This document shows, one piece after another, positions 1 to 64,000 of a stretch of 64,000 nucleotides of DNA. The translations under genes and the position numbers were made by a program. The stretch spans positions 113,017-177,016 of the forward strand of contig JAIVFH010000074.1 in the NCBI GenBank assembly GCA_025765595.1. Reading direction: 5' to 3'. Origin of the DNA: Obelidium mucronatum. Its lineage: Eukaryota; Chytridiomycota; Chytridiomycetes; Chytridiales; Chytriomycetaceae. How positions within the stretch are numbered: position 1 is the stretch's first letter; each line of letters opens with the position of its first letter. Under the pieces are notes generated by a model. It was not told where the DNA came from. It saw only the letters and a program-made list of their open reading frames with translations, and did no database searches.

Positions 1-1597
1 TTTTGTGAAGGAAAGATATTAGAAGCAATCCGATACCAGGGATATCAGCTTGATCGAAAGTGCATACCGATGGAAAACTGAGCCGCACGATCTGCGTGGT
101 CTGAAACACGTTCAGGTGCGCCAATGACACCCAAGAAGGCATCTCCAATTGTTTCAACTTTATACATTCCATGCCTTTTCGAAATCTTGTCGTATTCAAC
201 CCACATGTTGTTGAGGGATGCAAGCATGTCTTTTGTCTAACACGGCCTATTTAAAATCCACTGCACTGAAGGAATGCAACCAACCGAAGTTCTCTGAGAC
301 AGCGGCGTGAAGTTTGCAATATCAGAAAAGAAAACTGTGACAGAAGTATATTCTTCTGCATGCGCGTCCTTTCCACTCTTGAGTTGTTCCAAAACCCTTC
401 CAGCAAAAAGAATAAGTTCCAACCCCAAAAAATAAAAAAATAAAAAAAAAAGAGCGGCTAAACTCACCCTGACGGAATCAATTTTTCCAACAACTTGTCG
501 GAAGCAGCCATTTGCTCGTCCAGTGAAGAAGCATGGGTTTCCATTTGAACCACAACTTGGGTTTGCGATTCTTCAACAGAGTTGTTAACGAAAAGAAGCA
601 TCAAGAATATTTTCGCAATAAATTCTCCAATGCCATTGTTGATTTCTCCCATCTCAAACGACCATACGCCTCTGTTATTTTGTTTTTTTAAGGTGTCAGT
701 TTCAAAGGTCAATAGCAAAACCTAAAAAAATGCAATTGTCCCAAAACTTACGCTCGAACCATGTGCCATGAAAATGCAATATACGATAATGCAAACACAA
801 AAACATCTCGCGATCTACGAAGCGTCCACACGTCTACCCTGTTATCCACTTCTCCGTCAATAGCTTTCTGAAACATGGTGAGAACATCTTGAAGCGAGGC
901 CAAGAAGAAGACCATCGCAGTGGTCGAAAAAACTTCATTAAATGGATGACGCGCAAGGGATGAAAGAAATCCGAAAAGGATGCAGCCTTGGGAAGACACG
1001 ATGGCACGCCCAAGTGCCCAGTGATCTCCCGAAGTCAAAAGTCCCACGAAATAAACCCTAAAAAAAATTATTTAATTCCACAAGTGGAAGTTCTTATGGG
1101 ACGATAACTTACAAGTTTGCAATACCATGTGCCCATTCCAGGAATTTCAAAGAATCGACAGGGTAACCGTTCATATCAGTATAAGTGATACCAGCACGAA
1201 GATATTTGAGAATATTACTCGCAACAAGAACCGTGTTTGTCAAGATCAACACAAAAGTCATGCTTCTTTTCGCAGGGCTCCTTGTGCTAATGTAACCCAA
1301 ACCAGCAAAACAAACGGAAACGAAAAACACGACAGCCTGTCCCTTGTACACATAGTCAGAATAGCCGCGATCAAAGACTTTCGCTTTGTGGCTTCCATTG
1401 AGCCGTTCGTTCATGTTGAAGAGGACCGAGAAGGACCAGAAGGCAAAGTTGGCCCAGACAAACGCGAGTGGCTTGGCATCAGTTGTATTAACGCTGGGTG
1501 CTACCTCCTCTGCGCTCGAAATAAAGAAGGCGTCAGTCAATACAAACTGAAACTGATTGGCGACATGAAACTTACTGGTTTTCGAGAGGGCGGACAT
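1..1597 (-). CDS. Rhodopsin-guanylyl cyclase fusion, 3' end cut by window edge
   Basis: Light-driven cGMP synthase of the microbial-rhodopsin/class III cyclase fusion type. Exons I can join with phase kept: 1576-1597, 1113-1509, 752-1057, 468-671, 285-396, 68-236 (about 403 residues visible). Eight hydrophobic helices fit the extra N-terminal helix plus seven rhodopsin helices of this family. Helix C carries E132-W133. The last helix has GEFIAK, so K262 (bases 611-613) is the retinal Schiff-base lysine and E258 sits four residues before it, where most microbial rhodopsins have Asp. A coiled-coil-like linker (about residues 275-310) follows, then the cyclase start with the metal-binding FSDI and KVETIGDAF; Glu in that motif indicates GTP rather than ATP. 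The ATG at 1597 is followed by a strong GTAAGT donor, so the first coding exon is probably only 22 bases. The rest of the cyclase lies before base 1. Family is sure from motifs; spectral type is inference. Confidence 0.9.
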
Positions 1598-1836
1598 TGA
1601 TTCCTGTTTTCTTTTTTCGCAAGAGTCAAGAGATTTTCATGATTTCCCTTTTCCAACACTTGCAAAGGACAATCGATCGATAACAAAGAAAAATAATAAC
1701 ATTCTGGAAGATAAGACTAGATTGTTATTAAAGGGGTGCTATGGCAATTTGTAGCAAAGTTCAAAATGCATAGTGTTGGTTTTAATTTCCAAGTGCGGAC
1801 TGATTTGTAAAAACGAACGCTACACAATACCAACCA
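1598..1836. promoter_or_regulatory. Shared 5' region of the rhodopsin-cyclase and the NLR-like gene
   Basis: Only 239 bases separate the two divergent start codons (1597 minus, 1837 plus). The stretch is AT-rich with no clear TATA box or other motif I can name. Both promoters must lie here or inside the genes, so co-regulation is possible but not shown. Confidence 0.35.
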
Positions 1837-4800
1837 ATGTTGAGATCAAACACCAGTAAGAGACCCGTTGCGAGCCATTGTTGATAAATTGCTTACATGC
1901 TCTCTCAAAACACATACAGCAGCGTCGCTTCTCTCACGGCTGCAGCCACAAACCATTCCGAAAGATGCCGCAATCAACATCATCAAACGATCGCTTCCGC
2001 ATATCCAAGCAGGGATGGAAACAATGAGAGACCTTGCTACTCAGTCGAGCATCCCAGGCATTGAAGCCATCTTTACGCTGTGCATTGCAATCCTGTCTTA
2101 TTACAACAAGGAGTCTAAAACCTCTGAAACCATTACATCTCTCGGCGTCCTCATTGCAAACATTGCCAACTCCCTAACGCTTTTGATCCGGAACCCAGCC
2201 TTGGAGCCCCTAGTGGTTGGCCTCGAACACGTGTTAAATGAAGTCAAAACTGTCATTGAAGAGGAGCAAAAAGCACTGCAAGAAAAAGGATTCCACAAAG
2301 TCCTCCACGTTTTCACCAAAGCCGAAAAGGTGGAAAAGAAGGTGGTGGAGTATCATCAGCAGCTGGTGCGTGCTCGCAATGATTTGGATTTCAGGATCCA
2401 GGTTCAAACACACAACTCGATCGAGCAAATTGCAGAGAGCTTTATTCTGCAGCGAGTTACTGTGGAGGATGGGTTTGCGGGTTTGGCGGAACGGATTGGG
2501 ACTGGGAATGAGAAGATTATGACTTTGCTGGCGGAGATTTTGGAGACGCAGGTGACGCATGCTGTTCAACCGCCTTCAGGAGTATATGAATGTAAATATT
2601 CTTTTACCTTTTTTTGTTTGGTGTGGTCGGCTGGTTTGACTCCTTTGTTTTTAAGACTTGGGGAGTTTGATGGAATTGGACGGACAAGTAGATGAACGAC
2701 CGATCCTCAGCAAAAGTCTTACTGTTACATCAATACGAAAAGATATTCAAGAGTCTTATGACCCCAAGCTGAATGACTTTGATGGTTTCACGTTGAAGCT
2801 CAAATATACTGATAAAAAGACCAATCGCGAAAGAATCGTTGACGTTAATCCGAAAATGCTGGAAACATGCATCGGTTCAGGAATATATGATGATGTTGTG
2901 ATGTTGATTGAACGAGTAAGTTTTTTTCGACCTTTAATCTGCGACAGTTTTTTTTTTTTTCATTGTCATTTCTTGATAGAATCCAGCTGGAGTCGTGCCA
3001 TTCGACCATGGGGAACAAAAACCGAAATTGGTTATCAGCGAAGGGGATTCTTCGGTTGTCGTTTCCGTGGATTCATCTTTTGCCCACAGCTTCACTGAAT
3101 TGCAATCCGCTGTTGAGTGTTCAGATATTCTCATTTATGAACCATTTCACACAACTAAGCCTTTCCAAAAAAAACAGGTGAATTCAATGACAGATATTCA
3201 TATTACGACAGAGTCCACTGTGGTTACTGAAGGCACAAACTTTTCTGCCCCAGCACTTATTGTCGCCTTGAACTCGGCGACTTCGACGGACCAGCGAATC
3301 GAAGTCAATGTCCTTCATTCAGTCCCTTCTATTCAGGAAATACATTCTGATGCCGTTGAGCCACTTCAACCCGTCTCTTATTCTGATGTTCTTGAGTATG
3401 ATGTCATGATTTCGTTTTGGTAAGATACGACTATTCATTAGACGGCGTTTTATTTTTTAACGCTTTATCAGCGGGCAGTCTTCGAAAGATTTGGTAAACC
3501 TCGTTGTCGAAGAACTGCGCGCAAGAGGTCTTGTTGTGTGGTTTGATGAAGATGAAAGGCGCAACGATATGCTGAATCGGATGGCAGAGGCAGTAACGAA
3601 AAGCCATGTGTTTTGCATGTTTTTGAATCCAGAGTATCAAGTTGAGAGCGCGTTTTTCTTAACTCCTTTTTCTTCTTCTGAGCTTTTCTTAATTTCCTTT
3701 CACTAGCAATCTTATTACTGCCAACTGGAGTACGGATATGCAGCGGCCAAACATAAACCAATTGTTATTGCGTTGGATAGCTTGGGAGAGCTGAAACCTG
3801 ATGCTATGGTTGTGAAATTGGCCGACTCAACTCAGTCAAGTGAATGTCCAGATTTCACCAGTGAATTTTACGATGCAATTGATCTCTTACATAGCAACAT
3901 CCTTACTGCTTTGGAAACCGCCCCTTTCGAGATCATTTCTAGAAAATCGACTGTGAATGAGGCAATCGATTCTGGAAACGTTTTACATGATTGGTTGAAC
4001 CCAGTTGACTTTTCAGACGACTTGAAACGCTTCGAGGAAGCATATGTGCCACCCACAAGACAATGGATGCTTAAAAATCTTGTCGATTGGATAAATCGAG
4101 ACTCTCAGTCTGTGTTATGTCTTCTTGGAGGGGCGGGTGTCGGGAAGTCGGTGTTTGCTTGGTTGGCACATCACAATCCGCAGGAATACGACTGCCCAGC
4201 AATTTTCTTCTGTCGACACAATAGTGAACGGAAGAACAATGCCAAGAATGTTGTTTCCTCACTTGCATATCAGCTTGCTTTATATTCTCCTGAATATGCG
4301 GCCTACTTGTTTGAAGTCCAGTGGATGGAGGCTGCGGAGGAAGCGAGCAACCCGGATATGATTCCTGTAACTCAACGTGGAGATGCGTTCAAAAAATTGA
4401 TTCTTGATGGTCTTCACCATATACGAGTACCTGAGGGAAGGAACTTGCTTGTTATTGTAGATGCTCTGGACGAATGCGAGAAACCCGGCAGCTTGGGACG
4501 GATGAATCTGTTATTGACAATCAAGGACTACCACAAATCGCTGCCAAAGGGAATGAAGCTTCTGGTTACATCCCGTCCTGAAGAAGATATAGTCATTGCG
4601 TTGGAATCGATTCAACCAGATCAAATGTTGATTCAACAGCAGCAAGCGATACGTGATGTGTTTTTCTACTTGGAAGTCAAGTTTACAAAAATGTGTGCCG
4701 ACGCGAAAATGTTCTTCAGTTTGGATATGCGAGATGCCGCTGCAAGACTGGCTGATGCCAGTCAAGGTGTGTTTGTCTTTGCCGCACTGGCCTGCAATCA

Positions 4801-7675
4801 GCTATCAGAAGTTGATACCCAGGACCGTAACGGATTCAAAAAAGAATTTTTGGAAATGGTGGCGACCTTGTGCGAGGGCGGAGGAAATATGGATAGTATC
4901 TACGTTCCCTTTCTGGAAATGCATTACAAAGATGCGGGACCACAGGACTTTTCAATGTTCAAGTCTTTTATGGGTGTTGTTACGGCACTGTCGATTGCTT
5001 TGACGGGAGAATCAGTTGCACTTATTTTGAAGGTACCAAGCTATATGGTTGATGCAATTGTCTTAAGGGTACGTCAAACGCAGCTTTAGAAATAAGATTG
5101 TTAAATGTGCTTTTCAGATTGGATCGATTCTGCATGCTCCAGATGGCAGAATCCGTGTTCTTCATAAAAGTGTCAAAGATTTCCTTACCACACGTTGTGT
5201 GGATCCCCGGTTTGGATTTAGCATCAAAAAATACCACGACTTGATCACCGCACAATGCTTTAAACTGGTTCTACTTTCTTCGGAATACGATAACCCCGAA
5301 CTACGAGACTACGCCAATTCTTACTGGACATACCATTTGGCAAGTGGGAATGGAAACCACGATCATCTGGAAAATTTGAAGCTACTCGTCGAAGGCGACT
5401 GCTACCATTTGATTTCATGGTTTCAGGCGCTTCTGAGATCGAATCAACGCGTAGTAACCATTCAAAGCCATATTATGGGATATTTGGCAAAAATCAAGGA
5501 GTTCGAAACCCTTAAAGCGGAAGCCAATAGATTAGAGAGGATTTTTCAGTTGACTTTTTCTGTTTTTGGAGACACTTTTCGAGTTTCAGAGTGGGATTCT
5601 CTGGTTGACAAATTCCTAATGGACCTGTTCACGGTTCTTGAGGATGCCGCAGCAGCCGTAGATGGCGAGGATGTTGAGGAGGAGACTTATGATTTTTACA
5701 TTTCCTTCGAGTTAAGTTTTGCTATGCCTTCGGCCATTTTCCTGATAGTTCCTTTCAGAGCTTCGTCTGCCGACACAGCGTTGAGTCTATTGATGACCTT
5801 GGAAAGCGAAGGGCATCGCGCTTGTCTCATGAATCACGCACCCGATCAAGTCGCTGCAGCCAAAGATCAATCCCGTATTTTGAATTCCACAGTTTACCTT
5901 GTTCTTGTAACTCAAAAGTACGAAGACTCCAAGCAATGCCGTTTGGACTTTGCATACGCGAAATCTTATGATCGCGGAATGCTCGGAGTGTTTTTGGAAC
6001 CGGAACTTGGAGTTCGCGGCGATGCGTCCACTTGCTTGCGAAGGTACTGTTGGCGGCCAGACTAAACGCTTTTTCGTGGGAACTCATTTATTTATTTTTT
6101 CACACACAGAGAATTTTGGACAATGAGTTCCCTGGATCCTAAAGATTTCGAACACATTCCACTGCTGTTCAAATTGAAGTATGGGTTCCATTTTGCTTCT
6201 TGGGAGCAATTTCGTATGGGAATCGATCATTCCATGAAACGCAGTGCCATTAACAGAGGGTTCAATGACTCGATTGACATGATTGCAGGAACGAATCGAT
6301 ATAAGGAATTGTAAGAATTTATCTTGAAAAAGTCTTATCCGTGTTGTAGGTTAAACCAATCATATTGTCAGATTCACCTCTAATCGTGTCGATTTAAGCG
6401 AAGATGCAACAGCCAAATATATTGGAAGGCTGACTCAATTAAATTGGCTGTGAGGACACACACCTTGGATTGTTTAAAGTTTGCTTCACTGAAACACGGT
6501 TTGTATTAGCGATTTAAGAGAATTCGGTTTGAAGGGGGCCATTCCAAGCGAGATTGGAAGTTTGTCCGAGTTGACGAGATTGTAAGTATTCTACTGGTTT
6601 GTTTGACTATCCGCACTGAAATCGCGCAATTGCGTTTTCTATCAGGGATCTGGCTCATAATGAGTTGATTGGTTCGATTCCTGGAGAGCTTGGGGCACTC
6701 AAACAGCTGAATTGGATGTAAGTAATACTCTACTTCGTCAAATATTTCATGGGTTTATCTTATAAATATTCTTGCCTAATAATCAGGTTTCTTTCTGGAA
6801 ATATGCTTGGAGGGCCGATTCCTAGCGAATTGGGAAATCTTGCTAATTTGACAGTGGCTGTAAGAAATTTTAGATAAATATTAATTATGCGCCACTCACA
6901 GGAAAGATAGGGATTTGTCTTTTTGTCAATTGAGTGGTGCAATTCCGAGCTCTCTGGGAAACCTTTCACAACTCTTACAACTGTGAGGCAACGATCATTC
7001 AACATTGTTTTACTGAATTGAAACCATGTACTACAGTAACTTATCGTATAATAAGCTCAGTGGGGAAATCCCCGTTGAGCTGGCAAACTTATCAAAGTTG
7101 ACTAAACTGTATGTTTCCTGGATCCGTTCGTCATGCTTGCTCACGAAAAACTTTGTTTCATAGCAAATTGGACAACAATCAACTGACTGGAAGCATTCCA
7201 AAAGAATTTGGTCGTTTGTCCCGTCTAAGTCAAATGTGTGTTATCGATATGGAAATTAGGACAAAACATCTGATGTTGACTGTACAGGAACCTATCTTTC
7301 AACAACCTCACAGGCACGATTCCGATTGAGTTCGGAAGCTTAACTGGGCTTGTTCGATTGTATGTATCTATGCGAATTTAATAGTCAAGAACTAAACTGT
7401 TTTCCAGGAAACTCACACACAATCAATTGAGTGGAATAGTGCCCAACGAATTAAAGCGAATCAGAGATTTATCTCACTTGTAAGCTGTTTGTCTTTTTTA
7501 ATATGTGCTCGGTTGACCGGGTTTTCTGCTCTGTTATGATTACAGGTGGTTGGAAGGGAATTCCGAGCTTTTTGGCCCTCTCCCCAATATATCCTTTGGC
7601 GTTGATGTCAAAATCGGAGATACGAAAATAACACCAAGGCCGTCAATTTTTCGAACCATCTTTAGGAACAGTTAA
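1837..7675 (+). CDS. NLR-like receptor: helical domain - TIR - NACHT - TIR - LRR
   Basis: Nineteen exons join in phase: 1837-1855, 1920-2591, 2656-2915, 2980-3419, 3472-3640, 3707-5068, 5118-5710, 5759-6043, 6110-6310, 6372-6449, 6510-6581, 6646-6717, 6787-6859, 6911-6982, 7037-7108, 7164-7235, 7288-7359, 7408-7479, 7546-7675; about 1594 residues once one extra base in the 6787 exon is discounted. Residues 1-230 are helical and resemble the HeLo/MLKL-type four-helix cell-death bundle (FTKAEKVEKKVVEYHQQL). TIR1 (about 455-560) starts YDVMISF and keeps the CxxE of NADase TIRs (CQLEYGY). NACHT follows: Walker A GGAGVGKS (about 660), Walker B VIVDALDEC (about 768), sensor LLVTSRPEED, then a winged-helix-like VLHKSVKDFL. 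TIR2 (about 1165-1270) starts YDFYISF but has CRLD, Asp for the catalytic Glu. About ten LRRs of the plant LxGxIPxxLGxL type end the protein. By family it should be a ligand-sensing, oligomerising immune or allorecognition switch; the role here is inference. Confidence 0.85.
6510..7479 (+). repeat. One-exon-per-LRR array
   Basis: Eight consecutive exons of 72 bases (one of 73) each encode exactly one 24-residue leucine-rich repeat. All are cut at the same codon phase: every intron falls after the second base of the last codon. Introns between them are about 50-70 bases and differ in sequence. The exon at 6787-6859 has one base too many; without it the total coding length is divisible by three. 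Confidence 0.85.
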
Positions 7676-7715
7676 TTTGACCCTTTGGCCTGGTCAAAGC
7701 AGTTGAAAATAATAC

Positions 7716-7721
7716 AATAAA
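7716..7721 (+). terminator. Poly(A) signal after the NLR-like gene
   Basis: AATAAA 41 bases after the stop codon and 28 bases before the next start codon at 7749. Confidence 0.45.
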
Positions 7722-7748
7722 AACCAACTGAATTAAACATCATTCGGC

Positions 7749-8909
7749 ATGGGCCTGGACACGCCTTCGCCGCCAAACCTAAATGAAGCTTATGCGGTCC
7801 ACTTTTTGGTGGCGTATCTACTGGCAGTTGTGCTAGTGGCACTGACAGGCACCATTCTTGCCGAAACTACAACCCTCCTCTTCAGAGCGAGAAAAAAGCT
7901 GGCAGTCCCAAGAGCAGCACACGAGACCTTGCCGGTAACAGAAAACAAGAAGTCAGAAGAAGCGCAGCTTTTGGACGCGTGCGAAAAGCGACTGTCTGTG
8001 TTGGAATACGAAGTGAAGAATCTGAAGGGACTGATTCCTCTGCCTGCCAGTCACCTGCCGCCACTGCCAACTTCCATTTCTGTTTCAGAAAAGAGTGTCT
8101 CGCTTAGTGATGAGAGTGTCGTTGCTGCACCTGTATTAGCGCCAGTCCCGCCCCCTCCTCCTCCTCCTCCTCCTCCTCCACCGCCTCCTCCTCTCGCCCC
8201 TACGCTGTTTGCCACACAAATTCCAAAGCCGGTTTCTACAAAGAGCCAAATTGCTCCAGTCGAGAACGAACAAAACTCAATGTCAAATGTTCTGCAGGAG
8301 CTTTCCCGTAAAGTCAAGAAAATGCAACAAGTCGCGGCAGAAAAAAATCCATCGACAAAAAGGTGCGTGAAACCTTTCAGTTTTGACTTGAAGCTTTAAA
8401 CTCTTTGCTGATTGGGTTTTCATCAGGTCTCCACGATCTGCCTACTTGACAGAAAAAAGTGCATCGCCTGCGTCGACACGCGCGATAGCCCATTCACATC
8501 TCCGGTACTCGATGATGGATGACGAAAGAGAAGAAGAAGAATCTTCTCAATCGGACTTTGGCTCTGAGAATGACGAAAACACAACCCAACATCCTCCATC
8601 TGACTTGTTTAACGTGAAACCACCGTGGACCAAGCGCTCTTCCTCACGCATAGCAGGCATTCATGGTCCATCTAATCTCCCCGAGCCTGTGAAGCAACCG
8701 CTAGCTTCAAATGTAAAACAAAACGTGATTCCCGTAGAATTGTAAGTGCTTTATTCACAGTCATTTCCCACTCGCTTTTCTCCTAACGGGATAATAACAG
8801 GCCCAACCCGAAGTCTCTAATCAAGGAGATTCCTAGCATTCGCTTGAGGCGGACTCTTATCCCTCGGACACCCGGCGGAACTCCCCAAGACAGAATGCTG
8901 AAAAAATGA
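7749..8909 (+). CDS. Membrane-anchored proline-rich protein, unknown function
   Basis: Exons 7749-8362, 8427-8741 and 8801-8909 give 345 residues. One transmembrane helix lies near residues 18-40 (VHFLVAYLLAVVLVALTG), then a short coiled coil (about 75-95). A run of about 15 prolines follows near residue 137, with a second short helix around 180-200, an acidic stretch (DDEREEEESS), and a conserved-looking basic tail LRRTLIPRTPGGTP. Polyproline tracts of this kind bind profilin or SH3 domains in formin-like proteins. The LRRT tail loosely recalls WH2 or MTFR-type motifs, but I cannot assign a family. The start codon lies only 73 bases after the NLR stop. A role in tethering actin to a membrane is a guess. 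Confidence 0.7.
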
Positions 8910-9254
8910 GACTCTCTCAGCCAATCCAATAAAATTATGCGTTTGATCGATTGTCAGGTGATAGGACTCGAAAATGTTCTTGGCTTGAGCTTGGCTTGAG
9001 CCTGTGCCACCCGGACTACTCCAATAAATATTGAAAACAAAAGAAGCAATTCTGGAATTTGAAGAAAACTGACAGCTAAATTATAATTGTCACGGAGCGA
9101 TGCTATCCAGTTAGGTGGGTGGGTGGGGACTTGCTTTGTCAGCGAAAATTCCTTTGGCAGTCACAGGGGAAGTCACAGGGTCTCATAAGCCCGCGAATCC
9201 CTTCAAAAAGATCAGGTCTTGCTTCCCACTTGCCTTCAATTGAAACCCAGAAAA
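8910..9254. other. Intergenic, upstream of chitinase 1
   Basis: Holds the poly(A) signal of the preceding gene (8928-8933) and a short direct repeat CTTGGCTTGAG twice near 8980-9000. A purine-rich part with repeated GGTGG and TCACAGGG precedes the chitinase start. No gene seen. Confidence 0.5.
8928..8933 (+). terminator. Poly(A) signal of the proline-rich gene
   Basis: AATAAA 19 bases after the stop codon. Confidence 0.4.
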
Positions 9255-11060
9255 ATGAAAGCTGGATCGATTGTGTCCGCCGTTCTGATGGCGCTTGCTG
9301 CTGTCGGTGTCAATGCCAGAGCCGTTGGTCCTGATGGAAAGATCCTTGTTGCCTATTTGCCTTACTGGGACGGTATCAGAGCTTCGTACATGGACTTCAG
9401 CAAAGTCACCCATGTCAACTATGGTTAGAAAACACAGTTGATTCAGTTGATCTGTCCATCAATGCACTAATCCTTACTGCCCCATATAGCTTTTGCCAAT
9501 ATTGACTCTACTGGAGCCGTGACTCTTCCTGCTGCTGATACCTCCATCATTACCAACTTTGCCGCCGACTGTCATGCCGGAGACGCCAAGGCGATTGTCT
9601 CGATCGGAGGATGGGGAATCCAACCCTTCTCCACAGCATTTGCCAGTGCCGCTGGAATCAACACTTTTGTCTCCACCGTCAGCGCTTTGATGACAAAGTA
9701 CAACTTGGACGGTATCGACATTGACTGGGAATACCCTGGTGAACAAGGCGCCTGCCAGAACCCATGGAGCACTGCTGATACTGCGAACTTCTTGACTGCA
9801 TTGAAGGCTCTACGTGCTGCTATTCCAGGAAAGCTGATTACTGCTGCCCCACCTGCGTACCCATGGAAAGACGCGACTGGACAGCCATCCAAGGATCTTT
9901 CTGCTTACGCGCAAATCTTTGACTTTGTGAATTTGATGGTAAGGTGTTTTGATGCATGCGATGTCATACAACTAAACGCGTTCGCCAGGCTTACGATCTC
10001 AACGGTATCTGGGGAACTCACACTGGGGCCAGTGCTCCATTGATCCAGGATGTTGGAAACCTCGGAACCCCAGGCGGTAACGTTCGTGATGCCGTCAAGT
10101 CCTGGCTCGCTGCTGGATTCCCGGCCAGCAAGCTTGCGCTTGGTACTCCCTTCTATGGACACTACATGAGCCCAGTCTCTCCAATGACCAACAACAAGGA
10201 CTCTGACATCAACGTTCCTGTCATCAAGGGATCTACTGGTCACGATTGTGCTGGAGCTGGTCTCGGTGGGACTTTCACCTTCGTCCAGGTCTACCCATAC
10301 ACTCAAGACACCACTGGTGAATGGATCAAGCACTTTGATACCTGGACCCAGACCCCATGGTTGTACAACCCAAAGACCAACATTTTCATCAGTTACGATG
10401 ACTCCAGATCGATTGCTATTAAGGCTGCTTACGCTGCGTGCATGGGTTTGAAGGGAGTCATGACTTGGTAAGTTTTCGTGACGTTCTCTCTGATTTCTAG
10501 TTTGGTTGCGTTGTATTCATTGGGTTTTATGTGCACAGGGAGGCCACTATTGACGGTGGCGCTTTGATGCCGGCTCTTTCCACCTTCTTCACTGCCGCAG
10601 CTGGATCTCCAGGTGTTGACTGTGTTGCCCAAGTTGCCAGCATCACCTCTGTCCCACAACCATCCCCAACGAACATTGGTCCAGCTCCATCTGACCTTAC
10701 CACACGTTGTGGTTCTTCTTGGGCTGATGCAAACACCAACTGCTACGCCATGTGTTCCTCCAACGCACAATGTGGTGTTGGTCAAAACTGCTACAACGCC
10801 TTAAACGCGTGCTCCAGCGTATGTGTTCGTCTATTCGGAGATATGTGGGAATCTTTTTACTCACCATAATTTATGCAGAACCAACACCCAGGACCTGGTG
10901 AATGTTTCCTCCCATGGGTTGCCTCTTATACGTACAGTGCTGGAGTCGAGGTATCCTACAATGGACAGAACTGGAAGGCTTCATACTACTTGAACCCAGG
11001 AACTGTACCAGGATCTGGTACCAACGGATGGGTTTCTACTGGTGCCTGCTCCACTGGTGG
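9255..11060 (+). repeat. Left arm of the chitinase inverted repeat
   Basis: About 1.8 kb, near-identical to the reverse complement of about 17715-19515, coding and intron sequence alike. Compare the intron after the second exon in both copies. Similarity stops inside the Thr-rich linker and just upstream of the start codons. Confidence 0.75.
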
Positions 11061-11505
11061 TTCAAGCTCCAAGACCACGACCACCACAACCACAACCACG
11101 GCCAAGCCAACTACATCAACCACTACCACAACTACTACAAAACCAACTACATCCACCACTACAACGACCACCACGAAACCGACCACCTCCACCACCACAA
11201 CTACTACAACAAAACCAACTACATCGACTACCACGACGACAACAACCAAGCCAGTTACATCATCAACGACCATCACGACTACCAAATCAACTACTACTAC
11301 TACAAAGCCAACGACATCCACGAAAACCACCACTACGACTACCACAACAACCAAAAAGGCCAGTACCACAACTGCGGCAGGTACTAATGTTGTTAATGGA
11401 GCACCTTGCGCCACTTTTGGAGCATGGGCGTGCTCAAACGCATGTATTTGTAACTATGCAACTGCTGGCCTTGTCTGGCAATGTACTGGTGTCAGTGGCT
11501 GCTGA
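9255..11505 (+). CDS. Secreted GH18 chitinase with CBM5/12 module (chitinase 1)
   Basis: Hydrolyses chitin with a retaining, substrate-assisted mechanism. Exons 9255-9423, 9490-9938, 9989-10467, 10539-10818 and 10879-11505 give 667 residues. A signal peptide (about 1-22) leads into the GH18 barrel. The catalytic DGIDIDWE is at about residues 130-137 with E137 as the acid, and SIGGWG is the upstream barrel motif. A six-Cys module (about 424-458) and a CBM5/12-type chitin-binding module (CFLPWVASYTY, about 465-515) follow. Then comes a Thr/Lys/Pro linker of about 100 residues, presumably O-glycosylated, and a small Cys-rich tail. The gene is nearly identical, introns included, to the inverted gene at 16936-19515 up to the linker, but its tail differs and it has one chitin-binding module fewer. 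Likely used on its own wall during zoospore release or on chitinous substrates. Confidence 0.93.
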
Positions 11506-12628
11506 TTTTGCGTGATTTTTTTTAGTGTTACCAACATCAGGAAACAGCAGGAATGCATGCGCATAGATATAAGCATATATTCGTGTATTCAAATGTATTC
11601 AAATGTCTGGTATGTGCTACACCTGACCCCCCCCAGTTTGGCGCACATGCCAAATGTGAAACATGTGCTAAAATGTGCGTCATATACAGGAAATGTATGT
11701 GTGGAATGCTGAACTCCTGTACAATATTCCAAGAATATGAGATGCATTTTTCAAATTCCTTATGTAAGTGAGAGGCAAAAGGTTTCCTTACCTCATGGGT
11801 CTGCCAACCATGAGGTACCTGCTGTAACTGATCGCAGCTGGGAACCGAACCTGGTGCCTCTGGATTGCTAGGCTTCATCATTACCAACTACGCTCATTGA
11901 CGCATCTTCTTTAACACTTCTTGCTGGAGGACTTATCAGTTTCTAATATTCAATTCCAATTTGTCGTTTGCACTTTTGCAACAGTACTGGCCTTTACCTA
12001 AGGCTAATCAAAAGGAAACCGTGTGCTTTATCTTGGAACCTATGTTTGGTTCAATTATTGTGCCAGTGTTTTCCATCGGGGAAGATGGACAAAAAGGCAG
12101 TACTACTGCCTTGTGGAAAGGGTTTATTTGAGCCCATAGGCTGAAAAGTACGCTGACTCTGTCATAGAAGATTAAAAGTTGTGATAAATTTAGTATGCAA
12201 ATAAATGAGAACATATTTGAAAGAAACAGATATGGGCAATGTCAAATGTATTTAGAATGCTGAAGTTACAGCTTTATATATGTGGTAAATGTGGCATTCA
12301 TTTTGGATCTATTTTGTCTCTATTCGGAATATGCGCTATATCCCAACCATACGACACCATACATTCATTCAATTTGAAATGGATCATCAATACATGTCGA
12401 CTGTATTCCTTTGATTTCAAATGTTGGGTATTCATCTGCATGTATTCAAATACAAGTGGAATTCAAGAAATGTATGTTTACTCTACAGCCAGTTTCCAGA
12501 TGAACAGTAAACTAGTTGAAATAAAGGAAACCATCTATGTATGATTGATGATGTTAGGCTCCTGAGGTTACTTTGTATGTTTATGGAGTGAAGGGGTAAA
12601 CAACTTACCATTTTTTCTCCGTTTTGAA
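11506..12628. other. Intergenic between chitinase 1 and the ABC transporter
   Basis: 1.1 kb, AT-rich, no convincing gene. It contains scattered GTATTCAAATG-type repeats (near 11585-11605 and 12440) and, at 11780-11905, a tRNA-derived element described separately. Short open frames here have no family features. Confidence 0.5.
11780..11905 (-). repeat. tRNA-derived (SINE-like) element with pol III boxes and a hairpin
   Basis: Read on the minus strand, GAGCGTAGTTGG (about 11885-11896) fits the pol III A box. GGTTCGGTTCC, about 30 bases further on, fits the B box (consensus GGTTCGANTCC). The spacing is that of a tRNA gene, but no acceptor stem pairs and the anticodon arm is poor, so this is not a functional tRNA. 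A perfect 10-base inverted repeat, TACCTCATGG with its complement around a 9-base loop, lies just downstream. Best read as a decayed tRNA gene or a tRNA-derived SINE. Confidence 0.45.
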
Positions 12629-15600
12629 ATGGACTTCATTGTTGCTGATCATGAGCAAGTTGTTGGACAACCACCGGGAACTCTCTTGGATACCACTTTC
12701 CCCGTAACAGTCGAAGCAAAGAACTTGTACGTCAAAGTACGTGGCAGGAAGAAGGAGGAACGTGCTATCCTCAATGATATCTCTTTGAATGTGCCTGCTG
12801 GCAAACTCATGGCTATAATGGTAAGCCGCTGAGGATATATGGAGCACCCCCTTTTAATGCCGTTTTTTGATCAGGGCAGCTCTGGCAGCGGCAAAACTAC
12901 GCTGTTGAATGCATTGGCCGGTCGGGCAAAGGGCATCACTGGGCAAATCACTTTCAACGGCCAGAATCAAGAAAAGTTCCTCAAGAATGGCTTAGTTGCG
13001 TATGTCGAACAACATGATAACCTGCTTCCGTACGTCTCTGTTAGAGAAACACTGCGCTACGTTGCTCGTTTGAGATTACCAAGAGACATGCCAAAGTCAA
13101 AGAAGTTTGAGATTGTCGAGGCGGTAATCCTCGAATTGGGCCTAAAAGAATGCGCTGATACCCTTATTGGAGACGATTGGCATAAGGGGATATCGGGAGG
13201 AGAAAGGCGGCGGGTCAGGTAAAAAATTCTGGGACATGACAGGCCAAACAAACATTGATAACAAAAAACACAACCAGTGTCGGAGTCCAGCTGCTTACGA
13301 ATCCATCTGTAATTTTCTTGGATGAACCGACTACAGGACTGGACGCATTTAACGCAAGATCTTTGATTGAAACCCTACTCAATTTAGCTCACAACTTGAA
13401 TCGAACCATTATCCTATCCATCCACCAGCCTCGATCCGACATTTTTGGATATTTTGACCAAATTACATTGCTCGGTCGTGGCGGTCTGCTTACTTTCTGT
13501 GGAACTCCCCATGAGGGCGTTGAATTCTTTCAGGGGCTTGGGTTTCGTCTTGGAGAGGGAATTAATGGCGCTGATTACTTGGTTGATGCTGTTGCAATCG
13601 ATGATAGGACTGAAGCCTCAGAGATGGAAACTACGAATAATTTGAACCGTGTTGTAGAAGCCTTTAGATCAACGGGACAAACCACAACAACAATTCCAGC
13701 GGAAGAAGTGCCGTATTCTGGCAATCGCTTTACTCAACCCAAAAGTGCTGATTTCTTTGAACAAGTCGCAATTATTTCGAGAAGAATCCTTGTCAACATG
13801 TGGGAAGATCGATTGATGCAATGGGGATCATTTTTGAACGTAGTTGTACTGGGCATCGTTCTTGGCGCCATGAATTACAAACTTGACGAAAATCTCAACT
13901 CCATATTCGCGAGAAAATCCATTGGGTTCTCAATCAATTGTGTGCCAGCATATTGCGGTCTTTTGTTTATCACGTACAAACTCTCCTCTGAGTAGGTTCT
14001 TCTGGGTTGTTTTCGGCAACTATCTAGTCTAACTTCAACGTCTAAGGATGAGAGTTTTCGATCGCGAAAGAAGGGATAAGATGTATAGCGTGCCTGCATA
14101 TCTTGTCGCTTGGTTGTCTCTCCACTTTGCTTTGTATGCCATTCTTGCTATAATATATTCTGCAATCATGGTATGTGAGCTCGTCAACGGCTCTTGAAAA
14201 TCAACGCTAATATTTGCTCAATAAATAGTATTTCATGGTCGGCCTAAGGACAGACAATTTAGCATACCACTTTGGTATTTTGGTAGTTGATACGATTTTG
14301 GTTCAATGGGTTACTGTTGCTTCTGCCTTGCTGTGTGTATCCTTCACTAGAGATTATGCATCGGCTTCTTTGATTGCGAGTTAAGTTATCTTCCCTTGTT
14401 TCACATTGGTTTTTAAATTTTGTTCTTTTTTTCCGCAGATCTCTCGGTCACTATGCTGTTTCTTGTTGGTGGATTCCTGATTGTTCAGTACCCGTATACG
14501 TTCGATGGATGAAGTACTTCTCGATGCCCTACTATGCGTATCAGATTTTCGCGTACAACGAATTCAAGGACAGACAATTTGCCTGCCCTTCCATCCCAGA
14601 AGGCTCTCCATCCCGTGTACTTTGTGACGGCAACAATGTTCTCGCGAGCATCGGTTTCGATAACCCTCTGCACGTATCTTTTCTTGGGTTTATTGCTTTA
14701 ATCGTGGGAACTATTCTTGTTGCTGGATTGGTTCTCCACTTTCTTCCAGCAACAGGCGTAAAACAAGCCGAAGCAGTTACGCAACCAGATGAATCCAAGA
14801 AGAAAGGCGCTGACAAAAAGGAGAAAAAAGATGCAGGCTCCGAGGCGATTGTCGACATGGATCGAACCAAAACACCCAGCATCTCTGTGACGCTAAAGGA
14901 CTTGACTTTTGCACTCGAGCCGACGAAAACATCCAAATTTGCCTCCTTGACCAAGACTCAAGCGCATCAAACTGTGATTTTGGATTCAATTACTGCTAGT
15001 TTCCCTGCTGGGCAGTTAACTGCTGTTCTTGGAGCTTCCGGAGCTGGAAAGAGTACATTGTTGAGTTTACTTCAAGCGCGTCCTCTGAGTCTCCCATCTC
15101 ATTTGAAGCCGAAGCAGTCTGGATCTATTCTCCATAATGGAGTTCCGTTGGAGGAGCATTCTGTTGGCGGGTGTACTGCCAGTGTTCGTCAGGACGATAC
15201 CCATTTACTCCCTGCCTTGACTGCTCGCGAAACATTGGTTTACGCAGCTTTGCTGAGGCTGCCACAGTCATGGTCGAAACAGCGAAAGTTGCATCGCGCT
15301 GACGAAGTTTTGGTGGAACTGGGGCTGAAAGATTGTGCCAATACCCTGGTTGGTGGAGGCGATGTGAAGGGGCTCTCTGGTGGTGAAAAAAGGCGTCTCA
15401 GTGTTGGATTGGCAATGTTGATGGATCCCGCCATCTTGCTATTGGATGAACCCACCTCGGTAACATTTTTTGTGGAGTTTATCATTCTACCGTTTTCCTA
15501 AAAAAAAACGCCATCGAAAAATTAGGGACTTGACTCTGCCGCAGCAAGAAACATGATGATTACATTGCAAAATATTGCAGCTAAAGGACGCACGGTGGTT

Positions 15601-16819
15601 TGCACAGTTCATCAACCGAGATCCGATATTTACCCATTGTTTGATCGCGTTTTGTTGCTGGCTCGTGGTGGAAGGGTCGTTTACGAAGGACCTGGTGTGC
15701 AACTTGTTCCTCATTTGGCAGAACACGGCCACTGCCTCCCGACCTTGACCAATCCTGCTGATTTTGCTCTAGACGTAGCGTCAGTGGATTTGAGAAATAT
15801 GCTAGCCGAAAACATGAGTCGAGAACGAGTTTCGATTCTCATTGACGCTTGGAAGGCTCGTTCATTAAATCATTCGTCGGACCAGGAACCCGATTCGGAA
15901 CTGGCGGGGAAGATATCTGCGTTGTCCTTGATGCGAGAGTTGCCATTCGTGGAGGCCTTACTACTTTTAATGTCTCGAAGTTTCTTGAACCTTACTCGGC
16001 AACCAGGACTTGCCATTTCTCGTGTGATGAACGTCTTTGGTGGCGCTTTGATATTCATGATCTTTTATGTAAAGATTGGAACAGATCAATCTGGAGTGAA
16101 CTCAAGACTCAACTTGTTGGTGAGGTTTAAGTTAGGAGTTTGCTTCATTTTTGTTTGAGTTAATCAAAATGATACAATAGCAACAATCCCTTAGTATGAT
16201 GAACAGCGGCATGATCACGTGTATATCCATGTTCCCCCAAGAACTTCTCCTATTCAAGTTTGAATATCAAGACCGCGCTATATCCACGCAATCTTTTTTT
16301 CTCGCATACACGCTTATTGAACTACCATTTGAATTGATTGCTTCTACATTATTTGCAATCTTTTCGAGATATATCACGGGTCTTCAATTGAATCCAGGGT
16401 ACCTGATTTTGGCGCTGATTGGTGTTGTGTCTGCGGGCGAGAGTATTGGAATTGCATTCAGCGTCTTTTTCTCCAAGCCTGGCTTTTCGCTGCAATTACT
16501 CTCTTTAATTCTTACCCTTATGGTGTTGAGTTCGGGGTTGATTAGCGTCGCTATGCCAGTGTTCCTGACCAATTTGAATTACTTATCTGTGGTTCGATAT
16601 GCAGCGAGAACTATTGCAGCTGCGGAATTCCTGCCTGACATGATTATTGATTGTCCCGTCGACACGGAGTGCGCGTATCATACTGGAACGGATGTGATGA
16701 AGTTGTTTGGGTTTCCAGTGGGTGACAACCATTTGGCGTTCAATATGGTTGGCTTAGTCATATGTGTAGTCTTGTATCGCGTTATTGCCTTTGGAGTCAT
16801 GAAGTGGTTGTATCGTTGA
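12629..16819 (+). CDS. Full-size ABCG-type transporter
   Basis: Two half-transporters in tandem, each nucleotide-binding domain before its membrane domain (White/ABCG order). Exons 12629-12820, 12875-13218, 13278-13991, 14047-14170, 14229-14379, 14439-15459, 15526-16119 and 16181-16819. NBD1: Walker A GSSGSGKTTLL, signature ISGGERRR, Walker B VIFLDEPTTGLD. NBD2: GASGAGKSTLL, GLSGGEKRR, LLLDEPTSGLD; both sites look catalytically complete. Membrane segment 1 includes FDRERRDKMYSVPAYL, typical of ABCG. With the exon at 14439 the frame breaks once near 14485; adding one base there gives about 1259 residues. Using an acceptor ending at 14488 instead restores the frame but drops about 17 residues of a membrane helix (1242 residues). 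Probably plasma membrane; substrate unknown (lipids, sterols or drugs in the family). Confidence 0.9.
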
Positions 16820-16837
16820 TTTCAGTTACCGCAACCC

Positions 16838-16843
16838 AATAAA
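16838..16843 (+). terminator. Poly(A) signal of the ABC transporter
   Basis: AATAAA 19 bases after the stop codon, in the convergent gap of 116 bases before chitinase 2. Confidence 0.45.
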
Positions 16844-16935
16844 AAGTAAATTTCGGTTTTCTTCAAAATGCCATTTTAAAAACATAGACGCGCGGGCTTT
16901 ATTTTTCTTTCTATATCCAAATTTTCTTACAATGC

Positions 16936-19515
16936 TCAACAGCCCACGTACCACACGATCCAAGAGGATGCCAAACAGTAGTACATGGTTCCAGCAGAAC
17001 ATTCATTCTTACCGGCAGTACATGGTTGACCCACCACTGGACCGCCAGAAGCAGCTGTAGTGGTGGCCGCATTAGTAGTGGTCGTTGTTGTCGTTGTTGG
17101 CTTGACAGTGGTAGTGGTGGTTGTGGTGGTCGACTTTGCAATAGTAGTTGTAGTAGAAGTAGCTGGGTTACTGGTAGTGGTAGTGGTAGTGACGGTGGTG
17201 GTTGGCTTGGACGTGGTAGTGGTAGTGGTGGTGGTAGTTGATCCACTCCCTCCACATGGGCCAACAACCTTCCAAGCAGCAGATGGTGGGACATCAGTCG
17301 ATCCGGCCCACCAGTTTGCAACGTAGTTGACGTTTTGGTAAGAAACTTGAGCTCCTCCATTGTATGTTGACGATGCACTCCAAGCAGGGTAACAGTTGGA
17401 TGCCACAGTTGTGGTTGAAGTAGCAGCAGTTGTAGTGGTAGTGGTTGTGGTAGAGGTGGTTGGCTTCAAAGTTGTTGTAGTCGAAGTTGTGGTTGGTGCG
17501 GTGGTTGTAGTAGTTGTTGTCGTTGTTGGAGCAGCGGTGGTGGTGGTGGTGGTGGTTGATTGAGTCGTAGTTGCCTTAGTCGTGGTAGTTGTAGAAGTGG
17601 TTGGAACAGTTGTAGTCGTTGTGGTGGTGGATGTGGTTGGCTTGGCAGTGGTAGTGGTGGTTGGCTTAGCGGTGGTGGTGGTTGTTGTTGTGGTTGTGGT
17701 CTTGGAGCTTGAACCAGCAGAACATGCACCTGTAGAAACCCATCCATTGGTACCAGATCCTGGAATAGTTCCTGGGTTCAAGTAGTAGGCAGCCTTCCAG
17801 TTTTGTCCATTGTAGGAAACTTCAACGTCTGCACTGTACGTGTAGGAGGCAACCCATGGGAGGAAACATTCACCAGGTCCTGGGTGTTGGTTCTGGAAAA
17901 AAGGAATAGTCAATAAACACATTCTCATCCAGTCAATTGACGAATACTCACGCTAGAACAGGCATTCAAAGCATTGTAACAGTTTTGACCAACACCACAT
18001 TGGGCGTTCGAGAAGCACATATCATAACAGTGGGTATTGGCATCAGCCCAGGAGGCACCGCAACGCGACGTAAGATCGTTTGGAGAAGGTCCAACGTTTG
18101 TTGGGGATGGCTGTGGGACGGAGGTGATGCTGGCGACTTGGGCAACACAGTCAACTCCTGGAGTTCCAGCTGCCGCAGTGAAGAAGGTGGAAAGAGCTGG
18201 CATCAAAGCACCACCGTCAATAGTAGCCTCCCTTTCAAAGAAAAGTGGATGAATACAACCAAACTGAAGATCGAAGAGAAAGTCAAGAAAAGTTACCAAG
18301 TCATAACTCCCTTCAAACCCATGCATGCAGCGTAAGCAGACTTGATGGCAATAGAGCGCGAGTCGTCGTAACTGATGAAAATGTTGGTCTTTGGGTTGTA
18401 CAACCATGGGGTCTGGGTCCAGGTATCAAAGTGCTTGATCCATTCACCAGTGGTGTCTTGAGTGTATGGGTAAACTTGAACAAAAGTGAAAGTTCCACCG
18501 AGACCAGCCCCAGCACAATCGTGACCAGTAGATCCCTTGATGACAGGAACGTTGATGTCAGAGTCCTTGTTGTTGGTCATTGGAGAGACTGGGCTCATGT
18601 AGTGTCCATAAAAGGGGGTACCCAAAGCAAGCTTGCTGGCTGGGAATCCGGCAGCGAGCCAAGACTGGACGGCATCGCGAACGTTACCGCCTGGGGTTCC
18701 GAGGTTTCCAACATCCTGAATTAATGGAGCACTGGCCCCAGTGTGAGTTCCCCAGATACCGTTAAGATCGTAAGCCTGGCAGAAACGCGTTTAGTTATAT
18801 GAAATCGCATGCATCAAAACACCTTACCATCAAATTCACAAAGTCAAAGATTTGCGCGTAAGCAGAAAGATCCTTGGATGGCTGTCCAGTCGCGTCCTTC
18901 CATGGGTACGCAGGTGGGGCAGCAGTAATCAGCTTTCCTGGAATAGCAGCACGGAGAGCCTTCAATGCAGTCAAGAAGTTCGCAGTATCAGCAGTGCTCC
19001 ATGGGTTCTGGCAGGCGCCTTGTTCACCAGGGTATTCCCAGTCAATGTCGATACCGTCCAAGTTGTACTTTGTCATCAAAGCGCTGACGGTGGAGACAAA
19101 AGTGTTGATTCCAGCGGCGCTGGCAAATGCTGTGGAGAATGGTTGGATTCCCCATCCTCCGATCGAGACAATCGCCTTGGCGTCTCCGGCATGACAGTCG
19201 GCGGCAAAGTTGGTAATGATGGAGTTATCAGTGGCAGGAACGGTTACAGATCCCGTGGAGTCAATGTTGGCGAAGGCTAATTGAAGGGGCAGTGGGTGGG
19301 AATTTAGGACATTGATTGATCAAATGAAGCCACTATGTTGACTTACCATAGTTGACATGGGTGACTTTGCTAAAGTCCAAGTAGGAAGCTCTAACATTGT
19401 CCCAGTAAGGCAGATAGGCAACAAGGATCTTTCCATCAGGGCCAACGGCTCTGGCATTGACTCCAACGGCAGCAAGCGCCATCAGGAGGGCGGACACGAT
19501 CGATCCAGCTTTCAT
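16936..19515 (-). CDS. Secreted GH18 chitinase with two CBM5/12 modules (chitinase 2)
   Basis: Inverted paralogue of chitinase 1. Exons 19347-19515, 18828-19276, 18297-18775, 17952-18231 and 16936-17892 have the same first four lengths (169, 449, 479, 280) as chitinase 1 and give 777 residues. The signal peptide, DGIDIDWE with catalytic Glu 137, the six-Cys module and the first CBM5/12 module match chitinase 1 almost residue for residue. It then has a longer Thr-rich linker interrupted by a second CBM5/12-like module (CYPAWSASSTYNGGAQVSYQ, about 640-690), more linker, and a different Cys-containing tail. The extra module should raise affinity for crystalline chitin. Introns are also alike, so the copies are young or kept alike by gene conversion. 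Confidence 0.93.
17715..19515 (-). repeat. Right arm of the chitinase inverted repeat
   Basis: Mate of the left arm; the arms are separated by about 6.6 kb holding the ABC transporter. Identity was judged by eye from aligned stretches, not computed. Confidence 0.75.
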
Positions 19516-19976
19516 AGTAATGTTAAGTTTTTTTTGCTAGAGGGAAAAGAGGCAAGGAGCTCCCCCTTCTTAAAGGGATTTTCTCAAAGCGCGGGCTTGG
19601 GCTTTTCTCCCATGACCGGACACATGACTTGAAATTTTTCAAGGAGAGCAAAAAAGGTGTAATTGTCTCACAAAGCAAGTCCGTGGATGCTCTGTTGTGT
19701 TTCTGCGAGTTTTTTCAAGTGCTTTGTGGCTGAGAGAATGTTGGATCTTTGGCTGGGATGATGAGCGAGGCTGAAATTCGGCTGGCGGATTTCGAGTCAC
19801 AGGGTGGCACCTGGCAAGCCCACATGTCATTGAAATCAACAAACCAAATCGATCGAGAAAAGAATCAAACCGAGGATGATATCCATATAAAATGGGGCTT
19901 TTAATCGTACCAATTGAAGACTGACATTGTTCAACACAACAAAACGCTACTGAAATAATTATGCTAAGGAACACAC
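19516..19976. other. Intergenic upstream of chitinase 2
   Basis: No gene seen. Between 19560 and 19625 a segment on the minus strand (AAGCCCGCG with AATCCCTTTAAGAAG) loosely repeats one found before chitinase 1 (near 9190-9210). It may be a conserved chitinase promoter piece. The rest is AT-rich. Confidence 0.4.
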
Positions 19977-20929
19977 TTATTTTCGCTGATATTCCAAAAG
20001 ACAATCCAGAGAATTATTCTCCAAAAAATCGTTGACATTCTCCACAGACTGATGCCCAGCAGGCCAAAAGTACTGGAGATCCACCTTCTGGCGCTGATAC
20101 ATGTCCACCAAGTATGAGTCACTTTTAATAACCTGCACAGCCCCAAGCACCTGACTCATGATTTTGAGCATATGCAAGTTCTCTGCATCGTCCTGGATCA
20201 AGGCAGAAAGAATCTTTGCGAGGAATAAAAGCCCGAAATCGGATTCGCATTCGGTAAGTAACACGCCGTAAATGATGCCAAAGTATTTGCAAACGTTGGG
20301 TGTTGCTGCTGCAGTTTTTTGAATGATTGGGGTAATTTTTTCGAGACTTTTTTGCAAATTATAGTTTTTGGGTTGGTTAGAAAGAGAGAATATGAGAGAA
20401 AAAAAACAGGGTTTGGGTATTACCAGGCTTGAACATCTGAAGCTGAGACAGAATACGCCTTGATTAATTCTGGAAACAGTTTCGCTGTTCTCGCAACAGC
20501 CGCGCCGCCTCTTTTAATGGCTTCCTCAATCAACATAAACAGCAACCCGTCCACAAATTCTTGACGCGTCGATTCCCCATCCGCAGCGTATTCCTCAATC
20601 TTTTGCATAATTACAGCGTGATTGAAAGATTGAAACCAGTTGGATGACACGGCATTGATCCGTTCAGTGACAACATGAGTAGTTTGATCGGAATCAACTG
20701 GGCTTTGTGGTGGCAGTGAGAGTGGTGGGACTTCAGCGAGCAGTTCTCCTGTCAGCTTTGGCTTTGGCGGCAATGCTGGCTTTGATGCCGCGGTGGAGTT
20801 TTGTTCCACTGTATCATCGCCGCAGAGTGTTGCTGTGGAAGACGCTACAATAAACCCAATTGCAAGTGGTTTCGAGACGCCGTTTTCGTTGACTTCGTTG
20901 ATCCGGATAATGTTTTCAGAGTCTTCCAT
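19977..20929 (-). CDS. Unknown protein, shorter member of a tandem pair
   Basis: Exons 20424-20929 and 19977-20346 join in phase for 291 residues. The N-terminal third is variable with a KPALPPKPKL proline motif. The C-terminal two thirds (about 105-291) are helical and shared with the neighbour at 21077-22711: both have WF(Q/R)SF/EFN, GG(A/V)AVA(R/H)TA(K/R)L, YFGI(I/L)YG and QRQ/KRQ...DLQ(Y/Q)FWP. The intron falls at the same place in both. The helical fold faintly recalls MIF4G/MA3-type repeats, but I do not recognise it and assign no function. Confidence 0.75.
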
Positions 20930-21076
20930 TTGGCGATCAAAGGTATTTCCGTTGAAGAATGGAAGTTGTTTTTTTTTTGGCGTGTTGTGGGATTGTCAAG
21001 AGTAATTTGAACTTTGTTCTTGACGAGAAAAAAGAACAGAAAATAGAAGGGGGAAAAGATAGTAATTTTTTTTATT

Positions 21077-22711
21077 TTAATACTCGATAAGACATTCGAG
21101 TCCACTTTCATCCATCCAATCCTCAATCTCAAACCGAGATTTGGATTTGGGCCAAAACTGTTGCAAATCAAAGTTTTGGCGTTTGTACAGTGCCTTGAGT
21201 CCCTTCTCGCCCTTCATTAATAATACCGTTTCCAGCGAATGAGCCAGCGCGGAAGGCGCACGCAAAATATCTTGCCGTTCTTCATAGTCGAGAAGTGGTT
21301 CAAGAATCTCGTTCAGGATTTCAATGGAAAAGTATTCCTCGTCTTGGACCATCATGGCGCCGTATAGAATTCCAAAGTATTTGTAGCATGATTGGATGTG
21401 GGGCTCAAGTTTCCAGATAGTAGAGGCGATTTTGGCCAAGCTAAGAGGGTGATGTGGTTTTAAACACGATATTGGCAAAGGCTAACAACACAGAGTATTT
21501 TTTCACCTGCTTCTGATATCGTTCAGGGTAAAGTACTTTTCAGTGACCAAGTGTGGAAGGAGTCTTGCAGTATGGGCAACAGCGACACCACCTTTCCCCA
21601 TTGCATCATTCAGGAGATTATTTAGCAATATAGTAGTGTAATGACTGTTGTTTAATCCATTGTAGCTTTTCATGAATTGCGCTGGATTAAATTCACGAAA
21701 CCATTGCTTCAAAATAGAATCAAGACGTGTCAGGATCTCGGAATTTGTCAATCGAGCAGCGGATTCAAGAGGAAATTCTTGCTGTAGTTGAGGAGGAGAA
21801 GTATTAGCCGCTGCTGTTACGGGTTTTGGAATTGAGGCGGGGTCGACTGTCTTTGTTTCCTCTGCCCCATATCCATCCAACAAATCATCAACATCAAAAT
21901 CTTCATTCTCAGATGATACATTTAGATCACGTAAATTCACGTCGATGTTTTCGAGCATTGAATCGTAGGAGTTTGCTTTGTTGGGTGGTGCCGCAATAGC
22001 GAGGGCTGGTTTTGGTGGGAGGGCGGATGAAAGTACGGGACTGATGCTATCTAGTCCAAGCAACTGACGTGCAGTGAGTCTCGACTTTGAAGTACCTCCG
22101 TTAACACTTGCTGTTGTTGACTGCTGCGACTCCTCATGCTTCTTCAATACAGCTTGAGGGATCCCGTTCATCAAATCCTCAACCTCAGCTTGCAAATAAT
22201 CAATCTGATTATTGGGTGCTTTCAGCAGCAAATCGACTGGATCCAATTGCTTTTTGGTCATAAACGAGCATCCGACCAGAACAGCATTATTTTCACAATC
22301 GGTATTCTGGTCGCCCCCAGATTGACCTGTTACCGGACAGACTTGCTTCTTTCTGCTTTTCTGATCGGTTCCACCGCGTGCAAATGGACATTCTCCGCCT
22401 TGTGTTGGATTTTCTGAATCAGAAACGACTTGTTTTTGAATTTCTTGATTGTCTTTCGCTTCAGACTCAGAGACAACTGCGGTGGCTAAAGTCCCTGACA
22501 ATTTCAACAAGTCTTTTGCAGTGACGCGTTGTTTTGGTTTTAGTTTCAGTGGTGGTGGTGTGAACTGACTGCCATTGCCATCAGGTTCTAGAGCATCATA
22601 CAGCGTCGCCAGAGAAGAGTTTGAAGCCTCGCTTTGGATCAAACTCGGTCTTTCTAGGATTGATTTTGCCGTAAAACGCGTTATTGCAGTGCGCGGAGGA
22701 GGTGCAGCCAT
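21077..22711 (-). CDS. Unknown protein, longer member of a tandem pair
   Basis: Exons 21507-22711 and 21077-21440 give 522 residues starting at ATG 22711. The N-terminal 300 residues are low-complexity and acidic, with two similar segments around KQRVTAKDLLKL and SRLTARQLLGL and a Cys pair region (ECPFARGG, QVCPVTGQ). An acidic patch, ENEDFDVDDLLDGYG, follows. The C-terminal domain (about 345-522) is the one shared with the neighbour at 19977-20929, including the intron position. Tandem duplication followed by N-terminal divergence is the simplest history. Function unknown. Confidence 0.75.
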
Positions 22712-22902
22712 GTTCAACTGTGACTGCGTGTGTGATTTACAAGAATAATCGAAAATCTCGGTGTGTGGGTTTATTTTGGTGTATTTGTTGTGATTGTCAA
22801 AAAGACCCTGATAAACTGTGACTTGTTAAAGGCAGCGAGGCACGAAACAAGAAGGACAAAAGTTTTACAGAGTCAGACAAACAATAAGAAAAGAAAAAGA
22901 AA
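22712..22902. promoter_or_regulatory. Divergent 5' region
   Basis: 191 bases between the start codons at 22711 (minus) and 22903 (plus). Purine-rich just before 22903 (AAAGAAAAAGAAA). No named element. Confidence 0.3.
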
Positions 22903-23645
22903 ATGGCCGGCATCAATGCTTCCCCCCTCTTTGCCAACGCCGCCACCAACGCGCTTGATGACTTCAACACGAATGCGGTCGCAGCCGGCGGCGTCGATGC
23001 GTGTTTTGTTGCCGTGGAACACGGCTACGCGTCCGCTGGCGGCGTTCCGCTGGCCACTGCCGCCGAGGCGGGGCGCGCCGAAATGCGCGCGGTCGAGGCG
23101 ACGGCCCAGGCGGCGGGCGCGGCAGTCGCGCCGCCGTGGTTTGCCGCCTGGGCCGCGAACCAGTTTGCCACCCTGGCGGCCCTGCAAGCACAACTCCACA
23201 ACGTCACAGTCTCCCGCAGAAACGAACAGGTGAACACTGTCTACTTTAGACTTTGGTAATGATTCCATCGTTATCTGACTGGCTCTTGCCTTCCATTGCT
23301 TATTTTCAGGCATTCGCCTGGCCCAACAGCACTGAAATCATGAAGCCAGCCAAAACCGTGCCTGGATTCGGTCAAGTACCACTGGCCGCCATGGTTCCAC
23401 CGCGCGGGATACCAGCTGCAGTTGCGGCAGTCCTTGGAGCCCCACCGCCACCACCAGGTATCTTGGCAGTGCCTCCGCAAGTATTCCCCTTCTTGGCCAT
23501 GTCGCATCAAGTACCACTTACCCAAGCCGAAATCGGGTATTTGGCCATGTTTTACAACAACTCGTTTGAGATTGTTGTTGGGGATGATCACGCTGCTCAA
23601 GTTTTGAAGTTTAAGAGATTTTTGATGGGTTTGAGTTCAAATTAA
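22903..23645 (+). CDS. Small Ala/Pro-rich protein, unknown
   Basis: Exons 22903-23229 and 23310-23645 give 220 residues. The first exon is strikingly GC-rich and encodes many Ala and Gly residues (for example AVEATAQAAGAAVAPPW), predicted helical. The second has a PPPPPG turn and a hydrophobic tail ending in FKRFLMGLSSN. No signal peptide or transmembrane helix is evident. An AATAAA lies directly after the stop (23648-23653). I do not recognise a family. Confidence 0.65.
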
Positions 23646-23647
23646 AC

Positions 23648-23653
23648 AATAAA
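23648..23653 (+). terminator. Poly(A) signal of the Ala/Pro-rich gene
   Basis: AATAAA three bases after the stop codon. Confidence 0.35.
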
Positions 23654-25847
23654 TTCTTTACTATTTTAATCGCCAGAAATCGAATAATGATGGAGCAAAC
23701 GCAGTTACAAAATAATATCGTAGTCTGAGAATCTTGTCAGGTGCAAGCTGAATTGTATTGTATTGGTTTTTGGCGTGTTTCTACTGCTAGCAACAAAGGG
23801 TGATGCTTTATAATGACAAACTCCACAATGGAAAAAAAAATTAGATCCCCAAAACACGCCTCACATCTTCAAAAGTAGATACTGGCGCATTACAAGCCCC
23901 ATCCTCACAAATAAACACTCTTCCCGGACCCGAACTACCATCACCATTGCTTTCACTAATTGACCCGAGCAGCTCATTCTGTTCCACCAACCATCCCTTT
24001 TGAGCCTCAACAACAGTCAAAAGAGGATGAAACGACGTTCTCAACACGTACTCTGCATCTGGATCCAACTTCCCTTGCAAAACCACCTCCGTGATTCCCC
24101 GCTGATACGCAATCCAGTTGGCCACCATCTGTGGGACAGCACGCGGGGCCTGTCCCAAAACCACAAGCATCGATGAAAAGGTTTTTTACGGCCTTGTTCT
24201 TGAATTCCGCGTTGGTTGTCATGGCTTCCAGACGCAAGAGGTTCTTGACAGCAATCGATGACGCTGTCGGCTCAGCCCCGTCATATTCTGCAGAAATAAT
24301 TATCAATTTTTAGGTTATCAGTCCATGTAGCTTGTTTAAAAGTTGAGCGTCGAAACAACCAACCATCCTTCATTCGAATCAAGACTCCATCGTCGCCCTC
24401 CATTCCTGAAAAGTATCCGCCGTCCGCGGAATCCCAAAAGAGTTCATCCATTGCTGATTGCAATTTCACAGCCCACTCAATCCAGGGTTCGTCAAAGGTG
24501 GTTTGGTAAAGTTCAATCAGGGCATCAATTAAAAACGCGTAGTCATCCGCGTATCCTTGGATGTTTGTCCCAAAGACTCGAGTCAATCGATTCGTTTCAT
24601 GGTTTTACATGTGATTGCGGATGAATGCGGCAGCCGAAATTGCAAGGTTCGAGATTGTTTTGCTTTCGTCTTGGATAACTCGCGACGTTTTGGCCAGTGC
24701 TGAAATCATGAGACCCATCATCACGACAAATCAAAAGCTCCAGGTTTAGTTCAATTAGCGACTAAAATTAAAGACGCTCATACCATTCCAAGCAACCATA
24801 ATCTTATCATCGCGATGTGGTTTCGGCCTCTCCTGCCTGACTTTCCACAACTTCTCAAAACAGTTCTGAATTGTAAGTTTGACTGCAAACACGTTTGTAT
24901 CGAATTTAGCGGCTGTTTCATTCAACGTATGGCGTTCCATGAGGATATTCTGGTTCGTCAATTCATCGTGGGGGTCGTATTCGGATAAGACGTTTCCACC
25001 AGGGTTCACTCCAAAGTGATATTTAAACAGGGCGCTGTCGGGACCTAGGTGATTGTCTAGTTCTTGCGATTCCCAGACGGCGAAAGCACCCTCTACATCA
25101 AGAAAAGATAAGTACAAAACAAGGAATAAAAATCAAACGCAAGGAATTGGGTCAACCTTTGGCATGTTTCGAATTGGGTGTGGCGAGAGAATCGGCGTCT
25201 TCGGCAGAGTAAAATGGTACCCTGGAATCTCTCAAGTCACGCTCAACGTATTTGATAATATCCCGGCAGATTTCTTCGTGGAATAAATCCTTCGTGATGG
25301 CCGTAAGGTCTGCGTAAATGGACAAGAGTTGAGCTTGGTCATAGAGCATCTTCTCAAAGCTGCATATGTGTGTTAATTTATTGCGACGACATTAAGAAGA
25401 AACCACCCAACTGTGGAACAAGCCATGTCTTATCAACTGAATAGCGATGGAAGCCAGATCCAACATGATCATGAATTCCTCCAGCGGCGATTTTCTGTTG
25501 AATTTTTAAGAAAAGCTTGAAACAAAGAGAGCCATGACAAAGGAGACTTACCAAATCCAGACACTTTTTCTTCTTCGAGTCTCTTAAACACCTCGGAAGA
25601 CACTTTGGTAGCATGGTAATACATGAGTAGAAAATTCATAATCACAGGCTACGGGAACCACCAAATCCCCCATACTTTTCGTCATATGTTTTGGAGAGAA
25701 TAAGGAACGTTTTGGAAGGAGACGCAAACGGCGGGACAGTTTCGACAGACAGCGACGAAGTAGTGGATGACTGCGATACTTAACGCAGCTTTTGGAAATC
25801 TTCTTCACTTGATTGAATGATTTCGGGTCCATCTGCAATCCATCTAA

Positions 25848-25870
25848 ATTTTTTTTTTTTTTTTTTTTTG
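25848..25870 (+). repeat. T homopolymer in an intron of SPATA20-like copy 1
   Basis: About 22 T residues; the matching place in copy 2 (near 55764) has only nine A on its coding strand, so the run expanded after duplication. Confidence 0.7.
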
Positions 25871-26134
25871 GATGAGTTGACTTAAACATTCCCCTTTTCT
25901 GACTCACTTTTCACCAAACAACTTCAGTAAATCAGGAAATCCCGGCTGTCCGTGCGAAGAAACGGGTGGAAAGTATGTTCCACCAAAGAATGGCTTCAAG
26001 TCGGGAGTAAGCAGGACAGTCATTGGCCAACCACTTCGTCCAGTCAGTGCTTGAACATACGCCTATTTTTTATTGATGGAAAGGTTTTAGTAAGACATCA
26101 GAACGTAGAAATAAAACTGACCATATACATCTTG

Positions 26135-26170
26135 TCTACAGTTGGGTCTACAGTTGGGTCTACAGTTGGT
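26135..26170 (-). repeat. Triplicated 12-base coding unit
   Basis: CCAACTGTAGAC three times in a row on the minus strand, giving Pro-Thr-Val-Asp three times right after EER. Copy 2 (near 55480) has one unit. In frame, but it enlarges a loop next to the CHWCH active-site region. Confidence 0.8.
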
Positions 26171-26575
26171 CGTTCCTCGCTGAAGTTGAATGCGTGATTT
26201 CATATCCCTTTATCTTGCGTAAAAACCAAAGCCCAACACCAACCGATCGACTTTCACATTGACAAAGTACTTGCTCATAACATCTGCAATTTCTTTTGAT
26301 TCGAACGATTCATGTGCCATTACGTGGCACCAGTGGCATGTTGAATAGCCAACCGAGAGAAGGATCGGCTGTGCACACCCGAATTCAGAACTCCAATCCA
26401 TCAGCCGCCCACTGTAATCGAATCACCTTGTTGAGTTCTTTGGCAACGCGGAAGGCTTCAGAGCCCCAAGGGTACCTGACGTGGTTAGACCTCTTCTCAA
26501 CAACACTCACCATTCAAATGGATTGTTCTTGTGCTGAAGAAGATACGGAGAAGTTTCGTCTTTCAAGTGGTTCAT

Positions 26576-26664
26576 TGCAAATCGATACTCTGTGAAGGAC
26601 CGGGTGCGGGTTGGTGCTTCGGCAAGGCTCGATTCCACATAAAAACAACAAGAATAATAATAAA
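26576..26664. promoter_or_regulatory. 89-base divergent promoter gap
   Basis: Separates the start codons of the SPATA20-like copy 1 (26575, minus) and the kinesin (26665, plus). Ends in AATAATAATAAA just before the kinesin ATG. Copy 2 of the SPATA20-like gene does not have this neighbour. Confidence 0.4.
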
Positions 26665-28958
26665 ATGATTCGCCCACCATCTCGGGCTGCAACAACAGGC
26701 AGTCCATTGCCGCCCTCGAGACTCCGAACGCCTTCCCCAACAGCATCCACAGTCTCTTTGCGCTCATCCACCCTCTCACGATCAACTCCACCACCCCAAC
26801 TCAACAAGACTACTCCTCTTGGGAAGGACAACGTTGTCGTATCCATCAGAGTCAGGTTTGGCGATTTGCCGGATTGCAAGACTAAACTCCGGAGCTCATT
26901 TCTGATCTTGATACAAAATCAGGCCAGTGTCAGATGCCGAAGTAGATCAGCGGTTGAAGGAGGCTTGGGTGCCAAATGAACACTTGGGAAGGATTTCGAT
27001 GGACCCCGAAGTAGCTGAAAAGGCAAGGAAGACTGGAGGACTAGGATCGACAGAGTTTTACTATGGTGAGACTGGCTTTTTTTTCGTGTTTTCGTTTTGG
27101 CAGCTGTTTGTTACTGCTGCTTCTGCGACGGGAGCTTTGGAACAACACAGAATGTTGATTCTCATAGTTCATACTTTCCACAACAGATATCGTGCAGACT
27201 GGATCCGACAACAAGGAGCTCTACGAATCATGTGCACAGAACGTTATTTGGGCCGCAATGGAAGGAATCAATGGGACAGTGTTTGCGTATGGACAGGTTT
27301 TCGCTCTCTAATCCATTTTAAGCTTCGAATTGCTTTGAAAACTGATATTTGTCCTTTTCAAAAAAGACGGCTAGTGGTAAAACCTATTCCATGATGGGCG
27401 TGGATGATCAGCCGGGTATTATTCCTCAAGCGATTGACGACGTTTTTGCTTATATCCGTGAGGTTTGTGGGGGTGGAATCTTTTTTTGGGGGGATCTTTT
27501 TTGAAGGTTTTACAAAACTTACCAGCAAACCGACGACCGCGAATATCTTCTCCGAGTCTCATACATGGAAATATAGTTACAAAGAATTTGCTTCGTTTTA
27601 TGATGGTTTGTCGTTCTTGAACTCACACAAAACATCAAACAGCAACGAAACAATCAGAGACCTCCTCAACCCCACGCAACAAGACCTTCGGATTCATGAA
27701 GACAGAAAACGTGGGGTCTACGTCAGCCCATTAAAGGAAGAAATCGTGACGACACCCAAACAAGTCATGAAGGTGATTCAACGAGGAGAAGCGGCGCGGC
27801 ATTATGGAACGACGGAATATAATGAACGTAGTAGCCGAAGTCATACGATATTTCAAATGGTTTGGATTGAATTTTTTTTTATTTCTTTGTTGCTTGTCGA
27901 CTGATAACCTTTCAATGATGTTCAGACCATTGAAAGCAGGGATAAAAATTCTGGAGTTATGAGCAGTCCCAATTTGAGTAGAAAAGGGACTCCGACACCA
28001 GGAAGCGCGGCCCCACCTGTTCCTGGGAAACTTAGAGGATCGGTTACGATTTCGCAGCTCGTAAGTAGTGATCTTTGTGCTCAAAAACCTGCGCATTGGT
28101 TCTCAAACCTTTCCTTGTGTCGTTTCAAGAACCTGATTGATCTGGCGGGAAGCGAAAAGGCGGCCTCCAACTTGGATCGCCGAAAAGAAGGCGCTTTCAT
28201 CAACAAATCTCTTTTGACACTGGGCAATGTTATTTCACGATTGACTGAAGATGTCAAGTAACCTAAACTCTTTTTTTTTGTTTTTTGTTTTTTTTTTCTT
28301 CCATTTGTTTGGGGGTTGGATGTGTTGTTGTTAAACGATTTTACCCACAGAGGAAACTCGATTCATATTCCCTATCGAGACTCGAAATTGACGCGGATTT
28401 TACAATCATCGCTGTCTGGAAACGCGCGAGTCTCTGTTATTGCAACAGTCAGGTGGGGTATTTGATTATGCCACCCCAATATTCCTTTCCCCCGCCTTCT
28501 CCGTTTGGACTTATTCGGAAAACCCCAGCCCAACAATCGCCAACCTCGAAGAAACAACAAACACCTTCAAATTCGCCGAACGCGTCAAGAAAGTACCCCT
28601 CAAAGCCCGTCAAAACCAAGTCCTCGATGAAAAAGCACTCATCCAAAAATACAAGATTGAAATCGCAGAACTGAGAAACAAATTGATGGAAACAAACGAT
28701 CTCCTTGAAAAGGAGCGAGCGGTTCAAGATTTGGGACTTGAACGGAGTATCCGGTTACAGTATGAGGAACAGCTGCATGAAAGCCAGTTGGTTCGGATCG
28801 CGTTGAAGGAGAGGATTGATCATTTAACGAAACTGATTTTAAGTTCGGCTTCTGTCACGCCGAAAGCGATTTTGGATTGGAATGCACCGACTATGATGGA
28901 GGTTTGGCCAAAAAAAAATCTCTGTCCCTTTTTATTTTAAAACCTTTTTTTTCTAATC

Positions 28959-29003
<45 letters not shown>

Positions 29004-29948
29004 AAAACTGTAGGATAAGCGCCAGTCTGTCATCATGGACGGTCTAATGCCCCACCCATATGCAACAGGCGATCTACCCAGCGCAACATCACCCCCCAAC
29101 CGCATTCCCTCCCTGGCCGCTCGCAAGTCCCAACGCCTCTCTCGCCAACTCAGTGACAAGGACTTTCTGCACCGCCAAATCGCTGAAATCGACAAACGCG
29201 ATGAAAAAATCACCCGTTTCGAATCCCTACTGTCCACATTGAAATCCAGCCTCTCATCCTCATCAACAACATCACATATCCAAACTCTCCTCCAAAACTT
29301 TGAAAACGACAGCGAAGCGGCTGTCGCCAGTGTCGATGAAATCAAGGACGAAGTATACCGCCTCAAGCGATCTAAAGAAGAAATGGAAATCATAATCAAC
29401 GAGCAGAACGAGAAGCTAGAGCTCTTGGAGGCAAGTGGAGTGATTGCGAGGGATGGGTCCGTGTCGCTTGGGTTTGAAGAGAGTCCGCGGTATAAAGAAA
29501 TGAGTCTGATGATTATGCAGTTGCGGCAAGCTGTTGAGGAGAGGGAGTTGGTTGTGAAAGGTTTGAAGGGGCAGGTGAGTGAGTTGAGAGGACAGGTTCG
29601 GGAGTTAGAGTTGAATGAGTTTGAGCATTTGGAGCAGTTGGCGGCGGCTGGGGTGTTGAATGATCGAAGTAGTATTGGGTCGCTGGAGGATTTGGAGGGA
29701 AGGATGGCGGGAAGGATGAAGTTGGCGGAGGGTGCTTTAGATTTAGAGAGGCGGGGACGGGAACAAGAACGGGAGGAAAGCGCTCGAAGGATTGCCGCTT
29801 TGGAGTCTGATATCCGCAGTATGAGAGGTTTGTACCATGTTATTCGCTTAAAATATCATTGAATAACGAAACTGTATTCACCTGACAAACAGTTGAGCTG
29901 TTTTCGCGAATGTCTATAAGTTCCGTCGATGATATCGTTGAGAGTTGA
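26665..29948 (+). CDS. N-terminal motor kinesin, kinesin-7 (CENP-E/Kip2)-like
   Basis: Plus-end microtubule motor by family. About twelve exons: 26665-26855, 26923-27065, 27187-27296, about 27367-27462, then pieces to 29948; about 810 residues. The first 60 residues are Ser/Pro/Thr-rich; the motor starts [10 protein letters not shown]-loop [16 protein letters not shown] is split by an intron exactly after GQ. Switch I is [11 protein letters not shown], switch [10 protein letters not shown], and the microtubule-binding region has [25 protein letters not shown] and [16 protein letters not shown] are closest to kinesin-7. An insert [14 protein letters not shown] (near 27985-28030) sits between switch I and II, a loop that varies in the family. 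After the neck come coiled coils (from about residue 460). The last exon ends [18 protein letters not shown]. One intron carries a 43-base A run. Confidence 0.88.
28960..29002 (+). repeat. Poly(A) homopolymer, 43 bases, in a kinesin intron
   Basis: Uninterrupted A run just before the acceptor of the exon starting near 29014. No target-site duplication or upstream gene body suggests a retrotransposed sequence. Confidence 0.8.
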
Positions 29949-30116
29949 AATAGAATAAATTAACGTGCTCAAATAAGACTTATGTTTATTGAGACAAGAC
30001 TGAGTGCAATCAGGTATAGCACACTTCGCATTGCATCTTACCAACAACTGCATAAAAACATCAATTTTTATTAGGAAATTTGGCTGTGTCACCAGAGAAA
30101 ACCCTACATCATTTCT

Positions 30117-32352
30117 TTATTTTGATTGTTCGGCCACAAAAGATTCCCTCATCCTGTTCAAAAAATCCCACATGTCTGAATTCAAACAGTCAAAGAACTG
30201 AGGAAGCACTTTTTCGTTGATCAACATATTGCCATCAAGTCCTGTCGTAGCAGAGGCTTTCGCGTGGAGGAACACCTTGCGAAACACAGTCTTTTCCTTC
30301 AAACTCTCCAAAATAGCGTCACGATCTTCCTCAAATCCCTTCAACACGCAGTTTGATTTCGAATTCCAATAGAATCTACTTGGGTCCGTTGTGTGAAGTA
30401 CATCAAGCTCCTCTTGCTTTGATGCAGTATCAACAAACTTGACTTGTACAATATAAATCTCGCCGTTATGATTGTATATGATATCCGGACCACAGCAATT
30501 ATTTGGCAGCATGACTACGTGTGGCTCACTTGGCGAACGACAGTATTCAGCCACAGAAACATTTGAGACACAAATGGTGCGAAGCACGTCTTCATTTCCA
30601 GGATTCAGGTTGGCAACCAGAGCAAACGCGACCACATACTCCAAGAAATATCCCACCATTTGAGGTTGTGGGAAGTTGGCCATTTTTTGCGCAAATTTGA
30701 GCACAATGTCCCCAAATGGAATCAGGTATCGGAGACAATCAATAACGACTAATTCAGTCAATTTTAATGAAAATATACCCGAGCCACTTTCGTTTAGACT
30801 ACACAAGCCAAGACCGTAGTGGCAAGCATAAGCTGCGCTTTGGTTGCCGACAGGAACATGTGCAATTCCTTTCATTATAAACGCTGCAATCGCCTCCGAA
30901 CAAATATGGTCCAGATTGTTGACAACACGGTCCACACTGGTGACAACACGATCTTGATAGAATCTTAGAGGAAATAGGGGGGATAGCGGATTACATATGC
31001 CCTTAAGAAAGGCGCTGAATGCAAGTTGAATGTCTCCATGAACAAGGAAGTGGTCAATCAAAAAAGCCACAAAGCGAGCTCGACCAAAGCACAGGCTGAA
31101 ATTTGAAACTCTGTCAATGAACGCTTCAATATCTTCAGCCAAAATCCGGTTTTCAGTCAAGACCCATCGACTGTAGTTCACAACTTGAGTTTTGCCCAAG
31201 GACTGAAACGGGGCAAGCATCCGACATTCTGTTGCGCTTCTGGAAAATTGCATCGCTCCCGTCGTAGAGAATTCAAACATTATCTCAAAATTGATTTCAG
31301 TCCCAGCAACAATAAACTTTTTGACTAGGCCAAAGTGTTTTGTATAGTAGACCAGAGGGGAAAAGAAAGGACGGTTTTTCTTAAATGTTAGACTGAATAC
31401 GTCCCCACCCTGAAGCGTTTCTTGAATCTCATCGATTGCAACAAAACCAAAAGCATCGTCAAGATACATTCTGTATATTCCGTGTGACAGAGTTTCAGCC
31501 AAGGAAATAAACAACTCGCAAAAGACATCTTTTCCACCAAAAAACATCTTTGGATGAAGCTGCGCCAAAAGAATTTCGTGTGGTTTAGAGCAGTACTTGT
31601 TTGCAAGGAGGTAGTTGCAGACGAAATAGCGAACAAAATACAGGATTGCGATATACTCCTTAGTTTTTGATGGGGTCTCAATGCACTTCAGCATGCATTC
31701 ACCAAAGTCTTTAGATCCAAAGTCTTTGTTACGAGTGTCACTGACGAAGTAGTACCCAAATTCAATGTACAAGAGCTCAAGAAGCGTGCGCGTCTTTCCT
31801 GCACCCGAAACACCAAGCAGCACTTTGACTTCATTCTCGTCGTCCAAGATATAGCCTGTTTGGCGCATATCAAGACGGAGCTCTAAACATTCTTTGGAGA
31901 AGGCAGCACTTTCAGGTTGAGGGGAGTAATCTTGCATTTTCGTCTCCAAGAATCGAATTGCAACAATATTCCACGGCTCACCACACATAGTTTGCTCTAT
32001 GCGCGGGTATTATGTTGTAAGTTAATAGTTATGAGCCCCAAGCGAGTTTTAAACACTCACCAGGCACCCTGGTTGGAACAAACACAATGAGAGCTGTCCC
32101 TTTGTTTTCGTGCCCCTCCCCAACAAGGCTCCAGGATGTTAGCTCCTTTGCATAGCAGAGGGCATCGCCTCTGTCCTTGTAGACTTTTAACTCCACAGGC
32201 AAAAGACCCTTTGACGATAACTTGTGCCTTTCCCAAACAGCGTCTCTGAAGTGCATAACCATTGATTCTGTGTCCATGCTGAAACTATCTACACCGAATC
32301 CTTCATACGCTTTGCCTTTTCTGCCAATAAGGTGGTAGAACACTTGTGGCAT
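30117..32352 (-). CDS. Crinkler-type protein 1: Ubl-like header, P-loop NTPase, REase-like domain
   Basis: Exons 32061-32352 and 30117-31996 give 723 residues. The header (about 1-97, MPQVFYHLIGRKGKAYEG to ALIVFVPTR) resembles the ubiquitin-like header of Crinkler (CRN/CR-toxin) proteins and matches the header exon of the gene at 44165-45516 in sequence and in length (292 bases). Next is a P-loop ATPase: Walker A GVSGAGKTRTLLELL (about 147) and Walker B FVAIDEIQ (about 280). The C-terminus has GPDIIYNHNGEIYIVQVKF, the pattern of a PD-(D/E)xK nuclease with Gln in place of the usual acidic residue before VK. By family such proteins act in nuclei, either as effectors or in conflicts between genomes. 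No signal peptide is visible. Ends convergent with the kinesin, 168 bases apart. Confidence 0.75.
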
Positions 32353-32571
32353 TTGAAGAAAACAAATGAAGAAAACAAATATTTAGAAGTAATATTCATT
32401 TGATCACTGTAACCATTATTACAAGCAGAAAATACTTAATTTCTTATTAGGCGATGAAAAAGAGTCCTGAACTTTTTTATTGCATAGCTGCCCGGTAGAA
32501 ACAGCGTTTCTCTGATGCAACAGCAGTAAAATAATAATTACAGCTGTCGAAAACTTGATACAATACAAAAC
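32353..32571. promoter_or_regulatory. Divergent 5' region of Crinkler 1 and the thioesterase
   Basis: 219 AT-rich bases between start codons at 32352 (minus) and 32572 (plus). No named element. Confidence 0.3.
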
Positions 32572-33962
32572 ATGGCATTGGCACTGACCACTCTAATTGA
32601 ACAGGTTTTTCTGTGTGCTTCAGCTTAAATAGCAGCAGCTTTTATGATTTCAACTTTGTTTCTTTCGCAAGGCTCTGCACTTGAATGCAGTCGAAGACAA
32701 CCTCTTCAACTCCTCGCCTGGCCAACTCTGGCTCCCACTGCAAGCGCGAGGTGTTTTCGGTCAGTGTTTTTGGAATACATTCAAGACACTGACTAGAGTT
32801 GTTTTTATTATCGATTGATGTTCTGAAGGCGGTCAAATCATTGGATTGGCTTTATCGGCTGCAACAAAAACTGTCAAACCAGAGTTTTCTGTTCATGTGA
32901 GCCCACGCGAAGTCAATGCCTTTTTATTTATCTAACTATCCTGTTTTCAGTCTCTACACTGCTACTTCCTGTTGCCTGGAGACGCGTCGATTCCAATTCT
33001 GTACAGCGTCAAGAGAATACGCGATGGTAAAGAAAAAAACACGTAATCAATATAACTATTAACTAAGCTGCTCTTCAAAATGTCGATAGGACGTGCTTTC
33101 GCGACCCGCAGTGTTGTGGCCATCCAAAAAGGCAAGGCGATATTCAGTCTGTTGTGTTCGTTTCAAGTCTTTGAAGAATCCATTCTGAGTCATCAAGTTC
33201 AAATGCCAATCGTTCCGTTTCCTGAAGAACTGGAGAGGTGTTGCGAATATTCTTTAGTGTTCTTTCGTTTGAGCTACCAACACCGCATTTTTACGTAGTA
33301 ACGCTGAAGTATTCAAAAAGTGGATGAAAGATCCCAAGACTCCTTCTGCCGCAATGGAGCATTTGCAGCTTCGACTGCAGGAGGTAAAAAGAGAATGTTG
33401 TTGAAATTTGAGAGTATTGACTACAACAAAAACAAAACCCGCGTGAAACAAAAGCCGATTCCTATAGAATTCAAACCAGTCAATTACCCAAAAACAATCC
33501 AAGAAGCCGTGAAACCTCAAAAAAAGGAGCCGAAACAAATGGTCTGGATGAAAGCCATGGGGAAACTACCAGACGCGCTATCTTTCCATCAGGTGTCGTG
33601 TCAACCTTCTATTTTAATGTGCTCTTCATGCAAGTGTCATTTAAAAGGACAAAATGTAGTGTGTTGCTGCATATACTTCTGATCATTACCTCATCAACAC
33701 AGCACTCCTTCCCCATGGAGTCACTGCATACACAAACCCACAACTTACCATGATTGCATCCTTGGATCATAGTATTTGGTTTCACGCGCCATTCCGAGCA
33801 GATGACTGGTTGCTATATGAAATGGAAAGCACGCGTACTGGAGCCGGAAGGGGTCTCTGTTTTTCACGAGTATATAAGCGAGATGGAACTTTGGTGATGA
33901 GCTGCGCACAGGAAGGGGTTGTACGAGCCACGTTTCGAAAAGACAGTGGATCGAAACTTTGA
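32572..33962 (+). CDS. Peroxisomal acyl-CoA thioesterase (TesB/ACOT8 type)
   Basis: Hydrolyses acyl-CoA to free fatty acid and CoA; double hotdog fold. Start ATG 32572 ([11 protein letters not shown]), then spliced pieces carrying [46 protein letters not shown] and, in the second hotdog, [18 protein letters not shown] and [20 protein letters not shown]. The protein ends GSKL, with SKL a textbook PTS1 signal, so import into peroxisomes is expected. One base appears missing in an A run near 33392 (GTAAAAAG); adding one A joins LQLRLQEV to [10 protein letters not shown] in frame. Otherwise the gene looks intact, with about seven exons. Confidence 0.88.
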
Positions 33963-34132
33963 ATTTCGTTTTTTTTTTTTCACCTCCAACAAAACCTCGA
34001 TTTCTATCTTTATCCCTGCATGAATACCCCTGAGCAGTTGTAGTTTATCGTGAAGGAGGTGGAGGAACGATGTGGAAGATTAGAGAAGAGACAACTTCTT
34101 TTTTTCTTCACCCGAAAACAAATTACATTACA

Positions 34133-35258
<1,126 letters not shown>

Positions 35259-35612
35259 ATGTGAAACAATGGAATAAGAAATTGTGGGAAGGGAGAAATG
35301 AGTGGATGATGAATGTTTTTTTTTCATTGAAGTTTTGCTTTGTTTTTGTGGGAAAGTTTCAAAAATTAAAGAAGGCTTAAAGGAAGGTCTCTTCAATGTC
35401 AACTTCGGAATGTACCCGCATCAGCTTTTCTTCTTGCCAATCTCCATACGAATTCCATTTATAGTTCAATGCGTTGAATTCTTGAAGGTGAGTGAAAATC
35501 TTTGTAAATCTGCTTCCAGTATTTGACGAACATCTCAAACAGCAGGCCCATGACTGTGAGAACTATCGGATTCCAACAAACAACCAGCTCATTTCGCGTC
35601 AATTAATTATAG
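35259..35612. other. Gap after the E2 gene, possible 5' exon of the next gene
   Basis: Holds a possible short exon at about 35412-35487 (MYPHQLFFLPISIRIPF) ending at a good donor GTGAGTG, then a candidate acceptor before 35544. I could not join these in frame to the Ser-rich gene with confidence. Confidence 0.35.
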
Positions 35613-38600
35613 AAAACACGACATGTTACTGACATCCAAGCCACACGGCATTCCCTTGAGAATTATCGAAACAAAAGACTACTCCATCAGGACAGTACAA
35701 TCTCAATCGCCTCCGACAGCAGTAGCATCGCATCTCTCCCTCAACTAAAACCAAAAGACCGCCAAGCACCCCCCATGTCGCCACCAAAACCTTTCCATTT
35801 CGAAACTCCACTCCCAACAACCCCTTCATCAACCGCAATCCACCAGCTTTCCCCAACAACGCTCTTGACCCGAACAGGGAAACGCAAAACAAAGCAGCCA
35901 AAAGAATTATTTCAGCAAACCGCGCAAAACAGACTCCATGCGGAATACCAAGAAAAGCTGCGCGAGATGGAACGAGTGTTGGGGCAAGAAGTGCAACGGA
36001 AACGCGTCAAAGAGCGCAAGGAGCGGCTTGTAAAAATACATTGCCCGGAAATGTCTGTGAGAGAGGAAGTTTGTTTGGGTCTATCGAAAAGGGAGGTGGC
36101 TTCGAAGAGTGTCCGTGAGATGATGCTGGAAGTGGCTGCTTTGAAAGCAAACAGCAGTGTGCGTGGTGGCGGCGGTTGTGAATCAATTATTGTTAAATCG
36201 GATGGGATTGCTTCCTCCTTGAGTGGTCCCGATGCATCTGTTCCTCCTACTGCATCGAGACTTGCAGGGGAGCAATTGAGCGAAATTCTGGATACTTCTG
36301 GGACCTCGTTGGATTCTTCTTTTGCCAGCAAGAAACGCGACAGCATTTCAACTGGTGGCGCTGGGTTGAGTCCATCCACACAGTTGCATGACGTTTTTAA
36401 GAAGAAGCGCCGTTCAGTTATCGCCAAACCGATTGCAGAAGCAGAGGTGCCAATTCAGGCAAACAATACCCACTTTTACCATCAATTGAATCTGCAGGAA
36501 GTGTATAGGAGCAAATTTATAGGCAGCAAGCCAGGGATTTGATTAAGGTGAAACGGGAATACAATCTCCCGTTGATTCCGATCGCGAAACGATACAAGGA
36601 TCCTCGGTTTCGACCAAAGCCAGAAAAAGAAACTGTGCTAGATATTGCACCGGCAGATAGCAGACCAGAAACATCAGAAGAGACTGGTGCTGATCCCGAT
36701 TTCGCATTGACTCACAAACTATTCCCCAAATCGCAGAGCAGGACTGCTCTTACAACTCCTTCAAAGGCAGTTTTAAATGAGTCATCTCCAGCTTTGCCAA
36801 GACTCTCACCGGCCAAATCCCAATTACGTCTGCAACCATTCTTACCAGGAATCGCTCCCAAATCTCCACCAGAAAAAGAGCAGCTGACACGAGCATCTAT
36901 CTTGAATGCAATGAAGGCGGAATCGTTCAATGAAAACTCAGTTTTTCACAGTGAACCAGAATTTCTACAATTCAAAGCCAAATATCAAAAGCCAGACACA
37001 CCACCGAAGCATAAGGAGGTATTTACACCTTTTTTTTCGGTGAAAGCACTTTTCTTTTAATTTTTTCCTAAAACCATCAAAATCAGATAAACCTAGAATC
37101 CGTTCTCCAAAAAGCAACTCAACGCAAAAACATATTCCATTCAATGTACACAGACTCGAAAAAGAATGTAGAACGAACAATTCGGTTTTCTCAAGGATAT
37201 GGTCTTTCCGGATTCGGCACAATTGCAGGCGGGATGCCTAAATTCAAGATTCCAAACCTATACGGTGACGCGTCTGTGCCCAAAGAGCTGCATTCAAAGT
37301 TTCGAGAGGATTTGATTACTGTCGAGTCAATCAAGGTGCAACGGCAGCGGCGTCAAAGCGGTTCCGTTTTACGAAACGACAGAAATGATAGTTTGATGGA
37401 AGCGGGTGCAAGTCAACAGCCCAGTTTGATTGCCCCAGGATCACGCCGAGAGAGCAGTATTGATGGATTATTTGAGTTTGGAGGAACGAGTGGGGCCGCC
37501 CATCATCGAAAATCCAGCGCAATAGGGGCTGCCAGCTGATGTGTCCGAACTTGGCAGTAAAGCAGCAAAGAGGATGAATCTCATTAGAGAAGCATTCTTT
37601 CCAAAGCGAAAGTCCTTAACAGCAACCTACTGAACATCGCAGATCTGTGACAGAGCAACCAGTGCCGTCTACTCCAATAGCTGAAACTCTACCAGAACAA
37701 GCATTAAACGGATCTCCACCGTCAGATTTGTCACCGGAACAGAAAACTCCTCCATTGGACCAAAATCGCAGACGCAGTGTGAGCGCAACGCATGGTCTTG
37801 TAGGACTTAAAGCTGTTTCAGCAGCCGTTGAATTCACCCGCCCCCTACGACTCCCCTCTAAAGTAACGCCACCTAAAATAACCGCAAAAAGACCACCAGC
37901 TTCTGAAAATGCAAGTATGATTGGTGATTCCACAGGAAGTCTTGCTAGTGGGCAAATCACACCACCCCATCTTCGTCTTTCGAAATCGCCCAATGCAGAG
38001 CTCAGCAGAGGATCTACACCCAACACTATAAGACCCTCTAGTGCCTCAAGAAGACCGTCCGCTAACAAATCTCGGCGGCAGTCTGCCCTACCACCACTTC
38101 AGCAGCGATCCCGGTCAAACTCCGTCAACCCATCAAAACTCTCAAACGTATCCATTATCGAAGTAGCCCCTACCGTGCCATCACTTTCAACGTTCTTGAA
38201 TATTGGGTATCAAAGACACTTTCTCTCTCCACCAGCAACATCGCTTGATATACTCTCAGGTTCCAGAAGAAAGGACTGGACTCAGTATTCACTCCTATTC
38301 GGGGACCCAGTCAAATTGAAGGCCGCGGTTGTAATTTACCTCGAGGTGAAATCATCAAATCAAAGTGGTCACAGCGACCCATCACGCCACTCGCATGATC
38401 CCATCTCCACTTCACCTGAGCCATTGAACTATTCGTCGTCAGATTCGACTCTACTAGTCTCCTACCGTCAGAAAACCACCCCACCAATGCAGGCCGTGAA
38501 ATGGCAACCTCTTTCCCTCACGACGAGTTCAGAAAGGCGGAGAACAATCTTCCCGACAAGCGTGCGGAACCCAGTAGCTGTCGCGCATGAAGAGGGGCTA

Positions 38601-38868
38601 CATGATTTGGAAGCAATAGGCGAGGAATCCGAATTTGGGGAGTCGGTTGTGGGAGGGGACTTTTGCGAAAGCTGTTTTGGAGGAGCGGAAGATTCAGGGT
38701 GGAGTTGGAGTAGAGAGTACAGAGAGTATTAGTTGTTTGAAAAGAAGGAAAAAGGTTGTAGGAGGAGGAGATGGTGGTGTTGGTGCTGTCGGTGCTGGTG
38801 GAGAGGAGGATTCTTTTATTGTACCAAAGTATGTGAGAGTATGGGCTGGAGAAAAAGAGTATTTATAA
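35613..38868 (+). CDS. Large Ser/Pro/basic-rich protein, unknown, with frame breaks
   Basis: Coding sequence is open from an acceptor before 35613 (first ATG 35775, MSPPKPFHFETPLP) to 36542. It continues in another frame from about 36530 to 37014, then after an intron from about 37086 to 37535, then 37540-37617, then 37625-38732, with an alternative last frame to 38868 (ending KYVRVWAGEKEYL). Each change needs only one base, so a single gene of about 1000 residues is likely. Early there is a charged coiled coil (AEYQEKLREMERVLGQEVQ). Most of the rest is disordered, with SP and RRxS sites suggesting phosphorylation. A conserved-looking block is GFGTIAGGMPKFKIPNLYGD (near 37210). No family recognised. 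Confidence 0.6.
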
Positions 38869-38994
38869 TGTTTATGTTCAGTTATTCATTGAATGTATTA
38901 TACAAAGTTTCTTTTTTTTTTTTAATTCTATAAAAGGCGATTCTTGAAACCCTATTTCAGAACCACTCAATAACCTGTCGGGTGTACCCTAAAA

Positions 38995-40002
38995 ATGAGC
39001 TCTCGAGCAACCAAAAAGCCAAGAGGCCGCCCTAGAAAAAACCCGCATCCTGATAACCCGAATGGACCGCTTGAAAGTGGCGAGTTTATCCCTGGACCTG
39101 ACGACGACCGCCACTACGAGTGCCTAACTTGTTTGAAAAAGTTCAAAAAGAGAGACGTGAGTTTTCTAGCGATTTAATTTTTGTACTGGTGGCTGACGGG
39201 TAGATGAGATACTGCCTACCTTTTATTATACTTCTGGAGATTGCCCTTTTTATTCTAACAAAAAAACAGGCATTGAGGGTTCATATGGTCCTCCATGACG
39301 CGGTTAAGCCATTTGCATGTAAATACGAAGGATGTTCTAATTCCTATGCGACACTCTATTCTCTCAAAATACATATCATGTCTCACACGGTTTGGATTTT
39401 AATAATTAAATCTACAACACACACAAGGACGCATTAATTAACTTTCAAGTAAATAATCAAAAAAAAACAGGGAGAACGACCATTCGTTTGTGACCTGGGT
39501 GAATGCAGACAAGGTTTCAAGACCCTACAAAACTTACAACTCCATCAACGGAATCACGCCAGAAAAGAACTCGCCGCCGCTGCCAAACAATCAATACTGC
39601 ATATCGGGAAATCGTTCCTAGGAACAGTGTGTTTGTATTGCAATGTCGATTTTACGAGTTTCAAGAACTTGAATGGGCATTTGAGGGAGGATTCTGGTTG
39701 TCGAAGGGTGTTGCTGTTGGAAGAATCTAAAAAGGATCGTGGAAAGACGAATGATGAGACTGTCGTGAGTTATTCAGCAGTGGATCAACTGCGATCTGAC
39801 GGAATGAATCTGTTGCCATTGCGTGAGAAGGAAGGACATGAAGGCTTCGAAAATTGAGTTTCGTGAATATAATCAATCCTCTGGAACGTACCAGGAAGAT
39901 CAAATTCCCAGGCTTCATTCTCAATGGCAGGCGGACTTTTCACGCGAAACTGTAAAGGAAGAAATGCCGGAACGACCGTTGGGAATAGTGATTGATCAAT
40001 AG
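38995..40002 (+). CDS. C2H2 zinc-finger protein with AT-hook
   Basis: Exons 38995-39156, 39270-39389 and 39471-39764, then probably 39836-40002 after a short intron; without that last splice the frame ends at 39857. An AT-hook (KPRGRPRKNP) near residue 12 is followed by fingers YECLTC...HMVLH (split by an intron), FACKYEGC...HIMSHT, FVCDLGEC...HQRNH and a degenerate VCLYCNVDF...HLREDSGC. The CxxxxC spacing in fingers two and three and the TGERPF-like linkers resemble TFIIIA/Zn-finger transcription factors. Nuclear DNA-binding role expected; targets unknown. Confidence 0.8.
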
Positions 40003-40144
40003 CTGTCTTTAGACTTATTTAATACACACAAATGTTACCATTATTTTTTTAAGAAACTCAATTAGGAAAATACCTGCCTGTATTGCAGAGTATTGAGTTA
40101 TTAATGTGTAGAAAAAAAAAGATCCAAAAATAACGTGAATAATC
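40003..40144. other. Short AT-rich gap
   Basis: Nothing recognisable; separates the zinc-finger gene from the next start codon. Confidence 0.4.
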
Positions 40145-42413
40145 ATGTTGGAGCAATCCCAAGTAGAAGAAAGCCCAGATGGCCACAACAAGAACAACGA
40201 CAGGTTAGAAAGCCTCAAGCAACAGACAACATGGCTCGATAGCGCATGAACTAGTGAGCGATACGTGGATAGGTGGAACCGAGTCTCAAGAGGGGGATTC
40301 AGCATACACTGACGGTATAGGAAAAAAAAGAGTCCTCTTTTGTGAGAAAAAAAGCTTTACTCTGCCGCTTACAAACAATGCTCTCTGATAGAATACGATC
40401 CCTCTCTACCGCAGCAGGCTGTTGTAAACCAACAAGATCCTTTGGACTCGGCCCCAACTGACTTCCAACAAACGGAACAAATTCTTCCAAAATGCCAACT
40501 GGAATTCAACAATGAATTATTTTGGCTTTTTCCACCGTTTGATTCAAGCAGCAGCGGCAGCAGCGAATCGCCCGCTTTTGTTCCTCTGTTGCGGAGTCCT
40601 GTAAAGACCAAAACCGCGGCCTCCCACCAAATCGCACAACAACAAGATTCACTTGCTGCTCTCCCCCCTCCTTTGGTTCCTGCAACTGATTCCGAGGAAT
40701 CTGCGGAACTGCAGCCACCAACGACAACCACCTCCACCTCCATCATCAACCCCCCTCACAATTACCAGATCATTTTCCCACTGGCCTACACCGAGCAAGA
40801 AGACTTATTTGAGAGTGAACTAACATATTTGATTGCAGAACTCAAGATGGCGTTTGAACTTCAACCAACGGGATCAATCGGATCATCTGGACCTGGAACG
40901 GGATCTGGAGTAGGAATGTATGTGGAGGAGGACGCTATTGGGGCGAATGGCGAGGAATCTGCGGAGGGGGATAATAAAGCATCAAACGCGGCGGCGGTGG
41001 TGGGTGTGGTGGAGAGTGAATTAGAACTGGTGTTGGAGTTTCCTGATCTTGGGTTCTCCTTTTCTGAGGTGAGTGCTCTCCTCGGTTAAGTTTTTTTTTT
41101 TTTTTTTTTGGTTAAAAATGGGAGAATTCTAACCGCGAAGCCATGTTTTTTTTTTCTTCTTCAAAAAAAGTATTCAACGGAGCTCAAAGCATATAATCTG
41201 AATAGATTGAATACCCTCCACCAAGCTGTTTATCTTGACCGATTGCAACAACAACAACAACAACAGCAACCTGAACTGACTAACCAGTCAGAGACACTGC
41301 CGCCATTAAAAATTCTGCTATTCCAACGCCCTTCACATAACGCTGCTCGATTAAATGCACTGAATCTCATTTTAGAAAGAGGTAAAAAAAGGAAAAGAAA
41401 AACTCCCTCTCTCAATATACCCAGAGAACCTGAAACCACACACACACCAAATGAAATAGTGGACCCGAATAACCAATGGCTTCCACAAAACATGATTGAC
41501 CCAGACGACTCGATTGCATCGGATGAGCCGGATTCCGTCACTGTAATCACAGAGGTTCCTACTTCTGGTATGATTCAAGAGGAAGGGAAACGAAGACGGC
41601 GACGCCGGTGTGTTGAATCAACAAGAGGATCAACGAGAACAAGAGGCGGTAATGGCACAACTCGAGGATGAAGTCGGCGATGCGATATATGAGGCTACTG
41701 AGGTGGTTCAAGTTTCGTTGTTGGATGGCGGTGGGGCGGTGGTGGTGATGATGTATACCAGGAAGAGGAGGGTGCTGTTTATGGTAAGAAAAAAAAATAT
41801 CTCCATGACTTAAATCGTATTCGTATGTGGAGGTTTTTATTAACGTAGCTCATCTCTCTTTTTTTGTGTGGGTGAAAATAATCGGTTAGACGATGTTGAA
41901 TACTATGAAGACCAACAACAACCATCACAACGGGAAGATGAAAATGGAGAAGGAGATGGCATACAAATACCCGTTGCTGAAGACGACGTGTTGGCGGCCG
42001 ATGGCATATATCAAACTGAATACGCGCAAGCCGAAGAAGCAGGCAATGGAGAAGGAGATGTGGCGATAGAAGGCGAATATACTACAGAGTATATCCAAGA
42101 TGGAGGAGGAGAAGCGTTTGAAGGAGATGGGCTGAATTACCCTGACGGTGAAGAACAAAATGGGGAAGGTGAATATCCAGAGGAAGAGAGATATGACGAA
42201 TCTGGGGCGGCTCTCGATTCTGCGAATGGCATGGAAGTGGATGAATATGGCGAATATAGTGGTAGTGATCATCAACAGATGGAGGCTTCTGCTGACGAAT
42301 TTGCGCGTGGGGAAAAACGAAAGTCGCCACTTACTCTTGCTGAGGGTGTGTCAAGTGAGGATCAATTGGGTGATGACGAGTTGCAAAAAGGCAAAGGCTG
42401 GAATAGATTTTGA
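40145..42413 (+). CDS. Long acidic, low-complexity protein, unknown
   Basis: Proposed exons: 40145-40194 (MLEQSQVEESPDG), about 40292-40313, about 40355-41069, about 41171-41785 and about 41890-42413. The middle has a Gln run encoded by CAA repeats (41245-41270), a basic GKKRKRKTPS stretch that could be a nuclear signal, and then acidic sequence. The last exon is extremely Glu/Asp/Gly-rich with repeated EYTTEY-like phrases and ends KGKGWNRF. Around 41590 and again near 41720 the acidic composition continues in a different frame, so one-base errors are likely. Possibly nuclear; no family recognised. Confidence 0.5.
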
Positions 42414-42649
42414 AGAAAAAATAAGTAGGTGGGGTTCTAGGTGGCAGAGAGAGTGTGTGCGTGTGTGTGTGGATTTCTGGTAAGATTTTGTAAAGATTTT
42501 TGGGGTTTGACAAGTAAATGTGAGGTTCGTGGTGGGTGTTGTTTTCTTTTTTCTTTGTCTAGAATAATGGCAAAATATAATTATTTGTTTTTGAAATATG
42601 TAACTCTTGATTTGTTTACTTTCTCTTTAAAGTATTTATCTTATGGCAA

Positions 42650-43909
42650 TCAAGCGCGCTCAAAGTGCATTGCGTCAACATAACAATTCTGATGAGATTC
42701 AATAGAGCTTAATGTAGCAACAGCAGCAGCAGCTTTCACAATTCGGAATGACTGTATGGGTGCTCGATGATCACCCCACAGTATTTTAGCCATTTCGTCT
42801 TGAATAGATGGTAGTTGTTGCTTTTCGCCAACACACATGCCATCATCTCCTCCATCATGTTTTAGCGATTGTTGATGATACATTCCAAACGGTGTAATCT
42901 CGGAATTCATGTAGAATGATTGTGTTTCCCCTGCGTGTATGTACGTGATTGATTGGTTTAGCAAAGACAAAAGCATGTGCATTTCAAAATAAATGTGCAA
43001 ATTTACGTTCAAGATTAAATATGACTTGAGTAGATTGCTGATAGACTTGTTCAAGTGGAACTGAAATAAACTGTTGTTTTTTCCGTTTCGAATTCGATAT
43101 GGAAGGAGGTGGGGAAGGATCCAAATGTATTGAATTGAAGCAAGATAAAAAGCGAGGAGACAGGTCGATGATTAGGAAGAAGCATTGGGCGGAGGGGTGT
43201 GTTCTATTGGGTATTGAGAATCGCGTTGATGGTGAGTTCTGAACGAATTCCAGACGACAGTTAACCAAAAAAAAAAAACTCAACAGATCCAGAGTAACAC
43301 TTCTAATAAACGCCACAGTTTGAGAAAGCAAAGCAAGAGTGAACCGAATATTCTCAAGAGAATCAAGAGCAGGATCAAAAAAAGACGAAAAGTCATCAAT
43401 GAGAATACAGGAAGGCAGGACTGGAGTTCCGAGAATAGAATCGGTTGTTGGAAGTGAAGCAATCAGTTTCCGAAGTGATGAATGTGAGTTTGCATATCTG
43501 TCAATAGACACGTTTGTCAGAGGCTCATTAGTAAATGTCCGGACTTGATATAGTGAAATCTCTCTTCAACTTGATAATAATTCGCTTCAATACATCTTCC
43601 CCAGGACTCTTTTCAACAAAGCTTGACCCTTTCAAGTTTTTTTTTTGTTTCGATAGTTTGAATTTTTGTTGCTTTTGAGACTGAAGCGCACAGACCTCTT
43701 GCAGGATCCAACACACAGGTCAGCATTGGTTTTCTAGTCCACTTTCTTCTCGCAATGACAAGCACACTTGTGAGTGGATGCGAAGCAGCTTCAAACGCAG
43801 CTTGGAACAAGAGCGAGGTTCGACAGGAGTTTGGTGGAGCCAAGAGTGTTGCTGAGAAGGGCGATTTGGACATTGAATTATTCTCAAAAAACCAACGAAA
43901 CCGATCCAT
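42650..43909 (-). CDS. RecA-like ATPase, possibly SWSAP1/Rad51-paralogue-like
   Basis: First exon from ATG 43909 (MDRFRWFFENNSMSKSP) carries LLAPPNSCRTSLLFQAAFEA, which sits like a Walker A followed by the usual SLLF helix. The P-loop Gly and Lys are missing (CRTS). A later exon (about 43290-43520) has PSCILIDDFSSFF, a good Walker B, preceded by SLRKLIASLP. A basic Ser-rich exon (about 43020-43240) and a final exon (42650-42935, ending HFERA) follow. This order resembles SWSAP1 of the Shu complex, which works with RAD51 in homologous recombination. The second exon reads openly in two frames and I could not fix its splice sites, so the model is tentative. Confidence 0.45.
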
Positions 43910-44164
43910 AGAAAAGAACGCTAAAAGAAGGCGATTTTCTCCTTTCTCGTTACTTTCCTTCCTCATAAATAATGAAGATTTAAAAAATGTCATTTGTAAA
44001 TAGCAATAGAGTTGGTGCCAACTTGGTGGATTCAATGGCAGATAATCAAATATGCCTTTCGCACCTTTTTTCGATCATTTACACTGGACTCTTTGAATGA
44101 AAGAATTAGAGATCATATTTCAAAATAATGATGCTTTTATATATATATACATACTCGAAACAAA

Positions 44165-45516
44165 TCATTTGTCAGGTTCGTTTGATGGGAATAGAGTCAT
44201 AAAGGAAGAGTGTTCAATAGCCAACAGTTTCCGCTTGATCTTGTATTCATTTACTTCCTCTAACGTCATTTCATCAAACATATCAGTCATTGGGTCTTCT
44301 ACCCCAGCTGTTTGTGCAATCTCCAGTTTTCCAACCCTTGTTCCAAAACCTTCAGGTTCGTCTCCACCTGTCCAAGCTCTCATCGGGTCTTTAGGGTAAC
44401 GAATTTAAAAGGTCAATCAACTTATTCAGGTGCTTTTGAAGATAAAATACAGGCAGTGTTTCCGCCCGAGCGGTTGATACTTTCCATTCAGTCCTAAAAA
44501 AAAATTGAGAGAAATAAGAAAAAAAAAAAAATTAAACAGATAAGTACCCAATTCTGTATCTGCAAAGTGAATGCAGCCATCTGTGCCGTGCACCCAAAGA
44601 AGAACCCATTGGTCCTTCAAGTCAGTCAACACGCCCACTGGTGTAGGATATCCTTGATCTTCAAAGAGAAGAGATGCAGCAGCAATTTCAGCAATGGCTT
44701 GAGCATAATCTCCACGAGTCAACTTGTTTGGCTTCAGCTCGGCCAATAGCTGACAAATGAGTATGGGGGACCATTTGGGATCCAGTAGGAACTACCATAA
44801 TATCTGAACCGCCCCTCCAGTGATGCTTAAGATTCACATCCAGGAAATTTTTGTCGGGAGCAAGATCCACAAATAGGGTACCACGAGTATCAATCGGCAC
44901 AAGAAACTCACGGAAATGCTTCAGATACGCAGTCTTGTTTTCAACGGCCTTTTCATTTTTCGGGATGGGCCAATCAAAATCCGGAATACAGAATTGATTT
45001 CTATCAGGTTCAGCGAGTATTCTCGCTTTCGTAGTGAAGCCATCTTCTTTCAAGATGGAAAACGACATTTGCGAGAACTGAATCGAAATTGCCTTTTCAA
45101 GAAACTTTGCAACGGCTCCCTTCAATTCATTGAATTCAGAAGCTGGAGCACAATCTTTCGAATGCGCTTGGGTTGCTGGTAAAATAAAAGGTTGAGATGG
45201 TTGATTTCGTGCAAAGCCACTCACAATTCTTTGGTGTTGGCACCACCACAATGAGCGCCGCCGCTCTTCCATCGCCCAGCCCACTAACACTGTCATCGAA
45301 CTCAAGTGCTTTGGTGGAATCAAACACATCCTCACGGCGTTTGAAGACTTTCAGATCTGAAGCATCAACGCCTCCCAGTTTGTTCTTCATCCCAAACATG
45401 CAGTCTGTAAACTCTGCCACCATCGAGTCCGTGCTAATGGTCAATATGTTTCCACTGGTCCCTTCATACGGCTCGCCTTGTTCGTTTGTCAAGAAGTAGT
45501 ACAGCTTCTGATCCAT
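44165..45516 (-). CDS. Crinkler-type protein 2: Ubl-like header with REase-type nuclease domain
   Basis: Exons 45225-45516, 44796-45175 and 44548-44749 join in phase; a last part to 44426 or, with one or two one-base shifts, to 44165. The header (KLYYFLTNEQGEPYEG to AALIVVVPTPKN) matches that of Crinkler 1 and its exon has the same length (292). The C-terminal domain has GGSDIM directly joined by splicing to LLAELKPNKL, giving the D...ExK core of a PD-(D/E)xK nuclease. Then comes QAIAEIAAASLLFEDQGYP and GVLTDLKDQWVLLWV, a signature common in Crinkler proteins. There is no P-loop domain here, unlike protein 1. By family a nuclear effector-like or genome-conflict protein; no signal peptide is visible. 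A decayed relative is at 59050-59260. Confidence 0.75.
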
Positions 45517-45660
45517 TTGAAACAAATTTTTTTGGAGTTTAACTTAGTGCCATATCCGACAGACTCTCCATGCAACAATCGTCTTATCAGAATAATCAAT
45601 AGAATATAAAAACTTCGTTGCTTCCATGCAGCCATTTTATTATTTATTTATTTTTTCCGC

Positions 45661-48600
45661 ATGTTTTTCGTTGACGACACTGTCCAAGTGGGAAGCACGC
45701 TCGCGCTCGTTGTCGCCACCCCGGACGAAGCCGACGAAGACCTCGAAGAACCCGAAGAAACGCCGCCGGGCTTTGTGCGCCTCGCGCCGCTGTCCGGCGC
45801 CCGCCACGGCCTTGCGCCCAGCGGCGCCTGTGTTTTGGTCGACCGCGCGGCGGCCGCCGGAGGTGCGGCTTACGTAAGCAGCAGGTGATTGCTGACTCAG
45901 CCTGTGTTGTGCAGACATTGTGCGCGCGGACCAGCGCCAGAGCGGGACCTGTCGCGGCCGTGACGCTGGCGCTTCAGCTGCGGCACGTGGCTTCGGGAAA
46001 AGCGCTTGAGCAGGAATTCGACTCTGTTTTGCTGAGATTTGTCCACTCGCTGGAGGAGGTGAGTTCGTGTTCATTCGAGACATGTCTTCTGGGTTGACAC
46101 AACAAAAATAGGGAATGCTCGTGTCATACAACAACTGGATCGGTGAAATTACCTTCCTTGATGATAAAATTGCTATTCTCTTTCCCTCTACAAACGCTAT
46201 TTGTATTCCGAAAGATATCGAAAAAGTGGATCCTCAAGATGGTGTGGATGATGATTCAAAATTTGCTCTCGCGCGTTTTTATCCCGGTCAATATGTTCAG
46301 AGTGTCGATGCTTCTAATTTGAGGAATGGTGTTTGGCTTAGGGGTCGGTTTTTTGATGGTTGTGCTGATGAAATTGGTGTTTGTGTCGGTGTCAAGTCCA
46401 TTACGGCGGATGTTGATTGGAGGGTTTTTAATTCTCTTCAAGTTTAGTTTTATATGTCGCCGAAGGCGGTGGTCGATATCGCCGAAGGCGATGATTTCTT
46501 TTTCCTTTCTTCTTTCTTGCTTCTTTCCGCCGAAGGCAGTCTGTATCTGCCGAAGGCAGTCGATATCGCCGAAGGCAATGCTTTCTTTTTTTCTTTCTTC
46601 TTTCCGCCGAAGGCGGTTTATATCTGCCGAAGGCGGTCGATATCGCCGAAGGAGATGATTTCTTTTTCCTTTCTTCTTTCCGCCGAAGGCGTCCTATATC
46701 TGCCGAAGGCAGTCGATATCGCCGCAGGCGATGCTTTCTTTTTCCTTTCTTCTTCAGTCGAAAGAGGATTCCTAAATATTTCCTCATCTCATACCATTCC
46801 ATTAATATCCCTACTAGAATACAATGTCAAGCGTTCAAGTAGAACCACCTCTCGAAACAATTGACGCGTCTCTTCTGACCCCTGTATCAAGTTCCTTTGA
46901 ACACTTGTCTTTTCAGATTGGAGATTTTGTTTGTTTCAAGGATGAAGCGTTTGCTCGACAAGTTCTTGGATTGGAGGAGTCTGTTACGATGGAAACTGCG
47001 CCGTACATGTTTGCTATGGTAAGTCATTTCCGCTGAAGGCGGTATTCAAGCCCTTTTTATTCATCATACCACAGCTTTTCATTTAACAACAATCCTTTTT
47101 TTTAAAGCGGGTCGTTTGCACAAAGACACTCGTGAATGTCCAATGGCAAGACGCAAGCATCACCCAACATATCCCATCCACACAACTCACTCCAGTCCTC
47201 CATCCAGATGACCAAGACTTCTGGCCAACCGACTATGTTACACTGTTGGACTCAACCGACCAGGATTCTCCCAACGGATTATACAAGGATCGAATCGGAA
47301 TGGTCATGTCATGCAACGCCAAGGAACGAACCGTCATTGTCCGATGGTTTAACTCTGGCATGGATCATTTGGAGGTAAAAACTGAAAAGATTTCAATTGT
47401 TTGGACCGCCCTATCTCATTTCTGTTTTTTTTTGTGCTTTTTCATAAAGGGCCCAGAGCTTGAATATTCCGCATACTGAAATCCAAATGCATCCAGACTT
47501 GCAACACCGAATCAGGAGATCGCGTTATCCTCACCCGCGCGATATCAGAATCATGTACAGACTGGTTTCGGCGAGATTCTACACGTCCAACCGAGTGATG
47601 GATTGGTTCGTGTGCGGTTCATGGAGTCTGGGAATATTGCTTCTTGTCCGCCGAATGTGCTTCTTGTGTACAAGATGGAAGATGAAGAGAGCGATGCGGA
47701 TGATGGAAGTAGCGGTAGTTATTTCACGGATGATGAGGAGATGCAGGATGAGAATCGCGTTGTTGCCGATTCGGATTCGGATATGGAGTCAACCGCGAGT
47801 GATGCCTCTTGGGAAACAGATGGAGGAAATGGACGACGTAGTAGTAGCAGGAGACGATCTGGATCTGGATCTGGAGGATCAAGTGATGGCTGATTCAGCG
47901 GAAGCGTTGGGAAACACTCATATCGGGACGCCAGCCTAGTATTCCAGCAAGAGTCATGAAACTAACTAAAAGTGTGAGCATGTTGACTGAAGAGGAGCTT
48001 GAATGGGTCAATTTCAAGTCGTGTGAGCGGTTGCCTGAAGGGCATCGATATTACGCGTCTGGGCAGTTGACGTACCCTCACTGCATTCCATCAAAGGATA
48101 AAAAAGGAGGTATGTTTTGTATTCGACGGGGGGTTTTTTTTCCTTCTGGAAGTAAATTTTAACCTCCCATATCAAGTACTCTATGCTATCCAAATCGTTA
48201 CCGCAAGGAATTCTGGTTCGTGTTTTCGAAGACCGTATTGATCCTCATGCGAGTTCTTATGGTGGGTCCGGACTCGACACCGTATGAAGGAGGTCTCTTC
48301 CTGTTTGATATATCTCTTCCAGTCGATTACCCAAAAACTCCGCCTCTGGTTCATTTCCATTCTTGGACTTACTGGGATGGGCAGAATTAACCCCAACTTA
48401 TACTGAAGGTATTACAGAAAGAAATGTTTTGCATTGCATATATCTGATCCTCAGCTATTGCCTCTTTTGTAAGATGGAAAAGTCTGTCTCTCTCTACTTG
48501 GCACATGGACAACGTCACACCCCTCCGAATCCTGGAACCCAACGAAATCAAACCTCCTTCAACTATTTATATCCCTGCAATCCCTTGTCCTCACACGGAA

Positions 48601-48983
48601 CCCGTATTTCAACGAACCCGGGTTTGAACGACAAATCGGGACGCCAGAAGGGAAACGTCAACAGCCACATGTACAACGAACGCGTCTATCTGATTGTGTT
48701 GAAGAGTGTTGAGCATGTCATGAAGGAGTTGTTGGAAGGGTTTGAAGGAGAGATTGGGTATCATTTTTTCCGGTTGGGGTGGTTGAGGAAGATGTTGGAG
48801 CGTGGGAATGAGATTGTTGCTAGGAGTCTACTTGGAGCTGGCGATGGCGTTGGTGAGGGTGGTGGTGGTGTGGTGGTGGTAGCGGTAGTGGGGTTGGTGA
48901 GAGAATTGGAAGTTCTGAGGAGATTGGGGATCGCGATGGGTTTCCCATCTTGTCTGTTTCGAGTGGGTGTCTCAAGTTGTTGA
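45661..48983 (+). CDS. UBE2O-like giant E2/E3 ubiquitin enzyme, several frame breaks
   Basis: Start ATG 45661 in a GC-rich exon. Regions in UBE2O order: SH3-like/CR blocks ([20 protein letters not shown] and ARFYPGQYV near 46110-46300; [35 protein letters not shown] near 47110-47230; [19 protein letters not shown] near 47565). An acidic stretch ending [11 protein letters not shown] comes next (near 47820). Last is the UBC fold: [40 protein letters not shown] and [11 protein letters not shown], whose Cys is the active site, then [10 protein letters not shown] and a tail to 48983. Frames change near 47490, 48270, 48390 and 48660 although every block is conserved. An intron at about 46445-46750 is filled by the hairpin minisatellite. 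By family a chimeric E2/E3 that ubiquitinates orphan and basic proteins. One-base consensus errors are more likely than decay, but that is unproven. Confidence 0.75.
46459..46745 (+). repeat. 77-base minisatellite built from GCCGAAGGC mini-hairpins
   Basis: About eleven copies of GCCGAAGGC (some GGA or GCAGGC variants) in 290 bases, arranged as a 76-77 base tandem unit. Unit starts fall near 46529, 46606 and 46682, with a partial one before. Each unit has three copies about 20 bases apart joined by GTCGATATC-type linkers, then a CT-rich tail. Every copy can fold as a GCC/GGC stem with a GAA loop. A further variant (CGCTGAAGGCGG) lies in another intron at about 47031-47042. Likely intronic in the UBE2O-like gene. 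Confidence 0.8.
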
Positions 48984-49391
48984 AGGTTTTGTATTAGTCT
49001 TTTCGCGACTTAGTCTAGGGCTTGTTGTTTTTTTTTTTTTTTTTTTTTTTTTGGTTTCTAATCGAATTTTTTCTTTCAGATGCGGTTGGAATCCTTGGCA
49101 AAGTTTGAGACTGAAAAAATGGCTGCGTAATATGCATCGATTTACAAAGATTAGTTTAAAAAATACATGACTTAATTGCACTTTCATTGGAAATTTTGAT
49201 TCAATACAACATGTTTATTTTTTGACAGTGCATGCATACGGGAAAGCAAGAAGGACAAAACAACAAAAAGCTTAAACTCAACAAATTGGAAGCATGGGAG
49301 GGTGTTATCGAGGTCATTCAGGGGGTGGTGGAATAATAGTTCTACCAGGAGTATTGAAAAAAATTGTGAAGATTGCAGCACCCACCACATC
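48984..49391. other. Convergent gap between UBE2O-like and Rap-GAP genes
   Basis: Contains a T run of 27 bases at about 49026-49052 and otherwise AT-rich sequence. No gene seen; presumably the 3' UTRs of both neighbours. Confidence 0.5.
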
Positions 49392-50770
49392 TTATTTAAT
49401 GTGCTTGCTTGCAACATCGCATAAAAGGACACTACGAGTACGAGAAATTTTGGGTGCGAATGATGTGCTTTTGTAGGACGCTCGCTCGCCGTTTACAAGA
49501 CAGTGAAGGAAAAAGTCGCGAGAGACGGCATCTTTTCCAAAGATTGGTGGATCGGGGATTTCAGGAATGAATGCTGGGACGCCTTGTTTAACCTGCGCAA
49601 ACGAACCTATGAAACTCTTGTCAGACAAGACCAATATATTCGGGAGGGGATTCAAAGTAACCTGTATCCGTCCCCTTCTGGTCTCACAAAAGCCAATATG
49701 TGATTTTGATGGGAGGAAATCGTGGATAATTGGAATTGCTCGTCAGTGTCTTGGAATACAATGACGACAATATCGTTTCCAAGGTGACGTTTTCGTTCAA
49801 GCTACCAGCACAATGAAATAAAAGATTATTGAGCTTCAATAGCAATCATTATTTTGCCGAAATCGCTTACTTGTTGTTTATCTTTTTCATTGTAAGGAAG
49901 AAGTGTGGAAACATGAAACATGATTTCATATCCCTGCCATTTCGTATATACTCCATGAGTTCCGGTTTGATTTGCTATATTAACAAAGATGAGTAACTGT
50001 GTGGAGTAAAGCTTCAGGGCTCACTCACTTCCTGATACATCTAGACCAGCTCGGTATCCCTTCCAACCCCGCAACTCGATTGTTTCCCCCAAGAAAGACA
50101 AGAATTGTTTAAATGCTGGTGATGAAGTTTCTATTCGAGAGGGAAAACCTCAAGGATGAGTACATATGTTGAATGGCCGCGTTGTTTGTTCATACCATGA
50201 CGATTGGCCATCATTTCTGCCTCCGTTGTCTGTCCCGCCATACAATACCCAACTCCAAATTTATAACTTCGAATCACTTGCCGCTCTTCCATCGACAGCA
50301 ATTCGTTGGCCAGTCCCGGAGTCTTCACAAGAGTCAATGACCTTGCTGGAATCCCGCTCGAAAATGCGCTCATTAGATTCTCTACTTTCGGCCCCAGCTT
50401 GAATAGTTTTCTGTGCGCGCTTTGATAGACAGCACTGGCTTCTACAGTCAGCCTCTCTGAGCCTTCGATGGAACGAACAAGAGCTTTGTAAATATTCCCG
50501 TCTTGGATCACTGAGATTGCGAGTGGTCCTTTTGTTGATTCAAGAGCGAGATAGTTGTCGTGTGCTGCAGTCGCGTTTTGGGGTGCTGTATGGTTAGTTG
50601 CACTCCGAGAGGGATTCTTTTTTTGCCTCACGTTTTCCAAAGAAGTTTTCCCGGTACCAGATGATATCCTTCTCACACTCTTGCAATAAGCTTTCATGAA
50701 CACCAGTGATTTTTGCACTCGGGTTGTTTTGAAGAGGACGAAAGTCCGAGTTCCCAACAACGACTGACAT
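49392..50770 (-). CDS. Rap/Ran-GAP domain protein
   Basis: GTPase-activating protein for Rap-type small GTPases. Start ATG 50770 ([16 protein letters not shown]) in an exon containing [12 protein letters not shown]. The next exon starts [17 protein letters not shown] and carries [20 protein letters not shown] and [22 protein letters not shown]. Later exons give [51 protein letters not shown] and [18 protein letters not shown]. The Asn in HLGNDIVV is the catalytic Asn thumb. It ends [24 protein letters not shown] and a short tail to 49392. One base seems missing near 49662 (GATACAGGTTAC) between DGYR and VTLNPLP. Almost the whole protein is the domain, so binding partners are not evident. Confidence 0.88.
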
Positions 50771-51085
50771 TTTCTATCTGATTTTTAAACTGATCCGATT
50801 CTTGTATGGTTTTTCCTTATTTTTTCCGCCGTGTATGTACGATGTCTTCCAAAACGCGATGAATAACGTCTATTGAGGCCGGCCAAGTGGATGGTGAGGA
50901 GGGTGTTTGAGGTTTGCGAAAAAAAAGACTTCCTTTGTCCCCCCCAAGATTCTTTTTGCCTTTTTTTTCCATTGTTCTCTTGATCCCAGCCAATCAAGTC
51001 ATGATCGCAATTTTTTACATATGTTTTATTTGGTCGAAAGGTGGAGGGGGGAGAATGATCTGGCTATCTTCACAAGTTTCTAGTT
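50771..51085. other. Gap between Rap-GAP and WDR34-like genes
   Basis: Upstream region of the Rap-GAP and downstream region of the dynein chain, both on the minus strand. Pyrimidine-rich around 50940-50970. No gene seen. Confidence 0.45.
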
Positions 51086-53121
51086 TCATTTCCCATCTCT
51101 GGAATTCATAAGGCGGCTCAAGATTACTTCTTCGCGTCCATCGCATTCAAACAGTGTGCTTAAAATTCGAAATATACGTATGTATCCTTGTGAATCAGAA
51201 ACGGCCATGATTCCAGCGTTCGCTGGGTTGAAAGCTAGGTCAGAAACAGGGGACGCAGATTTCTGGTTTGCGGTATTCTTTGTTGTAGCGGGTATAGAGA
51301 CTACTGGAAGATGCTTATTTTGCTGAGGAGTGTGCGAGGAAAATAAAAGTACACGCTATATTTAGACGACGATTTAGGGTTTTCGTGATGACAAACCGAA
51401 ACGTTGAAAAAATACAGTATTCCATCATGACTTCCAACGGCGAATACAGTGGCTTTATGAGGAGACCAAGAAACGCTTGTTAGTGGCGCACATGTAGTCG
51501 ATGGTTGCCATGTGGCTAAAGCGCCGTGCGTCTAAGTTTTTGTCAGGTGTTTATGGTTACTTGAAAAAAAAATAGAAAAACCTTGATCTTATGAAGCATT
51601 CGAATGATCCCATCGCTTCCACATGATAAAATAATATCTCTGATAAAAGGAGATGTGGTTAGTCCAGTAACTGCGCCAATGTGTGGAACTGGTGTGAATC
51701 CAGATTGAATTCCGTTCACATAAGCCAGCTTCGTGTCTATTCAAATGATTGTCAAAAATTAATTCATCGTAATTAGTTTGTGAACCTTTCTCTCCCTTTT
51801 TCGGGACTGAGGCTTCCGGTATCATTGAATCCTGGGGCACTAGCCAAATTGCATTTAAAAACAAATCCGGGTTCAGTACCGATGACAAAACACGCAGGAT
51901 CTTCTTTGAAACCAGTGATGCAAGTTGCTTATAGTAAAAGAGAATGAGCTGCAGTAATGTGTCACAAAGCGAGACGAACCTCCCAGTGCAGTATCGAGAA
52001 CAAAAGCCTTCCTATTCTCAAAAGATGCAAGCATGTTATGTGGAATATTTGCAGTGGAAAGTTGCGCTCCGCATTTTGGGCGAGAGAGCTTTAGATCGTG
52101 ATGCTGTGGAGACCATACTAAAATTCGACCATCTGTTCCTGTGGACACAAGCTAAAGAAAGTAAGGAAAATGGGGGTGAAGCTATTGCTTGAGAGTAACC
52201 AACATCAAACTGATTAATTCTTGGTCCTGGACTCCAAAACACCTTGACGACAGGGTCTTGATGAGAATACTCGTTCATTTTCGAAGTCATGACAACAGGA
52301 TCGTCTTTTTCATTCATGTTCCATATGATTATTTCTCCTTGATATGTTCCACCAGCAACAATATTCGGAGAATCTGGATGAAATGCGATAGATGTAAGAC
52401 ACGTCTGGAACGATAAGTTGAAAAGTCGGCTTTTAAACTGGGGTTTTTATGTATAAAATAATAACTCACGGTCGTTTCAACAGCAAATGATGCTATATCT
52501 GGATTAACTTCTCTTAATCCCAAGGACCAGGCACAGAAGTGACCTTTGTGAGTGCACCAACCCTGGTGCATTGAGTGCCCATACGCAGCGCCTATCATAG
52601 ATCCGGTTTTATTCCACGCGATTTGCATGCAAGAGAGTCCTTCTTCTCGTTGGATATGAGATAGAGTATGTAAACATGAGATTGTGTCTATCTGATCGTC
52701 CCATTTGACGGAATAGCCTAAATTCAGCCCAAATCAATTATTTTCCGCGCGCTTATAAGCCTTTACCGTCGAATGCTGTTGATTTGATGTTCTTCATGAG
52801 TTCCGTTGACATTAGCGATTCGGCTTTTGACAAGAACGACACCAAAGACTCGTGATTATATTTTTGCAACAATTTGAGGCTCTTTTGCTGGGTATCCTCA
52901 GTTTGTATCTTTTTTTTCGATTCTCCTGGTTACTTATGGTTGACCTGTCAATCTGACGCGATTATCACCTCTTTCTCTGCTAGGCGGATGGACATTGCGC
53001 CATGGTCCTCGAAGCTAATTCTTTCGGTTTGACAAGCTCCGTTGGCAAACCCCGATGCGCGAGTGCGGCTTTTCCAGGTGGATTCGGCATTGATTGAACG
53101 AGGAGCAAAATCTGAAAACAT
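51086..53121 (-). CDS. WD40 dynein-2 intermediate chain, WDR34/DYNC2I2-like
   Basis: Cargo-side intermediate chain of the intraflagellar transport motor by family. Start ATG 53121 (MFSDFAPRSINAESTWKSRT, then ACQTERISFEDHGAM). Exons with QQKSLKLLQKYNHESLVSFL and SVKWDDQIDTISCLHTLSHI follow. WD repeats follow: CMQIAWNKTGSMIGAAYG with FCAWSL, CLTSIAFHPDSPNIVAGGTY with GEIIIWNM, and QDPVVKVFWSPGPRINQFDV with TGTDGRILVW. Further on are ITGFKEDPACFVIGTEPGFV, GAVTGLTTSPFIREIILSCG and a final blade ending at 51086. The DPVVKVFWSP...STGTDGRILVW block is typical of dynein intermediate chains, and the CQTE near the N-terminus fits WDR34/WDR60. About ten exons. It implies a flagellated stage. The ATG is only 5 bases beyond the stop of the phosphatase gene upstream on the same strand. 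Confidence 0.78.
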
Positions 53122-53126
53122 TTTTA

Positions 53127-53687
53127 TTACTTATACAAAAGCAGCTTTTCTCTTAATTCCATCGGAAAAACATCCTCTTTTCGGAAATAGCTTCGCAGCC
53201 AATTCGGTTCCTTCTTTGAAATCCGTTGCTTTACACCGTGAAGAGCCATTGCAATCAGATGTTCATCTCGCCCTTTCGACTTCATGTAATCAGCTATAAT
53301 TCTGTCTTCCATCTCATCAGTAGCTTTGGTGTTCAAACAGTATTTTAAGCAAGATGGCGACAACGATTCCAGTCCGATCTTTGCCGGCTCGACAATGCAA
53401 AAGAATTGGGACTTCAGCCAATGCAATTTGCTGGAAGGTTACAGCCAGCCATTTTCGAACCTCTTCTTGTGTTGTGTCGTATTTTTCAATCTTATTGGCA
53501 ATGGGACAATGAATATAAGTGCAGCCTTGAAAAACTTGGTTGTCTGGTTCCATCCTCAAGTTGATGATTGTTCGGGGATTTCCGATCGACGTCAAATCTG
53601 AGAATCTCGGATCTGCTGATCGATAGAGCACTCCAGGGCGTATTAGCTCTGGGAAGGACTCGGCAACGTCAGAAAAGTTATCACACA
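53127..53687 (-). CDS. Tyrosine phosphatase, Y_phosphatase3/SIW14-like
   Basis: Cys-dependent phosphatase with LLHCRAGKDRTG, the HCx5R signature, at about residue 100. The N-terminal part has ELIRPGVLYRSADPRFSDL and RTIINLRMEPDN, typical of the bacterial-type Tyr/Ser phosphatase branch. ATG 53687 (MCDNFSDVAESFPEL) is chosen; the frame stays open upstream without another Met nearby. A one-base shift near 53318 is needed to pass from LLKILFEHQS to DEMEDRIIADYMKSKGRDE; with it the protein is about 185 residues ending REKLLLYK. It appears to be intronless. Its stop (53127-53129) lies 5 bases before the WDR34-like ATG. Confidence 0.8.
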
Positions 53688-53689
53688 TT

Positions 53690-54029
53690 TTTAGCACCAA
53701 TTCCGTATGGCTAAGCAACTCAGTCTCAAAACATTAAAAAAATGGATATATCTCAAGTAAAAAGAAATTCATTCGAAAACAAATAAATGCTGTTTGAACT
53801 TATTTCGGACTTGGCACTGGGCCACAATCAGCCACTCACTGAACATTAAAATGCACGGTTAAAAACGCTGAGCTCAGGCAAAAAATGTACTTAGAACAAT
53901 GAAAACGCCATCGCTTTCATCAACTGTGCATCCCACTCAGCACCTGATCGTAGAGGTTCGCCATTCTTTCCTCACCCCGAAACAAGGTAGCTAAACCTTC
54001 ATTTAGATTACTACTTCCCCAAACAACCA
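53690..54029. other. Gap between phosphatase and PLAT-like region
   Basis: The minus strand is open from about 54102 to 53920 (containing DSMVVWGSSNLNEGLATLF) but has no recognisable domain or clear splice partners. Otherwise AT-rich promoter-like sequence for the phosphatase. Confidence 0.35.
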
Positions 54030-54674
54030 TCGAATCAGTGAGCTTGAGATTGATCTCAGCATTTATCATTCGGATGGGCTGGGACCATCTGCAGTGGTGC
54101 ATGAGACGGCCACCACCTGGATAGAAGATCTTGATTGTACGTAATACCCAAAGATCATACCAAAATTAACGCCGCATTATCTCCCTCTCTCTCTCTCTCT
54201 CTTATGAATGCAGGTAACATTTCTTTGGTTCCACAATCCAAGTCCACAGTCAACGTATTCAAAGTCATGGTCGACGAGCCGATCCAAGATAACGTATTTG
54301 CAATTGCTTTGAATAATGCGAATTGCAAAGAGTGGCAATTTGATAGTATTGTTATCAAACGTGACGAGGATTCCGAGGGATGGTATTTCCCCATCTACTC
54401 CTGGATCGCTCAAGGGGAACGCCGCTTATTTTTTTGCGGTGTAAGATCTTTTTTTTTTCAACTTTTAACACGAAACACGCATTCTACTGTTTAACCAATA
54501 CCTCAGGTTGCAACTTCTGTTGACGCTAACTTGCCAACTAAAATTCTCGAATTGAGAGAAGAAGACAGTTCTTTTTGGAAGAAAATGTACACACCTATTG
54601 CACTACGGAGGAATTGCCAATGTTACTCGCACTGCGGACATACCACTGGTTTTTCATTTCTGGTTTCTGAGTAG
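54030..54674 (+). CDS. PLAT/LH2-like domain, partial model
   Basis: Candidate exons: about 54037-54134 (ELEIDLSIYHSDGLGPSAVV), 54214-about 54440 and about 54507-54674. The middle exon encodes a beta-rich stretch with VFKVMVDEPIQDNVFAIALN and WQFDSIVIKRDEDSEGWYFP followed by YSWIAQGERRLFF. This matches the PLAT pattern W-x-hydrophobic...F-P-x-x-W. The exon starts after a 20-base CT run serving as polypyrimidine tract. It ends GHTTGFSFLVSE. No catalytic domain is attached and no start codon was found, so this may be a fragment or a small lipid-binding protein. Confidence 0.35.
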
Positions 54675-55049
54675 AAGACAAAACAAATCACAAGTATACA
54701 TTATCGCGACGTCGACTTTGTTTGGGCATTGTCGTAACTCTTAAGGTTAGGCATGCGGGATATCGAGGCGACGCGAGGGTTTGATACGGGGGAGCGGGAT
54801 GTCATGGACCTGGCGCCAATGTAATATAATTAGAATGTGATAATAAACATGACTACTACGAATTAGACAGTTGAGTACGAATGTCTAGATAAAATTGGTC
54901 AATACGAGTCTTGAAGATTCCTTCCTGGGGATCTACGTCGTCTGCAAACAGAAACTGCATACTTTTGAATGTTTTGGAATCGAATCTTGTTGAAGCCTCC
55001 ACCAGCCAAAGCAACCTGCACCAGATCCTTCGCAACATTTCGATTTGCA
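54675..55049. other. Upstream flank of SPATA20-like copy 2
   Basis: Minus strand open at 54856-55000 (QFLFADDVDPQEGIFKTRID) with no start or family I recognise. It differs from the flank of copy 1, so the duplication breakpoint lies close to the start codon. Confidence 0.4.
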
Positions 55050-57940
55050 ATGAACCACTTGAAAGACGAAACTTCTCCATATCTTCTTCAGCACAAGAAC
55101 AATCCAGTTGAATGGTGAGTTGTTAATGGAAGAGGTCCTGTCAATCTCAAAATCATGTCATTACCAGGTACCCTTGGGGCTCTGAAGCCTTCCGCGTCGC
55201 CAAAGAACTAAACAAGGTGATTCGATTCATTTCGCACTCTGGCGACAGATAGATTGGAATCCTGAATTCGGGTGTGTGCAGCCGATCCTGCTCTCGGTTG
55301 GCTATTCAACATGCCACTGGTGCCACGTAATGGCCCATGAATCGTTCGAATCAAAAGAAATTGCAGATGTCATGAATAAGTACTTTGTCAATGTGAAAGT
55401 CGATCGGTTGGTGTTGGGCTTTGGTTAGTGACTTACTAAGGGCATTTGAAATCACGAATTCAACTTCAGCGAGGAACGACCAACTGTAGACAAGATGTAT
55501 ATGGTAAGTTTTATTTCTACAGTCTGATTTCTTGTTAAAAGCTTACCTAAAAATAAAAAAAAAATAGGCATATGTGCAAGCACTAACTGGACGAGGCGGT
55601 TGGCCAATGACTGTGCTGCTTACTCCCGACTTAAAGCCATTTTTTGGTGGAACGTACTTTCCACCAGTTTCAACGCATGGACAGCCGGGATTTCCTGATT
55701 TACTCAAGTTCTTTGGTGAAAAGTGAGTGCAGAAAAGGGGGGAATGTTTAAGTCAACTCATCCAAAAAAAAATTTAGATGGATTGCAGATGGACCCGAAA
55801 TCATTCAATCAAGTGAAGAAGATTTCCAAAAGCTGCGTAAAGTATCGCAGTCATCCACTACTTCGTCGCTCTCTGTCGAAACTGTTCCGCCGTTTGCCTT
55901 TCCTTCCAAAACGTTTCTTATTCTTTCGAAAACCTATGACGAAAAGTATGGGGGATTCGGTGGCGCTCCTAAGTTCCCGCAGCCTGTCATAATGAATTTC
56001 CTACTCATGTATTACCATGCTACCAAAGTGTCTTCCGAGGTTTTTAAGAGACTCGAAGAAGAAAAAGTGTCTGGATTTGAATTGGAGAGACTGGCTGCAA
56101 AGTTTGGGGTTCGCTTAGATGGTGTTCAGACCAGTGATGCTCAAGTCCGCGTTTTGGAAGGGTTAAAACGCAGGTCTGTTGAAAGTAGCGAAGCCCTGAA
56201 TATGGTTGAATTTACTATGCGAGTAAGTCTCCTTTGTTATGGCTCTCTTTGTTTCAAGCTTAACTTAAAATTAAACAGAAAATCGCCGCTGGAGGAATTC
56301 ATGATCATGTTGGATCTGGCTTCCATCGCTATTCAGTTGATAGGACATGGCTTGTTCCACAGTTGGGTAGTTTCTTCTTGATGTCGTCGCAAAAAATTAA
56401 CACACATATGCAGCTTTGAGAAGATGCTCTATGACCAAGCTCAACTCTTGTCAATTTACGCAGACCTTACAGCAATCACGAAGGATTTATTCCACGAAGA
56501 AATCTGCCGGGATATTATCAAATACGTTGAGCGTGACTTGAGAGATTCCAAGGGGAGCATTTTACTCTGCCGAAGACGCCGATTCTCTCGCTACACCCGA
56601 TTCGAAACACGCTAAAGGTTGACCCAACTCCTTGCGTTTGACTTTTATTCCTTGTTGTGTATTTATCTTTTCTTGGAGTAGAGGGTGCTTTCGCCGTCTG
56701 GGAATCGCAAGAACTAGACAATCACCTGGGTCCCGACAGCGCCTCTGTTTAAATATCACTTTGGAGTGAACCCTGGTGGAAACGTCTTATCCGAATACGA
56801 CCCCCACGATGAATTGACGAACCAGAATATCCTCATGGAACGCCATACGTTGAATGAAACAGCCGACAAATTCGATACAAACGTGTTTGCAGTCAAACTT
56901 ACAATTCAGAACTGTTTTGAAAAGTTGTGGAAAGTCAGGCAGGAGAGACCAAAACCACATCGCGATGATAAGATTATGGTTGCTTGGAATGGTATGGGCG
57001 TCTTTAATTTTTAGTCGCTAATGGAACTAAAACCTGGAGCTTTTGATTTGTCGTGATTCTATAGGTCTCATGATTTCAGCACTGGCCAAAACTTCGCGAG
57101 TTATCCAAGACGAAAACAAAACAATCGCAAACCTTGCAATTTCGGCTGCCGCATTCATCCGCAATCACATGTATAACCATGAAACGAATCGATTGACCCG
57201 AGTCTTTGGGACAAACATCCAAGGATACGCGGATGACTACGCGTTTTTAATTGATGCCCTGATTGAACTTTACCAAACCACCTTTGACGAAACCTGGATT
57301 GAGTGGGCTGTGAAATTGCAATCGGCAATGGATGAACTCTTTTGGGATTCCGCGGACGGGCGGATACTTTTCAGGAATGGAGGGTGACGATGGGGTCTTG
57401 ATTCGAATGAAAGATGGTTGGTTGTTTCGACGCTCAAATTTTGAACAAGTAGTATCGATGGATAACCTTAAAATTGATATTCATTTTTTTGCAGAATATG
57501 ACGGGGCAGAGCCGACAGCGTCATCCATTGCTGTCAAGAACCTTCTGCGTCTGGAAGCCATGACAACCAACGCGGAGTTCAAGAACAAGGCCGTAAAAAC
57601 CTTTTCATCCATGATTGGGGTTTTGGGACAGGCGCCCGCGTGCTGTCCCACAGATGGTGGCCAACTGGATTGCGTATCAGCGGGGAATCACGGAGGTTGT
57701 GTTGCAAGGGGAGTTGGATCCAGATGCAGAGTACATGTTGAGAACGTCGTTTCATCCGCTCTTGACTGTTGTTAGGGCCTCAAAAGGGATGGTTGGTGGA
57801 ACAGAATGAGCTGCTCAAGTCAATTAGTGAAAGCAATGGTGATGGTAGTGCGGGTCCATGGAAGAGTGTTTGTTTGTGAGGATGGGGCTTGTAATGCGCC
57901 AGTATCCAGTTCTGAAGATGTGAAGCGCATTTTTAGGGAT
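55050..57940 (+). CDS. SPATA20/YyaL-like (DUF255) gene, copy 2
   Basis: Inverted paralogue of 23841-26575, with the same 65-base first exon (55050-55114). It keeps [25 protein letters not shown], the GGW...[16 protein letters not shown] block and, unlike copy 1, an unbroken [20 protein letters not shown] (near 55940-55990). Barrel parts follow ([15 protein letters not shown] frame, [36 protein letters not shown]). Single-base frame changes appear near 56550 (AAGGGGAGC against AGGGTACC in copy 1) and 56743 (extra bases in GCGCCTCTG). Others lie near 57360 (extra G) and 57632 (extra base). If these are consensus errors this is the working copy; if real it is decayed too. Family role: a thioredoxin-like domain on an (alpha/alpha)6 barrel; substrate unknown. 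Confidence 0.6.
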
Positions 57941-58559
57941 CTGATTTTCTTTTTCCATTGTCGGGTCAGTTTATTATAAAGCTATCATGGTTTTTTTTTT
58001 TGATACTAGCTTTTTGTGAACCAGTGGCAAAAAGTATACGGGGTGTCTTCTATTGCATGAAGGAGTGAGGGAAACCTTGGGATTTTATTGTTCATTACAC
58101 AATATTAACTCATCAGTAAAATAATGAATATAACTCAATGATATGACGAATAAATAGGGAGATAAACAGTGATGTATAAGGCAGTAATGAGGAATACGAC
58201 AAAGTGTGCTTCAGTACAAAGAGCAAACCTAAAACTATTTTAAGCTTTATTGGAACTGATGCAATGTCTGATGAACTGATTGCTGAAACAGAGTGATGGA
58301 ACAGAGTGATGTGACATAAAATGGTGTGATTATTTGTTTGCCAATATTCTTTTGTTGTGAGAATACACTCAGTGTCATGTAAACCCCTGAATGAAAAAGG
58401 CATAAGACGACAAGCAAAAGAAAAAAGACATGAGACCAGCATGAAATGATCTACAAGAGCTGTGCATAAATCTGTCACACTCCCAATGACTCCAATTCTG
58501 AGGAAACCATTGATGACCTACCAAGTTGCTCCTGCCCCTTGTTCCCATTGTCTTTTCTG
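57941..58559. other. Relic-rich AT stretch after SPATA20 copy 2
   Basis: No gene recognised. Contains short repeated ACAGAGTGATG motifs near 58290-58315. Confidence 0.4.
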
Positions 58560-58830
58560 CTCAAGACTCCCTGACCAACATGGACCAACCAGTCAATATC
58601 CTTACACTTTGTATTGAAGGATTCAATCAAATCCCAGACCTGCTCTACTCGAAGGAGATATACAAAGATGAGAAGAATCTTGATATTGCTATGCCTGTCA
58701 ATCAACTGCTGACATTCAAGAACAACACCATTAATCCCTACTCTACTCCAAGGAGATGTAAGACAACAAGACAACTCTTGATATTGCTATGCCTGTCGAT
58801 CAACTGCCAACAGTCCAAAAAAAACAAACC
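58560..58830 (+). repeat. Imperfect direct repeat of about 110 bases, two units
   Basis: The phrase CTTGATATTGCTATGCCTGTC with CAACTGC following occurs at about 58677-58710 and again at about 58777-58808. Each is preceded by TACTC(G/C)AAGGAGAT. Encodes an open but unrecognised frame (LDIAMPVNQLLTFKN). Lies in a gene-poor, relic-rich stretch. Confidence 0.55.
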
Positions 58831-59049
58831 AGTGTCTTATTGGCGTAAGCCCATGCAGTAAGGAACTTTGCCTGTCATTGCTGGTGCTTGTACTTTGACT
58901 GCATTAAAGATCCAGACTTTTTTACTCATGACCAAAAACTATGGCAACAGTCCGCACCACCTGTCAAGAAAGCCAAAAAGAATTTGAAGCTCTATCTGAT
59001 AAGCTTCTTTAAAGCTTGGTGTATTCCAGTTTGTGCACCTTTAGCTGGA

Positions 59050-59260
59050 GAGTCAACCAGAATCAAAAGCACTTGAGATCAATGACGGTGGTAATGGGCT
59101 GGGCAATGGAGCTTCTGAATTTCTGGAAAAAAAAGGCAATTTCTATTCAGTTCTCACAAATATCCCTTTTTTTCCACTTTTGATAAGAAGAGGCTTTACT
59201 ACCAAAAAGCCTAGAATTCTTGCTGAACCTGACAGAAACCAATTTATGGTCCACAGATAT
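59050..59260 (+). pseudogene. Relic of a Crinkler-type gene
   Basis: AAAGCACTTGAG..GGGCTGGGC matches the end of the header exon of Crinkler 2. About 20 bases later the sequence matches its nuclease exon (GGCAATTTCTATTCAGTTCT, then CTTGCTGAACCTGACAGAAA). The intron and the intervening coding part are missing, and stops interrupt the frame. The remains are thus a deleted, inactive relative of the gene at 44165-45516. Confidence 0.7.
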
Positions 59261-59384
59261 CCTGAGGATTCGGGAGATTGGATTTGATGGCTGCGCCAAT
59301 CCTAGAGAGGGCGGATTTGGCGGCGGCAGGGATTTGTTTGGCTGCAGGTCAGGCTTGGTGGAAAAAAGGCAACAAGATAAAACA

Positions 59385-59520
59385 CATCAAAAGATGACAA
59401 GAAGAAGAAAACGGCTAAACCTGCTGAGAAACCAAAGGCAGCAGGTAAAGTTGCAGCGAAGGTTTTAAAGAAGTCCAGAAAGGCCCCATTCTCTTGGAAG
59501 GATAAAGATATTAAGTTTTG
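59385..59520 (+). other. Lys/Ala-rich open frame, possible gene fragment
   Basis: Encodes KPAEKPKAAGKVAAKVLKKS followed by RKAPFSWKDKDIKF, a composition like linker histones or ribosomal protein tails. No start codon context or continuation found on either side. Probably a relic. Confidence 0.3.
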
Positions 59521-60504
59521 TACCTCCAAGTTTTTTGTTCAGTTCAGTTCATCAGTTATCTACGTCAGTTGTACCCTGTTTTCATTTCTCTGCCAATTGC
59601 CGCCTGCCGACGCTCTATCTCGTTCCAAATTGAAGAATTTTCTCGGCACCTATCCTCCGATACAAGCCACACAAGCCAACCAAGAATGTCCGAGACCTCA
59701 AGGACAATTCCCTCCAATATTTCTACTTCTACACTACAACAGTTTATTCACTACTTATCTACATTTATCTCCATTCAAATTTTACCTATTAGGCTTGATC
59801 AGTATAAGTGCTATAAATAAAGAAAGCGATTCCCTCTCAAGGATATCGAAGTTAAAACATATCTAACTCAATTGAACATTTCTCAATAAAAGACGCTACA
59901 ATGCTCCGAGTTATCAAACTATCTTCAAGAATCCTGTTACTACTGCTGATACGTGGGAAGCTATGCCTGATCAGGTGATTGTCATTTGGTGGTTTTTGGT
60001 TGCACCGTCAAGTTGACTGCACACATCCCAGATTAGAGAAGCTATGGGACAAGATGACGATGACAATTTGCTTGAAGATATGAGCGGAGATGTTTGCAAG
60101 ACTATCTGAATCACTGTCGCTGGATTCATTGTCCAGGAAGAATGTGGCGAGAAGGGAAATCAAGTGGGGAGGTAAGTGCATGGTTGAATTGTTTGTTTTG
60201 TTTATTTAATTATTGCTCTGAATCCTTTCAATTGACCTCCAGACCAGGATTTGATTTTACTAGAGCAAAGCGGATCAAGATAGGATTGGCATCGGATTGG
60301 CATCAGATTTGCAAGATTCTGGGATTCTGGTGGGAATTTCTGCTGAAAACAAGCCAATCCTGGGATATCTGCCGATAGCTATTCTGTATTCGTGATTTTT
60401 TTGGCCCAACATCTGAAAAATGAAACATTTTTGGGATTTTTTTTTTGTGACTCCCGGTACACAAAAATTTCCTTGATGTGAAGCTTCATTACTGGCGTTG
60501 AGGC
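59521..60504. other. Gene-poor stretch
   Basis: No convincing gene. Around 60280-60360 GGGAT- and GGATTGGCATC-type words recur (GGATTGGCATC twice near 60284-60306). Short open frames lack domains. Confidence 0.4.
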
Positions 60505-60660
60505 TCAACAGCAATTGTTGGTGTAACAGAAAGAGAGCTCAAGTCAGATGGTAGTTAGTGGTCCTGGAACAAGTTTTGCATGTGAGGATGGGACTTCCAA
60601 CGTGCCAGAATCAACTTTTTGAAGATGTGAAGCATGTTTTGGGGATCTAATTTTCTTTCT
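60505..60660 (+). pseudogene. Third, 3'-end fragment of the SPATA20-like gene
   Basis: GTGGTCCTGGAACAAG, GTGAGGATGGGACTT, CGTGCCAGAATC, GAAGATGTGAAGC and GGGATCTAATTTTCTTT match, in order, the last coding part and 3' end of copy 2 (about 57800-57960). The match carries many differences. No upstream part is present, so it is an inactive fragment. Confidence 0.65.
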
Positions 60661-60842
60661 CTTAGTTTTACGAAACAATTCACTTTTTTTTTTTTTTTTT
60701 TTTTGTCCAAAACGGATTGTAAGAACCAAAAGAAAGGAAAAAAAATAAGATTTTCAAAAGCACACTCAGACTACATTCTTAACTTTTTTTGTAGTTTTAG
60801 TTGCTTTTTTTGGAAAAGGTTGTGGTCTTAAAATGACGTCAT

Positions 60843-62012
60843 TCATGCTGCTTTGGGAATGGAAGGAGTAACGGGACCGCGACTGAAAATAGCAGCTTGA
60901 ACGTCCACATTGGCAAAGAAGCAATACGCATCATGGGTACAGCTGGGAATTTCCTTGTAAAAGAGACCCGCAGTCTTCTTGTGAACTTTGACCAAGTAGT
61001 TGTAATAAGCCTGTCCAAGAATGAAGCGATCTTCCAAGCCGTTTGACTGGGCTGTAATTTCACAAGAACAGCCCGAACCAGTGGAGGATCCACACTCGTT
61101 GTCAGCTTTTAAAGCAATGATTGTGATGTCGCGACTGAGAAAACGGGGGGCAAGATCAGAGGCTTTTCCAGGACCTGGGTAGCCCAGTATTCCATACTTC
61201 CAATCGTTGAAGTCGGGACAATCGGAGGAGGGGTAGTTGACAAAGTCGCCCTTTAGGGTCAGTCGCTTGGCATCAAAATAGAGATACCCAGAAGCGCTGG
61301 CAAAGAGAAAACGAATTGGAACTGTATTTGGCAAGGTAGTGATTGCAGCGTAGTGGTTGATGAACTGGGCGCCGAGAGAAAAGCCGACGGCGACCACGTT
61401 GTTGATTGTGGGATACTTTTTCCTGAACTCAAGAATGAGATTGTCGGTAATGTGGCGGGACTGTCGCTTCCGGTAGTGGGGTCGTCGTTTTCGGCGAAGC
61501 CGTTGCAAGCGGACCAGCACAGCTCGCCGGCCAGACAGGTCTTTCTGAAGACGTTGTTGCGCTGTTGCACGCAAAGTACGGCGTCACGACGACGGCCGGG
61601 CGCCCGCGACAGCCGCGGCACTCTGCGCGAAGCACGAGGCGACGTCGCGCAGCAGCCCGGGCACGCAGACGACGAGCAGCGCCGGCGGACTGGCCGCCGG
61701 CGGCGCCGACGCGTAGAGAACAGCCGCCGCTTCGTGTCTTTGGCGGCCAGCGCGCCCTCGGCGAACGCCAGAACACTCGGACTGGCCGCGGCAACTTGAA
61801 CGGCGGCGGCGGCAGGCGCGGGACTGCCCGCCGGCACTGCCGCTTCGCGCGTGGCTGCAGCCTTCCAGGCATTGCAGTGGCGCAGCGACAAAGACAAGGA
61901 AGGCAAGAACTTGCAGCCAGCGGGTGTAGTTTGCGCGGTTTCGTGTACACTGTACCAGTCTGCGTAGAGAAGGGCGGAATACAGGTAAGTGATCGCATTG
62001 CAAAATGAACAA
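60843..62012 (-). CDS. Secreted alpha/beta hydrolase
   Basis: The C-terminal 230 residues are clear: DNLILEFRKKYPTINN, then VVAVGFSLGAQFINHYAAIT, whose GxSxG holds the nucleophile Ser. They end with IPSCTHDAYCFF, a likely catalytic His region, and a tail PVTPSIPKAA. Five Cys lie between (CGSSTGSGCSC, SDCPDF), as in secreted enzymes. Upstream (61500-62000) the DNA is very GC-rich. It encodes a probable signal peptide (WLQVLAFLVFVAAPLQCLEG) and a first beta strand (PPALLVVCVPGLLRDV), then CVQQRNNVFRKTCLAGELCW in a different frame, so one-base errors near 61580 and 61470 are likely. Candidates are cutinase, esterase or a small lipase; the exact family is not settled. Confidence 0.6.
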
Positions 62013-62415
62013 ACGGTAGGTGATCGGCAGTACCGGGCTGAGTTGTTTCTGACTGGAAGAGTCGTGCTTGTTGGCGCTCCAAGCTGCCTCCTCTGGACTG
62101 AATAGGCTGCTTGCCTGGCCTCTCTCCTGATCGGCAACGAGATACCCTCCATTTGGTGACGCTGTTTTGTAATGGATACAAGCATTTGCTGGGAAGTTTT
62201 GGTTCCTGAACTTTTTTTTTGCTTTTTCAAACTTTTAATCAAACTCCGACCAAGCATTGTGCAACAGTGCGTGTCTTTGTTTTCCTGAAAAAGAGAAATT
62301 GAATGGTGGAATAACTCCAGAGATGCTTGTTGACCTCGTTTTCCTTGCCGTTCTATATGCTTGTACATGCACCCGACAAAGTCTTCATTCAATTTCTGAA
62401 TAAAATTACTCGCCG

Positions 62416-64000
62416 ATGCTTGTTCATCAATACCTCATAGTAGCTTGGCTTACCGCCTTGCTTTCTTTTACCCCACTTGGAGTCTCCGCCGAATGGGGCT
62501 TCCAGTCTCTGTTGCATGTAAGAGTGTGTCTTCAACTTGTGCCTTGATACGTTCCAACGCTGATCACCCATTTGCCACACTCGGATCAACTCATATAACA
62601 CTAGCCTCATAATACCGGAAAGACTGCCGATCCAGCAAAGGTGTGTGTGTGTGTGTGTGTGAGCGTGTGCTTTGGCCTTGTTGTGCCGAAAAGTATTGAC
62701 ATTGCACGCATGTGCCACGCTGCAAAACCAGGCTAGATCGATCCATGACATTATTGCCGATGATTCTTGGAATCAACCAATCGGAGGTGGTCGCAAGCTT
62801 GTAGTGTGAGTTTGGCACATCAAAAGAGGATGACTGTCTAAATTGATTGTTTTGAATCAAACAAATCAGCTGCGTGGATGGAACATGGCAGCACCCTGGC
62901 AGCCCTTCTGACGTTCCTTCTCAGGGAGGAATCAAGGTCAATGCTGCAATGGTTCCTTCAAACATTGTAAAGCTCGCCTATTTGGTTGGAAATGGAAAGA
63001 ATGAGAACGATCAAGATCCTCGACTTTGAGCCAGAGAGTTTATTATCACGCTGGTGTCGCTACTGAAGTTGGTGACAAGAATGTTGCCGATTTGGAAGGT
63101 ATGTGTGTCTTTCTTTGCACGAAGCCTGCAATTCAAATTTTCCCAAATCAGGCAATTTCGGAAACATCCACGAGCATCTTCTAGATGCCTATGCATGGCT
63201 TGCAAGAGAATACAGAGAAGGAGACGAAATCTACGCCTTTGGATTCTCTCGTGGATCCACAATTGTCCGATCCCTCTTTTCCTTCATCAACTATGCCGGA
63301 CTTGCCAAATCAGACAATGCAGACACCCACGATTCCCTCATGATTGAAGTGAACGCCGCTTTTGACCTCTACAAGACGCGGGACCTCCCAGAGTCCACTG
63401 AACATGCAATCAAACGTGCCGAATTCCACAAGAAGCATTGTCACCACCACGTTCTCCTCAAATTCATTGGAGTCTTTGACACTGTAGAAGCCCTGGACGT
63501 TCCTGAAGGATACTCTGCGTACCTGGATTCCAGCTACTTGACTGCCATCGAGGAAAGCATGGGCGCGATCGAACCAAACAATTACCATGACCTCAGAATC
63601 GGAACCAAGTCCAACACGCGTATCACGCGATTGCTATTGATGAAAACCGACAGTACTTTCCACCAACAATGTTTGAGGCTTTGGATGATGCCACTGATGA
63701 ACTGCCTGCGCATTTTGTTCGTGAGCAAAAGTGGTTCCGTGGGGCGCATGCGGATATCGGTGGCGGGTGGTGGGAGCAAGGGCTTTCTGAGATCCCATTG
63801 CGTTGGATGGTGGACAATGCGCGTGCGCTGGGCTTCGTGTGCAGATGTGGATGCATTTGATGCGAGATTTAATCCGCTTTTGCTTGGTGTAGATCGGTGG
63901 CTATTTGGCGAGAAAGGACCTTGTTGTTCATGACTATTTTGCAGAGTATCCGTCTGGAGAAAGTCCGAATGGAAAGCGGATTCCAAGAGACTTGACAAAG
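62416..64000 (+). CDS. Secreted DUF2235 alpha/beta hydrolase, 3' end cut by window edge
   Basis: Start ATG 62416 gives a signal peptide (about 1-24, LIVAWLTALLSFTPLGVSA). Exons: 62416-62517, about 62609-62640, about 62731-62807, about 62872-63099, from about 63153 onward. The DUF2235 marks are all present: GGRKLVVCVDGTWQHPG, VYYHAGVATEVG, YAFGFSRGSTIVRSL with nucleophile Ser in GxSxG, FIGVFDTVEALDVP, HAYHAIAIDENRQYFPPTMF and WFRGAHADIGGGWWEQGL. One-base shifts are needed near 63026 (DQDP to STLSQRVYYHAGV) and near 63606 (GTK to VQHAYHAIA). The family includes phospholipases of bacterial effector systems and many fungal proteins. A secreted lipase-like role is inference. The second intron begins inside a (GT)n run. 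Confidence 0.82.
62639..62662 (+). repeat. (GT)n microsatellite at a splice donor
   Basis: About eleven GT dinucleotides directly follow CCAGCAAAG, the end of a short exon of the DUF2235 gene. Any of several GT positions could serve as donor. Confidence 0.7.

Follow-up and report, generated by a model that had tools for sequence, protein, structure and literature searches.

The window, the whole stretch of 64,000 nucleotides analysed here, covers the final 64 kb of contig C74 (177,016 b) from Obelidium mucronatum (Chytridiomycota, Chytriomycetaceae), in an assembly of 48.3 Mb and 694 contigs in which two haplotypes are present. It contains a gene at 1837..7675 on the forward (+) strand, the strand of every receptor feature described below, composed of 19 exons and 18 introns and ending with a TAA stop codon at 7673-7675. 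We set the exon junctions by hand on the genomic sequence, and all 18 introns are bounded by GT and AG. The start at 1837 depends solely on a 19-nt exon 1, and an in-frame ATG lies further on at 2015. The LRR part is built of one repeat per exon, each of 72 nt and phase 2, with the exception of exon 13 (6787..6859), which has 73 nt instead of the 72 of its neighbors, so that the frame slips ahead of exon 14. The initial annotation had described a single 19-exon reading path; the exons and splice sites held up, but in the window haplotype the path is broken at exon 13. Pfam scans were consequently run on two translation pieces, split at the slip.

The other haplotype of the window is found on contig C442, which aligns to 3519-11536 at 98.1%, 12503-14458 at 98.3% and 14459-24454 at 93.8%, and from which 11537-12502 is missing; the end of contig C278 aligns to 3-3817 at 96.7%. 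C442 lacks the slip at exon 13, but one of its LRR exons further on has a small insertion, and small indels occur close to the end of that contig. These differences may be assembly errors or true variation, two origins that look alike here. The reverse strand (-) at 1-1636 encodes a membrane protein whose class III cyclase domain matched Guanylate_cyc at 3e-10; this gene diverges from the receptor gene across a gap of about 200 bp. Within the stretches fetched around the two paralogs introduced below, neither this cyclase gene nor the downstream gene adjoins the paralog. Two further stretches, 9255-11536 and 17429-19515, form a related pair, the first of which we take, from motifs in its translation, to be a chitinase-like gene.

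Domain order of the receptor gene

The gene encodes, in order, an all-helical domain, an alpha/beta region, a TIR domain (TIR1), a NACHT domain, a winged-helix-like region, a second TIR domain (TIR2) and LRRs. Profile searches of the translation matched the Pfam families NPHP3_N, NACHT, TIR_2 and TIR as well as LRR families. As in NOD-like receptors (STAND proteins) broadly defined, an NTPase with both Walker motifs is joined to C-terminal superstructure-forming repeats. On the N-terminal side of the NOD, TIR1 is of a known effector type, while no Pfam family scores over cut-off in the helical domain ahead of it.

The helical domain (exons 1-2, 1837..2591) has homologs in the Obelidium paralogs L014 and L015 and the Siphonaria protein P0002. 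Its best Pfam match was MLKL_N (E 0.027, 14.4 bits, cut-off 27), listed for three of five family members, two of these being alleles, and other helical families scored alike. A search against PDB sequences returned chance-level helical proteins, with MLKL not among the profile matches, and a protein search of 6366 candidates returned P0002 as its sole match and nothing outside the receptor family. The AlphaFold2 model, built from a two-row alignment, reached a pLDDT of 44.3. Support for the HeLo-type cell-death bundle proposed in the initial annotation is weak, and we describe the domain as family-specific and possibly MLKL-like. The conserved region that follows (2656..3393) matched no Pfam family and showed strand-strand-helix patterns in the low-confidence AlphaFold2 model of the annotated paralog protein P0003 (pLDDT 50.4), a model that left TIR2 and the LRRs unresolved.

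TIR1 (exons 4-6, 3394..3860, right-hand limit approximate) begins at residue 456, behind these two regions. TIR_2 matched the spliced translation at 2.8e-20 in two stretches, the best at residues 459-544. Matches of TIR1 to solved TIR structures were weak but consistent, ranging from E 5e-4 (7uxr, the best) to 1, with 23 distinct PDB sequences at E ≤1, the highest-ranking of them being almost all TIRs. The glutamate of ...YYCQLE, within SYYCQLEY at 3710-3733, aligned under that of ...TWCLNE in plant SNC1, which we take to be the catalytic residue of NADase TIRs. It is conserved in four of the five members (the window gene, P0002, P0003 and L015) and replaced by valine in P0001.

The NACHT/NOD, of NPHP3_N type, spans 4031..5068. 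As the initial annotation had it, both Walker motifs are in place (Walker A, GGAGVGKS, at 4127-4150; Walker B, LLVIVDALDE, at 4445-4474), and NPHP3_N (4.1e-23, 82.8 bits, cut-off 24.8) and NACHT (1.5e-6, 28.6 bits, cut-off 26.7) both scored over cut-off in the spliced translation. It is followed by the winged-helix-like region (5118..5687), which contains the motif LHKSVKDFL at 5160-5186.

TIR2 (5688-5710 and 5759-6043) and a conserved tail (6110-6310) occupy 5688..6310. In the spliced translation TIR (PF01582) scored over cut-off at residues 1165-1240 (3.6e-5, 24.1 bits, cut-off 21.3). Scanned alone, the TIR2 of the window gene fell short of both TIR_2 (E 2.8e-5, 25.0 bits, cut-off 28) and TIR (20.3 bits, cut-off 21.3); across four members TIR_2 scores ran from 25.0 to 28.6 bits, one of the four over the cut-off, and no PDB sequence matched TIR2. 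Our main reason for accepting the domain is its recurrence, with its place unchanged, in all family members seen. Lining up the motif by eye, we find an aspartate in the window gene (KQCRLDF, 5931-5951) at the position equivalent to the TIR1 glutamate, and none of the five members has a glutamate there (D in the window gene and P0002, N in P0003 and L015, I in P0001). Thus, of the two TIR signatures first noted, one is firm and the other is weak by itself but recurrent across the family, and the putative NADase type, assigned from one conserved glutamate, extends to TIR1 and not to TIR2. In P0003, residues 909-977, which lie in TIR2, also matched the Thoeris type III protein ThcB4 (8.8e-5, 21.5 bits), far under cut-off.

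The LRR domain (exons 10-19, 6372..7675) opens with a partial repeat and closes with a capping repeat, with eight repeats of 24 residues between them; the original estimate of about ten LxGxIP repeats was a fair count. In the C-terminal translation piece LRR_1 (2.9e-19), LRR_8 (3.9e-18) and LRR_4 all scored over cut-off.

Related genes in Obelidium and Siphonaria

With each window domain as a tblastn query, the same domain order was found at two other Obelidium loci, L014 (C74:82-88 kb) and L015 (C70:37-43 kb), whose identity to the window gene is 66% and 51% in the NACHT and 41% and 40% in the helical domain, respectively. The other haplotype of L014 is held by contig C278 (95.2% over 6005 columns). 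L014 corresponds to the annotated O. mucronatum protein BDR26DRAFT_652645 (P0003), 1191 of whose 1193 residues lie on it in 15 exact pieces; the helical domain of P0003 is found upstream of the annotated start.

Most of this order also occurs in two proteins of another chytrid, Siphonaria sp. JEL0065, both of whose records are labelled UNVERIFIED_CONTAM. P0002 contains the helical domain, TIR, NACHT and TIR2, and stops where the LRR exons would begin. P0001 contains a protein kinase (5.1e-39) in place of the helical domain, followed by TIR, NACHT and LRRs; the HKD and DFG motifs of a kinase are visible in it. Its record is marked partial and includes a self-duplicated part, and an assembly error may therefore account for its far end. 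LRRs and the helical domain are thus each present in four of the five members, and NACHT, TIR and LRR occur together in the annotated proteins P0003 and P0001. These two were also the only proteins with an LRR accession beside NACHT or NPHP3_N among the over-cut-off Pfam matches of the proteins listed (30 in one search and 24 in another), and the roughly 8,000 best word-sharing protein candidates, a length-limited set, included no family member beyond Obelidium and Siphonaria. With three Obelidium genes and two Siphonaria proteins, the proposed NLR-like receptor of chytrids is supported in its TIR, NACHT, additional TIR and plant-type LRRs, while its cell-death bundle is a putative element.

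In the genome as a whole we found 10 NACHT matches, 28 TIR_2 matches (23 over cut-off, haplotype copies counted) and at least 157 LRR_8 matches (150 of the 988 first-look candidates having been scored). Some of the TIR_2 matches lie near TIR-NACHT genes on C84 and C319 (L011, L012 and L013). Four others, at C36:113-127 kb (L021 and L022), alternate with P-loop ORFs (GS.GSGKSTLVKQL), from which we predict that TIR genes and GTPase-like genes are clustered there.

Repeat diversity, selection and alternative readings

Mean identity among LRR repeats was 0.45 in the window gene and 0.50 in L014, within the range of 0.44-0.53 seen in six non-NLR LRR control regions (five of them independent, as two are haplotypes 97% identical); by this measure neither gene carries a recent LRR array. 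In the C70 paralog it was 0.83. Tandem Repeats Finder resolved an array there (L015:6596-7982) whose 133-nt unit, one LRR exon plus its intron, is present in 11.2 copies with 84% matches, and whose 11 LRR exons are all of 72 nt.

Diversity in this array is concentrated at codons 1, 3, 4 and 6 (0.47, 0.70, 0.45 and 0.47, against 0.13 in introns), which are the x positions of xLxxNxL. All 12 sites at these codons vary, compared with 18 of the exon's 60 other sites (Fisher 5.6e-6), and 23 of 60 intron columns are variable. Nucleotide diversity (pi) was 0.52 at the four codons, 0.087 in the rest of the exon and 0.129 in introns; the four codons exceed the introns fourfold (p 2.5e-6), while the lower value for the remaining exon sites does not differ significantly from that of the introns (p 0.074). 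Because the four codons were chosen after their diversity had been seen, their rank of 1 among 8855 four-codon sets is not independent evidence. Their agreement with the exposed positions of the LRR, which we take to be the usual ligand face, is. Variation at codons 1 and 4 falls on the first two positions (0.47-0.76), with the third near intron level at 0.18, which points to replacement changes and not to blanket mutation. The third base of these codons is T in 10 of the 11 units, giving an NNT look that ordinary selection explains. At codons 3 and 6 the third positions vary as well (0.75 and 0.55), so that pS at the four codons is raised too, to 0.37 beside a pN of 0.56. Codons 22 and 23 are also variable (pi 0.35 and 0.29). 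The pattern persists (pN 0.52 and 0.04) when the two degenerate units among the 11 are left out.

We consider it probable, at roughly 0.6, that these genes constitute a family of intracellular fungal NOD-LRR receptors with a plant-type LRR sensor that act in immunity or allorecognition. The strongest hint of such a function comes from the C70 paralog with its variable LRR array, and not from the window gene itself. The LRRs of the latter are old and diverged (exon identities 0.38-0.57), as might be expected if the genes instead encoded STAND regulators of, for example, development or chitin sensing, with the LRRs as a scaffold and no immune role. Tandem TIRs with a NACHT are nevertheless typical of immune receptors. 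The variable ligand-face codons of C70 likewise match the regime described for Podospora allorecognition NLRs (PMC4986451), and we regard a non-immune regulator as unlikely.

Comparison of haplotypes bears on whether the genes are still functional. The P0003 gene (pS 0.058, pN 0.0082, 1190 codons) and the N-terminal part of the window gene (pS 0.0486, pN 0.0076, 461 codons) are under purifying selection between haplotypes. The L014 LRRs are themselves conserved (pN 0.0092, pS 0.0859, 144 codons), a pattern that, like the absence of a recent array in L014 and the window gene, counts against the receptor reading favored above. The remainder of the window gene differs from C442 by one synonymous and one other change in 831 codons, and is too nearly identical to be informative on selection. 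The 73-nt LRR exon of the window haplotype and the separate small indels of C442 could be taken as signs of decay, in which case this haplotype's copy would be shedding the LRR tail and the family would be a relic. Yet pN lies well below pS in two of three genes, and single-base slips may have arisen in assembly; decay of the receptor thus seems quite improbable.

That two or more neighboring genes, a TIR-NACHT-TIR gene and then an LRR gene, were read as one is very improbable: Siphonaria P0002 is annotated as stopping before the LRRs and the genome is rich in LRR genes, but at each of three paralogous loci the LRR exons lie behind TIR2 and on its strand, exon phase is maintained over the join, and P0003 and P0001, annotated independently of the window, each cross it as a single protein. 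The break between 6043 and 6372 that the initial annotation had feared is bridged in both, each running from TIR2 into the LRRs. The recurrence of the arrangement in three Obelidium genes and two Siphonaria proteins makes fusion of two neighboring genes unlikely, and the architecture of the window gene is, as judged from these sequences, not a chance join.

Proposed mechanism and comparison with known systems

If these genes are immune or allorecognition receptors, their LRRs would bind a non-self or modified-self protein, upon which the NACHT module would exchange nucleotide and oligomerize. TIR1 domains brought together in this way could cleave NAD+ or produce a nucleotide signal, and TIR2, with no glutamate, may sit between NOD and LRRs as a brake or a scaffold. 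The module at the N-terminus, helical in most members and a kinase in one Siphonaria homolog, would relay or execute the response, most likely regulated cell death. That a helical domain and a kinase can take each other's place suggests that the executors are modular.

A broader account is more tentative, and we hold it at somewhat less than even odds: fungal NOD-LRR receptors may have arisen separately from those of plants and animals, from a chytrid TIR-NACHT core and the genome's own large LRR pool. They would have two executors (an NADase TIR and an exchangeable MLKL-like bundle or kinase), a dead TIR2 as scaffold, and a ligand face renewed by amplification of an exon-intron LRR unit, with four codons per repeat diversifying via selection or aimed mutation.

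The published record bears on how much of this is new. A 2010 survey reported fungi to be without TIR or LRR combined with NACHT (Soanes and Talbot; PMC2939053), a 2014 study found neither LRRs nor chytrid NLRs (Dyrka et al.; PMC4986451), and a 2025 review again identified no LRRs in fungal NLRs (PMC12881547). TIR domains in chytrid NLRs are already in print (PMC9815663), a small group of fungal NLRs with TIR is mentioned in another paper (PMC10197012), and a 2026 preprint found fungal TIRs in one chytrid alone, Rhizoclosmatium globosum (PMC13142454). We found no LRR-bearing fungal NLR in open-licence PMC texts; one scan, which used LRR profiles on 122 proteomes, ten of them from Chytridiomycota, may list a case (PMC12258605). 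The initial annotation had suggested an undescribed class of receptor. Since chytrid TIR-NLRs have been printed (PMC9815663), what is new is the order as a whole, together with an LRR sensor and a second TIR. A conserved LRR-bearing NLR family in two chytrid genera contradicts the view that fungal NLRs are, as a general rule, without LRRs, and it bears on whether NOD and LRRs were combined in evolution on more than two occasions.

Within the same genome, the TIR-NACHT genes on C84 and C319 have a TIR followed by a NACHT, with 31-43% identity to the window gene in NACHT pieces, and in the stretches fetched they showed no TIR2 match and no LxGxIP run. Animal NACHT-LRR proteins of the NLRP3 type have NACHT and LRRs in common with the window gene, and the NLRP3 NACHT was among the Foldseek matches (7alv, E 2.7e-6); they carry a PYD or CARD where the window gene has two TIRs, and the LRRs of the window gene are of the plant-type LxGxIP kind. 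Plant TNLs (RPP1, RPS4 and L6) likewise run from TIR to STAND NOD to LRRs, and the TIR1 glutamate aligns with theirs. RPP1 chains were the best Foldseek matches of the poor P0003 model, at a TM of 0.10-0.12, and lend weak support. In contrast to the NB-ARC of plant TNLs, however, the window gene has a NACHT/NPHP3_N, and NB-ARC was not among its Pfam families at E ≤1; its first TIR is internal, starting at residue 456 behind an extra N-terminal module, and a second TIR lies between NOD and LRRs.

Fungal NLRs such as HET-E and HET-D of Podospora have HET, HeLo-like or Goodbye-like N-termini and WD40, ANK or TPR repeats, whereas here we find true TIRs, LRRs and a helical domain of uncertain class. 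The WD-repeat NLRs of Podospora are described as combining high internal conservation with selection on four positions per repeat (PMC4986451, PMC12222747). The window gene shares their fungal kind of NACHT, and the C70 paralog shares sensor repeats with four variable positions; it is seemingly a fungal LRR receptor in the regime of the Podospora WD40 allorecognition genes, in which contact sites are diversified.
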